Origin: Agrobacterium tumefaciens
GTDB lineage: Bacteria; Pseudomonadota; Alphaproteobacteria; Rhizobiales; Rhizobiaceae
Direction: 5' to 3'
Assembly: GCA_017744915.1 (NCBI GenBank)
Contig: JAGIAH010000001.1
Coordinates: forward strand, 186,001 to 250,000
DNA: 64,000 nt
This document shows, in pieces, positions 1 to 64,000 of this stretch (positions are counted from its first letter, which is position 1; every line of letters starts with the position of its first letter). The position numbers and the translations under genes are program-made. The notes beneath the pieces were generated by a model. It was not told the origin of the DNA. It ran no database searches and worked only from the letters and a program-made list of their open reading frames with translations.

Positions 1-836
1 GCCGCCTCGATGCCCTGCTGCCAGAGATAGGTGCGGCCGGTCAGCGTCGAATCCTTGCCGAAAATGCCGAGAATGGCATCGAGCAGGCCGAATTGCAGGG
101 AGGCGACGGCCAGCAATGCGCCGAGACCGCCGAGCGCGAAAAACATCATCTTGCGGTTTGCCGGCGACAGCATGCCGATGGGAATGAAACCGATGATAAG
201 GGCCACCACCGCCGCCGTGGTGATGGCGGATGTTGCCGATTGTGAAGCCACAAGACTATAAGCCGACAACAGCCCGGTGACGCCGGCGACCGGCAGCCAG
301 ATACCCCTTTGCTTGAGGATCAGCACCGAGGCGGCGGCAAAAATGACGCCGAGCGAGGCGTAGAAGCCAAGCTGGTTCTTCGATGAAAAAGCACCGACGA
401 AACTATAGGTGCCGTCCAGCGCATCGAAAAGATAGATGCCGAACAGCAGCGAATAGAGCAGAACGAGGATAATGCCGATCAGCGCACCGCGCGTCAGCGT
501 GCGGATGGAGATGACCCGCATGGCGATCAGCGCGCAGACGATATGCGTCAGATACTGGATCGACGCACGCATCGTCACCGAGACCGCTTCCGACCAGAAA
601 CTCGACAGCACGGTCAAAATGCCGAAGGCGAATATCCAGAGATAACGCGGATAATTGCCGAGCACGCGCCGATAGTCGACCACCACCAGCGGCAGCCACA
701 TGCCATAATAGGCCAGAACCGAGATCTGCCCGAAACGCGACGAATAGGCGAAAACGAAGAATGACAGCGCAATCGCCGCCATTCCGTAAATCTCGTTGCG
801 TTCGGGATCGATCAGCGCCGATTTGGCGATCCGCAT
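1..836 (-). CDS. exoQ: ExoQ-like exopolysaccharide polymerase (Wzy/O-antigen ligase family), C-terminus outside window
   Basis: The frame stays open from an ATG at 836 to the left edge, giving at least 278 residues, so the 3' end is missing. The product is strongly hydrophobic with about eight predicted membrane spans, a conserved SSKNQLGFYASLG motif near residue 150 and GKDSTLTGRTYLW near residue 260, both typical of the Wzy_C/ExoQ family. ExoQ acts at the inner membrane in polymerising lipid-linked exopolysaccharide repeat units. It starts 7 bp after exoF ends, so the two are probably co-transcribed in a Sinorhizobium-like exoYFQ order. Family and gene order are seen; the exact polymer (succinoglycan or another) is inferred. 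Confidence 0.85.
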   Translation of the reverse strand, partial: MRIAKSALIDPERNEIYGMAAIALSFFVFAYSSRFGQISVLAYYGMWLPLVVVDYRRVLGNYPRYLWIFAFGILTVLSSFWSEAVSVTMRASIQYLTHIVCALIAMRVISIRTLTRGALIGIILVLLYSLLFGIYLFDALDGTYSFVGAFSSKNQLGFYASLGVIFAAASVLILKQRGIWLPVAGVTGLLSAYSLVASQSATSAITTAAVVALIIGFIPIGMLSPANRKMMFFALGGLGALLAVASLQFGLLDAILGIFGKDSTLTGRTYLWQQGIEA

Positions 837-843
837 TGAAACC

Positions 844-2100
844 TCACTGCATCAGGATTTCAGACGAGACCTTGATGACGTCGCCGGGCTGGAGCATGGC
901 GTTTTCGTCCACCTTCAGCTCTTTCGGTTTGCCGTTTTCCTCACGCACCACGACATAACTGATCGTGGCGGATTTGCCCGAGGGATCAAAACGGATCGCT
1001 TCGGCCGATTGCGCCAGCGCTTCCGACATCAATTCGCGGCTGGTAGTCAGCTGCAGATTAAGCTTGTCGAGTTCCGCTTCGGTGTCCTGCAATTCCTTGG
1101 AACGCTGTGCCACCCAATCGTTGCGCAGGTTGATCTCGTCCTGCGTCGCCTTGTTGATATCCTGCTTGGCGCGCAGCGACTGCGTGTCGATATCGAGCAG
1201 GTTGGATTCCACCTCGGCCGCACGTTCTTCCGCGGAAATACGCCGCTGCGACAGCGCAAGCCCCTGCTCGTTCAGCCGGTTGACGCGGTCGCGATCCTCA
1301 TTGGCAAGCTGGAGCTGACGGTTCTGCGTTTCGGATTTCTTTTTCAGGGATTCGACTTCGCTCTGCAAAAGCGCATGCAGGTCGGTCAGCGCCTTGAGCT
1401 GCAAGGTGTAACGCTCGGTGCGCGATTTCATCAGTGCACTTTCGCTGGCCAGCAGCACATCAATCTCGGCAATCTTTTCCATTTCGGGCGTCTTGGCGAT
1501 GGCCGTGTCACCCTTGACCTCGGCGATCAGCCGCGCCTGGCGGGCAAGCAGCCTTGCCCGCTGGTTGTCGTAAACGGCGGCATCGCCGCGCGCATTGATG
1601 AAGTCGCGGGCAAAACGCTGCCCGGCATCCGAGCGACGCAGGCCACCGGCAAGGCTGACGGCTTTCAGTACAGTGAGATTGGCAGCATAGGGATATTCAC
1701 CCGGCGTCTGCACATCACCGCTCAGGAAGATCGGCCTGAACTGGGCGATCTCGACGGAAGCCGAAGGCAGGTTGCGAAGGGCGAACTTGCTCTGAAGCTG
1801 GGCTCCGATGGCCTCTCCGACCTCGGCGGGCGTCTTGCCGGCAACATCGAGCTGGCCGATGAAAGGCAGGGACAGCGCGCCCGAGGGGCCGACGGAATAA
1901 TCACCGTTGATCACATCCCAGTTGCGAATGCTGCCATCGGCCGGCTGCCACTCGGCAACGCGGATACGCAGCTTGTCGGCAGTGCCGAGCTTATATTGGG
2001 AGCCTTCCGCCGCCATTGCGGACAAAGGCGCGGCAAAGGCAACGGAAGCGGCAAGAACGAGGGCCACAAACGGGCGGTGGGCGGCAAAAAGGCCGTTCAT
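844..2100 (-). CDS. exoF: ExoF-type outer-membrane/periplasmic polysaccharide export protein
   Basis: 418 residues. A signal peptide covers about residues 1-30 (cleavage near PLSAMA-AEG). The polysaccharide export (Poly_export) domain follows at about 36-110, with an SLBB-type segment at about 125-165 containing FLSGDVQTPGEYPY. The rest, about 180-360, is rich in charged residues and heptads, consistent with a long coiled coil, and there is an SLBB-like C-terminus. ExoF proteins help export the polymer across the envelope. It lies between exoY and exoQ on the same strand, with 194 bp separating it from exoY. The start at 2100 gives a good signal peptide. Confidence 0.9.
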   Translation of the reverse strand: MNGLFAAHRPFVALVLAASVAFAAPLSAMAAEGSQYKLGTADKLRIRVAEWQPADGSIRNWDVINGDYSVGPSGALSLPFIGQLDVAGKTPAEVGEAIGAQLQSKFALRNLPSASVEIAQFRPIFLSGDVQTPGEYPYAANLTVLKAVSLAGGLRRSDAGQRFARDFINARGDAAVYDNQRARLLARQARLIAEVKGDTAIAKTPEMEKIAEIDVLLASESALMKSRTERYTLQLKALTDLHALLQSEVESLKKKSETQNRQLQLANEDRDRVNRLNEQGLALSQRRISAEERAAEVESNLLDIDTQSLRAKQDINKATQDEINLRNDWVAQRSKELQDTEAELDKLNLQLTTSRELMSEALAQSAEAIRFDPSGKSATISYVVVREENGKPKELKVDENAMLQPGDVIKVSSEILMQ

Positions 2101-2119
2101 CGGGAAACTCCCTGTTAGC

Positions 2120-2140
2120 TGACCGCCGCACAGGCGGTCA
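2120..2140 (-). other. Hairpin in the exoF leader
   Basis: TGACCGCC and GGCGGTCA form an 8-bp stem around a 5-base loop, 20 bp upstream of the exoF start in the exoY-exoF spacer. There is no T tract, so it is not a clear terminator. It could affect processing or translation of the exoF message. Confidence 0.4.
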
Positions 2141-2294
2141 GGCCGTAGCGCAACCGGACAAGGCCGGTCGCACAGCGCCGCAAATAGCGGCCGGTATGAT
2201 TAGCACCAATGACGCACCCGAAGACCGGACTTGGGATCCCGGTCGGGGTGCGTGTCGAAACGAAGATCGATAAAGCCGAACTCAATATCGGTTT

Positions 2295-2975
2295 TCAGTA
2301 GCTTCCGCGTGAAAGGCACACGGCGGGAATGGTCTTGACTATGATGAAAACATCCTGCCGCATCGACCAGTTCTGCACATATTGAGTGTCGAAAGCCACG
2401 CGGGTCTTGTAGGATACGTCGTTGCGGCCGCTGATCTGCCACAGGCCGGTCAGGCCAGGGCGGGTGCTGAGATAATAAGCGGCAGCGCTTTCATAATAGC
2501 TCAGCTCCTCGTCGACGACAGGGCGCGGACCAACCACGCTCATTTCGCCGCGGATGATGTTGAGAAGCTGCGGCAGTTCGTCGAGGGAGAGCTTGCGCAG
2601 CACGGCGCCGACGGCCGTGACACGAGGATCGTTCTTGAGCTTGCGGGTCGCGCGCCATTCCTCGGCGGCTTCCGGATTGGCGGCAAGATACTGCCGCAAA
2701 ATCTCATCGCCATTCATCGCCATCGTCCTGAATTTCAGGCAATGGAAATAACGGCCATTATGTCCCACACGCCGGTGACCATAAAAGATCGGACCGGGAT
2801 CGGAAAGTTTCACCAGCACGGCGATCAACAGGAATATCGGGCTGAAGATGAGCAGCGCAAGCGCAGCAGACGTCATATCGAAGCTACGTTTTGCGATGCC
2901 CCCGATAGGGAAGCTGACATCGAAATCTTCGGAGCTGCTGAGTGTCTGTTCAGCCGATTGGGTCGCGGACTTCAT
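2295..2975 (-). CDS. exoY: ExoY-type undecaprenyl-phosphate sugar phosphotransferase
   Basis: 226 residues from the ATG at 2975, which has GGAG 8 bases upstream. A longer frame up to 3179 exists, but its extra N-terminus looks like translated leader. There is one membrane helix at about 36-58, then the bacterial sugar transferase domain with KFRTM, LDELPQLLNIIRGEMS, VVGPRP and RPGLTGLWQISGR motifs. ExoY transfers the first sugar phosphate (galactose in succinoglycan synthesis) to the lipid carrier at the cytoplasmic membrane, starting repeat-unit assembly. It is the first gene of the apparent exoY-exoF-exoQ transcript. The family is certain; the sugar specificity is inferred from gene order. 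Confidence 0.9.
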   Translation of the reverse strand: MKSATQSAEQTLSSSEDFDVSFPIGGIAKRSFDMTSAALALLIFSPIFLLIAVLVKLSDPGPIFYGHRRVGHNGRYFHCLKFRTMAMNGDEILRQYLAANPEAAEEWRATRKLKNDPRVTAVGAVLRKLSLDELPQLLNIIRGEMSVVGPRPVVDEELSYYESAAAYYLSTRPGLTGLWQISGRNDVSYKTRVAFDTQYVQNWSMRQDVFIIVKTIPAVCLSRGSY

Positions 2976-3594
2976 AGAGAGAACTCCATTTATGTTTTGC
3001 GATTGGTCGGTGCCCGGAGGCGCGTCTTTCCGTCTAAAAGAGATAACAAGTCTGTGTTCGGAATTTGATGCTAATGGATTTTTTGTAAGGCACATTGCCC
3101 ATAACCGTCTATGCGATTTCTTGCGCCAGCGGCCGATCAACGCCAGGGCAATATTAACGGTTGCATAAAAAAGCAACAAATGCGCCGGTGGCCATGTGTT
3201 GAGAGCATGGGTGTCGCCGCCGCATGTATTGGGTTTTGCAGCGTCGACAGTCTTTTCTTATGTGTTTCTTATGACTTGAGGAGATGAGACAAGAACGCCA
3301 AGAAGAGTCGTGCCCACGGCAGACTATTAAAGTTTTTTGCGTCGCAGCAAGATTGTGGCAATGCATATAAAATTTGACATATTGGCCGGGATTTTTTTAC
3401 CCGCCATTATCGCTGCGCCAATAAAAAGCGATGGAAAAATCGCAAGGAAGGCGCAAACACGGCCAAATAGTGGCGTGACAGTGCGTTTTGCTCATGGCAG
3501 CTACGCAAAAATGGCAGAGCTGGCGGTCGAATTTTCGCCTCCTACCCCTTCCGGCCCATTTTCCGAGCGGCAGAACGCGCTAAATCCGCAGGAA
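2976..3594. other. Gene-free AT-rich region upstream of exoY
   Basis: About 620 bp with noticeably lower GC than the flanking genes. I see no credible protein: frames here lack conserved motifs and convincing ribosome sites. It holds AT-rich runs around 3140-3180 (including GTTGC-N8-GCAAC at 3160-3177) and 3340-3440, which probably carry the exoY promoter and regulator sites. It also holds the downstream flank of the regulator gene ending at 3595. Confidence 0.5.
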
Positions 3595-4143
3595 TCAGAA
3601 GGTTGGCGGGGTGCAGGCGCTGATGACCTCACAGGGCACGGGACCGACACAACGGAAGCGGTGCGGCCTGCGGCTTTCGAAATAATAGGCATCCCCCGGG
3701 CCGAGCACCCGCCTCTCCTCATCCACCGTCACTTCCAGACGCCCGGAGAGAATGATGCCACCCTCCTCGCCATCGTGAACCAGCGGCACCTTGCCGGTGT
3801 CGGCGCCCGGCTGGTAACATTCCTTCAGGATCTGCAGGCTGCGGCCGAAAACATTCTCGCCCACCTGCCGGAAGGAGATCTGCCCCTTGCCGATTTCAAC
3901 CAGCTCGTCCGCCCGGTAAAAGGCCTTACGGCTGGTTTCCGGTTCGAAGGCGAAAAACTCGGCAAGGCCGATCGGTATGCCGTCGAGAATGCGCTTCAGC
4001 GCGCCGACGGACGGGTTGGAGGTGTTGCTCTCGATCAGTGAAATGGTCGAATTGGTGACACCGGCACGTCTTGCCAGTTCCCGCTGGGAAATATTGTGGC
4101 GCAACCGCAAATGCCGCAAACGCCCGCCTATATCCACCGACAT
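3595..4143 (-). CDS. XRE-cupin transcriptional regulator (PuuR-like)
   Basis: 182 residues. An XRE helix-turn-helix occupies about 7-60 (LRLRHNISQRELARRAGVTN), followed by a small-molecule-sensing cupin domain at about 110-178 with HDGEEGGIILSGRLEV and PGDAYYFESRRPHRF. Proteins of this build (PuuR, SutR and others) control polyamine, amino-acid or sulfur-compound genes. It is divergent from the aminotransferase at 4290, with a 146-bp shared promoter region, so it probably regulates that gene and itself. The ligand is not readable from the sequence. The start is the ATG at 4143. Confidence 0.85.
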   Translation of the reverse strand: MSVDIGGRLRHLRLRHNISQRELARRAGVTNSTISLIESNTSNPSVGALKRILDGIPIGLAEFFAFEPETSRKAFYRADELVEIGKGQISFRQVGENVFGRSLQILKECYQPGADTGKVPLVHDGEEGGIILSGRLEVTVDEERRVLGPGDAYYFESRRPHRFRCVGPVPCEVISACTPPTF

Positions 4144-4289
4144 ACCCGAGCCCCCGTTGCCCTTGTTCGAAATATCGAAAATCTGCCTTCACACCTATAG
4201 CATTTTCAATGGCTTGGCCACAGAGAGAAAAGGGCTTGTTCAGTCGATAAAATAGCTTTCAATCACCGTCAACGAACAGGAGACCCGTT

Positions 4290-5624
4290 ATGGACAACCC
4301 CAGCCGATCCAATTCCACCTCGCTCGACAGCTACTGGATGCCCTTTACCGCCAACCGGCAGTTCAAGGCCAATCCCCGCCTGCTGGCGAGCGCCGAGGGC
4401 ATGTATTACACCAGCACCGATGGCCGCCAGGTACTCGACGGCACGGCAGGCCTGTGGTGTGTCAATGCCGGCCACGGGCGCCAGCAGATCGCCTCCGCCG
4501 TCAAGCATCAGCTCTCGACCATGGATTATGCCCCCTCCTTCCAGATGGGCCATCCCGTCGCATTTGAATTTGCCGAACGTCTGGCGGAAATCGCTCCCGG
4601 CCCGGAAGGCGGCAAGCTCGACCGCGTGTTCTACACCGGCTCGGGTTCGGAATCGGTCGATACGGCGCTGAAGATCGCCATCGCCTATCAGCGCGCCATC
4701 GGCCAGGGCACCCGCAGCCGCCTGATCGGCCGCGAGCGCGGTTATCACGGCGTCGGTTTCGGCGGCATCTCCGTCGGCGGCCTCGTTAACAATCGTCGCG
4801 TCTTCCCGCAGATCCCCGCCGATCACCTGCGCCATACCCATGACCTTGCCAGGAACAGCTTCGTGAAGGGCCAGCCCGAGCACGGTGCGGAGCTTGCCGA
4901 CGATCTGGAGCGCTTGGTCGCCCTGCATGGCGCGGAAACCATTGCCGCCTGTATCGTCGAGCCCGTGGCCGGCTCCACCGGCGTGCTGGTGCCGCCGAAG
5001 GGTTATCTGGAGCGCCTGCGCGCGATCTGCGACAAACACGGCATCCTGCTGATCTTCGATGAGGTCATTACCGGTTTCGGCCGCATGGGCTCTTCCTTCG
5101 CCAGCAACTATTTCGGTGTTACGCCGGATATCGTTACCACCGCCAAGGGCCTGACCAACGGCGCAATCCCCATGGGCGCGGTCTTCACCAGCCGCAAGGT
5201 ACATGACGCATTGATGCATGGGCCGGAAAACCAGATCGAGCTGTTCCACGGCTACACCTATTCCGGCCATCCGGTCGCCTGCGCCGCCGGCATTGCGACC
5301 CTCGATATCTACCGCGATGAAGGCCTCTTCACCCGCGCCGCGGAATTGCAGGATGTCTGGCACGACGCCATCCACTCCCTGAAGGGCCTGCCCAATGTCA
5401 TCGACATCCGCACCATCGGCTTCATCGCCGGCATCGAGTTGCAGTCGCGCGACGGTGCCGCCGGCGCTCGCGCCTATGATGTCTTCGTGGATTGTTTCGA
5501 GCGCGGCCTGCTCATCCGCGTCACCGGCGATATCATCGCCCTTTCACCGCCGCTGATCGCCGAAAAATCCCATTTCGACGATATTGTTTCGATCCTCGGC
5601 GAGGCGCTCAAGCGCGCGCACTGA
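4290..5624 (+). CDS. Class III omega-aminotransferase (beta-alanine--pyruvate transaminase type)
   Basis: 444 residues, the normal family length, with AGGAGA just before the ATG. It has the class III PLP fold: GTAGLWCVNAGHG (51-63), FYTGSGSESVDTALKIA (114-130), FDEVITGFGRMG (256-267, with Asp257 for the pyridine nitrogen) and the Schiff-base lysine K286 in TTAKGLTNGAIPMG. The N-terminal WMPFTANRQFK segment is typical of beta-alanine/omega-amino-acid:pyruvate transaminases. These cytoplasmic enzymes move an amino group from beta-alanine, GABA-like compounds or amines to pyruvate. It is divergent from a cupin-HTH regulator that probably senses its substrate, and it is followed by a strong terminator. 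The family is certain; the substrate is inferred. Confidence 0.88.
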   Translation: MDNPSRSNSTSLDSYWMPFTANRQFKANPRLLASAEGMYYTSTDGRQVLDGTAGLWCVNAGHGRQQIASAVKHQLSTMDYAPSFQMGHPVAFEFAERLAEIAPGPEGGKLDRVFYTGSGSESVDTALKIAIAYQRAIGQGTRSRLIGRERGYHGVGFGGISVGGLVNNRRVFPQIPADHLRHTHDLARNSFVKGQPEHGAELADDLERLVALHGAETIAACIVEPVAGSTGVLVPPKGYLERLRAICDKHGILLIFDEVITGFGRMGSSFASNYFGVTPDIVTTAKGLTNGAIPMGAVFTSRKVHDALMHGPENQIELFHGYTYSGHPVACAAGIATLDIYRDEGLFTRAAELQDVWHDAIHSLKGLPNVIDIRTIGFIAGIELQSRDGAAGARAYDVFVDCFERGLLIRVTGDIIALSPPLIAEKSHFDDIVSILGEALKRAH

Positions 5625-5650
5625 AAAGTATAAACTGCTAATAAAGAAAA

Positions 5651-5678
5651 GGCTGCAATACAAATTGCAGCCTTTTTT
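5651..5678 (+). terminator. Rho-independent terminator after the aminotransferase
   Basis: GGCTGCAAT (5651-5659) pairs perfectly with ATTGCAGCC (5664-5672) around a 4-base loop and is followed by six T. It lies 27 bp past the stop codon. Confidence 0.93.
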
Positions 5679-5769
5679 GCTTTTATCAAACCTGAAGCGA
5701 AAATAGATCATTTATTAAGCATGTTCTATTATTTTCCTGAAGTATAAATTACAACGCGGGAACGCTCCG

Positions 5770-7590
5770 ATGGCATCGATTCAGAAAAAGATAATATTGG
5801 CAAGCATTGCAATCTTTTCCATCACCGGCAGCGCCGCCGGCGTCGGCATATGGGCGTCGGAAAAGCTCAACCGAAACAGCGAATATGTGGCGCTTTCAGC
5901 CGATGTGCTTCGCAACCACATGCAGGCGGACATGATGCATGACGCGCTGCGGTCCGACGTGCTGGCCGCCATTCTTTCGGCTGATGCCAGGATGGGTCTC
6001 GATCTCAAGGCCGTTAAGGCCGACCTTGCCGAACACGAGGCGAGTTTCCGTGAGATGATCGAGGCAAACAGGTCCCTGTCGGCCGGCACCAACGTCAAAA
6101 CCGTCATAGACGGTGTCGAAAAGCCGCTTCTCGCCTATATGGATGCGGCCAATGCGGTGGTCGGCCTTGCCGGCTCCAGCCCGGAAGAGGCCATCAAGCT
6201 GATGCCGGAATTCATGCGGCAATTCTCCGCGCTTGAAAAAGCGATGGAAACGGCGGGCGACCAGATTCAGGCGCTCTCCGACGCCGCATCGGCTGAAAGC
6301 GAAAAGACCAAGGCGGCGATTAACCTCACCTTGAAGGGGCTTCTGGTTCTCGCAGCACTTTTCTCCGCCGGGCTTTTCCTCCTCACCCGCAAATCGATTA
6401 TCCGTCCCATCCTGCAATTGTCGAAGAATATGGAAGCGCTGGCGGGCGGCGATACATCACAGCTGCCCTCCGGCATCGACCGCAAGGACGAAATTGGCTC
6501 CATGTCCGGCGCGGTCGAGATTTTCCGGCAGGCGGCCATCGCCAACAGGGCGCTCGAAGAACAGACGGCAGCGGCCCGCCGGCAGGCGGAAGTCGATCAG
6601 GAAGCAACCCGACGGCACGCAGAAGAGGAAGCCTCCGAAAGGCTGCGCATCGCAACCTCCGGTCTCGCGGCCGGCCTCAAGCGGCTCGCATCCGGCGATC
6701 TGGCCTTCCAGCTTGATGATGCCTTCGCTCCGCAATTCGAGGCCCTGCGCCACGATTTCAACAGCTCGGTCCGGCAACTGGGCGAAACGCTCTTCGCCAT
6801 TTCCAGCGGTATCGGAACGATCGACGGCAGCAGCCAGGACATCGCAGCCGGCGCGGGCGATCTTTCCCGCCGCACGGAAAATCAGGCTGCTTCCCTTGAG
6901 CAGACCGCGGCCGCGCTCGATGAAATCACCGTCAACGTATCGAATGCCAACAAGCGTGCCGCCGAAGCGCGGCTCGCCGCCACCGACGCCAACCAGAGCG
7001 CCCTGAAATCGGTGGAAGTGGTGAGCCATGCCGAAGAAGCGATGCGCCGCATCGAGGCCTCATCGCGGCAGATCACCGGCATCATCGGCGTCATCGACGA
7101 AATCGCCTTCCAGACCAATCTTCTGGCGCTGAATGCCGGGGTGGAGGCCGCCCGCGCCGGCGAGACCGGCAAGGGCTTTGCCGTGGTGGCGCAGGAAGTG
7201 CGCGATCTCGCCCAGCGCTCTGCAAAAGCCGCAAGCGAAATCCGTGACCATATCCGCCAGTCATCCGCAGAAGTGGAAAGCGGCGTGCAACTGGTTCTCG
7301 ATACCGGCACCGCACTGAAGGATATCGGCGAACGCATCGCCGGCATCGACCGCCATATGAACGCCATCGCGACATCGGCCACCGAACAATCGACCGGTTT
7401 GGCCGAAATCAACGCAGCGGTGAATTCCATGGATCACGCCACCCAGCAGAATGCGGCCATGGTGCAACAATCCATCGCCGCCTCGACAACGCTTGCCGCG
7501 GAAACCGCAAAGCTGCGCGCACTGGTGTCACGCTTCCGGCTGGATATGGAAATTGCCGGCGGCCGGGAAGAGGCGCGCCGGGTTGCATGA
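5770..7590 (+). CDS. Transmembrane methyl-accepting chemotaxis protein
   Basis: 606 residues. It has an N-terminal membrane helix (about 8-29), a periplasmic helical sensor of about 155 residues, a second helix at about 188-206, a HAMP domain, a second HAMP-like linker (about 295-345) and a cytoplasmic signalling domain. The conserved hairpin tip at about 441-485 contains IDEIAFQTNLLALNAGVEAA and GFAVVAQEVRDLAQRSA. These receptors control CheA and flagellar rotation. No C-terminal CheR-tethering xWxxF pentapeptide is present (it ends ARRVA). The gene stands alone after a terminator. The ligand cannot be predicted. Confidence 0.93.
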   Translation: MASIQKKIILASIAIFSITGSAAGVGIWASEKLNRNSEYVALSADVLRNHMQADMMHDALRSDVLAAILSADARMGLDLKAVKADLAEHEASFREMIEANRSLSAGTNVKTVIDGVEKPLLAYMDAANAVVGLAGSSPEEAIKLMPEFMRQFSALEKAMETAGDQIQALSDAASAESEKTKAAINLTLKGLLVLAALFSAGLFLLTRKSIIRPILQLSKNMEALAGGDTSQLPSGIDRKDEIGSMSGAVEIFRQAAIANRALEEQTAAARRQAEVDQEATRRHAEEEASERLRIATSGLAAGLKRLASGDLAFQLDDAFAPQFEALRHDFNSSVRQLGETLFAISSGIGTIDGSSQDIAAGAGDLSRRTENQAASLEQTAAALDEITVNVSNANKRAAEARLAATDANQSALKSVEVVSHAEEAMRRIEASSRQITGIIGVIDEIAFQTNLLALNAGVEAARAGETGKGFAVVAQEVRDLAQRSAKAASEIRDHIRQSSAEVESGVQLVLDTGTALKDIGERIAGIDRHMNAIATSATEQSTGLAEINAAVNSMDHATQQNAAMVQQSIAASTTLAAETAKLRALVSRFRLDMEIAGGREEARRVA

Positions 7591-7626
7591 TGGCAATGGC
7601 GAAGGAAGATAATATCTCCTCACCTC

Positions 7627-7676
7627 ATGCCGGGCCCTGAGCCGGCATCACCCACGGGCGCAGCTGCCCGCGGGTG
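7627..7676. terminator. Double hairpin between convergent genes
   Basis: Two adjacent hairpins: ATGCCGG/CCGGCAT (7627-7633 with 7642-7648), then CACCC-A-CGGGC/GCCCG-C-GGGTG (7649-7659 with 7666-7676), the second with one mismatch. They sit between the ends of the chemoreceptor and the transpeptidase gene and probably end both transcripts, although T tracts are short. Confidence 0.6.
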
Positions 7677-7688
7677 AAGCTTTTACGA

Positions 7689-8462
7689 TCAATAAGCCTG
7701 TGCCGGTTGCGACAGGCCGTCGCCGATGACGCCATTGCCATATTGCGCCACGGGCACGCCTTCCTGGCCGATCGGCACGCCCTGCTGCGCCGGGCCGAGC
7801 GCCGTCACCACGATCGGCGTCCTATCCGGCACGCGATTATAAAGGTCGATGATATCCTGGTTCAGCAGGCGCACGCAGCCGGACGAGACCGACTTGCCGA
7901 TGGTCCACCATTCCGGCGAGCCATGCAGGCGGTAGATCGTGTCCTTGCCGTCCTTGAAGATATAGAGCGCGCGCGCACCGAGCGGGTTCTTGAGGCCCGG
8001 CTCCATGCCACCATTGCGGCTGCTATAGGGCTCCAGTTCCGGCTGACGGGCGATCATCTCATCGGGCGGCGTCCAGCGTGGCCATTGCCGCTTGTACTGG
8101 ATGACGCCACGACCGGCCCATTCGAAACCGGCACGGCCGAGACCGACGCCATAACGCATGGCCTGACCGTCTTCATAGGTGAGATAAAGGAAATGATTGG
8201 CGGTATCGACGACGATCACGCCGGGACGCTCGCCGGTCGGGTTCGCCACCATCTGCCGCAGGAACTGGCGCGGAATGCGCTTATAGGGAATTTCCGGCAG
8301 CGGAAACTGCTCGTCCGGCTTGGGGCCGTACATCAGGGCATACATCGGGTCATCGGCGGGCGGTGCGGGCCTCGTGGCCTCACGCGCCGTTGTGTTGCAG
8401 CCCGCAAGGCCGGCAAGCGCCAGTCCACCTGCTCCAAGCAGGAAACCCCGCCGGGTCGTCAT
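7689..8462 (-). CDS. YkuD-family L,D-transpeptidase lipoprotein
   Basis: 257 residues from the ATG at 8462; an upstream TTG at 8474 would add four. The N-terminus has twin-arginine-like TTRRGF and a lipobox L-A-G-C with Cys22, so it is probably a lipid-anchored periplasmic protein. The YkuD domain carries the catalytic signature H180-GS...S-SGC196-VR. Such enzymes form 3-3 peptidoglycan cross-links or attach proteins to the wall. Agrobacterium relatives have an expanded LDT family tied to polar growth. It lies next to a second LDT-fold gene in the same direction (31-bp gap), which suggests co-expression. Fold and catalytic residues are seen; whether it cross-links or anchors protein is open. 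Confidence 0.9.
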   Translation of the reverse strand: MTTRRGFLLGAGGLALAGLAGCNTTAREATRPAPPADDPMYALMYGPKPDEQFPLPEIPYKRIPRQFLRQMVANPTGERPGVIVVDTANHFLYLTYEDGQAMRYGVGLGRAGFEWAGRGVIQYKRQWPRWTPPDEMIARQPELEPYSSRNGGMEPGLKNPLGARALYIFKDGKDTIYRLHGSPEWWTIGKSVSSGCVRLLNQDIIDLYNRVPDRTPIVVTALGPAQQGVPIGQEGVPVAQYGNGVIGDGLSQPAQAY

Positions 8463-8493
8463 CGTCTCGTTCAATTGAAAAACCTCATTTACG

Positions 8494-9549
8494 TCATCTC
8501 ACGCTGGCAAAGGGATCTGCCAGCGCCGCCTCCGGGCGGCTGATAGGGTACTTCGTGCCGGAAACCTGCGAGGCCATGACTTTGGCGCCGCTCGATTTCA
8601 GAATGGCCCGGAAGCTCGGATGCATGCCGCCGTCTACATACGCGCTGAGCGGGGCGGAAGTTCCCTCGCTCATCGCGGCGGCAAATTTTTGTTGCTCTTC
8701 CGCCAGCTTCGACGCCACCTGCGGGTCCTGCTGGTTGATGGCCGGCGGGCAGGCCGCCAGCGGATCGGCAGGCTCACCTTCGGCAAATTCACTGTTGAAA
8801 ACATAGCGGCGGCCGCAAACGGAGACCTTGGGCTGGCGGCGGGTCACCTCGAAATAGTCGTAGCCTTCCTTCAGCGTCTTCCAGAACGACATGTTGGGAT
8901 CGTCCCGATGCGCCACCATGTTCCTTGCACTCATGCGGAAGGGATAGGCCTGCACCTGGAAACGGTCCTGCCCGCCCTGCAGCGCACGCGCAACGATGGC
9001 GTAAATCTCGCCCACCTGGGCATCGGTCATGGCGTAGCAACCGGAAGAAGAGCAGGCGCCATGCACCATCAGCGCTTCACCCGTGTAACCGAGCGCCGAT
9101 TCCAGCCGGTTGGGATAACCGAGATTGAAAGAGACGTAATATTGCGAGTTCGGGTTAAGCATGCCGGCCGAGACATGATAAAAACCTTCCGGCGCCTGCC
9201 GGTCGCCCGTTTTCATCTTCGGGCCGAGCTTTCCGGACCAACGGCACATGGGATAGGTCTTGAGCAGGGCGTAATTTCCGGTCTTGTCGATCTTCCAGAC
9301 CTCAAGCTCGCTCTCCTGCTTGAAGATACGAACGAGGACCGGGCTTTCCGGGCGCATGCTCTTGGCCGACATCTGCGCCATCATCTTCGATGACAACTTC
9401 GGCGGGTCCTTCTTGACGCTGTCGAGGCCCATCGAGGTACACGCGGCAAGGGTGCCGCCGATCGCGACGACCGCAGCCATTCTTGCCCCTGTCCTAACCT
9501 TTTGCCGCAACCCCGCAACCGCGAAATCCAGCAATGCCTGCATGCCCAT
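8494..9549 (-). CDS. YafK-type L,D-transpeptidase-fold murein enzyme (lipoprotein)
   Basis: 351 residues. A lipobox L-A-A-C (Cys37) lies behind a basic/hydrophobic stretch. The true start may be an internal TTG near 9510, because the first 13 residues are unusual for a signal peptide. The catalytic motif VH163GACSSSGC171YAMTD is that of the YafK/DpaA branch, which in E. coli removes Lpp-type linkages from peptidoglycan rather than making them. A C-terminal region of about 100 residues follows, with PKVSVCGRRYVFN. It is immediately upstream of the YkuD-type gene on the same strand. The family assignment is firm; the direction of the reaction (cleavage or transfer) is inferred from the E. coli homologue. 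Confidence 0.85.
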   Translation of the reverse strand: MGMQALLDFAVAGLRQKVRTGARMAAVVAIGGTLAACTSMGLDSVKKDPPKLSSKMMAQMSAKSMRPESPVLVRIFKQESELEVWKIDKTGNYALLKTYPMCRWSGKLGPKMKTGDRQAPEGFYHVSAGMLNPNSQYYVSFNLGYPNRLESALGYTGEALMVHGACSSSGCYAMTDAQVGEIYAIVARALQGGQDRFQVQAYPFRMSARNMVAHRDDPNMSFWKTLKEGYDYFEVTRRQPKVSVCGRRYVFNSEFAEGEPADPLAACPPAINQQDPQVASKLAEEQQKFAAAMSEGTSAPLSAYVDGGMHPSFRAILKSSGAKVMASQVSGTKYPISRPEAALADPFASVR

Positions 9550-9672
9550 GGATCGTTCTACCCGCCTGATTTGCCCGCCTTTCCGGCTGACGCTTAACTA
9601 CCGAAGGTGGCCACAACACGGCAACCTCGCCCATGGACAAAGTCTCGTGAACAGACGTTACCCTTTCGTTAA

Positions 9673-9819
9673 TCATAGGGACACAAGCCCGTGATGCCGA
9701 TAATGCTGGGCGCGTCCAGGCAGCCCGAGCGCGAAACCCGCCGCAGACAGGTGACGTGCGGCAGCCCGCCCGATACCGGTGCCGGCACCGGTGACGAGAA
9801 CGACCTTACGATCGGTCAC
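9673..9819 (-). pseudogene. Truncated short-chain dehydrogenase (N-terminal fragment)
   Basis: A GTG at 9819 opens a 48-codon frame encoding VTDRKVVLVTGAGTGIGRAA, the classic SDR Rossmann start with TGAGTGIG, followed by RHLSAAGFALGL. Homology then stops and the frame ends after about a dozen unrelated codons at a TGA (9673-9675). A functional SDR needs about 250 residues with a YxxxK site, so this is a 5' remnant left by a deletion. It begins 2 bp after the stop of the 126-residue gene upstream, as if the two had been an operon. Confidence 0.75.
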
Positions 9820-9821
9820 TA

Positions 9822-10268
<447 letters not shown>

Positions 10269-10300
10269 TCACAACGACGGCAGAGCGGAAGGGGTTCCGG

Positions 10301-10891
10301 ATGGATGAGGCCTTTGGTCTGGAAATGCAGGAGAGTTTCTTCCTGCGTGATGCGGTGGACGTGGCCCGTGCCCTCATCGGCGCGGAATTCCGCATCGGCA
10401 ATACCGGCGGCATCATCGTGGAAACGGAAGCCTATCACCCGGACGACCCGGCATCCCACAGTTTCAACGGGCAGACCCCGCGCAACAGGGCGATGTTCGG
10501 CCCGGCCGGCCATCTCTACGTCTACCGGTCCTATGGTATCCACTGGTGCGCCAACTTCGTCTGCGCCCCCGGCTCCGCCGTGCTTCTGCGCGCCATCGAG
10601 CCGCTGACCGGTATAGACATGATGAAACTGCGACGGGGAACTGACAAGCTGAAACTTCTCTGCTCGGGCCCGGGCAAGCTCTGTCAGGCGCTGGCAATTA
10701 CCGGGGATATGGACGGTGCGCCGCTGAATGCGTCGCCGTTTTTCCTGCGGCTGCCGAAAAAAGCCTCCGCCATCACCAGCGGCAGGCGCATCGGTATCAG
10801 CCGTGCAATGGACTATCCCTGGCGTTTCGGACTGGAAGGCTCGACTTTTGTCAGCAAGAAATTCGAGACGCCACAGACGCGGGGTTCTTAA
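10301..10891 (+). CDS. 3-methyladenine DNA glycosylase (AAG/MPG family)
   Basis: 196 residues, the usual bacterial AAG length, with GGAAGGGG before the ATG. It has the family core IIVETEAYHPDDPASHSFNG (E43 matches the catalytic glutamate and Y45 the base-stacking tyrosine of human AAG), QTPRNRAMFG, GHLYVYRSYGIHWCANFVC and a GPGKLCQALAI segment. It removes alkylated purines such as 3-methyladenine in base-excision repair. It is a single gene whose last 4 bp overlap the convergent small gene at 10888. Confidence is high from the full set of motifs. Confidence 0.93.
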   Translation: MDEAFGLEMQESFFLRDAVDVARALIGAEFRIGNTGGIIVETEAYHPDDPASHSFNGQTPRNRAMFGPAGHLYVYRSYGIHWCANFVCAPGSAVLLRAIEPLTGIDMMKLRRGTDKLKLLCSGPGKLCQALAITGDMDGAPLNASPFFLRLPKKASAITSGRRIGISRAMDYPWRFGLEGSTFVSKKFETPQTRGS

Positions 10892-11046
10892 AGCACCTTC
10901 GGCGGCTCGTCGTTTTCGTCGGGATTGGGCGTCGGCACCTCATCGGGCAACCAGTCGGGCTCCGGTTCCTCGACCGGCGGAATCTCCGGCTGCGGCGGCA
11001 CTGGCATCGGCGGTTCGGGATGGGGTTCGACGGGAACTATTGACAT
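10888..11046 (-). CDS. Small proline/glutamate-rich rhizobial protein
   Basis: 52 residues from the ATG at 11046, chosen because GGAGG lies seven bases upstream; an in-frame ATG at 11088 lacks such a site. It is almost entirely Pro, Glu and Asp, with PEPDWLPDEVPTPNPDENDE near the end, and is therefore probably disordered. There is no signal peptide. It is convergent with the glycosylase, with a 4-bp overlap. Function is unknown; similar short acidic-proline proteins recur in Rhizobiaceae. Confidence 0.7.
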   Translation of the reverse strand: MSIVPVEPHPEPPMPVPPQPEIPPVEEPEPDWLPDEVPTPNPDENDEPPKVL

Positions 11047-11278
11047 CGCGGCCTCCTGATATGAACGCGCCTCGCCCGAAGCGGACAACCGGCTGCGTTT
11101 TCATCTATCGGGACAACGCGTTCGCGCCGTCCCCATTCAGGCGGCGCAACACCCAATTTGCCCACCGGTCAAATGCCGGCCAAGTCCCTTCGGTCCGATT
11201 GCGCCGCCCTGCGGGTCGTACAGGAAAACGCGGGGACGGCAGGTCCGTTCCGTATTTTAGGAAGGGTTTTGCGACAGC

Positions 11279-11476
11279 TCAGGCGAAGCCGAGCGCGCTG
11301 CGGGAAATATCGCGGTTTTCGCAATAATCGCGGGAATGGGCTTCATGACCATGCTCGCGGGCGGTCGAACGGTTAAGTTCCGGGCTCGGAACGTTGAGAA
11401 GCGCATCGGCATAGGTGCCGGTGGCCTCGACATCGTCGATCACAGTCTGCTGTTGCGGCTTTAAAAATTCAAACAT
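11279..11476 (-). CDS. Small conserved hypothetical protein
   Basis: 65 residues, with AAGGAGG eight bases before the ATG at 11476. It starts MFEFLKPQQQTVIDDVEATG and ends with a short Arg/His-rich tail (HGHEAHSRDYCENRD). There is no membrane segment or signal peptide. The strong ribosome site, unlike most shadow frames here, supports it as real. It is separate from its neighbours by more than 170 bp on both sides. Function unknown. Confidence 0.65.
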   Translation of the reverse strand: MFEFLKPQQQTVIDDVEATGTYADALLNVPSPELNRSTAREHGHEAHSRDYCENRDISRSALGFA

Positions 11477-11649
11477 CCGTCATCCTCCTTCGACGCATCC
11501 CTCCAACGCGCCGGCACGGGGCCTGTTCCATATACCCGTGACTGTTCCGATTATACATGAGAAGGGATTAACGTATAGATGACGAAAGGCGAACGTTATC
11601 AACTGACGTTCACAAAATGGAGTGGAATCAGTGAGCTATGGCGAGAAGC

Positions 11650-12663
11650 TCAGGCCGGGCCGACCGATTCCCGCAAGATCAGTTCCACCGGCCACAATTC
11701 CTGGACCTCACGGACCGGGCGGCCGCCGATGATCTGCAAAATAAGGTCCGTCACCCGCATGCCCGCCATGCGCATGGACGAGCGGGTGGTGGAAAGCGGC
11801 GGCATCATGCTTTCCGGCGTGAGGTAAGGAAACACGTCGTCATGGGCGATGACGGAGACATCCTTGCCGATCACCAGCCCCATCTGGGTGGCGGCGCGAT
11901 AGACACCCTGCGCCGTCATCATCGCACCCGCCACAAAGGCCGTGGGGCGCGGCGTCTGCTCCAGAAGCGAGCGGGCGAAGCGGAAGGCCGTCTCCTCACT
12001 GAAGTGCTCGTTCATCATGAAACGCGGATCGGGCACTATACCGTGGGTTGCCAGCGCATCGCGGAAACCCTGCTCGCGATCCTGTACGAAGGTGCGGCCC
12101 ACCGGGCCATTGATGAGGGCGATGCGCCGATGGCCGCGCTCCAGAAAATGGGTCGTCGGGCGATAGGTCACATCGTGGTTGTCGATATCGAGCCAGGCAT
12201 GTTCAAAGGGTGTCTTTGAGCGGCCATGCACGATGAAGGGCACACCCAGCCGGTTGAGCAGCGCGATGCGCTCATCCTCCGGGCGCGGCGAATGCACGAT
12301 GATACCGTCCACCCGGCCGCTGGCCGCCAGCCGACTGAAAATCGCCAGTTCCTCATCGAGATTATTATCGACGGTGACGCTGACGAGGATGTCGGTCTCT
12401 TCCCGTTCCAGGCGGGTCGCCATGCCACCCATGAACTCCGAAAAGAAATGCCCACCACCCGAACGACCCATGACGACGCCGATGGCGCCGGCCCTGCCCG
12501 TTGCCAGCCGGACAGCGTTGGCATTCGGCCGGTAGCCGTATTTCAGCGCAGCCTCCATCACCCGCTGGCGCGTCTCTTCACGCACCTCGGGGTAGCCGCC
12601 AAGCGCCCGGCTGACGGTGGTGGGCGACAGCCCGACCTTTTCTGCGAATTCCTTGAGCTTCAT
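11650..12663 (-). CDS. thuR: LacI-family repressor of the trehalose-type uptake operon (ThuR)
   Basis: 337 residues from the ATG at 12663; an upstream TTG could add four. The N-terminal LacI helix-turn-helix (LKEFAEKVGLSPTTVSRALGG) and hinge are followed by a periplasmic-binding-like sensor domain from about residue 58 to the C-terminus. It is divergent from thuE, with palindromic sites TTGAAA-N4-TTTCAA near its own promoter and AAAGCGCTTT before thuE, so it probably represses both and is relieved by a disaccharide. In Sinorhizobium the thu locus is controlled by a LacI-type ThuR in the same position. The family is seen; the inducer is inferred. Confidence 0.87.
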   Translation of the reverse strand: MKLKEFAEKVGLSPTTVSRALGGYPEVREETRQRVMEAALKYGYRPNANAVRLATGRAGAIGVVMGRSGGGHFFSEFMGGMATRLEREETDILVSVTVDNNLDEELAIFSRLAASGRVDGIIVHSPRPEDERIALLNRLGVPFIVHGRSKTPFEHAWLDIDNHDVTYRPTTHFLERGHRRIALINGPVGRTFVQDREQGFRDALATHGIVPDPRFMMNEHFSEETAFRFARSLLEQTPRPTAFVAGAMMTAQGVYRAATQMGLVIGKDVSVIAHDDVFPYLTPESMMPPLSTTRSSMRMAGMRVTDLILQIIGGRPVREVQELWPVELILRESVGPA

Positions 12664-12724
12664 GTTTTTTGCCAATTTGCCCCTGCATGCGTTGCCGCCG
12701 CGGATTTTTCAAGCCGACAAAAAT

Positions 12725-12740
12725 TGAAAACGATTTCAAT
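12725..12740. promoter_or_regulatory. LacI-type operator near thuR
   Basis: TTGAAA-ACGA-TTTCAA is an inverted repeat with a central CG, the geometry used by LacI-family proteins. It lies about 60 bp upstream of the thuR start in the shared thuR-thuE promoter region. Confidence 0.6.
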
Positions 12741-12875
12741 TTTCCCCCACCTGAAACCTTACAGTTGATCATTGCGAATGGCAAACGCCGAAAAATTGCA
12801 GACGAAAACAGCCAATTTCCGGGGGATTAGAAAGAGTATTGACAGATTGCTCGGCTTTTGAGAGCCTCACGTCAG

Positions 12876-12891
12876 TCAAAAGCGCTTTCAA
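12876..12891. promoter_or_regulatory. LacI-type operator before thuE
   Basis: TCAAAAGCGCTTTCAA contains the perfect 10-bp palindrome AAAGCGCTTT (12879-12888). A half-site resembling CGAAAGCG follows at about 12905-12912. It lies 40-56 bp upstream of the thuE start, a good position for ThuR repression. Confidence 0.65.
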
Positions 12892-12931
12892 TTTTGAGGA
12901 CAATCGAAAGCGTCAACGGAGGAGTTTGACA

Positions 12932-14197
12932 ATGAATATTTCCATGAAGACTTTGTTCCTGTGCGGAGTCGCGTTTTCCGCCGCCATTTCGGCTGAGGCG
13001 GCCGAGCTTTCCATCGCCGCCAATTCGACCGGTAAAAACGTCGCGTTCTTCCGCGAACGGATCGCCGCTTTTGAGAAAGAGACCGGCCACAAGGTCAATC
13101 TCGTCACCATGCCGTCTTCTTCAAGCGAACAGTTCAGCCAGTACCGGCTGTGGCTTGCCGCCGGCAACAAGGATGTCGATGTCTACCAGACAGACGTGAT
13201 CTGGGCGCCGCAGCTCTCCGACCAGTTCGTGGACCTGACCGAAGCGACGAAGGATGTCATTGGCGATCATTTCCCCTCCATCGTCGCTTCGCAGACGGTT
13301 GACGGCAAGCTCGTTGCCATGCCGATGTTCACCGACGCGCCGGCGCTGTTTTATCGCAAGGACCTTCTGGACAAATACGGCAAGCAGCCGCCGAAGACCT
13401 GGAAGGAACTGAGCGAGACCGCCAAGGAAATTCAGGACAAAGAGCGCGAAGCGGGCCAAAAGGACCTCTGGGGCTTCGTCTTCCAGGGCAGCGCCTATGA
13501 GGGCCTGACCTGCAACGCGCTGGAATGGATCGCGTCCGCCGGCGGTGGCCATATCGTCGAAAGCAATGGCGATATCTCCGTCAACAACGAAAAGGCCGCA
13601 GCCGCCATCGAAACCGCCAAGGGCTGGGTCGGCACCATCGCACCGCAGGGCGTGCTGGCCTACAAGGAAGAAGAAGCCCGCGGCGTCTGGCAGACGGGCA
13701 ATTCCGTCTTCATGCGCAACTGGCCCTATGCCTATGCACTGGGTAACGGCGCCGACAGCGCAATCAAGGGCAAGTTCGGCGTCACGCCGCTGCCGGCAGG
13801 TACGGAAGGCGAAGCTCCTGCCTCGACGCTCGGCGGCTGGAACCTCGCCGTCTCGAAATATTCCGACGACAAGGAAGCGGCCATCCAGCTGGTGAAATTC
13901 CTGGCTTCGAAGGACACCCAGAAGCTGCGCGCGATCCAGCTCTCCAACATGCCGACGATCGCTTCGCTCTACGATGACAAGGATGTCGCGGCGGCCCAGC
14001 CTTTCATGCCGACATGGAAACCGATCTTCCAGACCGCCGTTCCGCGTCCATCCGCCTCCGCCAAGGTGAAATATAACGAGGTTTCGGCCAAGTTCTGGGG
14101 CGCGGTGCACAACACGCTCTCCGGCAACGGCACGGCGGCTGAAAATCTCGAACTTCTCGAGGTTGAACTGACCGATCTCAAAGGCAACGGCTGGTAA
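12932..14197 (+). CDS. thuE: Trehalose/maltose-type ABC transporter substrate-binding protein (ThuE)
   Basis: 421 residues from the ATG at 12932, which has GGAGGAG upstream; an earlier in-frame ATG at 12839 lies in the promoter region. A signal peptide of about 23 residues ends in SAEA-AEL. The mature protein is a family 1 (MalE-like) sugar-binding protein with long alpha/beta lobes and motifs such as AMPMFTDAPALFYRKDLLDK and WNLAVSKYS. It captures the sugar in the periplasm for ThuFGK. First gene of thuEFGKAB. The Sinorhizobium homologue binds trehalose, maltose and sucrose; specificity here is inferred. Confidence 0.88.
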   Translation: MNISMKTLFLCGVAFSAAISAEAAELSIAANSTGKNVAFFRERIAAFEKETGHKVNLVTMPSSSSEQFSQYRLWLAAGNKDVDVYQTDVIWAPQLSDQFVDLTEATKDVIGDHFPSIVASQTVDGKLVAMPMFTDAPALFYRKDLLDKYGKQPPKTWKELSETAKEIQDKEREAGQKDLWGFVFQGSAYEGLTCNALEWIASAGGGHIVESNGDISVNNEKAAAAIETAKGWVGTIAPQGVLAYKEEEARGVWQTGNSVFMRNWPYAYALGNGADSAIKGKFGVTPLPAGTEGEAPASTLGGWNLAVSKYSDDKEAAIQLVKFLASKDTQKLRAIQLSNMPTIASLYDDKDVAAAQPFMPTWKPIFQTAVPRPSASAKVKYNEVSAKFWGAVHNTLSGNGTAAENLELLEVELTDLKGNGW

Positions 14198-14205
14198 TCC
14201 GGCCC

Positions 14206-14241
14206 GCGCGGGAGGCGGCCTCGCCTGGCCGTTTCCCGCGC
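14206..14241 (+). other. Hairpin between thuE and thuF
   Basis: GCGCGGGA (14206-14213) pairs with TCCCGCGC (14234-14241), with an inner GGCC/GGCC stem. There is no T tract, so it may stabilise the thuE message or cause partial termination rather than full stop. Confidence 0.6.
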
Positions 14242-14261
14242 CCCAACCGCGAGATATCCCC

Positions 14262-15236
14262 ATGAACGACATCGCCCTTCAAAGACCGGTCGCGGCATCC
14301 GGCACCGGCTCCGATCTGCAGTCGGAACGCCTGAAATCCGCCTGGCTGTTCCTTGCTCCCACATTTTTGGTGCTGGCGCTGGTGGCGGGCTGGCCGCTGG
14401 TGCGCACCGTCTGGTTCAGCCTCACCGACGCTTCGCTCACCAATCTCGATGGTGCGCAGTTCGTCGGCCTCAAGAACTACCTCACCTGGATCACGCTCAG
14501 CAGCGGCCGCACCATCTATCGCGGCCTGCTCGCCGATCCCGCCTGGTGGGGCGCCGTTCTCAACACGCTGAAGTTCACAATTCTCTCCGTCAGCCTCGAA
14601 ACCGTGCTCGGCCTTATCGTCGCGCTGGTGCTGAATGCCGAGTTCAAGGGGCGCGGCCTCGTGCGCGCCGCCATTCTCGTGCCGTGGGCCATTCCCACCA
14701 TCGTTTCGGCGCAGATGTGGGCATGGATGCTGAACGACCAGTTCGGCATATTGAACGACCTGTTCCTCAATCTCGGCCTGATCTCCAACAAGATCGCCTG
14801 GACCGCCAATCCTGAAACGGCCATGGTCGCCGTGCTGATCGTCGATATCTGGAAGACCACGCCTTTCATGGCGCTGCTCATCCTCGCCGGCCTGCAGATG
14901 GTGCCGAAGGACATGTATGAGGCGGCCAAGGTGGATGGCATCCATCCTGTCAAGGTGTTCTTCCGCGTCACCCTGCCGATGATCCGGCCGGCGCTGATGG
15001 TCGCCGTCATCTTCCGCATGCTGGATGCGATGCGCGTTTTCGACCTCATCTATATCCTGACACCGAATAATGCCCAGACCCGCACCATGTCGGTGCTGGC
15101 GCGTGAGAACCTGTTCGATTTCGACAAGTTCTCCTATGGTGCCGCCGCCTCCACCATGCTGTTCCTCATCATCGCCTCGATCACGGTCATCTACATGTGG
15201 CTCGGGCGCGTCAACACCGATGGAGCCGCGCGATGA
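14262..15236 (+). CDS. thuF: ABC sugar transporter permease (ThuF, MalF-like)
   Basis: 324 residues with about six membrane helices beginning at about residue 30 (WLFLAPTFLVLALVAGWPLV). The cytoplasmic EAA loop (MYEAAKVDGIHPVKVFFRVT-LP, about 223-244), which contacts the ATPase, is intact. It forms the inner-membrane channel with ThuG. The stop codon overlaps the thuG start (ATGA), showing translational coupling. Part of the thuEFGKAB operon. Confidence 0.9.
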   Translation: MNDIALQRPVAASGTGSDLQSERLKSAWLFLAPTFLVLALVAGWPLVRTVWFSLTDASLTNLDGAQFVGLKNYLTWITLSSGRTIYRGLLADPAWWGAVLNTLKFTILSVSLETVLGLIVALVLNAEFKGRGLVRAAILVPWAIPTIVSAQMWAWMLNDQFGILNDLFLNLGLISNKIAWTANPETAMVAVLIVDIWKTTPFMALLILAGLQMVPKDMYEAAKVDGIHPVKVFFRVTLPMIRPALMVAVIFRMLDAMRVFDLIYILTPNNAQTRTMSVLARENLFDFDKFSYGAAASTMLFLIIASITVIYMWLGRVNTDGAAR

Positions 15237-16066
15237 CCCTGCCAAGCATCCTGAAAACCACCGCTTTTTATGCGCTGGTCGCCATCATCATGGTGATCTC
15301 GGTATTCCCGTTCTATTATGCGATCCTGACGAGCCTGAAGTCCGGTTCGGCGCTGTTCCAGGTCAATTATTGGCCGCGTGACTTCTCGTTGGCCAATTAC
15401 AGCTTCGTCATCGGTAACGGCACTTTCCTGCGCAATCTCGGCAATTCGCTGTTCGTTGCATCTTCCGTCGTCGTGCTGTCGCTGTTCCTTGCGGTAACGG
15501 CGTCCTATGCTCTCGCCCGCGTCCGCTTCCGGGGCCGCGCGCTGCTGCTTCTCACCATCCTGTCGGTTTCGATGTTCCCGCAGATCGCCGTTCTCGCCGG
15601 CCTGTTCGAACTGATCCGTTGGGCGGGTATCTTCAACACACCGCTCGCGCTGATCTTTTCCTACATGATCTTCACCCTGCCCTTCACGGTCTGGGTGCTG
15701 ACAACCTTCATGCGCGACCTGCCAATCGAGATCGAGGAAGCGGCGATCGTCGATGGCGCGACACCATGGGTCATCATCACACAGGTGTTCATGCCGCTGA
15801 TGTGGCCGGCACTCGTGACGACAGGGCTTCTCGCCTTCATCGCGGCATGGAACGAGTTCCTCTTCGCGCTCACCTTCACCTCATCGAACGAGCAGCGCAC
15901 GGTTCCTGTCGCCATCGCGCTCCTGTCGGGCGGCTCTCAGTTCGAAATCCCGTGGGGAACGATCATGGCCGCGTCCGTCATCGTCACCGCACCGCTCGTC
16001 GTCCTCGTTCTGATCTTCCAGCGACGCATCATCTCCGGCCTCACCGCCGGCGGCGTCAAAGGCTAG
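15233..16066 (+). CDS. thuG: ABC sugar transporter permease (ThuG, MalG-like)
   Basis: 277 residues from the ATG at 15233, inside the stop codon of thuF. Six predicted membrane helices and the EAA motif (IEIEEAAIVDGATPWVIITQ, about 168-187, then VFMPLMWPAL) mark it as a MalG-type permease. It ends with the common GLTAGGVKG tail. It partners ThuF in the inner membrane; the ATPase gene follows 10 bp later. Confidence 0.9.
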   Translation: MTLPSILKTTAFYALVAIIMVISVFPFYYAILTSLKSGSALFQVNYWPRDFSLANYSFVIGNGTFLRNLGNSLFVASSVVVLSLFLAVTASYALARVRFRGRALLLLTILSVSMFPQIAVLAGLFELIRWAGIFNTPLALIFSYMIFTLPFTVWVLTTFMRDLPIEIEEAAIVDGATPWVIITQVFMPLMWPALVTTGLLAFIAAWNEFLFALTFTSSNEQRTVPVAIALLSGGSQFEIPWGTIMAASVIVTAPLVVLVLIFQRRIISGLTAGGVKG

Positions 16067-16076
16067 GAGAAATCTC

Positions 16077-17105
<1,029 letters not shown>

Positions 17106-17118
17106 ACATTCAACTTTC

Positions 17119-17142
17119 GCCGGGATCACCCAAGGTCCCGGC
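17119..17142 (+). other. Hairpin between thuK and thuA
   Basis: GCCGGGA (17119-17125) pairs with TCCCGGC (17136-17142) around a 10-base loop, followed by TTTC. It may separate expression of the transport and catabolic halves of the operon. Confidence 0.45.
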
Positions 17143-17162
17143 TTTCACCGAGGAGCATGACA

Positions 17163-17948
17163 ATGACCATCAACACCGTTGTATGGGGCGAAAATATCCA
17201 CGAACACATCAATGAGACGGTGCGTTCGATCTATCCAAACGGCATGCACAACACCATTGCCGACGCGCTGAACCAGAACCCCGAGATCAATGCCACCACC
17301 GCCACGCTGCAGGAGCCAGAACATGGCCTGTCGCAGGAGCGCCTCGACAAGACCGACGTGCTGGTCTGGTGGGGCCATAAGGACCATGGCGCGGTGCAGG
17401 ACGAGATCGTCGAGCGCGTCGCCAAACGCGTCTGGGAAGGCATGGGCCTCATCGTCCTGCATTCCGGCCACTTCTCCAAGCCGTTCAAGCGGCTGATGGG
17501 CACGCCCTGCGCGCTGAAATGGCGTGAGGCGGGTGAACGCGAGCGCCTTTGGACCATCAATCCGCGCCACCCGATTGCCGCCGGTCTGCCTGAGCATTTC
17601 GAGCTGGAAAACGAGGAAATGTACGGCGAACAGTTCTCCGTGCCGGAGCCGCTGGAAACCGTGTTCATCTCCTGGTTCCAGGGCGGCGAGGTCTTCCGTT
17701 CCGGCCTCACCTGGCGTCGCGGCGCGGGCAATATCTTCTATTTCCGCCCCGGCCACGAGACGTACCCCACCTATCACGACGCCAATGTCCAGAAGGTCAT
17801 CAGCAACTCGGTGAAATGGGCCTATAATCCGGTTGGTGCACTGAAGAGCATTCACGACGCCCCCAATGTTCCCGTCGACAAGGCGCTGGAGCCGATCGAA
17901 GAACGCGGCCCCAAGCTGCACAAGGCAGGCGAAGCAGGTTACAGGTAA
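17163..17948 (+). CDS. thuA: ThuA-like trehalose utilisation protein
   Basis: 261 residues. The ATG at 17163 is preferred to one at 17157 because GAGGAG is seven bases upstream of it and only one base from the other. It is a ThuA-family protein (glutamine-amidotransferase-like flavodoxin fold) with [12 protein letters not shown] (about 61-72), [14 protein letters not shown] and [15 protein letters not shown] motifs. In Sinorhizobium and Agrobacterium, thuA and thuB are needed for catabolism of trehalose and related disaccharides, apparently through 3-keto-sugar intermediates. It is 6 bp from thuB in the same operon. The role is from family knowledge; no catalytic mechanism is visible here. 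Confidence 0.9.
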
Positions 17949-17954
17949 ACAGCC

Positions 17955-19004
17955 ATGAGACTTCTCATTCTCGGAACCGGCGGCATGGCCAACAACCATG
18001 CCACATATTTCTCTGAAATCCCCGACGTTGAACTGGTCGCGGCGGTGGATGTGGACGATGTGGTGGTGCGGGGCTTTGCGCTGCGCCACAATATCCCGCT
18101 CTCCTTCACCTCGCTGGACGATGCAATCGCCTGGGGTGAATTCGATGCGGCGGCGAATGTCACGCCGGACGCCATCCACCATCCCACCAGCCTGAAGCTG
18201 CTCGCAGCCGGCAAACATGTCTTCTGCGAAAAGCCGCTGGCGGAAAACTACGCCAAGGCCGCCGAAATGGCCGATGCCGCCGAAAAGGCCGGCCTCGTCG
18301 CCATGGTCAACCTCACCTATCGCAACGTCGCCCCCTTGCAGGCGGCGCGTGAGATGGTGCTGGCCGGCAAGATCGGCAAGGTTCGCCATCTGGAAGCCTC
18401 CTATCTCCAGAGCTGGCTCGTTTCCAAGGCCTGGGGCGACTGGATGACGGAGAGCAAGTGGCTATGGCGGCTTTCCACCAAGCACGGCTCCAACGGCGTG
18501 CTGGGTGATGTCGGCATCCACATTCTCGACTTCGCCTCCTATGGTGCGGGCAGCGACGTGGAACGCATCTTCACGCGGCTGAAGACCTTCGACAAATACG
18601 AAGGCAACAAGATTGGCGTCTACGACCTCGACGCCAATGACAGCTTCACCATGACCGCCGAGCTTGAAAACGGCGCCATGGGCGTCATCCATGCCAGCCG
18701 CTGGGCGACGGGGCACCTGAACGAGCTTCGCCTGCGCATCCATGGCGACAAGGGCGCGCTGGAAGTGATCCACACGCCTGACTATTCCAGCCTGCGCGCC
18801 TGCATCGGCGAGGATGTGGAGAAGGCGATCTGGAAGACGATCGATGTCGACCCGGTGCCGACAAATTACGAAAAATTCGCCAAGGCGGTCATGGAAGGCG
18901 GTATCGCCGACCCGGACTTCCGTCACGCCGCCAATCTGCAGAAGGTGCTTGATCTCTCGATCATCGCGGATCGGGAACGGCGCGAGCTGGCCGTTTCGGC
19001 TTGA
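17955..19004 (+). CDS. thuB: ThuB-like Gfo/Idh/MocA sugar dehydrogenase
   Basis: 349 residues. An N-terminal Rossmann fold LILGTGGMANNHA (about 3-15) binds NAD(P). The CEKPLAENYAKAAEMAD segment (about 92-108) contains the EKP motif with the family's conserved lysine, and a C-terminal alpha/beta domain carries GDVGIHILDFASYG. The family oxidises sugars at one hydroxyl, and ThuB homologues are linked to 3-keto disaccharide formation. Last gene of the thu operon, followed by a GC hairpin (19015-19034) and a palindromic repeat. Family firm; exact substrate inferred from the operon. Confidence 0.9.
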   Translation: MRLLILGTGGMANNHATYFSEIPDVELVAAVDVDDVVVRGFALRHNIPLSFTSLDDAIAWGEFDAAANVTPDAIHHPTSLKLLAAGKHVFCEKPLAENYAKAAEMADAAEKAGLVAMVNLTYRNVAPLQAAREMVLAGKIGKVRHLEASYLQSWLVSKAWGDWMTESKWLWRLSTKHGSNGVLGDVGIHILDFASYGAGSDVERIFTRLKTFDKYEGNKIGVYDLDANDSFTMTAELENGAMGVIHASRWATGHLNELRLRIHGDKGALEVIHTPDYSSLRACIGEDVEKAIWKTIDVDPVPTNYEKFAKAVMEGGIADPDFRHAANLQKVLDLSIIADRERRELAVSA

Positions 19005-19073
19005 GTTCAGGAGAGCGGCGGCGGAAGCCGCCGCGAGGGAGGGGTGATGTTCCTCCACGTCCCCCTGCCCAAT

Positions 19074-19156
19074 CGACGTCATCCTCGGGCTTGACCCGAG
19101 GATCCATGTCCTTCAACGGCGTGTGGATTCTCGCTTCAAGAGCGAGGATGACGTCG
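19074..19156. repeat. Palindromic intergenic repeat after thuB
   Basis: An 83-bp element whose ends are inverted copies beginning CGACGTCATCCTCG. Each arm is itself a hairpin (CTCGGGCTTGACCCGAG on the left, CTCGCTTCAAGAGCGAG on the right). Degenerate relatives of the form TCATnCCG-n-CTTGATC-CGG occur at 37949-38061. It resembles the short mobile palindromic elements common between rhizobial genes. Confidence 0.75.
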
Positions 19157-19182
19157 AAATGTTTTTGCCAAATACCTGCAGC

Positions 19183-19938
19183 TCACACCCCGCGCTTGTT
19201 CCCCCACAGAAGCACATGCAGCTGCGGCAGCACGCGGGCCGAAAACCAGCGGTCTTCGCTGACCTTGTCCACCAGCCACAACATCCGGTCCATCACCCCG
19301 TCGATATCCACTCGCGCATCGTCGTCATCGGGCGGCGGCGGAGTGTGGTTGCCGGGCTGGAGATAGACCGGCAGATGCGGGAAGCGTGCGGATGCCGCTC
19401 TGGCATAGGCATAATCCGCATCATCGAACACCACGATTTTCAACGCCACCTGCGGTCCGTTGCCCGCGGCGGCAAGACAGTCTTCAAAGGTCTGCCAGTT
19501 CGTCTCCATGCCGCTCGATGGAGGCTTGGGGCTCAGCACCAGATAGTCGAGATCGCCGAACCAGTCCTTCGCGATGCTGCCCTGCGTTTCCAGCGCAAAA
19601 CGATAACCCTCGCCCTGCCCCCTTGCGATCAAGGCCCCGAGCGGCTGAATGGCGGGATTGCCGCCTGACAGTGAGACGGTCAGCGGCACACCGCCGGAAA
19701 GCCGCCGCACCTCCTGCCAGATCGCGTCTACCGTCATTGGCAACCACGTATCGCGATAATCGCTGTCGACCGCGTGCAGCGTATCACACCAGGAACAGCG
19801 GTAGTCACAGCCGCCGGTTCGCACGAAAACAGTCGGCAGACCGATCAGCAGACCTTCGCCCTGAATGGTCGGGCCGAAGATTTCACTTGTGCGGATCGTG
19901 GTTTCCTTGGCTGCAATCATCCCCGCAGCCGCCGTCAT
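19183..19938 (-). CDS. queE: 7-carboxy-7-deazaguanine synthase (QueE), radical SAM
   Basis: 251 residues from the ATG at 19938, which overlaps the queD stop (ATGA). An in-frame start at 20013 would lie inside queD. The radical SAM cluster motif C-x3-C-x2-C is seen in [12 protein letters not shown] at about residues 42-53, after the substrate segment FGPTIQGEG. QueE converts 6-carboxy-5,6,7,8-tetrahydropterin to 7-carboxy-7-deazaguanine in queuosine/preQ0 synthesis. Third gene of queC-queD-queE. Confidence 0.93.
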
Positions 19939-20291
19939 GGCCGGTATTCCGCCCAGGTCTTGGCGGTTTCGCTGACCCGCACGGCGCTGGTTTCCCGCAG
20001 GCGATCCTTGCACCAGTCATAAAAATGCTTCGCCAGGCATTCCGCCGTCACCCGGTCATGGCCGAGGACATCGTTCAGATGACGATGATCGAAATGATCG
20101 TCGATATAGCGCTTCAGCGGCGCAAGCTCGTGATAATCGCGTACGAAACCATGCTCATTCAGTTCTTCGCCGGTCAGTTCCACCTCGACGATGTAATTAT
20201 GCCCGTGCAGGCGGTTACACTGGTGATCCGACGGCAGGCTTTTCAACTGATGCGAGGCGGAGAAGTGAAATTCCTTGGTGATGCGGAACAT
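19935..20291 (-). CDS. queD: 6-carboxytetrahydropterin synthase (QueD)
   Basis: 118 residues, a single T-fold domain. Zinc ligands are the histidine in FSASHQL and the pair in LHGHNY; the catalytic cysteine lies in [11 protein letters not shown] second HRHLND segment follows at about 80. It makes 6-carboxytetrahydropterin from dihydroneopterin triphosphate. Its ATG shares bases with the queC stop (TGATG), so the genes are translationally coupled. Confidence 0.93.
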
Positions 20292-21001
20292 CAGCGCACC
20301 TCCTGCGCCGCATAGGCATGGGTGGCGGCAACCCAGAAATCCGGGTCTTCATAGTCGGTCGGATCGGTGACGCCGGCCAGATGAAAGGCCTCGCGCCGTT
20401 CCACGCAGGTGCCGCAGCGGCCGCAATGGGTAAGACCGCCCTTGTAACAGGACCATGTTTCGCCAAACGGCGTGCCGTATTTCACGCCATCGGTCACGAT
20501 TGCCGCCTTGGAGACCGTGACATAGGGCGCAAAGAGCTTGACGTCGGCGTAGCCCTCAAGAGCATGCGCCTGCATGGCGTTGAAGCTGTCGATGAAGCCC
20601 GGCCGGCAATCGGGGTAGATGAAATGATCGCCGCCATGTACGGCAATCGCCACGGCATCCGCCTGCTGCGCGGCAGCCAGCCCGAAGGCGATGGTGAGCA
20701 TGATGGCGTTGCGGTTCGGCACCACGGTGGAACGCATGGTCTCTTCCGCATAATGCCCGTCCGGCACCTCAACGTCGTCGGTCAGCGCCGAACCGGTGAG
20801 ATGTGCGCCGATGGTTCTGATATCGATGACATGATGCGGCACGCCGAGCCGTTTGGCGCAATCGGCGGCGAAATCCAGCTCCTTCTTGTGGCGCTGGCCA
20901 TAATCGAAAGAGACGAGAGCGAGAAGTTCATGTTCCGCCGCGATTTTATGCGCAAGCGAAACGGAGTCCAATCCGCCGGAGCAGATGACGATGGTTTTCA
21001 T
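20291..21001 (-). CDS. queC: 7-cyano-7-deazaguanine synthase (QueC)
   Basis: 236 residues. It begins with the PP-loop ATPase motif VICSGGLDSVSLAH and has a C-terminal zinc site built from four cysteines in SCYKGGLTHCGRCGTC. QueC converts 7-carboxy-7-deazaguanine to preQ0 using ATP and ammonia. It is first in the queCDE operon. Its ribosome site AAGGGA is the 3' end of the preQ1-I-like aptamer, so translation of the operon is probably turned down when preQ1 is abundant. Confidence 0.93.
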   Translation of the reverse strand: MKTIVICSGGLDSVSLAHKIAAEHELLALVSFDYGQRHKKELDFAADCAKRLGVPHHVIDIRTIGAHLTGSALTDDVEVPDGHYAEETMRSTVVPNRNAIMLTIAFGLAAAQQADAVAIAVHGGDHFIYPDCRPGFIDSFNAMQAHALEGYADVKLFAPYVTVSKAAIVTDGVKYGTPFGETWSCYKGGLTHCGRCGTCVERREAFHLAGVTDPTDYEDPDFWVAATHAYAAQEVR

Positions 21002-21012
21002 AATTTGGGATC

Positions 21013-21042
21013 CCTTGTTTTGACCGGGTGGGCTGCGACCGG
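21013..21042 (-). promoter_or_regulatory. preQ1-I riboswitch upstream of queC
   Basis: Read on the minus strand: CCGG, the loop UCGCAGCCCAC, CCGG, then UCAAAACAAGG. The P1 stem, the UCGCAG loop start and the A-rich AAAACAAGG tail match the Thermoanaerobacter preQ1-I aptamer. Loop cytosines can pair with the tail GG to form the H-type pseudoknot. The tail is also the queC Shine-Dalgarno sequence, nine bases from the ATG at 21001, which suggests translational control. It has not been tested with a covariance model. Confidence 0.85.
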
Positions 21043-21067
21043 ATACGGCGCGGCTTTAAACCAAAGC

Positions 21068-21106
21068 GAAGGGATTGTGAAGGGATTGTGAAGGGATTGT
21101 GAAGGG
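21068..21106. repeat. Tandem 11-bp repeat
   Basis: Three perfect copies of GAAGGGATTGT (21068-21100) plus a partial copy, upstream of the queC riboswitch. This is a minisatellite-like array in the leader or promoter of queCDE. Confidence 0.9.
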
Positions 21107-21244
21107 CCTTGCGCATATGCAGCCAAGCCGCGCCATCACGAAAATGCCCCGCGACAGCAACAAGACGAAACAAACGGGACATAAGCGGGAAACCGGCACG
21201 ATCTAGAACAATGCCGAATTTGCTGTTCTTGAAGGGTCTTGCCA

Positions 21245-21382
21245 ATGGTGGCGGCTGATACATTCCTGTTTTCGCTGAGCAACCTCAGCTCTCTTGGCGC
21301 CGGCCTGCTGATGGCGATGGCGGGCATGCTTTACGTCACGCTCACCATTCGCGGGCTGGTTGCCGCCCTTCGCCATGGATAA
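21245..21382 (+). CDS. Small membrane protein, 45 residues
   Basis: ATG at 21245 after AAGGGT, ending at TAA 21380-21382. The protein is mostly one hydrophobic stretch, LGAGLLMAMAGMLYVTLTIR (17-36), with a short basic tail GLVAALRHG, so it is probably a single-span inner-membrane protein. It overlaps the next gene by 8 bp. It is too short for automated calls. The overlap and codon use support it; function is unknown. Confidence 0.55.
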   Translation: MVAADTFLFSLSNLSSLGAGLLMAMAGMLYVTLTIRGLVAALRHG

Positions 21383-21545
21383 GGCCCTCGACACAAAACG
21401 CCACCGGTTCAGGCGCAATCTCACCACCGCGCTTTTCGTCGCCGCGGCAGGGCTTGTCGCGGCGGTCGGCATAGCCCCGTTCGTTTTCCTGATCTGGATG
21501 ATCAGAACCGTGGCGCGCTGGCTCGGCCTTTTTATTGGAATTTGA
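21375..21545 (+). CDS. Small membrane protein, 56 residues
   Basis: ATG at 21375 lies inside the end of the 45-residue gene, suggesting translational coupling; a start 15 bp earlier is possible. The N-terminus is basic (KALDTKRHRFRRN), followed by two hydrophobic segments, ALFVAAAGLVAAVGIAPFVF and RWLGLFIGI. Probably a one- or two-span inner-membrane protein. A strong terminator at 21589 ends the pair. Function unknown. Confidence 0.6.
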   Translation: MDKALDTKRHRFRRNLTTALFVAAAGLVAAVGIAPFVFLIWMIRTVARWLGLFIGI

Positions 21546-21588
21546 AGGTTCCATGAACCCGCGACGCTCGCCGTAGCCGGCTGAGCGG

Positions 21589-21624
21589 AAAGGCCCGGCG
21601 GACTGACAGTGCGCCGGGCCTTTT
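21589..21624. terminator. Strong bidirectional terminator
   Basis: AAAGGCCCGGCG (21589-21600) pairs perfectly over 12 bp with CGCCGGGCCTTT (21612-21623), followed by TTATTGT. It separates the small membrane genes from the convergent oxidoreductase gene ending at 21638. Confidence 0.93.
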
Positions 21625-21637
21625 ATTGTAAACAGGC

Positions 21638-22771
21638 TCAGCGCAGCAGCGCCTGCGCCTCCTCGATGCCGAGTGCGGCCGGCTGAGTGCAGGTCGTCGT
21701 CATCTCGATGAAACGACCTTCCTCGCCTGACTTCAGGATCGAGGTCATGACATCGATGCCGTGCAGCGAGCGGTCCAGCGAGCAGCGGGCATCGCGGCCC
21801 TCCAGAATGGCAATCGCCATATCGGCAAGGCCGGCCGTGCGGTAATTGGCGCGTGGGCCGTTCGGGCTTTCCTGATTGGCGATGCCGAAGGGATGCACCC
21901 AGTCTTCCAGCGGCTGGATGTTCTTGTCACGACCGCTCGCTTCCACCACACCGCCAAAGAAATTCGGGTCCGGCACGTAGATGGAGCCTTCCGTACCGTA
22001 GAGCTCCATATTGGCGTGGCGATGCGACCACACGTCCCAGCTGGCCGAAAGCGTGATCGTCGCGCCGTTCAAGAATTCCAGAAGGGCGTGGATGTTGGTC
22101 GGTGTCTCGACGGGAATGATCTCGCCGTTCAGCGGCTGGCTGGTCACCGTACGGGTGGGGTTCGCCATCGAGGTCAGCGCCCCGACACGTTTGACCGGGC
22201 CGATGAGGTTGATGAGGTTGGCGATATAATAGGGCCCGAGATCGAGGATCGGCCCGCCGCCCTTCAGGAAGAAGAAGCCCGGGTTGGGGTGCCACATTTC
22301 CATGCCGGGGCTCATCACATGGCAGGTGCCCGACGTGATGCGCCCGACCTTGCCGTCATCGATATATTGACGGGCAAGCTGATGCGCGCCGCCGAGAAAC
22401 GTATCAGGCGCGCAGCCGACGGAGAGGTTCTTCTCCCGGGCGATACGCCGCAGTTCTTCACCCTCTTCCAGCGAAAGCACGAGTGGCTTTTCAGAATAGA
22501 CGTGCTTGCCCGCCTCAAGGGCTGCTTTCGACACCGGAAAATGCGCGGCGGGAATGGTGAGGTTCACCACCACGTCAATGTCCTTGTTGGCGAGCAGCTC
22601 GTCGATGGACTGCGCGACAACACCGAATTCTTCTGCCCTCAACTCCGCCGCGTTGCGGTTGAGGTCGGCGCAGGCCAGCACCTTGATGCCCTTGAAGAGC
22701 GGTGCAAGCGAGAAATATGCAGACGAGATATTGCCGCATCCGATGATGCCGACGCCAAGATCTCTGGCCAT
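21638..22771 (-). CDS. Gfo/Idh/MocA-family sugar oxidoreductase
   Basis: 377 residues, with GGAG before the ATG at 22771. The N-terminal Rossmann motif VGIIGCGNISSAYF binds NAD(P). The EKP motif appears in YSEKPLVLSLEEGEEL (about 93-108), and the C-terminal domain has GGGPILDLGPYYIANLINLI. The enzyme probably oxidises or reduces a sugar at one carbon. It is last in an operon with a sugar epimerase-like protein and an ABC importer, so it probably acts on the imported sugar. The pairing recalls 3-keto-glycoside pathways; substrate unknown. Confidence 0.88.
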   Translation of the reverse strand: MARDLGVGIIGCGNISSAYFSLAPLFKGIKVLACADLNRNAAELRAEEFGVVAQSIDELLANKDIDVVVNLTIPAAHFPVSKAALEAGKHVYSEKPLVLSLEEGEELRRIAREKNLSVGCAPDTFLGGAHQLARQYIDDGKVGRITSGTCHVMSPGMEMWHPNPGFFFLKGGGPILDLGPYYIANLINLIGPVKRVGALTSMANPTRTVTSQPLNGEIIPVETPTNIHALLEFLNGATITLSASWDVWSHRHANMELYGTEGSIYVPDPNFFGGVVEASGRDKNIQPLEDWVHPFGIANQESPNGPRANYRTAGLADMAIAILEGRDARCSLDRSLHGIDVMTSILKSGEEGRFIEMTTTCTQPAALGIEEAQALLR

Positions 22772-22793
22772 GATGAAACTCCGAAATTGAAAC

Positions 22794-23558
22794 TCAGTAG
22801 GTTTTGAAGGAAGCGATCGAGCGGGTGATCAGCCGGTCGATATCCTTCGGATTGTCATGCTCGACCACGAAATGTTTCGTGGCGGATTTCGCCTTCAGCG
22901 CCGCGATGAGGCCTTTCCAGTCCACTGTACCATGGCCGACATCGGCCCAGCCATCTTCGTCGGCATTTTCACCGGCCGGCGCGATGTCCTTCACATGCAC
23001 GGCGGTGATGCGCTTGCCGTAGCTTTCGATCCAGGCGAGCGGATCGGCATTGCCGCGAATGATCCAGGCGATATCCGCTTCCCATTTCAGGTCCGGCCCA
23101 CCGGCCAGTATCTGTTCCTGCGGAGTAGAGCCGTCGCCGAGTGCCTTGAATTCGAAATCGTGGTTGTGCCAGCCGAAGGTCAGCCCGGCATCCACGAAGG
23201 GTTTTCCAGCTTCCTGGAGGCGCTTGCCGAAAGCGAACCAACCGGCCACGTCGGTCGGGCGCTGGTCGGGCATCAGGTAAGGGCAATAGATCGCTTCGAC
23301 GCCGAGGACCTTTGCGATATTCAGCGCCTTTTTCGGATCACCTTCAAGAAGGTCGAGGCCGAAATGGCCGGTCGGCATGGTCAGGCCGTTGGCGTCGAGT
23401 TCGGCGCGCAGGCCCTTCAGCCCGGCATCATCCAGAGAGGCGTACATGGCGCCATAACCTTCAACCTGCCTGTAACCAGCCGTCGAAAGCTTCTTCAGAA
23501 TATCGGAAAAAGGCTGGAAATTGCGGGCGCTGTAAAGCTGGAAACCGAGTTCTGTCAT
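22794..23558 (-). CDS. Sugar phosphate isomerase/epimerase-like TIM-barrel protein
   Basis: 254 residues from the ATG at 23558, which has GGAGG five bases upstream; an earlier ATG at 23570 is less well placed. It is an AP-endonuclease-2/xylose-isomerase-like TIM barrel with LTFGWHNHDFEFKAL, KWEADIAWIIRGNADPL, AVHVKDIAP and FVVEHDNP segments that supply His/Glu/Asp metal ligands. Family members isomerise keto-sugars or act as 3-keto-glycoside lyases. It lies between an ABC ATPase gene and a Gfo/Idh/MocA gene on the same strand. The fold is firm, the reaction unknown. Confidence 0.85.
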   Translation of the reverse strand: MTELGFQLYSARNFQPFSDILKKLSTAGYRQVEGYGAMYASLDDAGLKGLRAELDANGLTMPTGHFGLDLLEGDPKKALNIAKVLGVEAIYCPYLMPDQRPTDVAGWFAFGKRLQEAGKPFVDAGLTFGWHNHDFEFKALGDGSTPQEQILAGGPDLKWEADIAWIIRGNADPLAWIESYGKRITAVHVKDIAPAGENADEDGWADVGHGTVDWKGLIAALKAKSATKHFVVEHDNPKDIDRLITRSIASFKTY

Positions 23559-23617
23559 TGTCTCCTCCATAGAGATGCTGGGTCTTGGGATTGTGTGTGG
23601 GGGAATAGTTGGTGCGT

Positions 23618-24706
23618 CTAAAGCCGTTCCTCGCTTTGCGCGTCGAACAGCGAAGCCATGGCCATGTCGAGGCCGAGGCGAACCTTGGTACCCGGCGAAA
23701 ACCGCCGGTGGCCGCCAACGCGCACAGAGAGCGTATGCCCGGCATGTTTCAGCCAGATCAGATTATCGGCGCCCATCGGCTCCTCGATATCGACAATCGC
23801 CTCATGCACTTCGCCGCCGACAATATCGGCGTCCACACGCACATGTTCCGGGCGCACGCCGAGAACCACAGCGCGGCCTGGTGCAAGCGGCGTGTCCGAA
23901 TGATAACCATCGAGCGCAAACGTCACGCCATTGGTGGTGAAGACGACTTTGCCGTCCTTCTCGATCAGCTCACCACGCAGGAAATTCATCGATGGCGAAC
24001 CGATGAAGCCGGCAACGAAGAGGTTCCTCGGCTTGTTATAGATGGTGACGGGGTCGGCCAGCTGCTGGATGACGCCGCTTTTCATGATGGCGATGCGGTC
24101 GGCCAGCGTCAGCGCCTCGATCTGGTCATGCGTCACATAGATCATGGTGTTTTTCAGCGACTGGTGCAGCCGCTTGATTTCCACACGCAGTTCCGAGCGC
24201 AGCTTGGCGTCGAGGTTGGACAGCGGTTCATCGAACAGGAACACATCCACATCCCGCACCAGCGCCCGGCCGATCGCCACGCGCTGGCGCTGACCGCCGG
24301 AAAGCTCGGCCGGCTTGCGTTTCAGCAGCGGCTCGATCTGGAGAATGCCAGCCGCCCGTTTCACGCGCCGGTCGATTTCCTCCTTCGGCACCTTTGCTAC
24401 CTGAAGGCCGAAGGACAGATTCTTTTCCACCGTCATCTGCGGATAAAGCGCATAGGACTGGAACACCATGCCGATGCCACGATCCTTCGGCTCCTCCCAG
24501 GTGACGTTGCGATCCTTGATGAATATCTGTCCGTCGGTCGGTTCCAGAAGGCCGGCGATACAATTGAGAAGGGTCGACTTGCCGCAGCCGGACGAGCCGA
24601 GCAGCACGAGGAATTCGCCGTCGTAAATATCCAGATTGAGGTCTTTCAGCACGGTGACGGCACCGAAGGACAGGGAAAGATCGCGGATGGAAACGCTTTT
24701 ATTCAT
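23618..24706 (-). CDS. ABC sugar transporter ATPase (UgpC/MalK-like)
   Basis: 362 residues from the ATG at 24706, six bases past the permease stop; a TTG at 24715 is also open. Walker A GSSGCGKST (37-45), LSGGQRQR, VFLFDEPLSNLDAKLRSEL and the H-loop YVTHDQIEALTLADRI are present, with a C-terminal TOBE domain containing VRPEHVRVD. It energises import by the two permeases encoded upstream. Confidence 0.92.
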   Translation of the reverse strand: MNKSVSIRDLSLSFGAVTVLKDLNLDIYDGEFLVLLGSSGCGKSTLLNCIAGLLEPTDGQIFIKDRNVTWEEPKDRGIGMVFQSYALYPQMTVEKNLSFGLQVAKVPKEEIDRRVKRAAGILQIEPLLKRKPAELSGGQRQRVAIGRALVRDVDVFLFDEPLSNLDAKLRSELRVEIKRLHQSLKNTMIYVTHDQIEALTLADRIAIMKSGVIQQLADPVTIYNKPRNLFVAGFIGSPSMNFLRGELIEKDGKVVFTTNGVTFALDGYHSDTPLAPGRAVVLGVRPEHVRVDADIVGGEVHEAIVDIEEPMGADNLIWLKHAGHTLSVRVGGHRRFSPGTKVRLGLDMAMASLFDAQSEERL

Positions 24707-24711
24707 ATAGC

Positions 24712-25653
24712 TCAACCTTTTACTGCGCCGGCAGCAATGCCGCGGACGAAAAGCCTGCCGGAGACGAAATAGACGATCAGCGGCACGGCCCCGGTCAAAA
24801 GGGTGGCGGCCATGTTGACGTTGTATTCCTTCACGCCCTGCACGGAGTTGACGATGTTATTGAGCTGCACCGTCATCGGGTAATATTCCGGCCGCGTGAA
24901 CACCACGCCGAACAGGAAGTCGTTCCAGATGCCGGTGACCTGCAAGATCATCGCCACGACGAAGATCGGCAAAGACATGGGCAGCATGATGCGGAAATAG
25001 ATCTGCCAGAAGTTCGCGCCGTCGATACGCGCCGCCTTGAACAACTCCTCCGGCAGCGAGGCGAAATAGTTGCGGAACAGCAGCGTCAGGATCGGCATGC
25101 CGAAGATGGTGTGCACGATCACGAGGCCGGTCAGCGAGCCGTAAATGCCCAGTTCGCGCAGCACGATGACGATCGGATAGATCATCACCTGGTAGGGGAT
25201 GAAGGCACCGATGATGAGGATCGAGAAGAACAGTTCCGATCCCTTGAACTTCCAGTTGGCCATGGCGTAGCCACTGACGGAAGCAACGATGATGGAAATG
25301 ACGACGGAGGGCACGAGGATACGCACCGAGTTCCAGAAGCCGCGCGAAAGCCCGTCGCAGTTCAAGCCCGTGCAGGCATTGGCCCAGGCCTTCACCCAGG
25401 GTTCGAAGGTGATTTCCACAGGCGGCGCGAAGATATTGCCGAGGCGGATTTCCGGCATGCCCTTCAGCGAGGTGACGACCATCACGTAAAGCGGCAGCAG
25501 GTAATAGGCGGCGGCGACAAAGAGCGTGCCGTAAAGGATGATGTTGCGGCGAGAAAAGGTTTTCCTCGGCTTCCTGCCGCGCGGGCCGGAAAGTTCCTTG
25601 GCAACCGCATCATTGGCGGCGACAACCGTATTCAATGTGGTGATATTAGCCAC
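24712..25653 (-). CDS. ABC sugar transporter permease (MalG-like)
   Basis: 313 residues from a GTG at 25653 that overlaps the upstream permease by 8 bp. A basic N-terminal tail (RGRKPRKTFSRRN) precedes six membrane helices. The EAA loop (ELFKAARIDGANFWQIYFRI then LPMSLP) is intact. It forms the membrane channel with the 300-residue permease. Ends with the GIAAGAVKG tail common to this family. Confidence 0.9.
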   Translation of the reverse strand: MANITTLNTVVAANDAVAKELSGPRGRKPRKTFSRRNIILYGTLFVAAAYYLLPLYVMVVTSLKGMPEIRLGNIFAPPVEITFEPWVKAWANACTGLNCDGLSRGFWNSVRILVPSVVISIIVASVSGYAMANWKFKGSELFFSILIIGAFIPYQVMIYPIVIVLRELGIYGSLTGLVIVHTIFGMPILTLLFRNYFASLPEELFKAARIDGANFWQIYFRIMLPMSLPIFVVAMILQVTGIWNDFLFGVVFTRPEYYPMTVQLNNIVNSVQGVKEYNVNMAATLLTGAVPLIVYFVSGRLFVRGIAAGAVKG

Positions 25654-26548
25654 GCTTCTTGCCTCCGAATTCGAGGTAGGCCCATGGAATGATGATGATC
25701 GCGACGGTGAGAAGCATCATGGTCGAGGCGGCGAAGCCCTGCCCCAGGTTCTGTGCCTGGAACATGTAGTCATAGACATATTTCGCCGGCACTTCAGACG
25801 CGATACCCGGCCCGCCGCTGGTCTGCGCCACCACCAGATCGTAAACCTTGACGATGCCGCTGGCGATGATGACGAGCGTGGTGATGAAGACCGGCCGCAT
25901 CATGGGAATGATGATGAGAATATAGGTCTTCCACATCGGAATGCCGTCGACGCGCGCCGCCTTCCAGATATCCTCATCGATGCCGCGAAGACCTGCGAGC
26001 ATCAGGCACATGACGAGCCCTGTGCCCTGCCAGAGTGCCGCAATCAGGATGCCATAGATGACGATCTCAGAATTATAGAGCGGATCGAAGGTGAAGCTTT
26101 CCCAGCCCATCGAGCGGACCACGGACTGGATGCCGAATTCCGGGTTCAGCAGCCATTGCCAGACAAGGCCGGTGACGATGAAGGACAGCGCGAAAGGATA
26201 GAGAAAAATGGTGCGGAAGGTGTTCTCGAAGCGGATCTTCTGGTCCATCAGCGCCGCCAGCACGAAGCCGATGACGAGGCTGAAGATCAGCGACAGAATG
26301 CCATAGATCGCCAGATTCTGGATGGAAACGATCCAGCGCGGCGCAGCCCACAGCCGCTCATATTGATCGAAACCGATAAAGTTCGCCCGCGGCAGAAGCT
26401 TGGAATTGGTGAAGGAATAAACGACCGTCCAGATCGTTCCGCCGAGGAAGATCACCATGGCGGTCAAAATCATGGGAATGGAGGCAATCTTGGAATTGAG
26501 ATTGCGAAAGAGCTGGTTGGGGCGCCCTGAGCGCGCTTGACCTGCCAT
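25646..26548 (-). CDS. ABC sugar transporter permease (MalF-like)
   Basis: 300 residues, with an excellent AGGAGG before the ATG at 26548. Six helices begin at about residue 19 (IPMILTAMVIFLGGTIWTVV), with the EAA loop DIWKAARVDGIPMWKTYILI. A perfect 14-bp operator palindrome lies 12 bp upstream of its start, so this gene may be separately controlled from the binding-protein gene. Confidence 0.9.
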   Translation of the reverse strand: MAGQARSGRPNQLFRNLNSKIASIPMILTAMVIFLGGTIWTVVYSFTNSKLLPRANFIGFDQYERLWAAPRWIVSIQNLAIYGILSLIFSLVIGFVLAALMDQKIRFENTFRTIFLYPFALSFIVTGLVWQWLLNPEFGIQSVVRSMGWESFTFDPLYNSEIVIYGILIAALWQGTGLVMCLMLAGLRGIDEDIWKAARVDGIPMWKTYILIIIPMMRPVFITTLVIIASGIVKVYDLVVAQTSGGPGIASEVPAKYVYDYMFQAQNLGQGFAASTMMLLTVAIIIIPWAYLEFGGKKRG

Positions 26549-26559
26549 GTTACCTCCTC

Positions 26560-26573
26560 CTGTAACGTTACAG
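26560..26573. promoter_or_regulatory. Palindromic operator inside the sugar operon
   Basis: CTGTAACGTTACAG is a perfect 14-bp palindrome with the central CG typical of LacI-family sites, directly upstream of the permease ribosome site. A near-identical copy lies at 27939-27952 before the binding-protein gene. Confidence 0.7.
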
Positions 26574-26647
26574 TAAGCGGTCAGGTAAAAACCTCACCGC
26601 ATGAAACGCCTGCCCGTATTGATGACAATCGCACGGAGCGGACGCTT

Positions 26648-26679
26648 CGGGAGGGGAGCGGTGAACCGCTCCCCTCCCG
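26648..26679 (-). other. Very strong hairpin between binding-protein and permease genes
   Basis: CGGGAGGGGAGCGG (26648-26661) pairs perfectly over 14 bp with CCGCTCCCCTCCCG (26666-26679) around a TGAA loop. There is no T tract on the minus strand. It probably protects the binding-protein mRNA from 3' decay or causes partial termination. Confidence 0.8.
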
Positions 26680-26690
26680 GGAGATCACAA

Positions 26691-27923
26691 TCAGTCAGCC
26701 GAACCGATAATGTCCGCGAAGCGCTTCTGCCCATCTTCCGCCGACATGGAACCAGCAAAGAATTCCGCCATCAGGTCTTCCTTCTGTTTCTGCGTATCGG
26801 CAGAAATCAGCTGGTCGGTGCTGGTCAGCGCGTTGCCCTTGGCCAGAATTGCCAGACCCTTCTTCATGCAGTCATTGGCTGCATTGAGGTCCACGTCGCC
26901 ACGGATCGGCAGGGAACCCTTTTTCAGGTTGAATGCCACCTGGGTTTTCGGATCAACGATGGTTGCGGCAAGCACGTCCTGCGCCTTGGTTTTCGCCTCG
27001 TCTTTCAGAACCGGGAAATAGAAGGCATCGCCGCCGGTGGTGAGGTATTCACTGAGACCAAGACCGGGAAGGCAGGAATAATCCGTGCCGGCCTTCTGGT
27101 TGGCCAGCTGGAATTCACCCTGCGCCCAGTCACCCATGATCTGGCCGCCGGCCTTGCCGGTGATGACCATGTTGGTGGCCTGGTTCCAGTCCTGAACATT
27201 GGTGCCCTTGGCCATGTCGCGCGCTTCGACGGCAGCAGCGAAAATCTTTGCCATCTCAGGACCGGCCGCCGCTTCGGCATCCTTGTCGCCATAAACCTTC
27301 TGATAGAGATCCTTGCCGCCGATCGAAAGCGTCAGCGTGTCGAACAGGCCGTTGGCCTGCCAAGCCTGACCGCCGAGGGCAAGCGGCTGGATGCCGGCCT
27401 TTTTCAGCGCCGGTGCGGCCGCGACGAATTCCGTCCAGTTCTTCGGAACCTCGACGCCCGCCTTCTTGAAGGCGGCGTTGGAAAGCCAGAGCCATTGCCA
27501 GGAATGGATATTCACCGGCGCGCAATAAATCTTGCCGTCGATGGTGCAGCTGTCGAGCAGGCTTGCCGGCTTGATGACCTCTTTCCAGTTGCCCTTGGCG
27601 GCAACGTCGGACAGGTCGCGCATCAGGCCCGCCTGTACCAGCTCTTCCGCCTGCCGGCCGTGGTTGAACTGGGTGGCGCCCATCGGGTCGCCGCCGGTGA
27701 TGCGGCTGATCATGATCGGCCGTGCCGTGCCGCCGGAACCGGCGATGGCGCCATCCACCCATTTGTTGCCGGTAGCGTCGAAGGCCTTGGCCAGTTCGGC
27801 GACGGCGGCGGCTTCGCCGCCCGATGTCCACCAATGGGTCACCTCAAGATCGGTGGCCCCCGCAATACCCGCCGGAATCATCACACTGGCCAGAAAAGCC
27901 GCAGAAATAACACGCATTCGCAT
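26691..27923 (-). CDS. ABC sugar transporter substrate-binding protein (glucose/mannose-type)
   Basis: 410 residues, with GGAGGAG before the ATG at 27923. A signal peptide of about 22 residues ends in AGIAGA-TDL. The mature protein opens LEVTHWWTSGGEAAAVAELA and contains GGTARPIMISRITGGDPMGA and WQANGLFDTLTLSIG, resembling the glucose/mannose binders of Thermus and Pseudomonas. It delivers the sugar to the permease pair. First gene of the operon, with an operator-like palindrome 16 bp upstream of the start. Sugar identity is inferred. Confidence 0.88.
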   Translation of the reverse strand: MRMRVISAAFLASVMIPAGIAGATDLEVTHWWTSGGEAAAVAELAKAFDATGNKWVDGAIAGSGGTARPIMISRITGGDPMGATQFNHGRQAEELVQAGLMRDLSDVAAKGNWKEVIKPASLLDSCTIDGKIYCAPVNIHSWQWLWLSNAAFKKAGVEVPKNWTEFVAAAPALKKAGIQPLALGGQAWQANGLFDTLTLSIGGKDLYQKVYGDKDAEAAAGPEMAKIFAAAVEARDMAKGTNVQDWNQATNMVITGKAGGQIMGDWAQGEFQLANQKAGTDYSCLPGLGLSEYLTTGGDAFYFPVLKDEAKTKAQDVLAATIVDPKTQVAFNLKKGSLPIRGDVDLNAANDCMKKGLAILAKGNALTSTDQLISADTQKQKEDLMAEFFAGSMSAEDGQKRFADIIGSAD

Positions 27924-27938
27924 GAGTCTCCTCCCTCA

Positions 27939-27952
27939 CTGAAACGTTGCAG
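27939..27952. promoter_or_regulatory. Palindromic operator before the sugar-binding protein gene
   Basis: CTGAAACGTTGCAG matches the 26560 site in 12 of 14 positions and keeps the AACGTT core. It sits between the probable promoter and ribosome site, where a repressor would block transcription. Confidence 0.65.
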
Positions 27953-28144
27953 TTGGAACCTATGCGAAGATTTTTGATTAGGCAACCGCCTAAAATACGA
28001 ATCTCACCACCGCTCTTAGGAGGCCTTTCAAACGGCTGAAAGATGCGCGGAACAGGTGTCGACACAGGGAATAGAGCCGCGTAACCCACCTGCAATGCCA
28101 GTCGTTTACGAAACGCACGACGAAGAAAACAGGCGAAAGAGACC

Positions 28145-28867
28145 ATGGCACGTTGGCACGTTCTTTTGATCATCGGATTGGCGGGTGTCGCATCGCTGTT
28201 GCTGGCGTCATTTGACCAGCTCGCACCGGGGCCGCAGCTTTCATTCGCGATGCGCCTGCTGATCCTCATCCAACCGGCGATCCTGACTGTCGCAGCGGTG
28301 GCCACCGGTCGGGCTCTGGCAGTAAGAACCGGGCTTGCTGCGCCGCTGGTCGATAGCTGGCTGCAGGGAGCCAACCTGCGCCCGATATTGCGAAAGCAGG
28401 CGCCACCCGCATTGGCGGCAGGCCTTGCCGTAGGTCTGCTGATGAGCGCCTATGCGTCCCTGATCCTGCCATCGGTGACGGATGCGACGACCATGGCAAA
28501 AATGACCGCTTTCAACGTTCCGCTGGTGACCCGGATTCTCTATGGCGGGATTACGGAGGAGATTCTGACCCGATGGGGCCTGATGTCGCTTTTCGCATGG
28601 GCACTCTGGCGCATGGCGGGCAAGGGAAAGCTTCTGCCAAGCCTGTTATGGGCCGCCATCACCATGGCGGCCGCCCTATTCGCTGCCGGCCACCTGCCGT
28701 TTCTGTTTGCGATTACCTCTCAGCCGCGGCCATTGCTGATCATTGTGATCCTGCTCGCCAACTTCATCCCCGGCCTGCTGTTCGGCTGGCTGTTCTGGCG
28801 GCGGGGCCTGGAAGCGGCGATATTCTCCCATGCCTTTGCCCATTGCGTGAACGCGCTTGTCTCCTGA
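28145..28867 (+). CDS. CPBP-family intramembrane metalloprotease
   Basis: 240 residues with about seven membrane helices. The CPBP/Abi motifs are present: EE138-139xxxR143 in GGITEEILTRWG, a histidine at 183 in FAAGHLPF, and H229/H233 in FSHAFAHCVN. These supply the zinc site of CAAX-protease-like enzymes. Bacterial members process membrane proteins or peptides or give bacteriocin self-immunity. It stands alone between an ABC operon and convergent manC. Family and active-site residues are seen; the substrate is unknown. Confidence 0.87.
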   Translation: MARWHVLLIIGLAGVASLLLASFDQLAPGPQLSFAMRLLILIQPAILTVAAVATGRALAVRTGLAAPLVDSWLQGANLRPILRKQAPPALAAGLAVGLLMSAYASLILPSVTDATTMAKMTAFNVPLVTRILYGGITEEILTRWGLMSLFAWALWRMAGKGKLLPSLLWAAITMAAALFAAGHLPFLFAITSQPRPLLIIVILLANFIPGLLFGWLFWRRGLEAAIFSHAFAHCVNALVS

Positions 28868-28875
28868 AACGGAAA

Positions 28876-28905
28876 GGGCGAGCCGGACCATAATCCGCCT
28901 CGCCC
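28876..28905. terminator. Bidirectional terminator
   Basis: GGGCGAG-C-CGGA pairs with TCCG-C-CTCGCCC (12-bp stem with one mismatch, 6-base loop) between the convergent protease and manC genes. Confidence 0.8.
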
Positions 28906-28927
28906 TCATCACGTCGTTTCGCCAAAA

Positions 28928-30358
28928 TTATTGCCGTCTGTAATCATCCTCGATGCGGATGACGTCATCCTCGCCGATATAGGCGCCGGTCTGGATTTCG
29001 ACGAGTTCGAGCGGAATCTGGCCCTCATTGGCAAGCCGGTGCGGCTGGCCGATCGGAATATAGACCGACTCGTTTTCCGTCAGCAGCCGGGTCTCGTCCC
29101 CCATCGTCACGGTTGCAGTTCCCTTGACGACGATCCAGTGTTCCGAGCGGTGATAGTGTTTCTGGAACGAGATGCGGTGGCCGGGATCAACGGTGATGTG
29201 GCCGACCCGGTAACGCTCGTCCACATACATGTGCTCGATGAACCCCCAGGGTTGGTATACCCGCTTGTGGGTCTGCGTATGCGGCGCATGTTCGCCGCTC
29301 TTCAGCGTCTCCACCAGACCCTTCACATCCTGCACCCGGTTTTTCGGCACCACCAGAACCGCATCCTTGGTGGTCACCACCACGAGATCCTTCGCGCCCA
29401 CCACCGTCGTCAGCAATTGCGTGGAATGGATCAGACAGCCTTCGGAATCGATGAAGACGCCGTTGCCTTCCAGCGCATTGTCATTGCCGCGCTTGTCGGC
29501 AATCTCCCAGATAGCATCCCAGCTGCCGATATCCGACCAGCGGAAATGGCCGTGCACCACCGCCATGCGCTTCGTCTTTTCGATCACCGCATAGTCGATG
29601 GAGTTCTTGGGGGAAGCCTCGAAGCTTGCCTGATGCAGGCGCACAAAACCGAGGTCACTCTCATATTGCTCGACCGCCTGCGTCACCGCTGCAAGGATTT
29701 CCGGGGCAAAGGCCTTCAATTCGGCAATCATCACGTCGGAGCGGAACAGGAAATTGCCGGAGTTCCAGAGATAACCCTTTTCGAGATAGGAAATCGCCGT
29801 CTTCACATCCGGCTTTTCCACAAAGGCCTCGACGGTGCTCAAATCCGGCTCGCCATCGATCGCCTCCCCCGGCTTGATATAACCATAGGAGGTGCGCGGC
29901 TCGGTCGGCACCAGGCCGAAGACGACGATATTGCCCTGATCGGCAGCTTTGGCGCCAAGCCTGACGGCGTCGGAGAATTTGTCGGCATCGAGCACCACAT
30001 GGTCGGCGGCAAGCGCCAGAACCAGGCATCCCGGCTCGCGGCGCTCAGCCAGCACGGCGGCGGCGGCCATGGCGGCGGCGCTGTCGCGGCGGGCAGGTTC
30101 CAGCACCACCGTCGCCGGCAGATCGATCTCTTCCGCCTGGCGGCGGGCAAAGAAACGGAAATCCTCGTTGGTGATCACCAGCGGTTCGGAATAAAGCCCC
30201 TTGTCGCCCACCCGCTTCAACGTCTGCTGATAGGTCGAAAGATTGCCGACCAGCGGCTGGAACTGCTTGGGCAACTGATCGCGCGATACAGGCCAGAGCC
30301 GCGAGCCGGCGCCGCCAGCAAGAAGAACCGGCGTGATCTTTCGAGAGTGTTCCTTCAC
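28928..30358 (-). CDS. manC: Mannose-1-phosphate guanylyltransferase / mannose-6-phosphate isomerase
   Basis: 476 residues, typical of the bifunctional type II enzyme. The start is a GTG at 30358 with GGAAAGG upstream. The nucleotidyltransferase motif LLAGGAGSRLWPVSR is at about 13-27, with PKQF; FVEKPD follows in mid-protein. The C-terminal cupin isomerase domain contains ISFQKHYHRSEHWIVVKG and IPIGQPHRLAN. It makes mannose-1-phosphate and GDP-mannose for polysaccharide or LPS synthesis. No sugar-biosynthesis partner is adjacent, so it is a stand-alone precursor gene. Confidence 0.93.
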   Translation of the reverse strand: MKEHSRKITPVLLAGGAGSRLWPVSRDQLPKQFQPLVGNLSTYQQTLKRVGDKGLYSEPLVITNEDFRFFARRQAEEIDLPATVVLEPARRDSAAAMAAAAVLAERREPGCLVLALAADHVVLDADKFSDAVRLGAKAADQGNIVVFGLVPTEPRTSYGYIKPGEAIDGEPDLSTVEAFVEKPDVKTAISYLEKGYLWNSGNFLFRSDVMIAELKAFAPEILAAVTQAVEQYESDLGFVRLHQASFEASPKNSIDYAVIEKTKRMAVVHGHFRWSDIGSWDAIWEIADKRGNDNALEGNGVFIDSEGCLIHSTQLLTTVVGAKDLVVVTTKDAVLVVPKNRVQDVKGLVETLKSGEHAPHTQTHKRVYQPWGFIEHMYVDERYRVGHITVDPGHRISFQKHYHRSEHWIVVKGTATVTMGDETRLLTENESVYIPIGQPHRLANEGQIPLELVEIQTGAYIGEDDVIRIEDDYRRQ

Positions 30359-30584
30359 AACAAAACCTTTCCAACTCTAAAAAATTTCCCGGCGCGCCGG
30401 ACAATATACATATTCCGAAATACCGCCATCATCGGTTCACGGGCGGACAAGCGCAAGCTCATAAATTCGCCTTGTGAAAGCTTGGTGAACGGCAGGGCGG
30501 TTGCCGGCGGACCCGTTTGCTAACGCAAGGCGGAGAGCGAGGTTCCCTGCGGAAGGGTCCATCTTGTTTTTGGGCGGCAAAGAA

Positions 30585-30619
30585 AAACCCCGGGGCAACG
30601 CCCCGGGGTTTCGTTTTTT
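30585..30619. terminator. Strong terminator after gcd
   Basis: AAACCCCGGGGC (30585-30596) pairs with GCCCCGGGGTTT (30600-30611) over 12 bp with a 3-base loop. T-rich sequence flanks it on both strands. It ends the minus-strand gcd transcript 22 bp after its stop. The remaining spacer to manC (to 30359) holds the manC promoter. Confidence 0.92.
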
Positions 30620-30640
30620 CAACGTGACTGGCCGTCAAGA

Positions 30641-33070
30641 TCAATCCGGCAGCGCATAGGCGATCACATAATCGCCACGGTCGGGAGACTGGCGTGCGCC
30701 GCCGGCCGAAATGACGACATATTGCTTGCCGGTCTTCGGAGACTTGTAGCTCATCGGGCCGCCCTGGCTACCGACCGGAAGACGCGCCTTCCAGACTTCC
30801 CTGCCGGTCGCCGTGTCGAAGGCGCGCAGATAATAATCCTGCGTGCCGGCGATGAAGACGAGACCGCCCTGAGTGGTGAGCGTGCCGCCAAGCGTCGGCA
30901 TGCCAATCGGGATCGGCAGGCCCATCTTGATGCCGAGCGGACCCGTATCCTCGACGGTGCCGACCGGCACCTGCCACTTGATCTTCTGGGTCTTCATGTC
31001 GATCGCGGTCATCGTACCATAGGGCGGAGCCTGGCAGGGAATGCCGAGAGCCGACAGGAAGCGGTTCTTGTCGACGGCATAGGGCGTGCCCTTCATCGGC
31101 ACGAGGCCCATGCCGGTATTGACGCTTTCGCCGCCGCTTGCCGTTGCCTTGGTGGGTGCGGCTTCCTTCATCTGGATCCAGAGGCCGAGACGCATGTCAT
31201 TGACGAAGATGGTGTTCGTCGTCGGGTCTGTCGAAAGGCCACCCCAGTTCATGCCGCCGAGCGAGCCGGGGAAGCTGAGCGAGACATCCGTGCCGGGTGC
31301 GGTATAGAGCCCTTCATAGCGCATGCCCTTGAAGGCAATGCGGCAAAGAAGCTGATCGAACGGGGTGGCGCCCCACATATCCGCCTCGGTCAACGTCTGC
31401 GCGCCGATTTCCGGCATGCCGACAGAACGTGGCTGGGTCGGCGAATAGGGTTCGTTCGGAATATTGGCCGGCTTGACCGGAACCTCTTCCACCTTGGTCA
31501 GCGGCTGGCCCGTGGCGCGGTCGAGGACATAGATCTGAGCCGCCTTGGTACCGAAGACCAACGCCGGAACGGTCGTTCCATCCGCCTTCGGGAAATCGAT
31601 GAAGCTCGGCTGCATCGGCACGTCGAAGTCCCAGAGGTCATTATGAACCGTCTGGTAGACCCATTTTTCCCGGCCTGTCGTGGCATCGAGTGCCAGCATC
31701 GAAGCGCCGTATTTATGGTCGAGCGGCGTGCGTGTCGCGCCATAGAGATCGACCGAGGGGCTGCCGACCGGCATGAAGACGGTGTTCAGCGCCGGATCGT
31801 AGGACATGGACGCCCACACATTCGGGGTGGAACGCGTGTATGTCTGCCCTTCGGGCGGCAGTCCGGTGATCTGCGGATTGCCGGGATCGAAGGCCCAGCG
31901 AAGCGCGCCCGTCACCACATCGAAACCGCGCATCACGCCGCCCGGCATATCCACCTGCACATTGTCGGCGATGCGGCCGCCGACCACAACGGTGGTGCCT
32001 GCGAGCGTGGGGGCCGAAGTCAGCACATATTGCGGGTCCGGCGCATTGCCGAGGCCAATCTTCAGATCGACACGGCCATTGGTGCCGAAATCCGGGCAAA
32101 ACGCGCCGGTGTCGGCATCGAGTGCGATCAGTTCGGCATTGATTGTATTCATCAGAATGCGGCGCTGGCAAAGCGCTCCGTCGGCCACCACCGCTGGTGT
32201 GACAGGCGTGGAGCCCGGCGCGGTCGGCTGCTTCAGCGGCGCCTTGGCATCAAAATAGGCAAGGCCGCGGCAACGCATCCAGACGGAGGATTTCGCGTTG
32301 ATTTCCGTCTTCCATTTTTCAGCACCGGTATCGGCATCGAGAGCGATGACATTGTTGTGCGGCGTGCACAGGAACACGGTGTCGCCCACCTGCAGCGGCG
32401 TTTCCTGATCTTCCGCGCCGTTCGCGCCGGGGCTGATCGGGGTGTCGCCAGTTCGATAGGTCCATGCGACTTCAAGGTTCTTGACGTTATCGCGGGTGAT
32501 TTCGTCCAGCGCGACAAAGCGGCTGCCGCCGGACGTATTGCCGTAATGTTCCCAGTTCTTCTGCTCGGTTTCCGGCTTGACCGGCGTCAGCGCCGCCGGT
32601 TCGCCACTAAAGGCGACGGTCGGATGCGGCACGAACATGCCGGCAAAACCGGCGCCGGAAGCGATGGCCAGAACGGCGGCAATGGCGAAGGACGTGCCGT
32701 AGGCAGGTGTTTTACCGGCTGCACGACGCAGCAGCGGATAAGACAGCGCCACGACCGTGGCGCCCACACCTATAGCAAGCAGGCGGGAAATCAGCGGCCA
32801 GAAGTGCAATCCGGCTTCCCAGACCGCCCAGACCCCGGAAAGGATGAAGATGAGACCAAAGAGAAGCGCGCCGGCCGGCTTGCGCAGCAGGATCAGCAGG
32901 CCGGAAACGATCAGCGCGATACCGGTCGTGACGAAATAGGGGCTGCCGCCCAGCGCAACGAGCTTCCCGCCGCCAATGGCGAAGAACAGGCCCGCAGCGA
33001 TGATGACCGCGCCAAGCACCAGCAGCCATAGTCTGGCTGGAAGCGACAGTGAAGTTGCAGAGTGACTCAT
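30641..33070 (-). CDS. gcd: Membrane-bound PQQ-dependent glucose dehydrogenase
   Basis: 809 residues, close to E. coli Gcd. Five membrane helices lie within residues 10-150, followed by a PQQ beta-propeller with GNTSGGSRFVALDEIT, WTYRTGD, HNDLWDFDVPMQPSF and GGLVFIAGTQDYYLRAFD. It oxidises glucose to gluconolactone on the periplasmic side and passes electrons to ubiquinone. No pqq genes are in the window, so cofactor synthesis must be encoded elsewhere or PQQ taken up. Divergent from a LysR gene, which may regulate it. Confidence 0.94.
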   Translation of the reverse strand: MSHSATSLSLPARLWLLVLGAVIIAAGLFFAIGGGKLVALGGSPYFVTTGIALIVSGLLILLRKPAGALLFGLIFILSGVWAVWEAGLHFWPLISRLLAIGVGATVVALSYPLLRRAAGKTPAYGTSFAIAAVLAIASGAGFAGMFVPHPTVAFSGEPAALTPVKPETEQKNWEHYGNTSGGSRFVALDEITRDNVKNLEVAWTYRTGDTPISPGANGAEDQETPLQVGDTVFLCTPHNNVIALDADTGAEKWKTEINAKSSVWMRCRGLAYFDAKAPLKQPTAPGSTPVTPAVVADGALCQRRILMNTINAELIALDADTGAFCPDFGTNGRVDLKIGLGNAPDPQYVLTSAPTLAGTTVVVGGRIADNVQVDMPGGVMRGFDVVTGALRWAFDPGNPQITGLPPEGQTYTRSTPNVWASMSYDPALNTVFMPVGSPSVDLYGATRTPLDHKYGASMLALDATTGREKWVYQTVHNDLWDFDVPMQPSFIDFPKADGTTVPALVFGTKAAQIYVLDRATGQPLTKVEEVPVKPANIPNEPYSPTQPRSVGMPEIGAQTLTEADMWGATPFDQLLCRIAFKGMRYEGLYTAPGTDVSLSFPGSLGGMNWGGLSTDPTTNTIFVNDMRLGLWIQMKEAAPTKATASGGESVNTGMGLVPMKGTPYAVDKNRFLSALGIPCQAPPYGTMTAIDMKTQKIKWQVPVGTVEDTGPLGIKMGLPIPIGMPTLGGTLTTQGGLVFIAGTQDYYLRAFDTATGREVWKARLPVGSQGGPMSYKSPKTGKQYVVISAGGARQSPDRGDYVIAYALPD

Positions 33071-33467
33071 GGAATGAATATCCGGTTAGGAGGGCCGCCG
33101 CAAAGGCTGATGCCCGATGATCGTTCAGTGTCCGGCAAAGCCGGGACAGCCAGCCGCAGCAGCGGCCAGGCGCGAACGCGATGAGGGCGGCGCGGCTGAA
33201 CGGGGAACAATAGTGGGGAAGACTTCCGTTGTGACTGTCATTTGACCCATTCACTGCAGATACCACCGGCCCGTTGGACGGCAGCCAAGATGCTTGAACA
33301 AATCCTCCCCGGCCCGGTCGCAACGCCCGTCTGTGGGCACGGAGCGTACCAAAACCCTGGCTGCGGTATAACGTCGCCTGCGACAAGATGACAATGCGCA
33401 AGACGGGCAATTTTGATAAGCTGAGCTTATACCACATCCGACCGACAACACAAAGACCCGTCCGCCG
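33071..33467. promoter_or_regulatory. Divergent gcd-lysR promoter region
   Basis: A 397-bp gene-free region between gcd and the LysR gene. The only clear element I see is the LTTR box at 33416-33430; no convincing small gene or terminator is present. The unusual length suggests long leaders or several regulator sites. Confidence 0.5.
33416..33430. promoter_or_regulatory. LysR-type binding box
   Basis: ATAAGCT-G-AGCTTAT is a perfect 7+7 palindrome containing the classic T-N11-A pattern (ATAAG-N5-CTTAT). It lies 37 bp upstream of the LysR gene start, the normal place for autoregulation. Confidence 0.8.
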
Positions 33468-34367
33468 ATGGATATTCGTCAACTTACAATCTTCGTGGAA
33501 GCCGCAAGGGCGAAAAACTTCCGTGCCGCCGCCCTTCAGCTCGGCATTGCCCAGCCCGCCGTTACCCAGCGCATCCGGCAACTAGAGGAAAATCTCGGCT
33601 TCAAGCTTTTTCAGCGCATCAATCGCGGTGTGGAACTTACCCAGGCGGGGCAATCCATGCTCATCGAGGCGGAGGAAATCCTCGCCCGCACCAAGGGCGC
33701 GCTGGAAAAGGCGCAGCAGATAAGGCGCGGCCAGCTCGGCACGCTGCGTATAGGATATGGCACCAGCGTGATGGCGGAACGCAAACTGCCAGCGCTGATC
33801 ACCCGCTACAGCGATGAAAACCGGGATGTGACGCTGGAGCTTCTGCCCGGCATGACGATGGAACAGCTGATCGAGCAGGTGGCGACACGCAAGACCGATG
33901 TGGCCTTCATTCGCGCACCGCTGCCGCTGCTGCCACAGACCTTGAGGGCCATGCCCTTCGACCGCTCGAAATTATGCGTCGCCGTGCCCGAGCAGCATGC
34001 GCTTGCCGCCCGCTCCCGGGTCCCGGTCAGCGATATCGTGCGGGAAAAACTGCTGCTGCCGGTTGACGAGATCGGCCTCGGCCTCAGCAGCAATGCGCTT
34101 TCGCTGTTCGAGGATGCCGGCTGCGAGCCGCAGATTGGCATGCGCATTGCCAACGTCAATACGATCCTTGCGCTTGTGGAAGCGGGTGCCGGAATTTCCA
34201 TCCTGCCAGAAAGCACGGTGCGCGCCACGCGGGGCATCACCGCCGTACCGCTGGAGAACGCGGACGCCTGGTCCGATTGCATGCTGGTCGTCCGGCGCGG
34301 CGCGCTCGCCCTCCATGTGGACGCCTTCGTGAATATGGCGCGGCAGGCCTATCGACCCCGCCTCTAA
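33468..34367 (+). CDS. LysR-family transcriptional regulator
   Basis: 299 residues. The N-terminal winged helix (FVEAARAKNFRAAALQLGIA, then QPAVTQRIRQLEENLG) is followed by the periplasmic-binding-like effector domain from about residue 90. It sits upstream of the malic enzyme gene on the same strand and divergent from gcd. Either could be its target, and an LTTR box precedes it. The effector cannot be read from the sequence. A compound in central carbon metabolism is a reasonable guess. Confidence 0.9.
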   Translation: MDIRQLTIFVEAARAKNFRAAALQLGIAQPAVTQRIRQLEENLGFKLFQRINRGVELTQAGQSMLIEAEEILARTKGALEKAQQIRRGQLGTLRIGYGTSVMAERKLPALITRYSDENRDVTLELLPGMTMEQLIEQVATRKTDVAFIRAPLPLLPQTLRAMPFDRSKLCVAVPEQHALAARSRVPVSDIVREKLLLPVDEIGLGLSSNALSLFEDAGCEPQIGMRIANVNTILALVEAGAGISILPESTVRATRGITAVPLENADAWSDCMLVVRRGALALHVDAFVNMARQAYRPRL

Positions 34368-34524
34368 CGTGAACCGAGAACTAATCGATTGAATCGGCCA
34401 CTAATTTCATCACGGCTCATTTTGCTGCACTGAACAACATTCAAGGCTTGGCAGGCGCGCGAAAAATACAATAACAACGACGGATATTTTTACACGATTA
34501 TCGACAGGAAAGCACACACAGCCC

Positions 34525-36813
34525 ATGTCCGACACGACCAAGCCCGCCAGCACCAGAACATCGGTTACGGATCAGGAAGCCCTGGATTTCCACGCGGACG
34601 GCAGACCCGGCAAACTGGAAATAACCCCGACCAAGCCGATGGCGACGCAGCGGGATCTGTCGCTCGCCTATTCGCCGGGCGTGGCCGTGCCGGTGAAAGC
34701 CATCGCCGAAAATCCGGCAAGTGCTTACGATTATACGACGCGCGGCAACATGGTTGCGGTCATCTCCAACGGCACCGCGATTCTTGGCCTCGGCAATCTC
34801 GGCGCGCTCGCCTCCAAGCCCGTCATGGAAGGCAAGTCAGTCCTCTTCAAGCGCTTTGCCGATGTCGATTCCATCGATCTTGAGGTCGATACCGAAGACG
34901 CGGATGAGTTCATCAATTGCGTGCGCTATCTCGGCCCCTCCTTCGGCGGCATCAATCTGGAAGACATCAAGGCGCCGGAATGTTTCATCATCGAAAGCCG
35001 CCTGCGCGAGCTGATGGACATTCCCGTTTTCCATGACGATCAGCACGGCACCGCCATCATCGCCGCAGCCGGCCTCATCAACGCCATCGAACTGACCGGC
35101 CGCGACTTCAAGACCACGAAGCTCGTCTGCAACGGCGCGGGCGCTGCGGCCATCGCCTGCATGGACCTCATCAAGGCCATGGGTTTCAACCCGGACAACA
35201 TTACACTCTGCGATACCAAGGGCGTGATCTATCAGGGCCGTACCGAAGGCATGAACCAGTGGAAATCCGCCCATGCGGTAAAAACCGACAACCGCACGCT
35301 GGCCGAAGCCATGAAGGGTGCGGACGTGGTGTTCGGCCTCTCCCAGAAGGGAGCCTTCACCGAAGAGATGATCCGCTCCATGGCAAAGAAGCCGATCATC
35401 TTCGCCATGGCCAATCCGGACCCGGAAATCACGCCGGAAGAAGTGTCGCGCGTCCGCGACGACGCCATCATGGCGACGGGCCGTTCGGACTATCCGAACC
35501 AGGTCAACAACGTCCTCGGCTTTCCCTATATCTTCCGCGGCGCGCTCGATGTCCGCGCCCGCCAGATCAACGACGCAATGAAGATCGCCGCCGCACAGGC
35601 GCTGGCCGATCTGGCTCGCGAGGATGTGCCTGACGATGTGGCTGCCGCCTATCAGGGCAACCGTCCGCGTTTCGGGCCGCAATATATCATTCCGGTTCCC
35701 TTCGATCCGCGCCTGATCTCGGCCATTCCGGTGGCAGTCGCCAAAGCCGCCATCGAAACCGGTGTCGCCCAGCGCGAATTGCCGGATCTCGACGCCTATG
35801 CCCGTGAACTTTCCGCCCGCCGCGATCCGATGGCTTCGACGACGCAGCGCCTTTACGAACGCGTGCGCCGCTCGCCGAAGCGCGTGGTCTTTGCCGAGGC
35901 GGAAGAGGAACAGGTCATGCGCGCGGCGATTTCGTTCACCGCGCAAGGCCTCGGCACCGCCATCCTGCTCGGCCGCGATGACATCATCAAGGCCAATGCG
36001 GAGCGCGCCGGCATCGATCTCGACCGCGCCAATATCGAGATCACCAATGCGCGCCTTTCCAGCCGCGTCGATGCCTATGTCGATTATCTTTATGCGCGCC
36101 TGCAGCGCGGCGGTTTCCTGCTGCGCGACGTGCAGCGCCTGGTCCACAACGACCGCAACCATTTCGCCGCCTGCATGGTCGCGATGGGCGATGCGGACGC
36201 CGTGGTCACGGGTGTGACCCGCAACTATTCGACCGCGCTGGAAGATATCCGCCGCTGCATCAACACCAAGCCCGGCCATCGCGTCATTGGCGTTTCGCTG
36301 GTCGTCTCGCGCAACCGAACCGTCTTTGTGGCCGATACCGCCGTGCATGACATGCCGAATGCGGAAGACCTTGCCGATATCGCCGAAGAAGCAGCCGGCC
36401 TCGCCCGTCGTTTCGGCTACGAGCCGCGTGTGGCCATGCTCGCCTATTCCACCTTCGGCCAGCCGGTCGGCGAACGCTCCGACAAGGTGCGCGAGGCGGT
36501 GAAAATCCTCGACAGGCGCAATGTCAATTTCGAGGTCGAAGGCGAAATGTCGGCTGATGTGGCGCTGAACCACCACCGCATGCAGAGCCAGTATCCCTTC
36601 GCCCGGCTTTCCGGCCCGGCCAATGTGCTGGTCATGCCCGCCATCCATTCCGCCTCGATCTCCACCAAGATGCTGCAGGAACTGGGTGGTGCCACCGTCA
36701 TCGGCCCGCTCCTCGTCGGCCTCGACAAATCCGTGCAGATCACCTCGATGGGCGCGAAGGACAGCGATATCGTTAATATGGCGGCGATCGCGGCCTATAA
36801 TGCCGGTCGCTGA
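34525..36813 (+). CDS. Malic enzyme with C-terminal phosphotransacetylase-like domain
   Basis: 762 residues, the length of rhizobial Dme/Tme. The malic enzyme half (about 1-440) has [29 protein letters not shown], the Rossmann [15 protein letters not shown] and [12 protein letters not shown]. The C-terminal half (about 440-760) is phosphotransacetylase-like (PTA_PTB), with [18 protein letters not shown] and [17 protein letters not shown]; in this family it usually modulates rather than catalyses. It converts malate to pyruvate and CO2 with NAD(P). NAD versus NADP use cannot be decided here with certainty. Confidence 0.9.
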
Positions 36814-36836
36814 GGCGGGCTGAACGTTACGGCGCT

Positions 36837-36863
36837 TTTCTTCTCCCCGCCGGGGAGAAGAAA
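36837..36863. other. Perfect 12-bp hairpin after malic enzyme
   Basis: TTTCTTCTCCCC pairs with GGGGAGAAGAAA around a GCC loop, 23 bp past the stop. No T tract follows, so termination is possible but not assured. Between it and 37092 lies AT-rich promoter sequence for the next gene. Confidence 0.65.
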
Positions 36864-37092
36864 CAAGCGGCATTCGATCGCTCCCCCACTGACCATCTGG
36901 CGCTTCTGTGGCCAGGGGCAAACAGCGGCGACAAAGAACAGGATTCTACGATTTCCTATTATTAGGATATTTTTTCGCCCCTGAGGCTTTATTGGAACGC
37001 GATTTTATTCATATTATTTTTTGCGCAATGCCAATTCTCGCTCTTGGCGGGTGCCTCATGTAGTTTCCACCTACACTCAAAAGGAAATACCC

Positions 37093-37932
37093 ATGGCCCT
37101 CTCTTTCTCCAGACTAGCCGCAAAACTCATCGCCGGAACCGTCGTCATCGCTTCGATGGCCACCGCCGCGCACGCGGATGCAACGCTCGACCGGATCAAG
37201 GGTCGCGGCAAGCTGACCGTCGGTGTCATCCTTTCCGGCGCGCCTTTCGGCTTCATCGATCCTAAGACGCAGGAGCAGAAGGGCCTCAACATCGACGTCG
37301 CCAAGGCGCTCGCCGCCGGCCTCGGTGTTGAACTCGTCACCGAGACGGTGACCCCGCCCAACCGCGTGCAGTTCCTGCAGCAGGGCAAGGTCGATATCCT
37401 CATCGCCAACATGCAATACACCGAAGAGCGCGCCAAAACGCTCGGCTACGTGCCGACCCCCTATGACCGCCAGGGTGGCGCTGCCATCGGCCGCAAGGAT
37501 TCGGGCATCAAGGACTGGCCGGATCTGAAGGGCAAGATCGCCTGCGTTTCGCAAGGCTCAAACTACACCCAACCGCTGATCGAGCAATATGGCGCCCAGG
37601 TGAAGGCCCTGCCGAGCCAGCCGGAATCGCTGCTGGCGCTGAAGGGCGGCAATTGTGACGTCTCCGTTCACGTCAACGGCACGTTGAGCCTGATGCTTCA
37701 GGACCGCGCCGACGAGTGGAAGGATTACGGCATCCTCATCCCCACCGACCTCATCCCGTCGGATTCCGTCATCTGGCTGCGCAAGGGCGAAAACGACACG
37801 CAGGCCGCCCTCGACAAGATCGTCAAGGAGCTGCACGCTTCCGGCAAGATGATCGAATTCGCCAAGGCCAACCGCCTGCCGAGCATCGGCTACATGGAAG
37901 AGCAGCAGAAGAAGCTTTCGGCCGCGCAATAA
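37093..37932 (+). CDS. Polar amino-acid-type ABC transporter substrate-binding protein
   Basis: 279 residues from the ATG at 37093, with AAGGAAA upstream; an in-frame start at 37021 is less likely. A signal peptide (about 1-27) ends ATAAHA-DAT. It is an SBP family 3 protein: RIKGRGKLTVGVILSGAPFG, GLNIDVAKALAAGLGV, FLQQGKVDILIANMQYTEER and KGKIACVSQGSNY. It resembles YxeM/FliY-type binders of cystine-like and other amino acids. First gene of a six-gene cluster ending in an FMN monooxygenase. Ligand inferred only. Confidence 0.88.
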   Translation: MALSFSRLAAKLIAGTVVIASMATAAHADATLDRIKGRGKLTVGVILSGAPFGFIDPKTQEQKGLNIDVAKALAAGLGVELVTETVTPPNRVQFLQQGKVDILIANMQYTEERAKTLGYVPTPYDRQGGAAIGRKDSGIKDWPDLKGKIACVSQGSNYTQPLIEQYGAQVKALPSQPESLLALKGGNCDVSVHVNGTLSLMLQDRADEWKDYGILIPTDLIPSDSVIWLRKGENDTQAALDKIVKELHASGKMIEFAKANRLPSIGYMEEQQKKLSAAQ

Positions 37933-37948
37933 GAGACTGGGCAGTTCC

Positions 37949-38061
37949 GGTCACTCCGAGCTTGATCCGGGGTCCAGCGCGATCAAGCGCCTGATCGAAA
38001 AAGGTCGTTCACGGCGCGGAGACGTCGTGGCTGGATGCCGTGATCTAAGTCCGGCATGACG
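37949..38061. repeat. Degenerate palindromic intergenic repeat
   Basis: The left arm (TCACTCCGAGCTTGATCCGG) and the reverse complement of the right arm (TCATGCCGGACTTAGATCA) are related, giving a 113-bp inverted element. It resembles the element after thuB in the window and common alphaproteobacterial intergenic palindromes. Confidence 0.6.
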
Positions 38062-38101
38062 CAGGGGCGTCTGCCATCAAGGCGTTTTACCCCAACCCCA
38101 G

Positions 38102-38131
38102 AGAACGGCTGGTTTCGCCCGCCGTTCTTTT
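38102..38131 (+). terminator. Terminator inside the amino-acid ABC operon
   Basis: AGAACGGC (38102-38109) pairs with GCCGTTCT (38121-38128), followed by TTTTC. A second perfect hairpin, GTGCCGCC-gccg-GGCGGCAC, lies at 38161-38180, 23 bp before the permease start. They probably make the binding protein more abundant than the membrane parts. Confidence 0.75.
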
Positions 38132-38203
38132 CTGCTTTATAGCAAGACAGGCCATTTCTGGTGCCGCCGCCGGGCGGCACCGCGACAACAGCATGGATTT
38201 CCA

Positions 38204-38947
38204 ATGCAGGATGCATTTATAGCGCGCTTCATAGAACTGGCCGCGCATATCGGCCTCAACTATGACTTTCTGAACAGCGGCTACGAGGTTCAGATCTGGC
38301 TCGATGGCATGAAGATGACGCTCATTCTCATTGCCGTCACCTTGCCGCTCAGCCTTGTCTTCGGCTTCATTTTCGCGGCCATGCTCACCTCCGGCAAGAC
38401 CTGGCTCGCCGGCCCGGTGCGCGCCTATGTGGAACTCACGCGCAACACGCCGACGCTGGTGCAGCTGATGTGCGGTTTCCTCGTACTCAACATGCTGATT
38501 TCCAATGCGCTGGGCGGTGCGCAAAACAATCCGCTGACCCCGTTCTTCTGGGTCGTCGCCATCACCGGCCTGCATGTTGCCGCCTTCCACGCGGAAGCGT
38601 TGCGCGGCGGTATCGAGGCGGTACCGGCCACCACCATCGAGGCGGCGCGCGCGATCGGTTTCAGTTCGTTCGAAATCCTGCGTTATGTGGAGTTTCCGCT
38701 GGCGATCCGCACGGCGCTGCCATCCATCATCAACAATCTCGTCAATCTGGTGAAGCTCACCACGGTCGGCTCGGCCATTGCGGTGGGTGAAATCACCTAT
38801 GCCTCGATCCTGATCTGGACGCAGCGCGACAATGTGGTCGAGCTGATGATCGTCATCCTCATCTTCTTCAGCGTCATCAATTTCATCGTCGCAAGGGTCG
38901 GTCTCTGGCTTGAACGGCGTCTCGCAGTTCCGGGGTTCGGTCAATGA
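38204..38947 (+). CDS. Polar amino-acid ABC transporter permease
   Basis: 247 residues. HisM/GlnP-type permease with about five helices and the family motif AYVELTRNTPTLVQLMCGF (about 66-84). The EAA loop reads ATTIEAARAIGFSSFEILRY. The last codons overlap the next permease start (ATGA). Part of a two-permease transporter with the downstream genes. Confidence 0.9.
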   Translation: MQDAFIARFIELAAHIGLNYDFLNSGYEVQIWLDGMKMTLILIAVTLPLSLVFGFIFAAMLTSGKTWLAGPVRAYVELTRNTPTLVQLMCGFLVLNMLISNALGGAQNNPLTPFFWVVAITGLHVAAFHAEALRGGIEAVPATTIEAARAIGFSSFEILRYVEFPLAIRTALPSIINNLVNLVKLTTVGSAIAVGEITYASILIWTQRDNVVELMIVILIFFSVINFIVARVGLWLERRLAVPGFGQ

Positions 38948-39726
38948 GCGCGGTGGTTTCTCCAACACAGGTGGCGAAGAAGCCGCCGTTCGGTACCATT
39001 CTGCTGCTCGGTGTGCTGATTGCCGTCGTCCTGTGGCTGATCCTCGATCCCTCGCTCGGGCAGGTGCTGCTGCAATGGCTGCCCTATCTCGGCAAGGGTT
39101 TTGCCATGAATGTGCTGATCAGCGTTCTGGCGATCGCCATCGGTACCTTCATCGGCGTCCTTCTCGGCATCATGGAGCTTGCGCCCTATCGCCTGGTGCG
39201 TGCGCCGGCGCTGACCTATGTGCAGGTTTTCCGCAATGCCCCGCATCTGGTGCTGATTTTTGCCGCGACCTACATCTTCCCCTTCGAGATCGTCGCCTTC
39301 GGCAATTACATTCCCTTCCCGGACTGGATCAAGGCCGTCGTCGGTCTCGCCATTCCGGCGAGCGCCCACATCGCGGAAATCACCCGTGGCGCCATCCAGT
39401 CCATTCCGACTGCGCAATGGGAAGCGGCACAGGGGCTGGGCTTTTCGCGTAACCAGACGCTGCGCTGGATCATCCTGCCGCAATGCGTGAAACGTTCGCT
39501 GCCGCCATGGATGAACCTTTACGCATCGATCACCATGGGCACGGCGCTTGCCTCGCTGGTCGGCGTGCATGAGCTTCTGCATGCCGCCACGGACGCCAGC
39601 ACCGCCGTGCAACGCAACGATTTCACCGTCGTGGTCTATCTCACCGTGCTGATGGCGTTCTTCCTGTTCTGCTATCCCGTCTCCCGTTTCACGCAGCGCC
39701 TCGAGCGGCGCTTCGCCTCCCGCTGA
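38944..39726 (+). CDS. Polar amino-acid ABC transporter permease
   Basis: 260 residues, starting inside the stop codon of the first permease. It has the motif APALTYVQVFRNAPHLVLIF and the EAA loop TAQWEAAQGLGFSRNQTLRW. About five helices. It forms a heterodimeric channel with the 247-residue protein. The ATPase gene follows 12 bp later. Confidence 0.9.
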   Translation: MSAVVSPTQVAKKPPFGTILLLGVLIAVVLWLILDPSLGQVLLQWLPYLGKGFAMNVLISVLAIAIGTFIGVLLGIMELAPYRLVRAPALTYVQVFRNAPHLVLIFAATYIFPFEIVAFGNYIPFPDWIKAVVGLAIPASAHIAEITRGAIQSIPTAQWEAAQGLGFSRNQTLRWIILPQCVKRSLPPWMNLYASITMGTALASLVGVHELLHAATDASTAVQRNDFTVVVYLTVLMAFFLFCYPVSRFTQRLERRFASR

Positions 39727-39738
39727 TTGGAACAAGCC

Positions 39739-40554
39739 ATGTCCGCATCCGCACCACAAACCGCCGCCAACGCCCCTGCCGCCACAGCATTGGTCGAACT
39801 GGAGGGCATACACTTGTCCTTCGGCGACAATCAGGTTCTCAAGGGCATCGATCTGACCGTCAACAAGGGTGACGCCGTTTCCATCATCGGCCCTTCCGGC
39901 TCGGGCAAGTCCACGATCCTGCGCTGCATCAACGGCCTGCTCATTCCGCAATCGGGCAAGATCACCGTCGGTGGCACCCGGGTCGACCAATTGAAGACCG
40001 AGGCTGAGCGCATCGCGCTGCGCAAGCGCATCGGCATCGTCTTCCAGCAGTTCAACCTCTTCCCTCATCTGACGGTGATGGAAAACATCACCATTGCGCC
40101 GATCAAGATTCTCGGTACGCCAAAGGCGCAAGCCGAGCGTCATGCACGCGAATTGCTGGAAAAAGTGCGTCTTTCCCAGAAGGTCGATGCCTATCCCGGC
40201 CAGCTTTCCGGCGGTCAACAGCAGCGTGTCGCCATTGCCCGAGCACTCGCCATGCGGCCGGAGCTGGTGCTGTTCGATGAAGTGACTTCAGCTCTCGACC
40301 CGGAAACGGTCGGCGAAGTGCTCGCCGTCATCCGCGATCTCGTCAATGACGGCATGACCAGCATTCTCGTCACCCACGAAATGCGCTTCGCCGAGGAAAT
40401 CAGCGACAAGATCGTCTTTACCGAAAACGGCCTGATCGTCGATCAGGGCACGCCCGACCACATTTTCTACAAGTCGACCAATCCGCGCATCAATGCCTTC
40501 GTCAAGGGTCTCGGCGGACAGGTGGCGCGGGTGACCGATGGCGAAGGAATTTGA
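39739..40554 (+). CDS. Polar amino-acid ABC transporter ATPase
   Basis: 271 residues from the ATG at 39739; a TTG four codons earlier is also open. A 24-residue Ala-rich N-terminal tail precedes the GlnQ-type domain with Walker A GPSGSGKST, signature LSGGQQQR, Walker B LVLFDEVTSALDPE and H-loop LVTHEMRFAEEI. It drives import of the ligand bound by the 37093 protein. Confidence 0.92.
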   Translation: MSASAPQTAANAPAATALVELEGIHLSFGDNQVLKGIDLTVNKGDAVSIIGPSGSGKSTILRCINGLLIPQSGKITVGGTRVDQLKTEAERIALRKRIGIVFQQFNLFPHLTVMENITIAPIKILGTPKAQAERHARELLEKVRLSQKVDAYPGQLSGGQQQRVAIARALAMRPELVLFDEVTSALDPETVGEVLAVIRDLVNDGMTSILVTHEMRFAEEISDKIVFTENGLIVDQGTPDHIFYKSTNPRINAFVKGLGGQVARVTDGEGI

Positions 40555-40558
40555 TGCC

Positions 40559-41905
40559 ATGACCGCCGATGAGAAACTCACCCTGCATCTGGCCGAAGCC
40601 ATCGCCGCCTCCGATCCGCTGCGTGACGAAGAGGCAGTCAGAATCGCCCGCACGGCGCTGATCGATTTTTTCGCCTGTGTATTGGGCGGCGCTGCCGACA
40701 GAAGCACGAAAATCCTGATCGACAGCTTTACTCCCGGTACATCCGGCACGGCGGGCATCATCGGCCACGATCTGCGCACCGATGCCTTTACCGCCGCCCT
40801 CATCAACGGCCATGCCGGCCATGTGCTGGATTATGATGATGTCCATGGCAGCGTGCGTGGCCACCCCACCGTCGCCATCATTCCCGCGCTGCTGACTGTT
40901 GCGGTCGAGGCAGGTTCGACGGCGGATGCCTTCATTGCCGCCTACATCGTCGGGCTGGAGACCATGGCGCGTCTCGGCCTGTCGCTCGGCACCAAGCACT
41001 ACGAAAACGGCTTCCACGCCACCGCCACGCTCGGCCCGATCGGCGCTGCGGCGGCCATCGCCCATCTTCTGAAGTTCGATCCGCAGACCACGGCCGTGGC
41101 TCTTGGCCTTGCCGCCACACAATCGGCCGGACTTCGCCTGCAATTCGGCTACGATGCCAAGCCGCTGCATGCCGGGCTCGCCACACGCGCCGGCCTCACC
41201 GCCGCGCGGCTGGCGCGCGCCGGTTTTCAGGGTGCCCCGGATTTTCTGGAAAACCCCATCGGCTTTTATTCCGCCTTCGCCTTCGGCGCCGAGCAGCCGA
41301 AACGGGTTCTCTCCGGCTGGGGCGCGCCCTGGCAGATCGTTTCGCCCGGCCTCACCCTCAAGGCTTTTCCCTGCTGCACCGCCGCCCATCCCGTCGCCGT
41401 CGGCGCACTGGCGCTGCGCAGCGGACATGAGCTGACGCCCGACGAAATCGAAACGGTTGTCATCACCTTCCCACCGGGGGGCGATGCCGCCCTTGTCGGG
41501 CCGGCCACGCCCACGACCGGCATCGATGCACGTTTCAGCCCTGAATATATCTTTGCCGCCGCCTTGGCGGACGGAGCGCTTGGTATCGGCCATTTCGACG
41601 AGCGCCCGACACGCGCCGACCTGCTTGCCCTTTCCGCAAAAGTCTCGCGTCGCCATGACGAGACGGCGCGCCGCCTCTCACCCGATCCGACCACCCGTTT
41701 TGTGGTCATCGATGTGACGAAGAAGGATGGCACGGTGCTCTCGCGCCGTATCGACGGCCTGCCGGGCATCGATGACCCGACGGAAAAATTCGCCGACGCC
41801 ACCGGCAGCAATGAAAAATTCGCCGGAATTCCGGCACTGGTGCGGAGCATGAAGACCGTAGCCGACCTCAGGAAGCTCGAAACGCTTCTGGTATCGCAAA
41901 TATAA
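40559..41905 (+). CDS. MmgE/PrpD-family protein (YxeQ-like)
   Basis: 448 residues. The start at 40559 lies 4 bp past the ATPase stop with AAGGA upstream; an alternative at 40538 would overlap the ATPase gene. It is an all-helical MmgE/PrpD fold with ALIDFFACVLGG, the family hallmark NGHAGHVLDYDDVHG (about 83-97), HPTVAIIPALL and FPCCTAAHPVA. PrpD dehydrates 2-methylcitrate, but many members have other or unknown substrates. Here it sits between an amino-acid transporter and an FMN monooxygenase, as YxeQ does in Bacillus. The reaction is not known. Confidence 0.88.
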   Translation: MTADEKLTLHLAEAIAASDPLRDEEAVRIARTALIDFFACVLGGAADRSTKILIDSFTPGTSGTAGIIGHDLRTDAFTAALINGHAGHVLDYDDVHGSVRGHPTVAIIPALLTVAVEAGSTADAFIAAYIVGLETMARLGLSLGTKHYENGFHATATLGPIGAAAAIAHLLKFDPQTTAVALGLAATQSAGLRLQFGYDAKPLHAGLATRAGLTAARLARAGFQGAPDFLENPIGFYSAFAFGAEQPKRVLSGWGAPWQIVSPGLTLKAFPCCTAAHPVAVGALALRSGHELTPDEIETVVITFPPGGDAALVGPATPTTGIDARFSPEYIFAAALADGALGIGHFDERPTRADLLALSAKVSRRHDETARRLSPDPTTRFVVIDVTKKDGTVLSRRIDGLPGIDDPTEKFADATGSNEKFAGIPALVRSMKTVADLRKLETLLVSQI

Positions 41906-41931
41906 CTCGACCGACATGAAGGCATGACCCC

Positions 41932-43242
41932 ATGACCACTACGACCCGCAAAAGACAGATGCATCTCGGCCTTTTCCTCCAAGGCGCCGGACACCACGTT
42001 TCCGGCTGGCGTCACCCCGATGCGGAAGCCGGCAGCGAGAATTTCGACCTCTTGACCCGTGTTACGAAAATGGCGGAATCTGCGAAGTTCGACATGGTGT
42101 TTCTGGCCGACGGCCTGACCAGCGGCGTCGACGCCCATCCCTCGATGATCGCCCGCTTCGAACCGCTGACCCTGCTTGCCGCACTTGCCATGGTGACCGA
42201 CAGGATCGGCCTGGCCGCCACCGCCTCCACCACCTATGGCGAGCCCTACCATACCGCCCGTGCCTTTGCGTCCATCGATCATCTGAGCCACGGCCGCGCC
42301 GCCTGGAACATCGTCACCACCTCCTATGCCCGCACGGCGGCCAATTTCTCCAAGGACCATCCCGAGCATGACGAGCGTTATGCGGTGGCGGAAGAATATG
42401 TGAATGTCGTTCGCGGCCTGTGGGACAGCTGGGATGACGACGCCTTCGTCAAGGACAAGCAGGCGGGCCGTTACGTCGATCCGGAAAAGGTCCATATTCT
42501 CAACCACGAGGGCAAATATTTCACGGTCAAGGGACCGCTCAACATTCCGCGTTCGCCGCAGGGTCACCCGGTTCTCATTCAGGCCGGTTCCTCCGGACCG
42601 GGGCAGGACCTTGCTGCCCGCACCGCCGATATCGTCTTCACCGCCCAGCAGGCGATTTCCGAAGCACAGGCCTTCTATACCAGCCTCAAGGCGCGGGTGG
42701 CGAAATTCGGCCGCGATCCGGCCAGCGTTGCCGTCATGCCCGGCTTCATGCCGATCATCGGCCGTAGCTTCGAGGAGGCCGGTGAAAAGCTGAAGGAACT
42801 GAACCGCTGGACGGACATCAAGAGCGCCATGCCGCTGCTTGAAGAACGCATCGGCCACAGCCTGGCCGACTATGATCTCGACGGCCCGCTGCCCGACCTG
42901 CCGATCTCCGACCAGCTGCGCAGCCGCGCCGAACTTCTGACCGAACTCGCACGCCGCGAAAAACTGACGATCCGCGAACTGGCGCTGCGCGTTGCCGCGG
43001 GCCGCGGCCACCATATCGTCATGGGCACGGCCAAGGAGGTGGCGGACCGGATGCAGGATTGGTTCGAAAACGGCGCGGCCGACGGCTTCAACGTCATGCC
43101 GCCCTTCTTCCCCGGCGGGCTGGAGGAATTCAACCGCGAAGTCGTGCCGCTTCTGCAGGAGCGCGGCCTGTTCCGCAGGGAATACGAAGGGTCTACGCTG
43201 CGCGAGCATCTCGGTATCGCAAGACCGGCCCTGCGGGGATAG
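41932..43242 (+). CDS. FMN-dependent monooxygenase, NtaA/SnaA/DszA family (YxeK-like)
   Basis: 436 residues. A bacterial-luciferase-like TIM barrel of the NtaA/DszA branch: MHLGLFLQGAGHHVSGWRHP (about 10-29), KFDMVFLADGL, HLSHGRAAWNIVTTS and HPVLIQAGSSGPGQDLAA (phosphate/FMN-binding part). Members use reduced flavin to cleave C-N or C-S bonds in chelators, sulfur compounds and S-succinocysteine derivatives. The GxGHHVxxWRHP start matches Bacillus YxeK. A separate flavin reductase is needed and is not seen here. Last gene of the cluster. Confidence 0.88.
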   Translation: MTTTTRKRQMHLGLFLQGAGHHVSGWRHPDAEAGSENFDLLTRVTKMAESAKFDMVFLADGLTSGVDAHPSMIARFEPLTLLAALAMVTDRIGLAATASTTYGEPYHTARAFASIDHLSHGRAAWNIVTTSYARTAANFSKDHPEHDERYAVAEEYVNVVRGLWDSWDDDAFVKDKQAGRYVDPEKVHILNHEGKYFTVKGPLNIPRSPQGHPVLIQAGSSGPGQDLAARTADIVFTAQQAISEAQAFYTSLKARVAKFGRDPASVAVMPGFMPIIGRSFEEAGEKLKELNRWTDIKSAMPLLEERIGHSLADYDLDGPLPDLPISDQLRSRAELLTELARREKLTIRELALRVAAGRGHHIVMGTAKEVADRMQDWFENGAADGFNVMPPFFPGGLEEFNREVVPLLQERGLFRREYEGSTLREHLGIARPALRG

Positions 43243-43274
43243 GCAAGAGCTTCCCCGGCCTGCGCGTTTACAGC

Positions 43275-44075
43275 CTATGGGTTGGGTCCATGCGCGCCGG
43301 CCGTGGAAAACCAGATGTCGGGGAATATAGCGACAGCCGTATCATCGGGCGCTTGATCCGCTGTCAGGCGAAGCGAGCGGATGGCTCGCGTTTCGGACAT
43401 GCTGGGCGCTCTCGCGCAGAGGCGCGCATCCGATGCGCCGATACAGGGAATAAACCGCACCGGCATCAAAGGCCGCGCAATGAAAGCGGATTGCTCGCGC
43501 GTCACCAGCATAGCGACGCCGATGCCCTCGGCAGGCTGCCATGGAAAAATCATCCGGCCACCCGGTTTGAGCGCCTGTAGCCACGCCACGGGCGGCACAA
43601 CGACGCCGGCATTGACGTAAATCAGATCGGATGCCGGAAGAGGCAGCAGGGTTGCATCACCCTGCGTCAGAAAAACACCTTCGAAAGGCTTGAGGTTTTC
43701 CTGTGCCCGTCTGGCAAGGCTTTCCTCAATCTCAAAAGCGTGAACGCTGCCGCCCGGCAATGCCAACAGCGACAGGATTGCCGTATAATAACCCGTCCCC
43801 GCACCGATATGGGATATGGTATCACCAGCTTTCGGGCAGGCGGCACCGATCCAGCTCGCATGCAGCAGGGGCTCCCCGTTGTTGATATCCTTACTGGCAT
43901 CAAGGGCTACAAGCACGTTCTGATAGATATGGACAGGGTTGGCGCTCGGGGTTTCGATATAACGGCGGTTCACCCTGATCTTCCATGGTCCCGGTCCAAG
44001 AAATATCTCACGCGGGACCAGTTCGAAGATCCGTTCAAGCCTCTCATCCGTGGAGTTGCTGGCCGCCGCCATCAT
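43275..44075 (-). CDS. Protein-L-isoaspartate O-methyltransferase-like SAM methyltransferase
   Basis: 266 residues from the ATG at 44075. It shows the PIMT-like N-terminus VPREIFLGPGPW, substrate-loop QNVLVALD, SAM-binding ISHIGAGTGYYTAILSLLAL and VHAFEIEESLA. The C-terminal 80 residues are variable. Conserved residues DDVRAFHAR appear in frame upstream of the first ATG, but no standard start codon is available before the in-frame stop at 44139-44141. The true start may be a rare codon (CTG 44105 or ATT). Convergent with the monooxygenase gene, 32 bp apart. Substrate unknown. Confidence 0.75.
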   Translation of the reverse strand: MMAAASNSTDERLERIFELVPREIFLGPGPWKIRVNRRYIETPSANPVHIYQNVLVALDASKDINNGEPLLHASWIGAACPKAGDTISHIGAGTGYYTAILSLLALPGGSVHAFEIEESLARRAQENLKPFEGVFLTQGDATLLPLPASDLIYVNAGVVVPPVAWLQALKPGGRMIFPWQPAEGIGVAMLVTREQSAFIARPLMPVRFIPCIGASDARLCARAPSMSETRAIRSLRLTADQAPDDTAVAIFPDIWFSTAGAHGPNP

Positions 44076-44205
44076 TCTGGCGTGAAAGGCACGAACATCA
44101 TCCAGATTGGAACGAAACGGGGGAATCGCAATCTCCCTTCATCCTCAGTCGCGGCATTTTCGATTGAAACGATATTTTGCGCGGTGACTGTGGCAACGTT
44201 TTGAA

Positions 44206-44237
44206 GTGGGGGCGTCAACACCTTTAAGCCCCCCCAC
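44206..44237. other. G/C-tract hairpin between methyltransferase and chemoreceptor genes
   Basis: GTGGGGGC (44206-44213) faces GCCCCCCCAC (44228-44237), an 8-bp stem with slippage in the C run. A second hairpin GGGCGCGC/GCGCGCCC at 44283-44308 lies just past the chemoreceptor stop and probably ends that minus-strand transcript. Confidence 0.5.
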
Positions 44238-44316
44238 CGCCTATATAACCAGATTTCAAACCCTATCGACCATGGGATTGCAGGGCGCGCACGATCTCCG
44301 GCGCGCCCGCTTTCTC

Positions 44317-46053
44317 CTACGCCGCAGAGCGCTGGGGAATAGTATCTGCGCCGTTCCGCTCCGAAACCGTCCTTGCGGTGGATGATCCGTCTTCGCGCTG
44401 CACCGTGCGGCGGTTCAGCTTGAACAGGCTGACAAGCTGCGCCAATGCATCGGCGCCCTGCGCCAGCGTGGTGCTGATAACCGTGGTGCGGGCGCTCATT
44501 GCCGCGTTCTCCTGCGTCATCCGGTCCAGCCGGTTGACCGCCTTGTTGATCTCGCTGATGCCGACCGCCTGTTCATCCGCCGCCTTGGCGATCATGTCGA
44601 CATTGCCGTCAATATGCCTGACCAGCGCATCGATCTGCTTCAACGCCTCGCCGGTCTCGCCCACCAGCCTGACGCCTTCCAGAACCTCGGTGCCGGAATT
44701 GTTGATCAGCGCCTTGATTTCCTTGGCGGCATTGGCGGAACGCTGTGCCAGCTCGCGCACTTCCTGCGCCACCACGGCAAAGCCCTTGCCGGCTTCGCCC
44801 GCACGAGCGGCTTCCACGCCGGCATTCAGCGCCAGCAGGTTGGTCTGGAAGGCGATTTCATCGATCACGCCAATGATCTGACTGATTTCCCGCGATGCCG
44901 TCTCGATACGCTGCATGGCATCGACCGTGCGCTCAACGACTTCGGTGGAAGCCACGGTGGACGTCCGCGCGCTCTGGACGAGTTTGCGCGTCTCTTTCAT
45001 GTTTTCAGTCGACGAACGAACGGTCGAGGTGATTTCTTCAAGTGCTGCCGAGGTTTCCTCAAGCGCTACCGCCTGCTCGCGAGAACGTTCGGCGAGATTG
45101 ACGGAAGCTTCGCTGACTTCTTGGCTGCTGCGGGTCAGATCACCGGTCTGGCCGAGAACATTCTCCAACGTCTTCTGGAATTCGGCGATGGACTTGTTGA
45201 AATCGCGCCGCAGCCTTTCGAACTCGCCGACGAACGGCTTGTCCAGCGTAACGCGGATATTGCATTGCGAAAGCCGCTCGAGCGCCGCACCAAGTTCCTC
45301 GACCGCATGCACCCGGTCCGTCACGTCGAAAGCGAATTTCACCACCTTGAAGACGCGGCCCCGGTCATCGATGATCGGATTGTAGGAGGCCTGAATGAAA
45401 ACGCGGCGGCCTTCCTTGCCAAGCCGCATGAACTGTCCGGTGGAAAAGCGGCCCATGCGAAGCTCTTCCCAGAAATTCCGGTAATCCTGCGACTGGGTAT
45501 AGGCCGGCTCGCAGAATATCGAATGATGTTTGCCGATGATTTCTTCCGCCGTGTAACCCAGCGTCGCGAGGAAATTTTCGTTGGCGCCGAGGATTTTTCC
45601 GTCTGGCGTAAATTCAATCATGGCCTGCGCCCGGGAAAGTGCGGCCAGCTTGCCATCATCCTCGGCACTCTTGCGCTTCATCGCGGTGATATCGGTGGCA
45701 ATCTTGACCACCTTGTAGGGCTTGCCGAAACGGAACACCGGGTTGTAGGAGGCTTCGATCCAGATTTCATCGCCATTTTTGGCCAGGCGCCGGTACTGAC
45801 CCTGATCATATTCGCCGCGCGACAGCTTCGCCCAGAAGGTCTTGTATTCAGGCGAGGAGGCATCTTCGGCAGACAGGAACATGCTGTGGGAGCGCCCAAC
45901 GATTTCAGACTGCTGATAACCGACGGCCTTGCAGAAATTATCGTTCGCTTTCAAAATCTTGCCGGTCAGGTCGAACTCGATGATAGCCTGCGAACGGCTG
46001 AGCGCATCAAGCACCGAAGAAGCGTCCAGACCAAATTTGGAAAAGTGAGACAT
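44317..46053 (-). CDS. Soluble double-PAS chemoreceptor (Aer/McpB-like)
   Basis: 578 residues with no membrane helix or signal peptide. Two PAS domains (about 12-125 and 135-247) share NDNFCKAVGYQQSEIVG/NENFLATLGYTAEEIIG and IEASYNPVF/IQASYNPII motifs. A short HAMP-like linker leads to the MCP signalling domain with the hairpin tip IDEIAFQTNLLALNAGVEAA and GFAVVAQEVRELAQRSA (about 398-438). Such cytoplasmic receptors sense redox or energy state through heme or flavin; the cofactor is not evident. The C-terminus (TIPQRSAA) has no CheR pentapeptide. Confidence 0.92.
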   Translation of the reverse strand: MSHFSKFGLDASSVLDALSRSQAIIEFDLTGKILKANDNFCKAVGYQQSEIVGRSHSMFLSAEDASSPEYKTFWAKLSRGEYDQGQYRRLAKNGDEIWIEASYNPVFRFGKPYKVVKIATDITAMKRKSAEDDGKLAALSRAQAMIEFTPDGKILGANENFLATLGYTAEEIIGKHHSIFCEPAYTQSQDYRNFWEELRMGRFSTGQFMRLGKEGRRVFIQASYNPIIDDRGRVFKVVKFAFDVTDRVHAVEELGAALERLSQCNIRVTLDKPFVGEFERLRRDFNKSIAEFQKTLENVLGQTGDLTRSSQEVSEASVNLAERSREQAVALEETSAALEEITSTVRSSTENMKETRKLVQSARTSTVASTEVVERTVDAMQRIETASREISQIIGVIDEIAFQTNLLALNAGVEAARAGEAGKGFAVVAQEVRELAQRSANAAKEIKALINNSGTEVLEGVRLVGETGEALKQIDALVRHIDGNVDMIAKAADEQAVGISEINKAVNRLDRMTQENAAMSARTTVISTTLAQGADALAQLVSLFKLNRRTVQREDGSSTARTVSERNGADTIPQRSAA

Positions 46054-46336
46054 ATGTTTGAACCCCCAGCGGTAACCAATATGCGGACCTTCTCCACCCC
46101 TTAAATATCAGGATGGAAACGGTCGGCCTGCCCGCCCGCGAAACTAGTGGCACACCGTTAAATTGCGATTAATGATGAGTCATAACTATTAACCTGGGCA
46201 TGCCGTTCAGTCCGGCCGGAACCCGCTTATTTGCCACAGTGCTTATATTTCTGCGGCAGCGGCACGTTGCGGCCTTTCATCAGCACCGCATTCGTTGTTA
46301 TGGCGGGGTTGAAAGATTTGTGTTGCAGGAGCGCCG

Positions 46337-47590
46337 ATGACCAAAACCCTGAAATGCGATGTGCTGGTGATCGGCACCGGCATTATCGGTTCCATGGCGG
46401 CGCTTTATCTGCAGAATGCCGGACGCGAGGTGGTGCTTCTGGAACGTGGCGAGGTTGCCCGCGGCGCCAGCTCCGGCAATGCAGGCATATTGGCCTTTCC
46501 GGAAATCATTCCCATTCCATCGCCCGGCATCATGAAAAAAGCGCCGCGCTGGCTGTTCGATCCGCTCGGCCCGCTCAGCGTGCCGCCTGCCTATGCGGCG
46601 AAGATCGCGCCCTGGCTGTGGCGTTTCTGGCGCGCCAGCGCCGAACGCAGCTTTCGTCACGGGCTGAAATCCCTTACTGACATCAACCGGCTGGCGGCCG
46701 CGGAAATGGCCCATGTCGCCGCCATGCCGGAACTTTCATCCTTCGTTTTGAAAACCGGCACGCTCGATCTTTACGACAGCGAGGCAAGCCTCAATGCCGC
46801 CCGCAAGGATTGGGACGAAAAGGAAAGCGCCGGCTATTCCTTCGAACGCATCGGCCGCAACGAAATCGAGGAGCTGCAACCGGGTCTCGCGCCGCAGTTC
46901 CGCCACGCCGTGTTTTCGCCGAACGGCCTGCAGGTCTCCGATCCCTACGATTTCACCCGTGCCATCTTCGATCTGGTGCTCGCCCGTGGCGCCAGCCTGC
47001 GCAAGGGTGAGGCCGAACGCATCGACGCCGTCGGCGAAAGCACGATCGTGACGCTGGAAAACGGCGACAAGATCGACGCCGACAAAGTGGTGATCGCCGG
47101 CGGCGCGTGGTCGAAAAAGCTTGCCGCGACGCTTGGCAACATCGTGCCGCTGGAGACCGAACGCGGCTACAACACCACCCTGCCCGCCAACGCCTTCAAC
47201 CTGACGCGCCAGCTTTATTTCAACGACCATGGCTTCGTCGTCACCCCGCTATCGACGGGCATTCGTGTTGGCGGCGCCGTCGAACTCGGCGGGCTCGAAC
47301 TGAAACCGAATTTCCGCCGAGCAGAGGCCATGTTGAAGAAGGCGGGACGTTTCCTGCCCGGTATCAAGCTGGAAGGCGGACGGCAATGGATGGGCTTCCG
47401 TCCGTCCATGCCGGACTGTCTTCCCGTCATCGGCACGGCCCGCGCCACGCCCTCCGTCATCTATGCCTTCGGCCACGGCCATCTGGGGCTGACACAATCG
47501 GCAGCGACAGCCCGTCTCGTCACGCAGTTAGCCAGTGGCGAGGAGACGGCAATTTCGGTCGACCCCTTCCGTCCGGGGCGCTTTTCCTGA
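46337..47590 (+). CDS. DadA-like FAD-dependent D-amino-acid dehydrogenase
   Basis: 417 residues, with AGGAG before the ATG. The FAD-binding motif DVLVIGTGIIGSMAALYLQN (about 6-25) and GASSGNAGILAFPEIIPIPS are typical of DadA-type DAO-family enzymes. The C-terminal GHGHLGLTQSAATARLV closes the flavin site. It probably oxidises D-amino acids to keto acids, feeding electrons to the respiratory chain. No racemase gene is adjacent. The 283-bp upstream region is shared with the divergent chemoreceptor. Confidence 0.88.
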   Translation: MTKTLKCDVLVIGTGIIGSMAALYLQNAGREVVLLERGEVARGASSGNAGILAFPEIIPIPSPGIMKKAPRWLFDPLGPLSVPPAYAAKIAPWLWRFWRASAERSFRHGLKSLTDINRLAAAEMAHVAAMPELSSFVLKTGTLDLYDSEASLNAARKDWDEKESAGYSFERIGRNEIEELQPGLAPQFRHAVFSPNGLQVSDPYDFTRAIFDLVLARGASLRKGEAERIDAVGESTIVTLENGDKIDADKVVIAGGAWSKKLAATLGNIVPLETERGYNTTLPANAFNLTRQLYFNDHGFVVTPLSTGIRVGGAVELGGLELKPNFRRAEAMLKKAGRFLPGIKLEGGRQWMGFRPSMPDCLPVIGTARATPSVIYAFGHGHLGLTQSAATARLVTQLASGEETAISVDPFRPGRFS

Positions 47591-47634
47591 GTGAAGGCCG
47601 TTCGCCGGCAAGGCCGCACCTTTGAGAATGCGGG

Positions 47635-48168
47635 CTATTTCACCGGCTGCATGGAACCGTCGGGAAACGTCACGTCGGCGAAGGACGGATAGACCTTGCG
47701 CAAGATGGCGACCTGCTGCTGGTCGCTGACCCGCAGCAAATACCACGCCGTGCCGTCCATCAGCGCCAGCGTGTGTGATTTCGCCTCGATCGTCTGGCCG
47801 CCGGTTTCCATCACTGTCTTCGTCGGAACGAGCGCATAGGGTGTTCCATCCGGCGTTTGCGCAAGGCTGATCGCCTCCGTATCCATGGTGAATTCGGTTA
47901 TCTTGACCGCCGCGAGCGCCATCTGCATCTGCGTGGTCAGGGCGCTGCGCAGCTGCTCCACGGTAACGCCCGCATCGCTTGCGATGAATTCAAAGATTTT
48001 TGGCGGCACCGTCTTGCTGACGACCTCGAAATCCTGTGCGCTCAAAGCCGTCTGAAATCGCTCAATCTGTGTGCGAAGACTATCCTGCTCAGCAGACGAG
48101 AGATCGCGTGACAAAGCAGGATGCGCAATCGCCACCAGCAGAAACAGACAATATAGCAGACGCTTCAT
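47635..48168 (-). CDS. Secreted conserved hypothetical protein
   Basis: 177 residues from the ATG at 48168, with AAAGG upstream; a longer frame to 48225 would break the signal peptide. The signal peptide MKRLLYCLFLLVAIAHPALS is clear, so the protein is periplasmic. The mature part is a small alpha/beta domain with repeated helices and a KTVMETGGQTIEAKSHTLAL strand region, reminiscent of SnoaL/NTF2-like folds, but I cannot assign a family. Convergent with dadA. Function unknown. Confidence 0.72.
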   Translation of the reverse strand: MKRLLYCLFLLVAIAHPALSRDLSSAEQDSLRTQIERFQTALSAQDFEVVSKTVPPKIFEFIASDAGVTVEQLRSALTTQMQMALAAVKITEFTMDTEAISLAQTPDGTPYALVPTKTVMETGGQTIEAKSHTLALMDGTAWYLLRVSDQQQVAILRKVYPSFADVTFPDGSMQPVK

Positions 48169-48237
48169 GGCTTGGCCTTTCCGGTTATCCGGCGTCGCCC
48201 GGTCCCCGGAACGGGAACCGCTCATGAACGGGATTGT

Positions 48238-48462
48238 TCAGCGCAGCAGAAAGAAACCCGCTGCCGACAGTACGACGAAGACGACCAGACCACCAAGGAA
48301 GCCGGCGGAGGTGAAGAAACCCGCGACCATGGCCAGCATCAGCACGCACAACATCATTGTGCCGTACTTCGTCAAGGCCAGAAAACCGTTATAGGTCTTT
48401 TCGTGCTCGGCGTAGTTCATCTCGGCGCCGACTTCGACAGGACCCGTGTGGTGTTCACTCAT
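48238..48462 (-). CDS. aa3-type cytochrome c oxidase subunit IV
   Basis: 74 residues from the ATG at 48462, with AGGGGA upstream. The N-terminus contains GAEMNYAEHEKTYNGFLALT, the hallmark of the small bacterial aa3 oxidase subunit IV family, followed by two hydrophobic segments (about 32-73). It is a minor helical subunit of the terminal oxidase in the inner membrane. No other oxidase genes are nearby, which is usual for this orphan-placed subunit. Confidence 0.85.
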   Translation of the reverse strand: MSEHHTGPVEVGAEMNYAEHEKTYNGFLALTKYGTMMLCVLMLAMVAGFFTSAGFLGGLVVFVVLSAAGFFLLR

Positions 48463-48875
48463 TCCGCTTCCCCTTTGCTCCATCCGTCATGCCCGTCGCG
48501 CGGGACATTTTGCCCGCGGACGATCGTGGGGCAATGCCGGATTCTCCGTAGCCAGACCTAACATGAAGTCGCCGAAAAGCGCAATGCGTTCCGCGCGAAA
48601 GTGCGGCGATGGCATGCACCATGACCGCTGCTGCGGGCAAAACATGCCGTCCGGCAACATTCTTGCGTAAACGGTTGAAAATGGCGGTCGCTCGCGCTGT
48701 TTCATGGCGGTTTCGGTTGCTTTTCGGACCGCCTGACCATACACGGATTCTGTGGGGAGGAACTCCGGAACTTGTGGCAGCGGATGCGCGTGGAGGCGTG
48801 GCCGCCGCAAGGGCATGGGGCTTTGCTCTCCGCCATAAACCCGCAAAGGGCCCGAAAAGGGAAGAGGGGAAAGTC
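48463..48875. other. Gene-free region upstream of TRAP genes
   Basis: About 410 bp with no credible gene: frames here are Arg-rich shadows. It should contain the promoters for the divergent oxidase subunit and TRAP genes, but I see no clear consensus sites or palindromes. Confidence 0.45.
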
Positions 48876-49415
48876 ATGAAATCGCTTTTAAAACTAAGTG
48901 CGCTGATAGACCTTGCAAGTGAAGCTCTGGGCAAGATCGCCGGCTATCTCGTGCTCATCTGCTGCCTCGTCAGCGCCGGCAATGCCATGGTCCGTTACAC
49001 TTTCAACTACAGTTCAAACGGCTGGCTGGAAATCCAGTGGTACATGTTCGCCTTCATCGTACTGATCGGTGCATCCTATACGCTGCGGATGAACGAACAT
49101 GTGCGGGTGGACATCATCTATGGTGCTATTTCGCCGCGCAGCCGCATCTGGGTGGATATTATCGGCATCGTGCTCTTCCTGCTGCCGGGCTGCTTTTATC
49201 TTGCCTGGCTTTCCTGGCCCATGTTCACGCTGTCCTGGCATCAGAGCGAAATGTCCTCCAATGCCGGAGGCCTTATCCGCTGGCCGGTGAAACTCGTCAT
49301 CTTCGCTGGCTTCGCCCTCCTGGTTCTTCAGGGATTTTCCGAACTCATCAAGCGCATAGGCGCCCTCAACGGGCTTTATGCGCTGGATACGAAGTACGAA
49401 AAGCCCCTGCAATGA
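48876..49415 (+). CDS. TRAP transporter small permease (DctQ)
   Basis: 179 residues from the ATG at 48876, with AGGGGA upstream; in-frame starts further upstream give an implausible basic leader. Four membrane helices with the DctQ motif SNGWLEIQWYMFAFIVLIGA (about 46-65) and NEHVRVDIIYGAISPR. It pairs with the large DctM subunit 32 bp downstream. Substrate is set by the TakP-like binding protein encoded convergently at 51304. Confidence 0.88.
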   Translation: MKSLLKLSALIDLASEALGKIAGYLVLICCLVSAGNAMVRYTFNYSSNGWLEIQWYMFAFIVLIGASYTLRMNEHVRVDIIYGAISPRSRIWVDIIGIVLFLLPGCFYLAWLSWPMFTLSWHQSEMSSNAGGLIRWPVKLVIFAGFALLVLQGFSELIKRIGALNGLYALDTKYEKPLQ

Positions 49416-49447
49416 TCGCGCAGATCTGAACCTTCAGGATATTTCCC

Positions 49448-50917
49448 ATGTTTGAATATGGCATTCTTCCACCACTGATGTTCCTCGGCATGATCATCTT
49501 CATGCTTTACGGATTTCCGGTTGCTTTCTCGCTTGCCACCGTCGGCCTCGTTTTCGGCGTCATCGGCATCTTCACCGAGCATTTTTCGCCGGCCTTTCTT
49601 CAGGCGCTGCCGCTGCGCATCTTCGGCATCGTGTCGAACGACCTGCTGCTGGCCATTCCCTTCTTCACCTTCATGGGAGCGATCCTTGAGCGATGTGGCC
49701 TCGCCGAGGATCTGCTTGAGGGAACCGGCAAGCTGTTCGGCGCCATCCCCGGCGGCCTCGCCTATGCCGTCATCATTGTCGGCGCGATCCTTGGTGCCAT
49801 CACCGGCACGGTTGCCGCATCCGTCATCACCATGGGCGTCATCTCGCTGCCGATCATGCTGAAATACGGGTATAATCCGCGGCTCGCCACCGGTGTCATC
49901 GCGGCCTCGGGAACGATCACCCAGGTCATTCCGCCCTCGCTCGTGCTGATCGTCCTTGCCGACCAGCTCGGCAAATCCGTGGGCGACATGTATCTCGGCG
50001 CGATCGGTCCTTCGATCCTGCAGGTCGCGATCTTCATGCTGTTCATCCTCTTCATGTCGGTCGTGCGGCCCAAGGACTTGCCGGCCCTGCCGCCGGAAGC
50101 GCGTGGAGAACTCAACCGCGCGCTGGTATTCCGCGTGCTGGCTGGCATGATTCCGTCCATCGTGCTGATCTTCCTCGTGCTCGGCACCATCTTCCTTGGC
50201 CTTGCAACGCCGACCGAAGCGGGGGCGCTCGGTGTCGTGGGCGCGATGGCGCTTGCGGCAGCACATCGCCGCCTCACCTGGGACCTCATCAAGCAGGGCA
50301 TGCATTCCACCATGCATATCACCTCGATGGTGGTGTTCATTCTGGTCGGCGCCACCTGCTTTTCGCTGGTCTTTCAGGGCATGGATGGTTCTCTGTGGAT
50401 CGAGCACATGTTGTCGGGCATTCCGGGCGGCCCGATCGGCTTCCTGATCTTCGTCAACATCTTCATCTTCTTCCTTGCCTTCTTCCTCGACTTCTTCGAG
50501 ATCGCCTTCATCGTCATTCCGATGCTGGCGCCGATCGCCCAGTCGCTCGGTATCGACCTGATCTGGTTCGGCGTGCTGATCTGCATCAACATGCAGACGA
50601 GCTTCATGCATCCGCCGTTCGGATTTGCCCTGTTTTACCTGCGCTCCATCGCGCCGCGCACGGTCAAGACATCGGATATCTACATGGGCGCCATCCCGTG
50701 GCTCGGAATGCAGCTCATCCTCGTCGCCATCGTGATCTTCTGGCCGGAATCCGTCACCTACTGGATCGACAAGGCGCCCGACGTGGATCTGAACTCCATC
50801 AAGATCGAGGTGCCCGCCTTCGGCAATCAGGGCGGCAACACCATGCCCAATTTCGGCCAGCCGGGCGGGTTGCCGGGCATGCCGAATCTCGGCGAGCCGC
50901 CGAAGATCGGGCCTTGA
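49448..50917 (+). CDS. TRAP transporter large permease (DctM)
   Basis: 489 residues, longer than the usual 425-440 because of a Gly/Pro/Asn-rich tail of about 35 residues (NQGGNTMPNFGQPGGLPGMP). About 12 membrane helices; family motifs ERCGLAEDLLEGTGKLFGAI and GTITQVIPPSLVLIVLADQL are intact. It is the sodium-coupled channel of the TRAP system. The tail is probably cytoplasmic and disordered. Followed by two hairpins. Confidence 0.9.
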   Translation: MFEYGILPPLMFLGMIIFMLYGFPVAFSLATVGLVFGVIGIFTEHFSPAFLQALPLRIFGIVSNDLLLAIPFFTFMGAILERCGLAEDLLEGTGKLFGAIPGGLAYAVIIVGAILGAITGTVAASVITMGVISLPIMLKYGYNPRLATGVIAASGTITQVIPPSLVLIVLADQLGKSVGDMYLGAIGPSILQVAIFMLFILFMSVVRPKDLPALPPEARGELNRALVFRVLAGMIPSIVLIFLVLGTIFLGLATPTEAGALGVVGAMALAAAHRRLTWDLIKQGMHSTMHITSMVVFILVGATCFSLVFQGMDGSLWIEHMLSGIPGGPIGFLIFVNIFIFFLAFFLDFFEIAFIVIPMLAPIAQSLGIDLIWFGVLICINMQTSFMHPPFGFALFYLRSIAPRTVKTSDIYMGAIPWLGMQLILVAIVIFWPESVTYWIDKAPDVDLNSIKIEVPAFGNQGGNTMPNFGQPGGLPGMPNLGEPPKIGP

Positions 50918-50962
50918 CCGGCGTCTTGTAAGGGCTGGGCGAAACGCTTATAGTCGCGGAGT

Positions 50963-51046
50963 GGAAGACAGGGTTGCACCCCTGCCTTCCGTTTATTCTC
51001 TTTAGAAATTGAACCGGACAGTCACTGACCAGCCTGTCCGTTTTTT
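50963..51046 (+). terminator. Tandem terminators after dctM
   Basis: GGAAG-A-CAGGG pairs with CCCTG-C-CTTCC (50963-50990), followed by GTTTATT. Then CGGACAG (51015-51021) pairs with CTGTCCG (51034-51040), followed by six T. The second is a classic rho-independent terminator. Confidence 0.85.
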
Positions 51047-51242
51047 CTAATGACGAATGCAATGCTCAGCGTTTTCCACATCGCATCACCTCCACAGTTG
51101 AGAGCAGGGCCTTTGCCGAGGTCGGCGTGGCCAATCCCCGCCGACGCTCCGGCTGGTCACGGAACCTGCTGCTTTTGCTCACAACAGACCCGATCGTAAA
51201 TCATCCTTTGTTGTCGGACGCGTGAAGGCATGTGCACACAAC

Positions 51243-51275
51243 AAAAACCCCGGAGACCGAAATCTCCGAGGCTTT
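51243..51275 (-). terminator. Terminator after the TRAP binding-protein gene
   Basis: On the minus strand CCTCGGAGA pairs with TCTCCGGGG (one mismatch), followed by TTTTTG. It lies just past the stop of the binding-protein gene. Confidence 0.85.
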
Positions 51276-51303
51276 TGCCCGGTCCGCCGCCGTTACCGAA
51301 TAA

Positions 51304-52398
<1,095 letters not shown>

Positions 52399-52692
52399 CT
52401 ATATCCTCCCAGATATGAACGCTGCCCGCAGCTTTGAATTCCCCTCGTTGCTGTTCAGGCATCGCAGCAAAGTAAGCACGGTTACCGGCCAGCTGACAAG
52501 CACCCGCACCAAGAATTAATCACGGAAAAACCGGCCTTTTCGGGAACTCAGCTTCGCATTTTATTTGCAACTGAAATATCTCGGCACCACCTCATACTTT
52601 AGGCGCATATATGGCCTGCAGGCCGCAAAACACATGCTTGACTCGGCCAGCCGGCAGTCGCACAAATTTCGAAGATTCGCCCCGGAGCCACC

Positions 52693-53448
52693 ATGCCAAA
52701 ACCCATTATCGCCGTTCCTGCCGACATCCGGCATTTCGCCGGAGCCGACTGGCACGCCGCGCAAAACCAGTATGTTTCCGCCGCATTGAAAGTGGCGGGT
52801 GTGATGTCCTTCATCGTCCCGGCCTTCGAGGACGGTAACGAGGTCGATGCCATTCTCGACCGGGTGGACGGTCTGCTCGTGTCCGGATCCGCCACCAATG
52901 TCCACCCTGCCCTCTATGGAAAAGAGGCGCAGGAAAGCGACGGTCCCTTCGATCCGGGCCGCGACGCCACCAGCCTGCCGCTCATCCGCCGCGCCATCGA
53001 GCGCGGCATCCCGATGCTCGCCATCTGCCGCGGCATTCAGGAGCTGAACGTCGCGCTGGGCGGCACGCTGGCTTCCGAGATTCAGGAACAGCCCGGCATA
53101 TGGGACCATCGCAAGCCGGAGCACGACGACCGCGATGTCGCCTTCGCCATTCGCCAGCCCGTATATGTGCGGGAAGGCACCTGCATTGCCGAGCATCTCG
53201 GCATGTCGGGTGAAATCCAGATCAATTCGCTGCACCGGCAGGCGATTGCCGAGACCGCACCGCGCTTGCAGGTGGAAGCGACGGCCGAAGACGGCACCAT
53301 CGAGGCCGTTTCCGTCATGGACGCCAAAGGCTTTGCCGTTGGCGTGCAGTGGCATCCGGAATATTGGGCCGAGACGGATGCGCCCTCGCGGGCCCTCTTC
53401 GAGGCATTTGGCAAGGCTGTTCACGCTTATCGGAACAGCAAGGCCTGA
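52693..53448 (+). CDS. PuuD-like gamma-glutamyl hydrolase (class I glutamine amidotransferase fold)
   Basis: 251 residues, with GGAG before the ATG. The catalytic triad is visible: C112 in LAICRGIQELNVALGG, H221 and E223 in VGVQWHPEYW. Family members hydrolyse gamma-glutamyl-GABA or similar isopeptides in polyamine breakdown. It is alone between the TRAP binding-protein gene and a sugar transporter, without other puu genes in sight. Family firm, substrate unknown. Confidence 0.88.
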   Translation: MPKPIIAVPADIRHFAGADWHAAQNQYVSAALKVAGVMSFIVPAFEDGNEVDAILDRVDGLLVSGSATNVHPALYGKEAQESDGPFDPGRDATSLPLIRRAIERGIPMLAICRGIQELNVALGGTLASEIQEQPGIWDHRKPEHDDRDVAFAIRQPVYVREGTCIAEHLGMSGEIQINSLHRQAIAETAPRLQVEATAEDGTIEAVSVMDAKGFAVGVQWHPEYWAETDAPSRALFEAFGKAVHAYRNSKA

Positions 53449-53474
53449 ACCTTTGCCCCGTTTCATCCGCCCAT

Positions 53475-53504
53475 AAAAAAGGGGCAAGCCCGGAAGCTTG
53501 CCCC
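53475..53504 (-). terminator. Terminator at the end of the Rbs-type operon
   Basis: GGGGCAAGC (53481-53489) pairs with GCTTGCCCC (53496-53504) over 9 bp. On the minus strand it is followed by TTTTTTATGG. It ends the permease transcript 19 bp past its stop and may also stop the convergent hydrolase gene. Confidence 0.9.
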
Positions 53505-53522
53505 AAGGTCTGGGAGGAGGAC

Positions 53523-54551
53523 TTAGCGCTTTGCGCGTTTCTTCTGCCGGTAGACGTCGGCGACGACGGCGGCCACGATGATCAGGCCCTTGACGATTTC
53601 CTGGTAATAGGCGTCCACCCGGAGGAAGGTGAAGCCGGATGTCATGACGCCGAGAATGATGGTGCCGATGACCGTTCCGGTAATGCGGCCGGCGCCACCG
53701 GAAAGCGACGTGCCGCCGATGACCGCTGCGGCGATGGCATCGAGTTCATACATCACGCCCATACCGGCCTGCGCCGTCTGTGCACGGGCAGCGGTGACGA
53801 CGCCGGCAAGACCGGCCAAGAGACCTGCAATGGCATAGACCTTGATCAGATGCGCCTCGATATTGATACCGGAAACCCGGGCCGCCTGCTGGTTGGCACC
53901 GATGGCGTAGGTGAACTTGCCGTAACGCGTATAACGCAGCGCCACATGGAAGATGACGGCGACGACGAGGAACACCACGACCGGCCAGATGCCCGTGCCG
54001 ATGAAGTTGAAACCGTCGGTCAGGCCGGAGATTGGCTGACCCTTCGTATACCACTTGGAAAGACCACGCGCCGTCACCATCATGCCGAGTGTTGCGATGA
54101 AGGGCGGAATCTTGGTACGCGCGATAAGCTGCCCGTTGATGAAGCCAGCAAGGGCGCCGGCCAATACGCCGACAGCCAGCGGAATGAAGAAGGGCAGATC
54201 GGTCAGCCCCGGATAAAGCGCCCGCGGCCACGTGGATGATTGCCCCACACTCGCGGACAACATCGCCGTCAGGCCGACGACGGAGCCGGAGGAAAGGTCG
54301 ATACCGCCGGTGATGATGACCTGGGTCACGCCAACGGCGATGATGCCGATCACCGACACCTGCAGGATCATGATCGTCAGGCGCTGCTGGTTCATCAGGA
54401 AGCTCTGGCCGATGAAAATCCAGCCGAGAATTTCATAAACCAGCGCAATGCCGATCAGCACGAAGAATATATTGGCCTCAGGCGGGATGCGCCGGTGCGG
54501 CTTACGTCCGGATTTTGCATCCAACTCCACGTTGGCGGCGTTCGTAGTCAT
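53523..54551 (-). CDS. Ribose-type ABC sugar transporter permease (RbsC-like)
   Basis: 342 residues from the ATG at 54551, with GAGGAGGA upstream; an earlier frame to 54587 adds an unlikely leader. About nine helices, with the RbsC hallmark GGIDLSSGSVVGLTAMLSAS and AIGANQQAARVSGINIEAHL. It forms the channel with the double ATPase at 54584. Terminal gene of a binding protein-ATPase-permease operon. Confidence 0.92.
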   Translation of the reverse strand: MTTNAANVELDAKSGRKPHRRIPPEANIFFVLIGIALVYEILGWIFIGQSFLMNQQRLTIMILQVSVIGIIAVGVTQVIITGGIDLSSGSVVGLTAMLSASVGQSSTWPRALYPGLTDLPFFIPLAVGVLAGALAGFINGQLIARTKIPPFIATLGMMVTARGLSKWYTKGQPISGLTDGFNFIGTGIWPVVVFLVVAVIFHVALRYTRYGKFTYAIGANQQAARVSGINIEAHLIKVYAIAGLLAGLAGVVTAARAQTAQAGMGVMYELDAIAAAVIGGTSLSGGAGRITGTVIGTIILGVMTSGFTFLRVDAYYQEIVKGLIIVAAVVADVYRQKKRAKR

Positions 54552-54583
54552 AATCGTTCCTCCTCGAGAAATCCCGGCGCGCC

Positions 54584-56125
<1,542 letters not shown>

Positions 56126-56185
56126 CTCATCCTCCACAATAGACAAAAATGACCGGAGACAGGACTTTGCCAAACAGCACGCCTC

Positions 56186-56263
56186 GCCTCCGGGGAGGCT
56201 TACAGCGCCGTGTCGGTCACGACAAAATGGGCGCTGTAACATTTTGAATTCACTGGAATTCAA
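56186..56263 (-). other. Cluster of hairpins between binding-protein and ATPase genes
   Basis: Three inverted repeats in the 241-bp spacer: GCCTC-CGGG-GAGGC (56186-56199), TACAGCGCC...GGCGCTGTA (56201-56238, 9-bp perfect arms) and TTGAATTC-ACTG-GAATTCAA (56244-56263, 8-bp arms). They may cause partial termination or stabilise the binding-protein message. Confidence 0.6.
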
Positions 56264-56366
56264 TCGCAATCCACGCACGCGCCGAAGCTTGTTCTCCGGC
56301 ACCGTCGAAAACCGGCATCCGCCTCCGATATCACCTGAAACGGGCGCAGATGCCGGAAAGCGGCCT

Positions 56367-57296
56367 TTAGTTCTTGGCCACGTAGTCCTTGACGTTTTCA
56401 GGCGTGACGAGCTGGAAGGGAATGTAGACCTTCTTCTCGATCTTGTCGCCCTTGACGAGCTTCAGCGCGGCATCGAGCGCGCCCTTGCCCTGTCCTGCGG
56501 CATCCTGGAAGACCGTAACGTCAAGATCGCCGGCCTGCATGGCGGCAAGCGCGTCCTGCGTCGCATCCACACCGGCGACGACATAATCCTTCATGTCCTT
56601 GCCCGCGGATTTCAGCGCCTGAAGGGCGCCGATGGCCATTTCGTCGTTGTTGGCGATGACGGCATTGAACTCGACGCCGCTGGAAAGCCAGTTGGTGACG
56701 AGGTCGGAACCCTGAGTGCGCTGCCAGTTTGCGGTCTGTTCTTCCACGATCGAAATACCCTTGCATTCGTCGGTTTTCAGAACATCGTGAACCGCCTGCG
56801 TGCGCATGCGAGCGCCCTGGTTGGACAATTCGCCCATCATGACGACGGCCTTGCCCTTGCCACCGAGAAGGCGGCAGACTTCCTTGGTTTCCAGCGTGCC
56901 GGCAACTGTTTCTTCAGAAGCCACAAATGCCTGGCCATCCGGCAGGCTGTCGACGTTCACCGGCTGGCGGTTGACGTAAACCAGCGGGATTTTCGCATCG
57001 GCGGCGAGCTTCGACATGGCCGCGGTCGCATCCGTATCGACCGGGTTGACGATGATCGCGTCGACCTTGGAAGCGATGAAATTCTGAATCTGGCTCTGCT
57101 GCTTGGCAACGTCGTTCTGCGCGTCCTCGACCTGCAGGGTGACGCCCTTCAGCTCCTTGGAATAATCCTGCATGCCGTTACGCAGCACGGTCAGGAAGTT
57201 GTCGTCGAACAGCGCCATCGAGACTCCAACGGTCTCCGCATGTGCCGCCGTGCCGAGAAGCACAGACATGGCTGCGCCGATGATAAGCTTCTTCAT
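56367..57296 (-). CDS. Ribose-type ABC sugar-binding protein (RbsB-like)
   Basis: 309 residues from the ATG at 57296; the frame upstream to 57488 runs through the promoter. A signal peptide of about 20 residues ends [12 protein letters not shown] family 2 motifs include [43 protein letters not shown] and [20 protein letters not shown]. It binds a monosaccharide in the periplasm. First gene of the operon. The sugar is not identifiable by eye. Confidence 0.9.
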
Positions 57297-57422
57297 TTGT
57301 TTTTTCTCCTCCATGGCGTCCGGCGCCACCTCTCCCAGCCGGAAGCGAACCCGAGAGCCCGCCGCTACCTCCTCACATCCAGAAAACGGAATAATGAAAC
57401 CGATTTTCTGTTTGTTCGATAT

Positions 57423-57451
57423 ATTTATTCCATTTTTGGTCCGAACGTCAA
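57423..57451 (-). promoter_or_regulatory. Probable promoter of the Rbs-type operon
   Basis: On the minus strand TTGACG (57451-57446), 17 bp spacer, then ATAAAT (57428-57423) with further TATAT just downstream. Good match to a sigma70-type promoter, about 125 bp before the binding-protein start. Confidence 0.5.
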
Positions 57452-57495
57452 TGCTTTCTTCACGGCAGCGCCGCAAAGCGGCACACAAGGCGGTG

Positions 57496-57710
57496 ATGAA
57501 AGGTGTTTCCGCAAAGACAGATGCACCGCATTCCGCCTTGAGAATGCGGGATGCGCTTCAAATCCTTATGAAATTTTGTCGGAAGCCGCCGGAGGAGCCG
57601 CTGGGGAACTCAACGTTCCGCAGGCTGCGATGCCGCCTCGCAAACCCTATCGTAGGTTGCAGGCTGTTCTACGGGAGACGCAGACACGTCGAACAGGGAG
57701 AGCACCCTGA
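57496..57710 (+). pseudogene. Possible decayed IclR-type regulator fragment
   Basis: The ATG at 57496 encodes TDAPHSALRMRDALQIL, then a one-base shift near 57572 is needed to continue as ILSEAAGGAAGELNVPQAAM and PRKPYRRLQAVLRE before a stop at 57708. Together these resemble the start of IclR proteins (RALxIL-x-LLSEA...LPKSTxYRLLQALL). Only the DNA-binding part would remain. The match is by eye and weak in places. Confidence 0.35.
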
Positions 57711-57745
57711 CGTTCAAACATCCCGGAATGGGCGGTGAGATTCCA

Positions 57746-57766
57746 TTTCGGAAACCTGTTCCGAAA
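57746..57766. promoter_or_regulatory. Inverted repeat, operator-like
   Basis: TTTCGGAA-N5-TTCCGAAA, perfect 8-bp arms. It is not part of a T-tract terminator. Such a site fits a dimeric regulator; it would be orphaned if the adjacent IclR-like gene is dead. Confidence 0.45.
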
Positions 57767-57779
57767 GTTCTATTGCGAA

Positions 57780-57806
57780 CGCCGCGCGGGGGTGATCCGC
57801 GCGGCG
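57780..57806 (-). terminator. GC hairpin at the end of the sugar-acid operon
   Basis: CGCCGCGCGG (57780-57789) pairs perfectly with CCGCGCGGCG (57797-57806) around a 7-base loop, 22 bp after the RraA-like stop. T tract is poor, so termination strength is uncertain. Confidence 0.6.
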
Positions 57807-57828
57807 AAAGCCTTGGCTGGCTTTGGGC

Positions 57829-58539
57829 TCAGCGGTTGTTCTTCTTGCGCCATTCGGCAAAGGCCGTCTGGTGCTCTTCCTTCGTGCAGGGATAAAGCCC
57901 GATGATGGTCTGGCCCGCCTTGACCTGCTCCACCACGAAGTCCTCATAAGCCGTCATTTCCACCGCTTCCGTCGCCACTTCATCGGCAATGCCGGCGGGG
58001 ATGACGATGACGCAATCCGCATCGCCGACGATGATGTCTCCGGGGAAAACCGGCGCATCACCGCAGCCAATCGGGCCGTTGATCTCGATCGCCTCGTGTT
58101 TGGTGAGGTTGGTCGGGCTGGAGGGCCGGGTGTGGTAGGCCGGAATATCCAGCTCGGCGATGGTGGCCGCATCACGGAAACCACCGTCGGAAACGATGCC
58201 GGCACCGCCGCGAACCATCAGGCGCGTGACCAGAATATCGCCGGCCGAGGCGGCAGTGGCGTCCTTGCGGCTGTCCATGACGAGCACATGGCCCGGCGGG
58301 CAGGTTTCGATGGCGACGCGCTGCGGATGGGCGGGATTGCGGAATTCGACAAGCTGGTTGCGGTCTTCGCGGGCCGGCATGTAGCGCAGGGTAAAGGCCG
58401 GGCCCACCATGTTCTTGCCCTTGTAACCGAGCGGGCGCACGCCCTGGATGACCTGGTTTCGCAGGCCGCGCTTGTAGAGCGCCGTCGCCAGCGTGGCGAC
58501 GGAAATCGTCAACAGTTTTTCGCGCGTTTCATTGTTCAT
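57829..58539 (-). CDS. RraA-like aldolase/decarboxylase family protein
   Basis: 236 residues, with GAGGAG before the ATG at 58539. The RraA/HMG-aldolase fold is shown by GPAFTLRYMP, AGDILVTRLMVRGGAGIVSD followed by GGFRD (the conserved Arg-Asp), and PGDIIVGDADCVIVIPAGIA. True RNase E inhibitors are about 160 residues; this longer type cleaves 4-hydroxy-2-oxo acids or decarboxylates oxaloacetate, using a divalent metal. It is last in an operon with a dehydratase and a uronate-dehydrogenase-like enzyme, which suggests a role in cleaving a keto-sugar acid. Confidence 0.85.
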   Translation of the reverse strand: MNNETREKLLTISVATLATALYKRGLRNQVIQGVRPLGYKGKNMVGPAFTLRYMPAREDRNQLVEFRNPAHPQRVAIETCPPGHVLVMDSRKDATAASAGDILVTRLMVRGGAGIVSDGGFRDAATIAELDIPAYHTRPSSPTNLTKHEAIEINGPIGCGDAPVFPGDIIVGDADCVIVIPAGIADEVATEAVEMTAYEDFVVEQVKAGQTIIGLYPCTKEEHQTAFAEWRKKNNR

Positions 58540-58572
58540 GTCTGTCTCCTCGCAATGGCGGATAAATGCGTT

Positions 58573-59370
58573 TCAGGTTCTGTGAATGGGCTCGTCGATA
58601 AAAACGCCGCCCTGATATTTCGCGATCGCGGCCTCCGGATCGGGGCGCGGCACATCGCGTTCGATTTCCGCCCGGTAGTGTGCGGCGTTATCGCGACGCT
58701 GCCAGCCGAGAAAATCGACATGGGAATTATCCCACCAGCTGTCGTCATTGGCCGAAACGCCCCAGATGACCGGGCAGCCGAGTTTCGGCACACAGAAGGT
58801 CGCCTCGATCAGCGAGACGAAGTCGCCGTAGCTGAGCCAGGTCGACAACATCCGCCAGTTGGTGGGTTTTTCTTCGCAGGAACCGATGCGGACAATCGCC
58901 GTCTCCTGGCCGAACTTGGAATGGTAAAGGCTCGCCATCGCCTCGCCGAAAATCTTCGAGACGCCATAAAGGCCATCCGGCAGAAAGGGTGTCTCGGGCG
59001 CAAGCTGCTTGCCCTGCGGATGATAACCGATCGTGTGGTTGCTGGAGGCGAAAAGAATACGCGGCATGCCGTTCAGCCGTGCGGCCTCGTAGAGATTATA
59101 AACCCCACGCAGATTGGCAGCCTCGATCGGATCGAACGCCCTCTCGACGGAAACGCCGCCGAGATGGACGATGCCATCGCAATCCTTGACGAGATCATGC
59201 ACCGCCTGCTCGTCTTCCAGTGCGCAGGAAACGAGTTCCTCGTGAGGGGCTGGCGTACCGAGATCAACGACATCGGAAAGGCGGATGGTCTCGGCGACAT
59301 GGCCAAGCCGTCCGCGCAGCATGCTGCCCAGCTTGCCGCCGGCACCGGTGATGAGCAATCGCTTCAACAT
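58573..59370 (-). CDS. Uronate-dehydrogenase-like NAD-dependent SDR
   Basis: 265 residues, with AAGGA before the ATG. The extended SDR has LLITGAGGKLGSMLRGRL (5-22), ASSNHTIGYH (109-118) and catalytic Y135-x3-K139 in GLYGVSKIFGE. It follows the known Agrobacterium uronate dehydrogenase closely in sequence, including CDGIVHLGGVSVE, IVRIGSCEEKP and NDDSWWDNSH, but is clearly a diverged paralogue. It probably oxidises a uronic acid or similar aldose to the lactone with NAD. Operon partners are the IlvD-type dehydratase and RraA-like protein. Confidence 0.87.
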   Translation of the reverse strand: MLKRLLITGAGGKLGSMLRGRLGHVAETIRLSDVVDLGTPAPHEELVSCALEDEQAVHDLVKDCDGIVHLGGVSVERAFDPIEAANLRGVYNLYEAARLNGMPRILFASSNHTIGYHPQGKQLAPETPFLPDGLYGVSKIFGEAMASLYHSKFGQETAIVRIGSCEEKPTNWRMLSTWLSYGDFVSLIEATFCVPKLGCPVIWGVSANDDSWWDNSHVDFLGWQRRDNAAHYRAEIERDVPRPDPEAAIAKYQGGVFIDEPIHRT

Positions 59371-59379
59371 GTCGCGTCC

Positions 59380-61104
59380 TTAGAAAATATCCGGCTCGCC
59401 GGCGGTGCGGCCGAAATCCGTCTGCAGGAAGTCGAAGTCACAGCCCTGATCGGCCTGGGTAACATGCTTGGAGAAGAGATAACCATAACCACGTTCATAC
59501 CGCGGTGCCGGCGCCTGCCACGCCGCCCGGCGGCGGGCGATTTCCTCTTCACTGACCAGCATGTCGAGACGACGCTGCGGCAGGTCGAGGCGCACGATAT
59601 CGCCGGTTTTCAGGAGCGCAAGCGGGCCGCCGACAAAGCTTTCCGGCGCGACATGCAGCACGCAGGCACCGTAGGACGTGCCGGACATGCGGGCATCGGA
59701 AATACGCACCATATCACGGTGGCCCTTCTTGATCAGTGCCTTGGGGATCGGCAACATGCCCCACTCGGGAAAACCGGGGCCACCGAGCGGGCCGGCATTG
59801 CGCAGCACCAGAACATGATCCGGCGTGACATCGAGGTTCTCGTCGTCGATGGCTTCCTTCATCTCCGGATAGCTGTCGAAGACCAGCGCCGGGCCTTCGT
59901 GAACATGATATTTCGGATCGCAGGCGGCGGGCTTGATGACGGCGCCGTCAGGGCAGAGATTGCCGCGCAACACCGCAAGCGAGCCTTCCGCATAGACGGG
60001 ATTATCGAGCGAGCGGATAACGTCGTCGTTATAGACCTTCGCGCCTTCGAGATTTTCGCCCATGCTGCGACCGGTCACGGTCAGCGCCGAACAGTCGAGA
60101 CGGCTTTCAAGCTGCTTCATCAGCGCCCGCAGGCCACCGGCGTAATAGAAGTCCTCCATCAGATAGTCTTTGCCGGAGGGGCGGACATTGGCAATCAGCG
60201 GCGTGACCCGGCCAAGTTCATCCAGCTCATCCAGCGTCATCGGCACGCCGGCGCGGCGGGCCATGGCGATCAGGTGCACAACGGCATTGGTGGAGCAGCC
60301 AGTCGCCATGGCGACGATGGCGGCATTGCGAAATGCGTTCGCGGTGAGGATACGGTCCGGCGTCAATTCCTCGCCCACCATCTCCACGATACGCCGGCCG
60401 CAACCTGCCGACATGCGCTGGTGTTCCGCATCAACCGCCGGGATGGAGGATGCGCCCGGCAGGGTGAGGCCAAGCGCGTCCGTGATAGCAGTCATGGTCG
60501 AGGCGGTGCCCATGGTCATGCAGACACCGGCAGAGCGGGCGATGCCACCCTGTACGCCGCGCCACTCCTCGTCGGTGACGTTACCGGCGCGGCGCTCGTC
60601 CCAATATTTCCAGGCATCCGAACCGGAACCCAACACCTTACCGGCATAATTGCCGCGCAGCATCGGGCCGGCGGGCAGATAGATCATCGGCACACCGGCT
60701 GAGATCGCACCCATGACGAGGCCCGGCGTCGTCTTGTCGCAACCGCCCATCAGCACCACGCCGTCGAGCGGATGCGAGCGGATCATCTCCTCCGTCTCCA
60801 TCGCCAGCATGTTGCGGTAAAGCATCGATGTCGGCTTGGTGAAGCTCTCGTCCACCGAGAGCGACGGCATTTCGACAGGGAAACCGCCGGCCTGTAGCAC
60901 GCCACGTTTCACATCCTTCACCCGTTCGGGGAAATGCGAGTGACAAGTGTTCAGCTCCGACCAGGTGTTGAGGATACCGATGACGGGTTTGCCGACAAAA
61001 TCCTCCTCCGCATAACCGAGCTGCATCATGCGCGAGCGGTGGCCGAAGCTGCGCAGGTCGTCGGGGGCGAACCAGCGGTCGGAGCGGAGTTTTTTATCGG
61101 TCAT
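59380..61104 (-). CDS. IlvD/Edd-family sugar-acid dehydratase
   Basis: 574 residues, with AGGA before the ATG. The three cluster cysteines expected for the [2Fe-2S] arabinonate/xylonate dehydratase branch are visible: C54 (LNTCHSHF), C122 (GGCDKTTPG) and C195 (SAGVCMTMGT). NTWSELN, ISDARMSGTSYGACVLHVAP and the catalytic-serine region are also conserved. It converts an aldonate or related acid to a 2-keto-3-deoxy acid. It is adjacent to a uronate-dehydrogenase-like gene, so an acid derived from a uronate or pentose is likely. Substrate not resolved. Confidence 0.9.
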   Translation of the reverse strand: MTDKKLRSDRWFAPDDLRSFGHRSRMMQLGYAEEDFVGKPVIGILNTWSELNTCHSHFPERVKDVKRGVLQAGGFPVEMPSLSVDESFTKPTSMLYRNMLAMETEEMIRSHPLDGVVLMGGCDKTTPGLVMGAISAGVPMIYLPAGPMLRGNYAGKVLGSGSDAWKYWDERRAGNVTDEEWRGVQGGIARSAGVCMTMGTASTMTAITDALGLTLPGASSIPAVDAEHQRMSAGCGRRIVEMVGEELTPDRILTANAFRNAAIVAMATGCSTNAVVHLIAMARRAGVPMTLDELDELGRVTPLIANVRPSGKDYLMEDFYYAGGLRALMKQLESRLDCSALTVTGRSMGENLEGAKVYNDDVIRSLDNPVYAEGSLAVLRGNLCPDGAVIKPAACDPKYHVHEGPALVFDSYPEMKEAIDDENLDVTPDHVLVLRNAGPLGGPGFPEWGMLPIPKALIKKGHRDMVRISDARMSGTSYGACVLHVAPESFVGGPLALLKTGDIVRLDLPQRRLDMLVSEEEIARRRAAWQAPAPRYERGYGYLFSKHVTQADQGCDFDFLQTDFGRTAGEPDIF

Positions 61105-61141
61105 GTCAATGGTCCTGCGTTGCGGGTTGCACCTAAGGCTG

Positions 61142-62221
61142 TCAGTCCTGCCGGAGCGTCAGCCCGCTCGTCGTATCGAAAAGATGAATGTGTTCCAGCG
61201 GTGCCGACAGGCGGATGACTTCGTCCGCCGATGTCGAGGTCTGGCCGGAAAGATGCAGCGTCACCCGGGTGCCATCACCGAGAGTGCCGTAAAGATAGGA
61301 TTCGCCACCCAGCTGTTCGGCGGTGCGCACAGACATGGTCAATGCACCTTCGCCACCCGCCTGCACATGGTTCGGGCGGATGCCGAGTGTCACTTTCTGA
61401 CCGGGCTTGTAGGCAAAACCGGTCTGCGGCAGCGGGATCAGTTCGCCCGTTGCGATCTTGAGCGACGGCGTTGCATCAGAAGTTACTTCGCCAGCAAAGA
61501 AGTTCATCTTCGGCGAACCGATAAAGCCCGCCACGAAGAGGTTGGCCGGGCGATTATAAAGATCGAGCGGCACGCCGAACTGTTCGAGCTTGCCGGCGCG
61601 CAGAACGGCGATCTTGTCGGCCATGGTCATGGCCTCCACCTGATCGTGCGTAACATAGATCATGGTATTGCCGAGCCGCCGGTGCAGGCTGGAAATCTCG
61701 CCGCGCATATCGACGCGCAGCTCCGCATCGAGGTTGGAAAGCGGCTCGTCGAAGAGGAACACACGCGGCTCACGCACCACGGCACGGCCGATGGCGACGC
61801 GCTGACGCTGGCCACCCGACAGATCCTTCGGACGACGCTCCAGAAGCTGGTCGATCTGCAGCATCTTGGCGACCTGGTTGATCTTCTCGGCTATGTCCTT
61901 CTTGGGGGTGCCGATGTTTTCAAGCCCGAAAGAGAGGTTTTCGCGCACGGTCATATGCGGATAAAGCGCATAGGACTGGAACACCATGGCAAGGCCACGG
62001 TCCGCGGCCGGCACCGTGTTGACCACGTCGCCGCCGATGACGATATCGCCGCCGCTCAGTTCCTCGAGACCCGAGATCATGCGCAACAAGGTTGACTTGC
62101 CGCAGCCGGAAGGGCCGACGAAGACGCAGAATTCGCCGTGCTTGATATCGAGATCGACACCCTTGATCACGTCGAGGGCACCATATGTCTTTTTGACCTG
62201 ACGAAGCTGAATACTTGCCAT
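61142..62221 (-). CDS. ABC sugar transporter ATPase (UgpC/MalK-like)
   Basis: 359 residues from the ATG at 62221, with GGGAGG upstream; a frame to 62266 only adds leader. Walker A GPSGCGKST (36-44), LSGGQRQR, VFLFDEPLSNLDAELRVDMR and YVTHDQVEAMTMADKI are present, then a TOBE region with IRPNHV. It serves the two permeases encoded just upstream. Confidence 0.92.
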   Translation of the reverse strand: MASIQLRQVKKTYGALDVIKGVDLDIKHGEFCVFVGPSGCGKSTLLRMISGLEELSGGDIVIGGDVVNTVPAADRGLAMVFQSYALYPHMTVRENLSFGLENIGTPKKDIAEKINQVAKMLQIDQLLERRPKDLSGGQRQRVAIGRAVVREPRVFLFDEPLSNLDAELRVDMRGEISSLHRRLGNTMIYVTHDQVEAMTMADKIAVLRAGKLEQFGVPLDLYNRPANLFVAGFIGSPKMNFFAGEVTSDATPSLKIATGELIPLPQTGFAYKPGQKVTLGIRPNHVQAGGEGALTMSVRTAEQLGGESYLYGTLGDGTRVTLHLSGQTSTSADEVIRLSAPLEHIHLFDTTSGLTLRQD

Positions 62222-62243
62222 TGTCGTGTTTCCTCCCTGAGGA

Positions 62244-63287
62244 TTATTTGCCGCCCGTCGATGCAATGCCGGTGGCGATGTATTTTTGCAGGAACATGAA
62301 AACCAGCGCGATCGGGGCGAGTGTCAGCACCGTCATGGCCAGAAGATTGCTCCATTCCGTCGTCATCTCCCCCTGGAAGGAGTTGAGCGCCAGCTGCAGG
62401 GTGAAGTTGTCGTTGCGGGTCAGCACGATCAGCGGCCAGAGGAAGTCGTTCCAGCGCCACATGATCGCAAGGATCGCCAGAACCGCGAGAGCCGGGGCCG
62501 AGAGCGGCAGGATGATGCGCCAGTAGATCTTCCACTCGCTGGCCTTGTCCATGCGCGCCGCATCGAGGATTTCATCCGGGATCGTCAGCATATATTGCCT
62601 GAGCAGGAAGACGCCGGTCGGTGTCGCCGCACCCGGAATGATGACGCCCCAGAGACTGTTGATCATGCCGAGCTGGCTGGTGATGAGGAACAGCGGCACG
62701 AGCACGACGGTCTGCGGGATCATCAATGTGCCGACGACCAGCGCCAGCACCACGCCCCTGCCCTTGAACTGATACTTCGAGAGCGCGAAGGCCGCCATGG
62801 AATTGACGATCAGCATGATGAGGGTGGAGGTCACCGTGATGAAGGTCGAGTTCCAGAAATAGAGCGGGAAATTGAAACGCTGGAAAAGCTCGGTGTAGTT
62901 TTCCGTCGCGAGCGCCACCTTTTCGGCCGGCTTCAGCTCGTTGAACGGCATCTTCAGCACTTCCGCCGGCTTGGCAGGGTCGACCACCTGGGCCACGAGG
63001 CCGATGCGGCGCACCATGCCGAGCTTGCGGCCATCCTTGTCGACATAAGCCGGCAGCGGCGCTGCCTGCCCATCCACCACCACGGTTTCCTGCGTATAGG
63101 GCAGAAGGCGCGGCGGAAAGCGCTGGAGATCGGCTTCCGTCTTGAACGAAGAGAGCACGAGCCAGACGACGGGACCGAACATCATCAGCACGGCCACGCC
63201 GAGATAGGCGTAGGACAGCCAGTCGGTCCAGTGCAGCTTGCCGTTGCGGCCGCGGGTACGGGTCAGAAATGCGCCAATCCTAGCCAT
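62244..63287 (-). CDS. ABC sugar transporter permease (MalG-like, with periplasmic insertion)
   Basis: 347 residues, about 70 longer than a typical MalG. The excess is a hydrophilic insertion at about 50-135 between the first two helices (PYTQETVVVDGQAAPLPAYV and following), probably periplasmic. The remainder has five more helices and the EAA loop DEILDAARMDKASEWKIYWR then ILPLSAP. Its start overlaps the upstream permease by 8 bp. Confidence 0.9.
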   Translation of the reverse strand: MARIGAFLTRTRGRNGKLHWTDWLSYAYLGVAVLMMFGPVVWLVLSSFKTEADLQRFPPRLLPYTQETVVVDGQAAPLPAYVDKDGRKLGMVRRIGLVAQVVDPAKPAEVLKMPFNELKPAEKVALATENYTELFQRFNFPLYFWNSTFITVTSTLIMLIVNSMAAFALSKYQFKGRGVVLALVVGTLMIPQTVVLVPLFLITSQLGMINSLWGVIIPGAATPTGVFLLRQYMLTIPDEILDAARMDKASEWKIYWRIILPLSAPALAVLAILAIMWRWNDFLWPLIVLTRNDNFTLQLALNSFQGEMTTEWSNLLAMTVLTLAPIALVFMFLQKYIATGIASTGGK

Positions 63288-64000
63288 CGACCTTGCTCCT
63301 GTTTGCCCGGAATTGCAGGGCGGTCAGCACCACGAGCACCACGGCGAGCAGCAGCGAAGCGGCAGCCGCAAGGCCGAAATTGCGGGGCGTCCCGGCAAAG
63401 CCGGTCTGATAGATGAACTGAATGATGAAGGTGGTCGCCGAACCCGGGCCGCCACCCGTGAAGGCAAAGACTTCATCGAAGGTCTGCACACCCTTGATGA
63501 GTGACAGGACAAGAACGACGAGCATGGTGGGTGCGAGCAGCGGCAGGGTGATGCGCCTGAAGATGCGCCACGGGCTTGCCTTGTCGAGCTGCGCCGCCTC
63601 GTAGACATCACGCGGGATCGCCTGCAGGCCGGCCAGAAGAATGAGCGTGTAGAAGCCCATATGCGCCCAGACCGACAGAAAGACGGACCAGCCGAAGGCA
63701 AGATTGGCTTCGAGCAGCCAGTCCACCGAACCGAGGCCGAGCCCCTCCATCGCCGCATTGAGAACGCCGAAACGCTGGAGAATCCACTTCCAGATCAGCG
63801 CGACAACGACGGGCGACAGCAGAACCGGGAAGAAGAACACCGCGCGGAAGAAACCCCGAGCCCGGATATCGCGGTTGAGGACGATGGCCGTGATCAGCGA
63901 AAAACCGACCATGAAACCCACCTGTAGCACCACGAAGAACAGCGTGTTCCAGACGGAGCGCCAGAACAGGTCGCGCTGACAGGAATTGGGGTCAAGGTAA
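63280..64000 (-). CDS. ABC sugar transporter permease (MalF-like), N-terminus outside window
   Basis: The frame is open to the right edge: before the first internal start at 63933 it reads YLDPNSCQRDLFWRSVWNTL, so the real start lies beyond 64000. At least 239 residues are present, with helices at VVLQVGFMVGFSLITAIVL and GFFRAVFFFPVLLSPVVVAL and the EAA loop DVYEAAQLDKASPWRIFRRI. The binding-protein gene is not in the window and is expected just upstream. Confidence 0.88.
   Translation of the reverse strand, partial: YLDPNSCQRDLFWRSVWNTLFFVVLQVGFMVGFSLITAIVLNRDIRARGFFRAVFFFPVLLSPVVVALIWKWILQRFGVLNAAMEGLGLGSVDWLLEANLAFGWSVFLSVWAHMGFYTLILLAGLQAIPRDVYEAAQLDKASPWRIFRRITLPLLAPTMLVVLVLSLIKGVQTFDEVFAFTGGGPGSATTFIIQFIYQTGFAGTPRNFGLAAAASLLLAVVLVVLTALQFRANRSKVDG

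Follow-up and report, generated by a model that had tools for sequence, protein, structure and literature searches.

A conserved alphaproteobacterial operon pairing a YxeK-type monooxygenase with a YxeQ-family MmgE/PrpD protein: a possible route for S-(2-succino) thioether breakdown

The discovery of the 2-succinocysteine (2SC) pathway reportedly goes back to Niehaus in 2018, and the locus described here raises the question of whether an operon of Agrobacterium tumefaciens serves the breakdown of 2SC or of a related thioether, and what an MmgE/PrpD protein would do in such a route. The window, meaning the whole 64 kb stretch of DNA analyzed, carries at positions 37093-43242 six genes on the + strand, head to tail, which encode an ABC importer of the amino-acid type together with an MmgE/PrpD protein and an FMN monooxygenase of the NtaA/DmoA family:

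37093-37932, + strand: family-3 (polar amino-acid type) periplasmic binding protein, 279 aa (SBP_bac_3, PF00497, 86.8 bits)
38204-38947, + strand: ABC permease 1, 247 aa (BPD_transp_1, PF00528), kept in 46 of 47 loci
38944-39726, + strand: ABC permease 2, 260 aa (BPD_transp_1, PF00528), kept in 46 of 47 loci
39727-40554, + strand: ABC ATPase, 275 aa counted from TTG (ABC_tran, PF00005)
40538-41905, + strand: MmgE/PrpD protein of the YxeQ family, 455 aa (MmgE_PrpD_N+C), proposed S-(2-succino)-thioether epimerase
41932-43242, + strand: NtaA/DmoA-family FMN-dependent luciferase-like monooxygenase (LLM), 436 aa (Bac_luciferase, TIGR03860), proposed to cleave the C-S bond

All six genes named by an earlier, sequence-only reading of this DNA were found at these positions and on this strand. 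That reading had them follow one another without a break, which has to be corrected for the 271 bases between the binding protein and permease 1, the one real gap in the run. Elsewhere, the permease 1 and permease 2 genes share 4 bases, the ATPase reading frame directly follows permease 2 (TTG at 39727, with an ATG available at 39739), the PrpD gene overlaps the ATPase gene, and 26 bases lie between the PrpD end and the monooxygenase start. An Rfam scan of 33000-44500 gave no match at E≤0.5, the promoter scan gave 1 site versus a mean of 2.0 in shuffled sequences, and terminators numbered 3 versus 5.9 in shuffles.

One scan with a YxeQ-type sequence found 362 loci, of which 80 were kept (47 alphaproteobacterial and 33 from Firmicutes). 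Because the six genes keep their order and strand in 46 of the 47 alphaproteobacterial loci, the arrangement is not due to chance, and the lack of linkage between transporter and enzymes that would have counted against the earlier reading was not seen. A cleaving enzyme lay near the YxeQ-family gene in all 80 kept loci: an LLM of the window type in 47, and in the Firmicutes YxeK in 20 and S-(2-succino) lyase (2SL) in 13. Since the loci were fetched by a YxeQ-type sequence, this linkage is silent on YxeK or 2SL loci that lack YxeQ. Queries for lyase, LLM, GNAT and reductase all gave no match in 28 short background loci with PrpD, one of which had an ATPase. Among the neighbors listed for 14 loci (15 alphaproteobacterial stretches plus L077, partly scanned), no conserved seventh gene was seen. 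Locus L077 carries, near the six-gene operon, a pair of PrpD and argininosuccinate-lyase-type genes with an importer. Loci like that of the window may already be among the 102 loci of Hillmann 2022.

The monooxygenase scored 574 bits against the TIGR03860 NtaA/DmoA model (curated cut-off 279.7), which places it in this family. It is 54% identical over 437 columns to YxeK of B. spizizenii, which stood in for the B. subtilis protein, and thus lies above the 50% that marks the monooxygenase of a yxe/scm locus; identities to YxeK ranged from 52 to 58% in all 47 alphaproteobacterial loci. Additionally, YxeK's best match among the six proteins of the genome above the TIGR03860 cut-off was the window LLM. 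A first tree of 44 rows, which contained long branches, placed DszA across a split (support 91/95) from YxeK, the CmoJ type and the window-LLM clade. The second tree of 30 rows, obtained by removing seven long-branch and seven window-clade rows and using DszA as outgroup, did not separate YxeK, the window-LLM clade and the CmoJ/YtnJ clade (AU p 0.39 and 0.32). The presumed closeness to YxeK was borne out by identity and best match. A grouping with nitrilotriacetate or dibenzothiophene enzymes, named beforehand as grounds for abandoning the reading, was not seen, given the position of DszA and, for EmoA, a score of 246 bits compared with 390 bits for the best chain and 381 bits for YtnJ; NtaA and EmoA were in neither tree. 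The residues His21, His69, His107 and Arg332 are kept in all 49 window-clade rows and all 20 YxeK rows, and in none of the six CmoJ-type rows.

The likeness of the PrpD protein to YxeQ, also suggested earlier, held as family membership. The protein matched PF03972 (185 bits) and PF19305 (77.7 bits; cut-off 32.1 each), is 39% identical to YxeQ, which makes it a YxeQ homologue in the sense of a yxe/scm locus, and falls inside a YxeQ-family clade of 35 rows (SH-aLRT 96) that leaves out iminodisuccinate (IDS) epimerase, IRG1 and 14 other MmgE/PrpD proteins, in a tree built by a quick method without bootstrap from 51 of 112 sequences and rooted on mouse IRG1. The predicted catalytic pair is His109 (codon at 40862) and Tyr155 (codon at 41000), corresponding to the reported pair His99/Tyr145 of IDS epimerase (PMC7347537). 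Both residues are present in all 35 YxeQ-family rows, but background MmgE/PrpD rows also keep the His (14/14) and the Tyr (13/14), so the two-base pair of a succinate-type epimerase does not single out epimerases. Arg107 (codon at 40856) occurs in 35/35 YxeQ-family rows and in IDS epimerase, and in 0/14 background rows.

YxeQ itself corresponds to "B. subtilis IRG1" (PDB 7bra), a crystal structure presented as that of a cis-aconitate decarboxylase in PMC7347537. The available text of PMC12290011 calls the function of this protein undetermined, with no evidence of enzymatic activity, and PMC9706529, as far as its text was available, gives YxeQ as of unknown function. A grouping with cis-aconitate decarboxylase was not found: the 35-row split excludes mouse IRG1, which has Ile at the Tyr position. 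In a structural model of the window PrpD protein, the lowest rmsd (2.0) and the highest TM score (0.89-0.90) were both obtained with IDS epimerase (2hp0/2hp3), and the nearest chain by Z and by sequence was 7bra; the VIA/Foldseek lists used hold family members only, such that absence from them does not exclude other folds.

Altogether, we consider the chances about even that the operon imports an S-(2-succino) thioether (2SC or a close relative) and breaks it down for sulfur, with the PrpD protein acting as epimerase and the LLM as cleaving enzyme. The ABC importer would take up the dicarboxylic thioether, the PrpD/YxeQ protein would then epimerize the succinyl C2 stereocenter by a His/Tyr two-base mechanism, and the YxeK-type monooxygenase would oxygenate the succinyl C2 to give oxaloacetate and a thiol, with FMNH2 supplied by a reductase encoded elsewhere. 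The epimerization step is suggested because succination by fumarate yields both epimers, of which the cleaving enzyme should accept one. Additionally, YxeK is described as yielding oxaloacetate and 2SL as yielding fumarate (PMC9706529); as these products differ, YxeQ, the partner of both, should act on the common substrate before cleavage. By analogy with two His/Tyr MmgE/PrpD enzymes reported to epimerize 2-substituted succinates, IDS epimerase (PMC7347537) and methylsuccinate isomerase (for which PMC12290011 proposes the same chemistry), we propose that YxeQ and the window PrpD protein epimerize the succinyl carbon of S-(2-succino) thioethers. A 1,4-dicarboxylate is described as common to MmgE/PrpD substrates (PMC12290011).

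The absence of YxeL, YxeP and a flavin reductase from the cluster, pointed out earlier, was confirmed: at a threshold of E≤1e-3, no query for YxeL, YxeP, 2SL or flavin reductase matched within the window. YxeL was found in 0/47 alphaproteobacterial clusters, in departure from a yxe/scm locus, and YxeP in 1/47, where it belongs to a separate Cmo-type cluster (L067). Of the 226 flank ORFs in 20 loci, 83 were selected for a family scan, and the 25 families listed out of 28 included no GNAT. Two flavin reductase query sequences located such a gene close to the LLM in just two of the 80 loci, L074 and L078. The earlier description of a shortened route is thus true of the cluster, but the steps could be supplied in trans. 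The same genome holds, elsewhere (G000:C11, ~303-310 kb), a Cmo-type cluster of GNAT, M20 hydrolase, CmoJ-type LLM, second LLM and flavin reductase, as well as eight YxeP matches outside the operon. Under a canonical 2SC route, the GNAT and M20 deacetylase of that cluster would add and remove the N-acetyl group, leaving import, epimerization and cleavage to the operon. All clusters reviewed in PMC12757645 rely on acetylation, and YxeK is reported there to require an acetylated substrate. We nevertheless regard this as unlikely, though to be taken seriously. A single YxeL query, run without a control, had no match in the own genome, and 42 of the 46 genomes with the six-gene order lacked a YxeL match above 28 bits, although an unrelated GNAT might fill this role. 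The YxeK residues Gln110 and Glu132 (20/20 YxeK and 6/6 CmoJ-type rows) are replaced by Ala in 47/49 and 48/49 window-clade rows, and Ser67 and Ser102 by Ala and Gly in 49/49; contact of these side chains with the N-acetyl group is putative. Three YxeL-like GNATs of alphaproteobacterial genomes were considered as partners of the operon and set aside: they adjoin family-5 (oligopeptide-type) binding proteins, and two of them also have CmoJ-type LLMs in the vicinity.

An acetylation-free route would accommodate an LLM that keeps positions peculiar to YxeK and has lost side chains common to both N-acetyl-dependent clades. Tentatively, and with more doubt than confidence, we suggest that YxeQ-family proteins are S-(2-succino)-thioether epimerases, an activity new to MmgE/PrpD, and that the operon is an acetylation-free branch of 2-succino-thiol catabolism.

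The importer argues for caution about the substrate. The sequence-only reading saw the same kinds of component as in Bacillus yxe, and an importer is indeed present, but it has two permeases versus one in yxe and is not orthologous to YxeMNO. Its binding protein is 26% identical to YxeM over 167 residues and forms its own subfamily (aligned from 45 loci, identity at least 60%), for which ten Firmicute genomes gave a single relative at E≤1e-20, at 34%, the other nine having none; the ATPase is 46% identical to YxeO. A 2SC or related thioether system is favored by the closeness to YxeK, the YxeQ family and the linkage, while the other transporter subfamily and a tree that does not separate the CmoJ type leave 2SC itself a candidate substrate. 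NtaA and EmoA relatives cleave C-N bonds. It is conceivable, if improbable, that the substrate is another amino-acid-like compound (for instance iminodisuccinate or a further N-succino compound, or another thiol carrying an S-succino group) which the PrpD protein would still epimerize. The transporter subfamily, the lyase-type pair in L077 and Arg134 of the LLM, next to the WN(I/V)VT motif (48/49 window-clade rows versus 0/20 YxeK rows), are consistent with this; however, EmoA is a far more distant relative of the LLM than YxeK and CmoJ are, and both of these are C-S enzymes. Plant root exudates were rejected as a substrate source: the published compound is N6-(1,2-dicarboxyethyl)-AMP, which has no thioether.

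It is quite improbable that the YxeQ/PrpD protein is instead a lyase or dehydratase eliminating the thiol from one epimer; 2-methylcitrate dehydratase belongs to the same family and is described as having a substrate with a similar backbone (PMC12290011). A CmoJ-type S-alkylcysteine salvage operon unrelated to succinate, which the tree would allow through other orders among the three clades, is very unlikely in view of the absence of YxeL and YxeP matches from the cluster and of GNAT matches from the 83 scanned flank ORFs, the constant presence of a YxeQ-family protein, and the 31 positions that the window clade has in common with YxeK but not the CmoJ type versus 8 in the reverse case, lists that rest on unequal cut-offs for the six CmoJ rows.

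An epimerase role, if true, would explain why YxeQ stands alongside two unrelated cleaving enzymes and would make both products of non-enzymatic succination degradable; PMC9706529 describes the succination of thiols by fumarate as a form of damage linked to diabetes, obesity and certain cancers. Such a role adds a concrete function for the PrpD member to the earlier reading of the cluster and is directly testable with proteins already made, including the H102A mutant (7e9d). An acetylation-free route, if true, would break the rule of acetylation, breakdown and deacetylation that covers all known cases according to the available text of PMC12757645. In the open-access literature, as far as its text was available, no relevant work joined 2-succino compounds with epimerization; the name ScmQ was absent among the matches listed, and no paper linked YxeK with "Rhizobi-".

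A yxe/scm locus is defined as at least three of K, L, MNO, P and Q in a cluster (PMC9706529). Bacillus yxeKLMNOPQ (scm) serves to regain cysteine from its fumarate-succinated form, with YxeK as the monooxygenase for N-acetyl-S-(2-succino)cysteine. Like this system, the window operon unites an ABC importer of the polar amino-acid type with a YxeK-type monooxygenase and a PrpD protein of the YxeQ family; unlike it, the operon lacks YxeL and YxeP, has two permeases and another binding-protein subfamily, and places the transporter first and the PrpD and monooxygenase genes last. The 2SL-type yxe loci (Trichococcus, Paenibacillus and Acidaminococcaceae in our survey; Enterococcus italicus and Dickeya dadantii in PMC9706529) likewise pair a YxeQ-family gene with an adjacent one for an enzyme that cleaves S-(2-succino) compounds, but with a lyase in place of the monooxygenase and a YxeL match in 12 of the 13 surveyed. 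IDS epimerase (31% identity over the structural alignment with the window PrpD protein) lies outside the YxeQ clade and acts on a C-N rather than a C-S substrate. The (S)-(R)-methylsuccinate isomerase, likened here by its description in PMC12290011, has in common the MmgE/PrpD family and the proposed two-base chemistry and sits in an itaconate/methylsuccinate cluster with CoA-ester enzymes. Finally, the CmoJ/YtnJ S-alkylcysteine monooxygenases belong to the same LLM subfamily as the window protein, but have other partner genes and differ at the 31 positions that the window LLM has in common with YxeK.

The six-gene cluster reads as follows in the window:

37093 to 43242, + strand: binding protein, two permeases, ATPase, MmgE/PrpD protein and NtaA/DmoA-family monooxygenase

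The importer, PrpD and monooxygenase gene set described by the sequence-only reading was borne out and its cluster observation holds; the genes had also been said to run without a break, which is correct for five tightly packed genes but not for the 271 bases between the binding protein and permease 1. In the 4.94 Mb own genome (window at G000:C11:186001-250000), the PrpD protein is the sole PF03972 match at E<=0.001, and the monooxygenase, whose closest recorded relative (97% identical) is named Agrobacterium tumefaciens, is one of six proteins over the TIGR03860 cut-off. Upstream lies a malic enzyme with a phosphotransacetylase domain (34525-36813); a protein-isoaspartate-methyltransferase-like gene (43275-44075, - strand) converges on the operon end, and a D-amino-acid-dehydrogenase-like gene (46337-47590) follows 3 kb downstream. 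At three other loci (L085, L087, L089), the cluster is flanked by ORFs matching the window flank lengths (762 and 417 aa).

The PDB 7bra stretch was aligned with ten alphaproteobacterial PrpD proteins, and a single search with this alignment through 84,980 species genomes yielded 362 relatives, the best 80 of which form the loci set. Since all loci were retrieved by a YxeQ-type sequence, the 80/80 linkage to a cleaving enzyme is uninformative on loci with YxeK or S-(2-succino) lyase (2SL) that lack YxeQ. Among these best 80 of 362, the 33 Firmicute loci carry YxeK (20) or 2SL (13), with a match to the acetyltransferase YxeL in 32 (the exception, L036, is a 5 kb contig) and the deacetylase YxeP in 29. 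The 47 alphaproteobacterial loci of the same set hold the six genes in the same order on one strand in 46 cases, and the transporter-enzyme neighbourhood, whose lack of conservation would have counted against the earlier comparison with Bacillus yxe, is conserved; at the odd locus, L044, the monooxygenase precedes a PrpD of 48%. The cluster had been described as lacking YxeL, and indeed neither YxeL nor 2SL was matched at any of the 47 loci, with a YxeP-like match at one, within a separate cluster holding a GNAT-type acetyltransferase. The window-type cluster is rare in the order and class samples: a PrpD match at E<=1e-100 was found in 4/397 genomes from the order and 2/385 from the class, own genome counted in both, and the three other order genomes have permease 2, ATPase and the FMN monooxygenase beside PrpD. 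In two Brucella/Ochrobactrum loci (L074:12683-13216, L078:12767-13297), a flavin reductase gene immediately follows the monooxygenase, completing the two-component system there, and in Phyllobacterium sp. OV277 (L062:5751-6530) an Asp/Glu/hydantoin racemase gene stands immediately 5' of the binding protein.

The earlier comparison of the monooxygenase with YxeK was upheld in that the window protein is the top own-genome match of B. spizizenii YxeK (502 bits, against 443, 429, 419, 256 and 254 for the other five members), but its order relative to the CmoJ type is unsupported. Grouping with DszA away from YxeK was not seen, as a split (91/95) in a 44-row tree separates DszA and the DmoA group from YxeK, the CmoJ type and the window clade. 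A cleaned 30-row version, with DszA chosen as root, supports three clades, namely YxeK (6 rows), that of the window protein (13) and the CmoJ type with YtnJ and 3sdo (6), but not their branching order; forcing YxeK to join the window clade comes at a cost of 0.80 log units (AU p 0.39), and to join the CmoJ type at one of 1.18 (AU p 0.32). At 90% conservation (20 YxeK, 49 window-clade and 6 CmoJ-type rows), 31 positions are common to YxeK and the window clade and found in at most 1/6 CmoJ-type rows, 16 link YxeK with the CmoJ type and 8 link the window clade with it (for both, 5 or more of the 6 CmoJ-type rows), these lists resting on different cut-offs. Not every one of the 31 is a derived state, since some are frequent among the outside rows as well. 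His21, His69, His107 and Arg332, among the 31, occur in 49/49 window-clade and 20/20 YxeK rows and in 0/6 CmoJ-type rows; YxeK Gln110 and Glu132, among the 16, are replaced by Ala in 47 and 48 of 49 window-clade rows, and Arg134 is kept in 48/49. All of these residues are at most candidate substrate contacts. Database names for 85-88%-identical proteins include both 'N-acetyl-S-(2-succino)cysteine monooxygenase' and 'nitrilotriacetate monooxygenase family'. Altogether, the yxe comparison was right in kind, with 2-succinocysteine or a close relative as putative substrate.

According to PMC12757645, B. subtilis YxeK is inactive on unacetylated 2-succinocysteine and acetylation is crucial in all described cases. 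An alignment of 12 YxeL proteins, searched against 46 alphaproteobacterial host genomes (that of L044 left out), matched strongly in three (158-164 bits) and weakly in a fourth (59 bits, internal stop), no score exceeding 28 bits in the remaining 42. Three controls scored 263-297 bits, which proves only that the search runs, their own YxeL proteins being alignment rows; the strong matches share ~42% identity with YxeL along most of that protein, so the search reaches distant members. These acetyltransferases, in two Rhizobium genomes and one Phyllobacterium (G389:C1:899447, G392:C3:597697, G424:C89:39213), adjoin family-5 binding proteins apart from the six-gene operon; at two of these sites, G389 and G424, CmoJ-type monooxygenases are also close by. 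A single query, run without a control, found no YxeL match in the own genome, where eight YxeP matches (the last weak) and eight flavin-reductase matches were found. A Cmo-type cluster with a GNAT, an M20 hydrolase and a flavin reductase lies ~75 kb from the window operon on the same contig. The surrounding region (G000:C11, about 303-336 kb), with many luciferase-like monooxygenases, M20 hydrolases, one flavin reductase and the Cmo-type GNAT cluster, is probably a sulfur-scavenging region. With no YxeL match to that single query in the own genome and none above 28 bits in most host genomes, yet the Cmo-type GNAT/M20 cluster present in the own genome, the route of the six-gene operon either does without acetylation or borrows it.

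The Bacillus spizizenii locus L011 has seven genes, read here as yxeK-L-M-N-O-P-Q. The product of the last (9989-11326) has 445 residues, the same as the 'B. subtilis IRG1' chain, with 92% identity over the 400 residues compared. On the strength of this match, the structure PDB 7bra/7e9d, described in print as Bacillus subtilis IRG1, is regarded as YxeQ rather than as a demonstrated cis-aconitate decarboxylase. The protein is treated as that decarboxylase in PMC7347537, while PMC12290011 regards the activity as without evidence and the function as undetermined; YxeQ is listed as of unknown function in PMC9706529.

Because thiol addition occurs on either face of fumarate, half of the succination damage would have the hand that a stereospecific enzyme does not accept. 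YxeQ is found with YxeK or with 2SL, which yield oxaloacetate and fumarate, respectively (PMC9706529), and the two enzymes have nothing in common but their substrate and the thiol that they release. Assuming that YxeK and 2SL are stereospecific, YxeQ would epimerise their common substrate. Arg107 of the window PrpD protein is found in 0/14 background rows, and the epimerase case is strengthened on this point. A Brucella sp. 21LCYQ03 contig (L077:16361-18967) carries a second MmgE/PrpD gene and then an argininosuccinate-lyase-type gene running off the contig end, the pair being preceded by importer genes for a permease, an ATPase and a binding protein. Such a pairing is expected of an iminodisuccinate-type pathway, which this pair with its importer looks like.

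No statement of a neighbour-based epimerase inference for YxeQ was found in the open-access literature searched, and we propose it here; a role for YxeQ that can be tested is the most useful outcome of this analysis. The compounds epimerised by iminodisuccinate epimerase and methylsuccinate isomerase are 2-substituted succinates (PMC7347537 and PMC12290011), and the substrate of YxeK and 2SL, being a 2-substituted succinate, falls in the same class.
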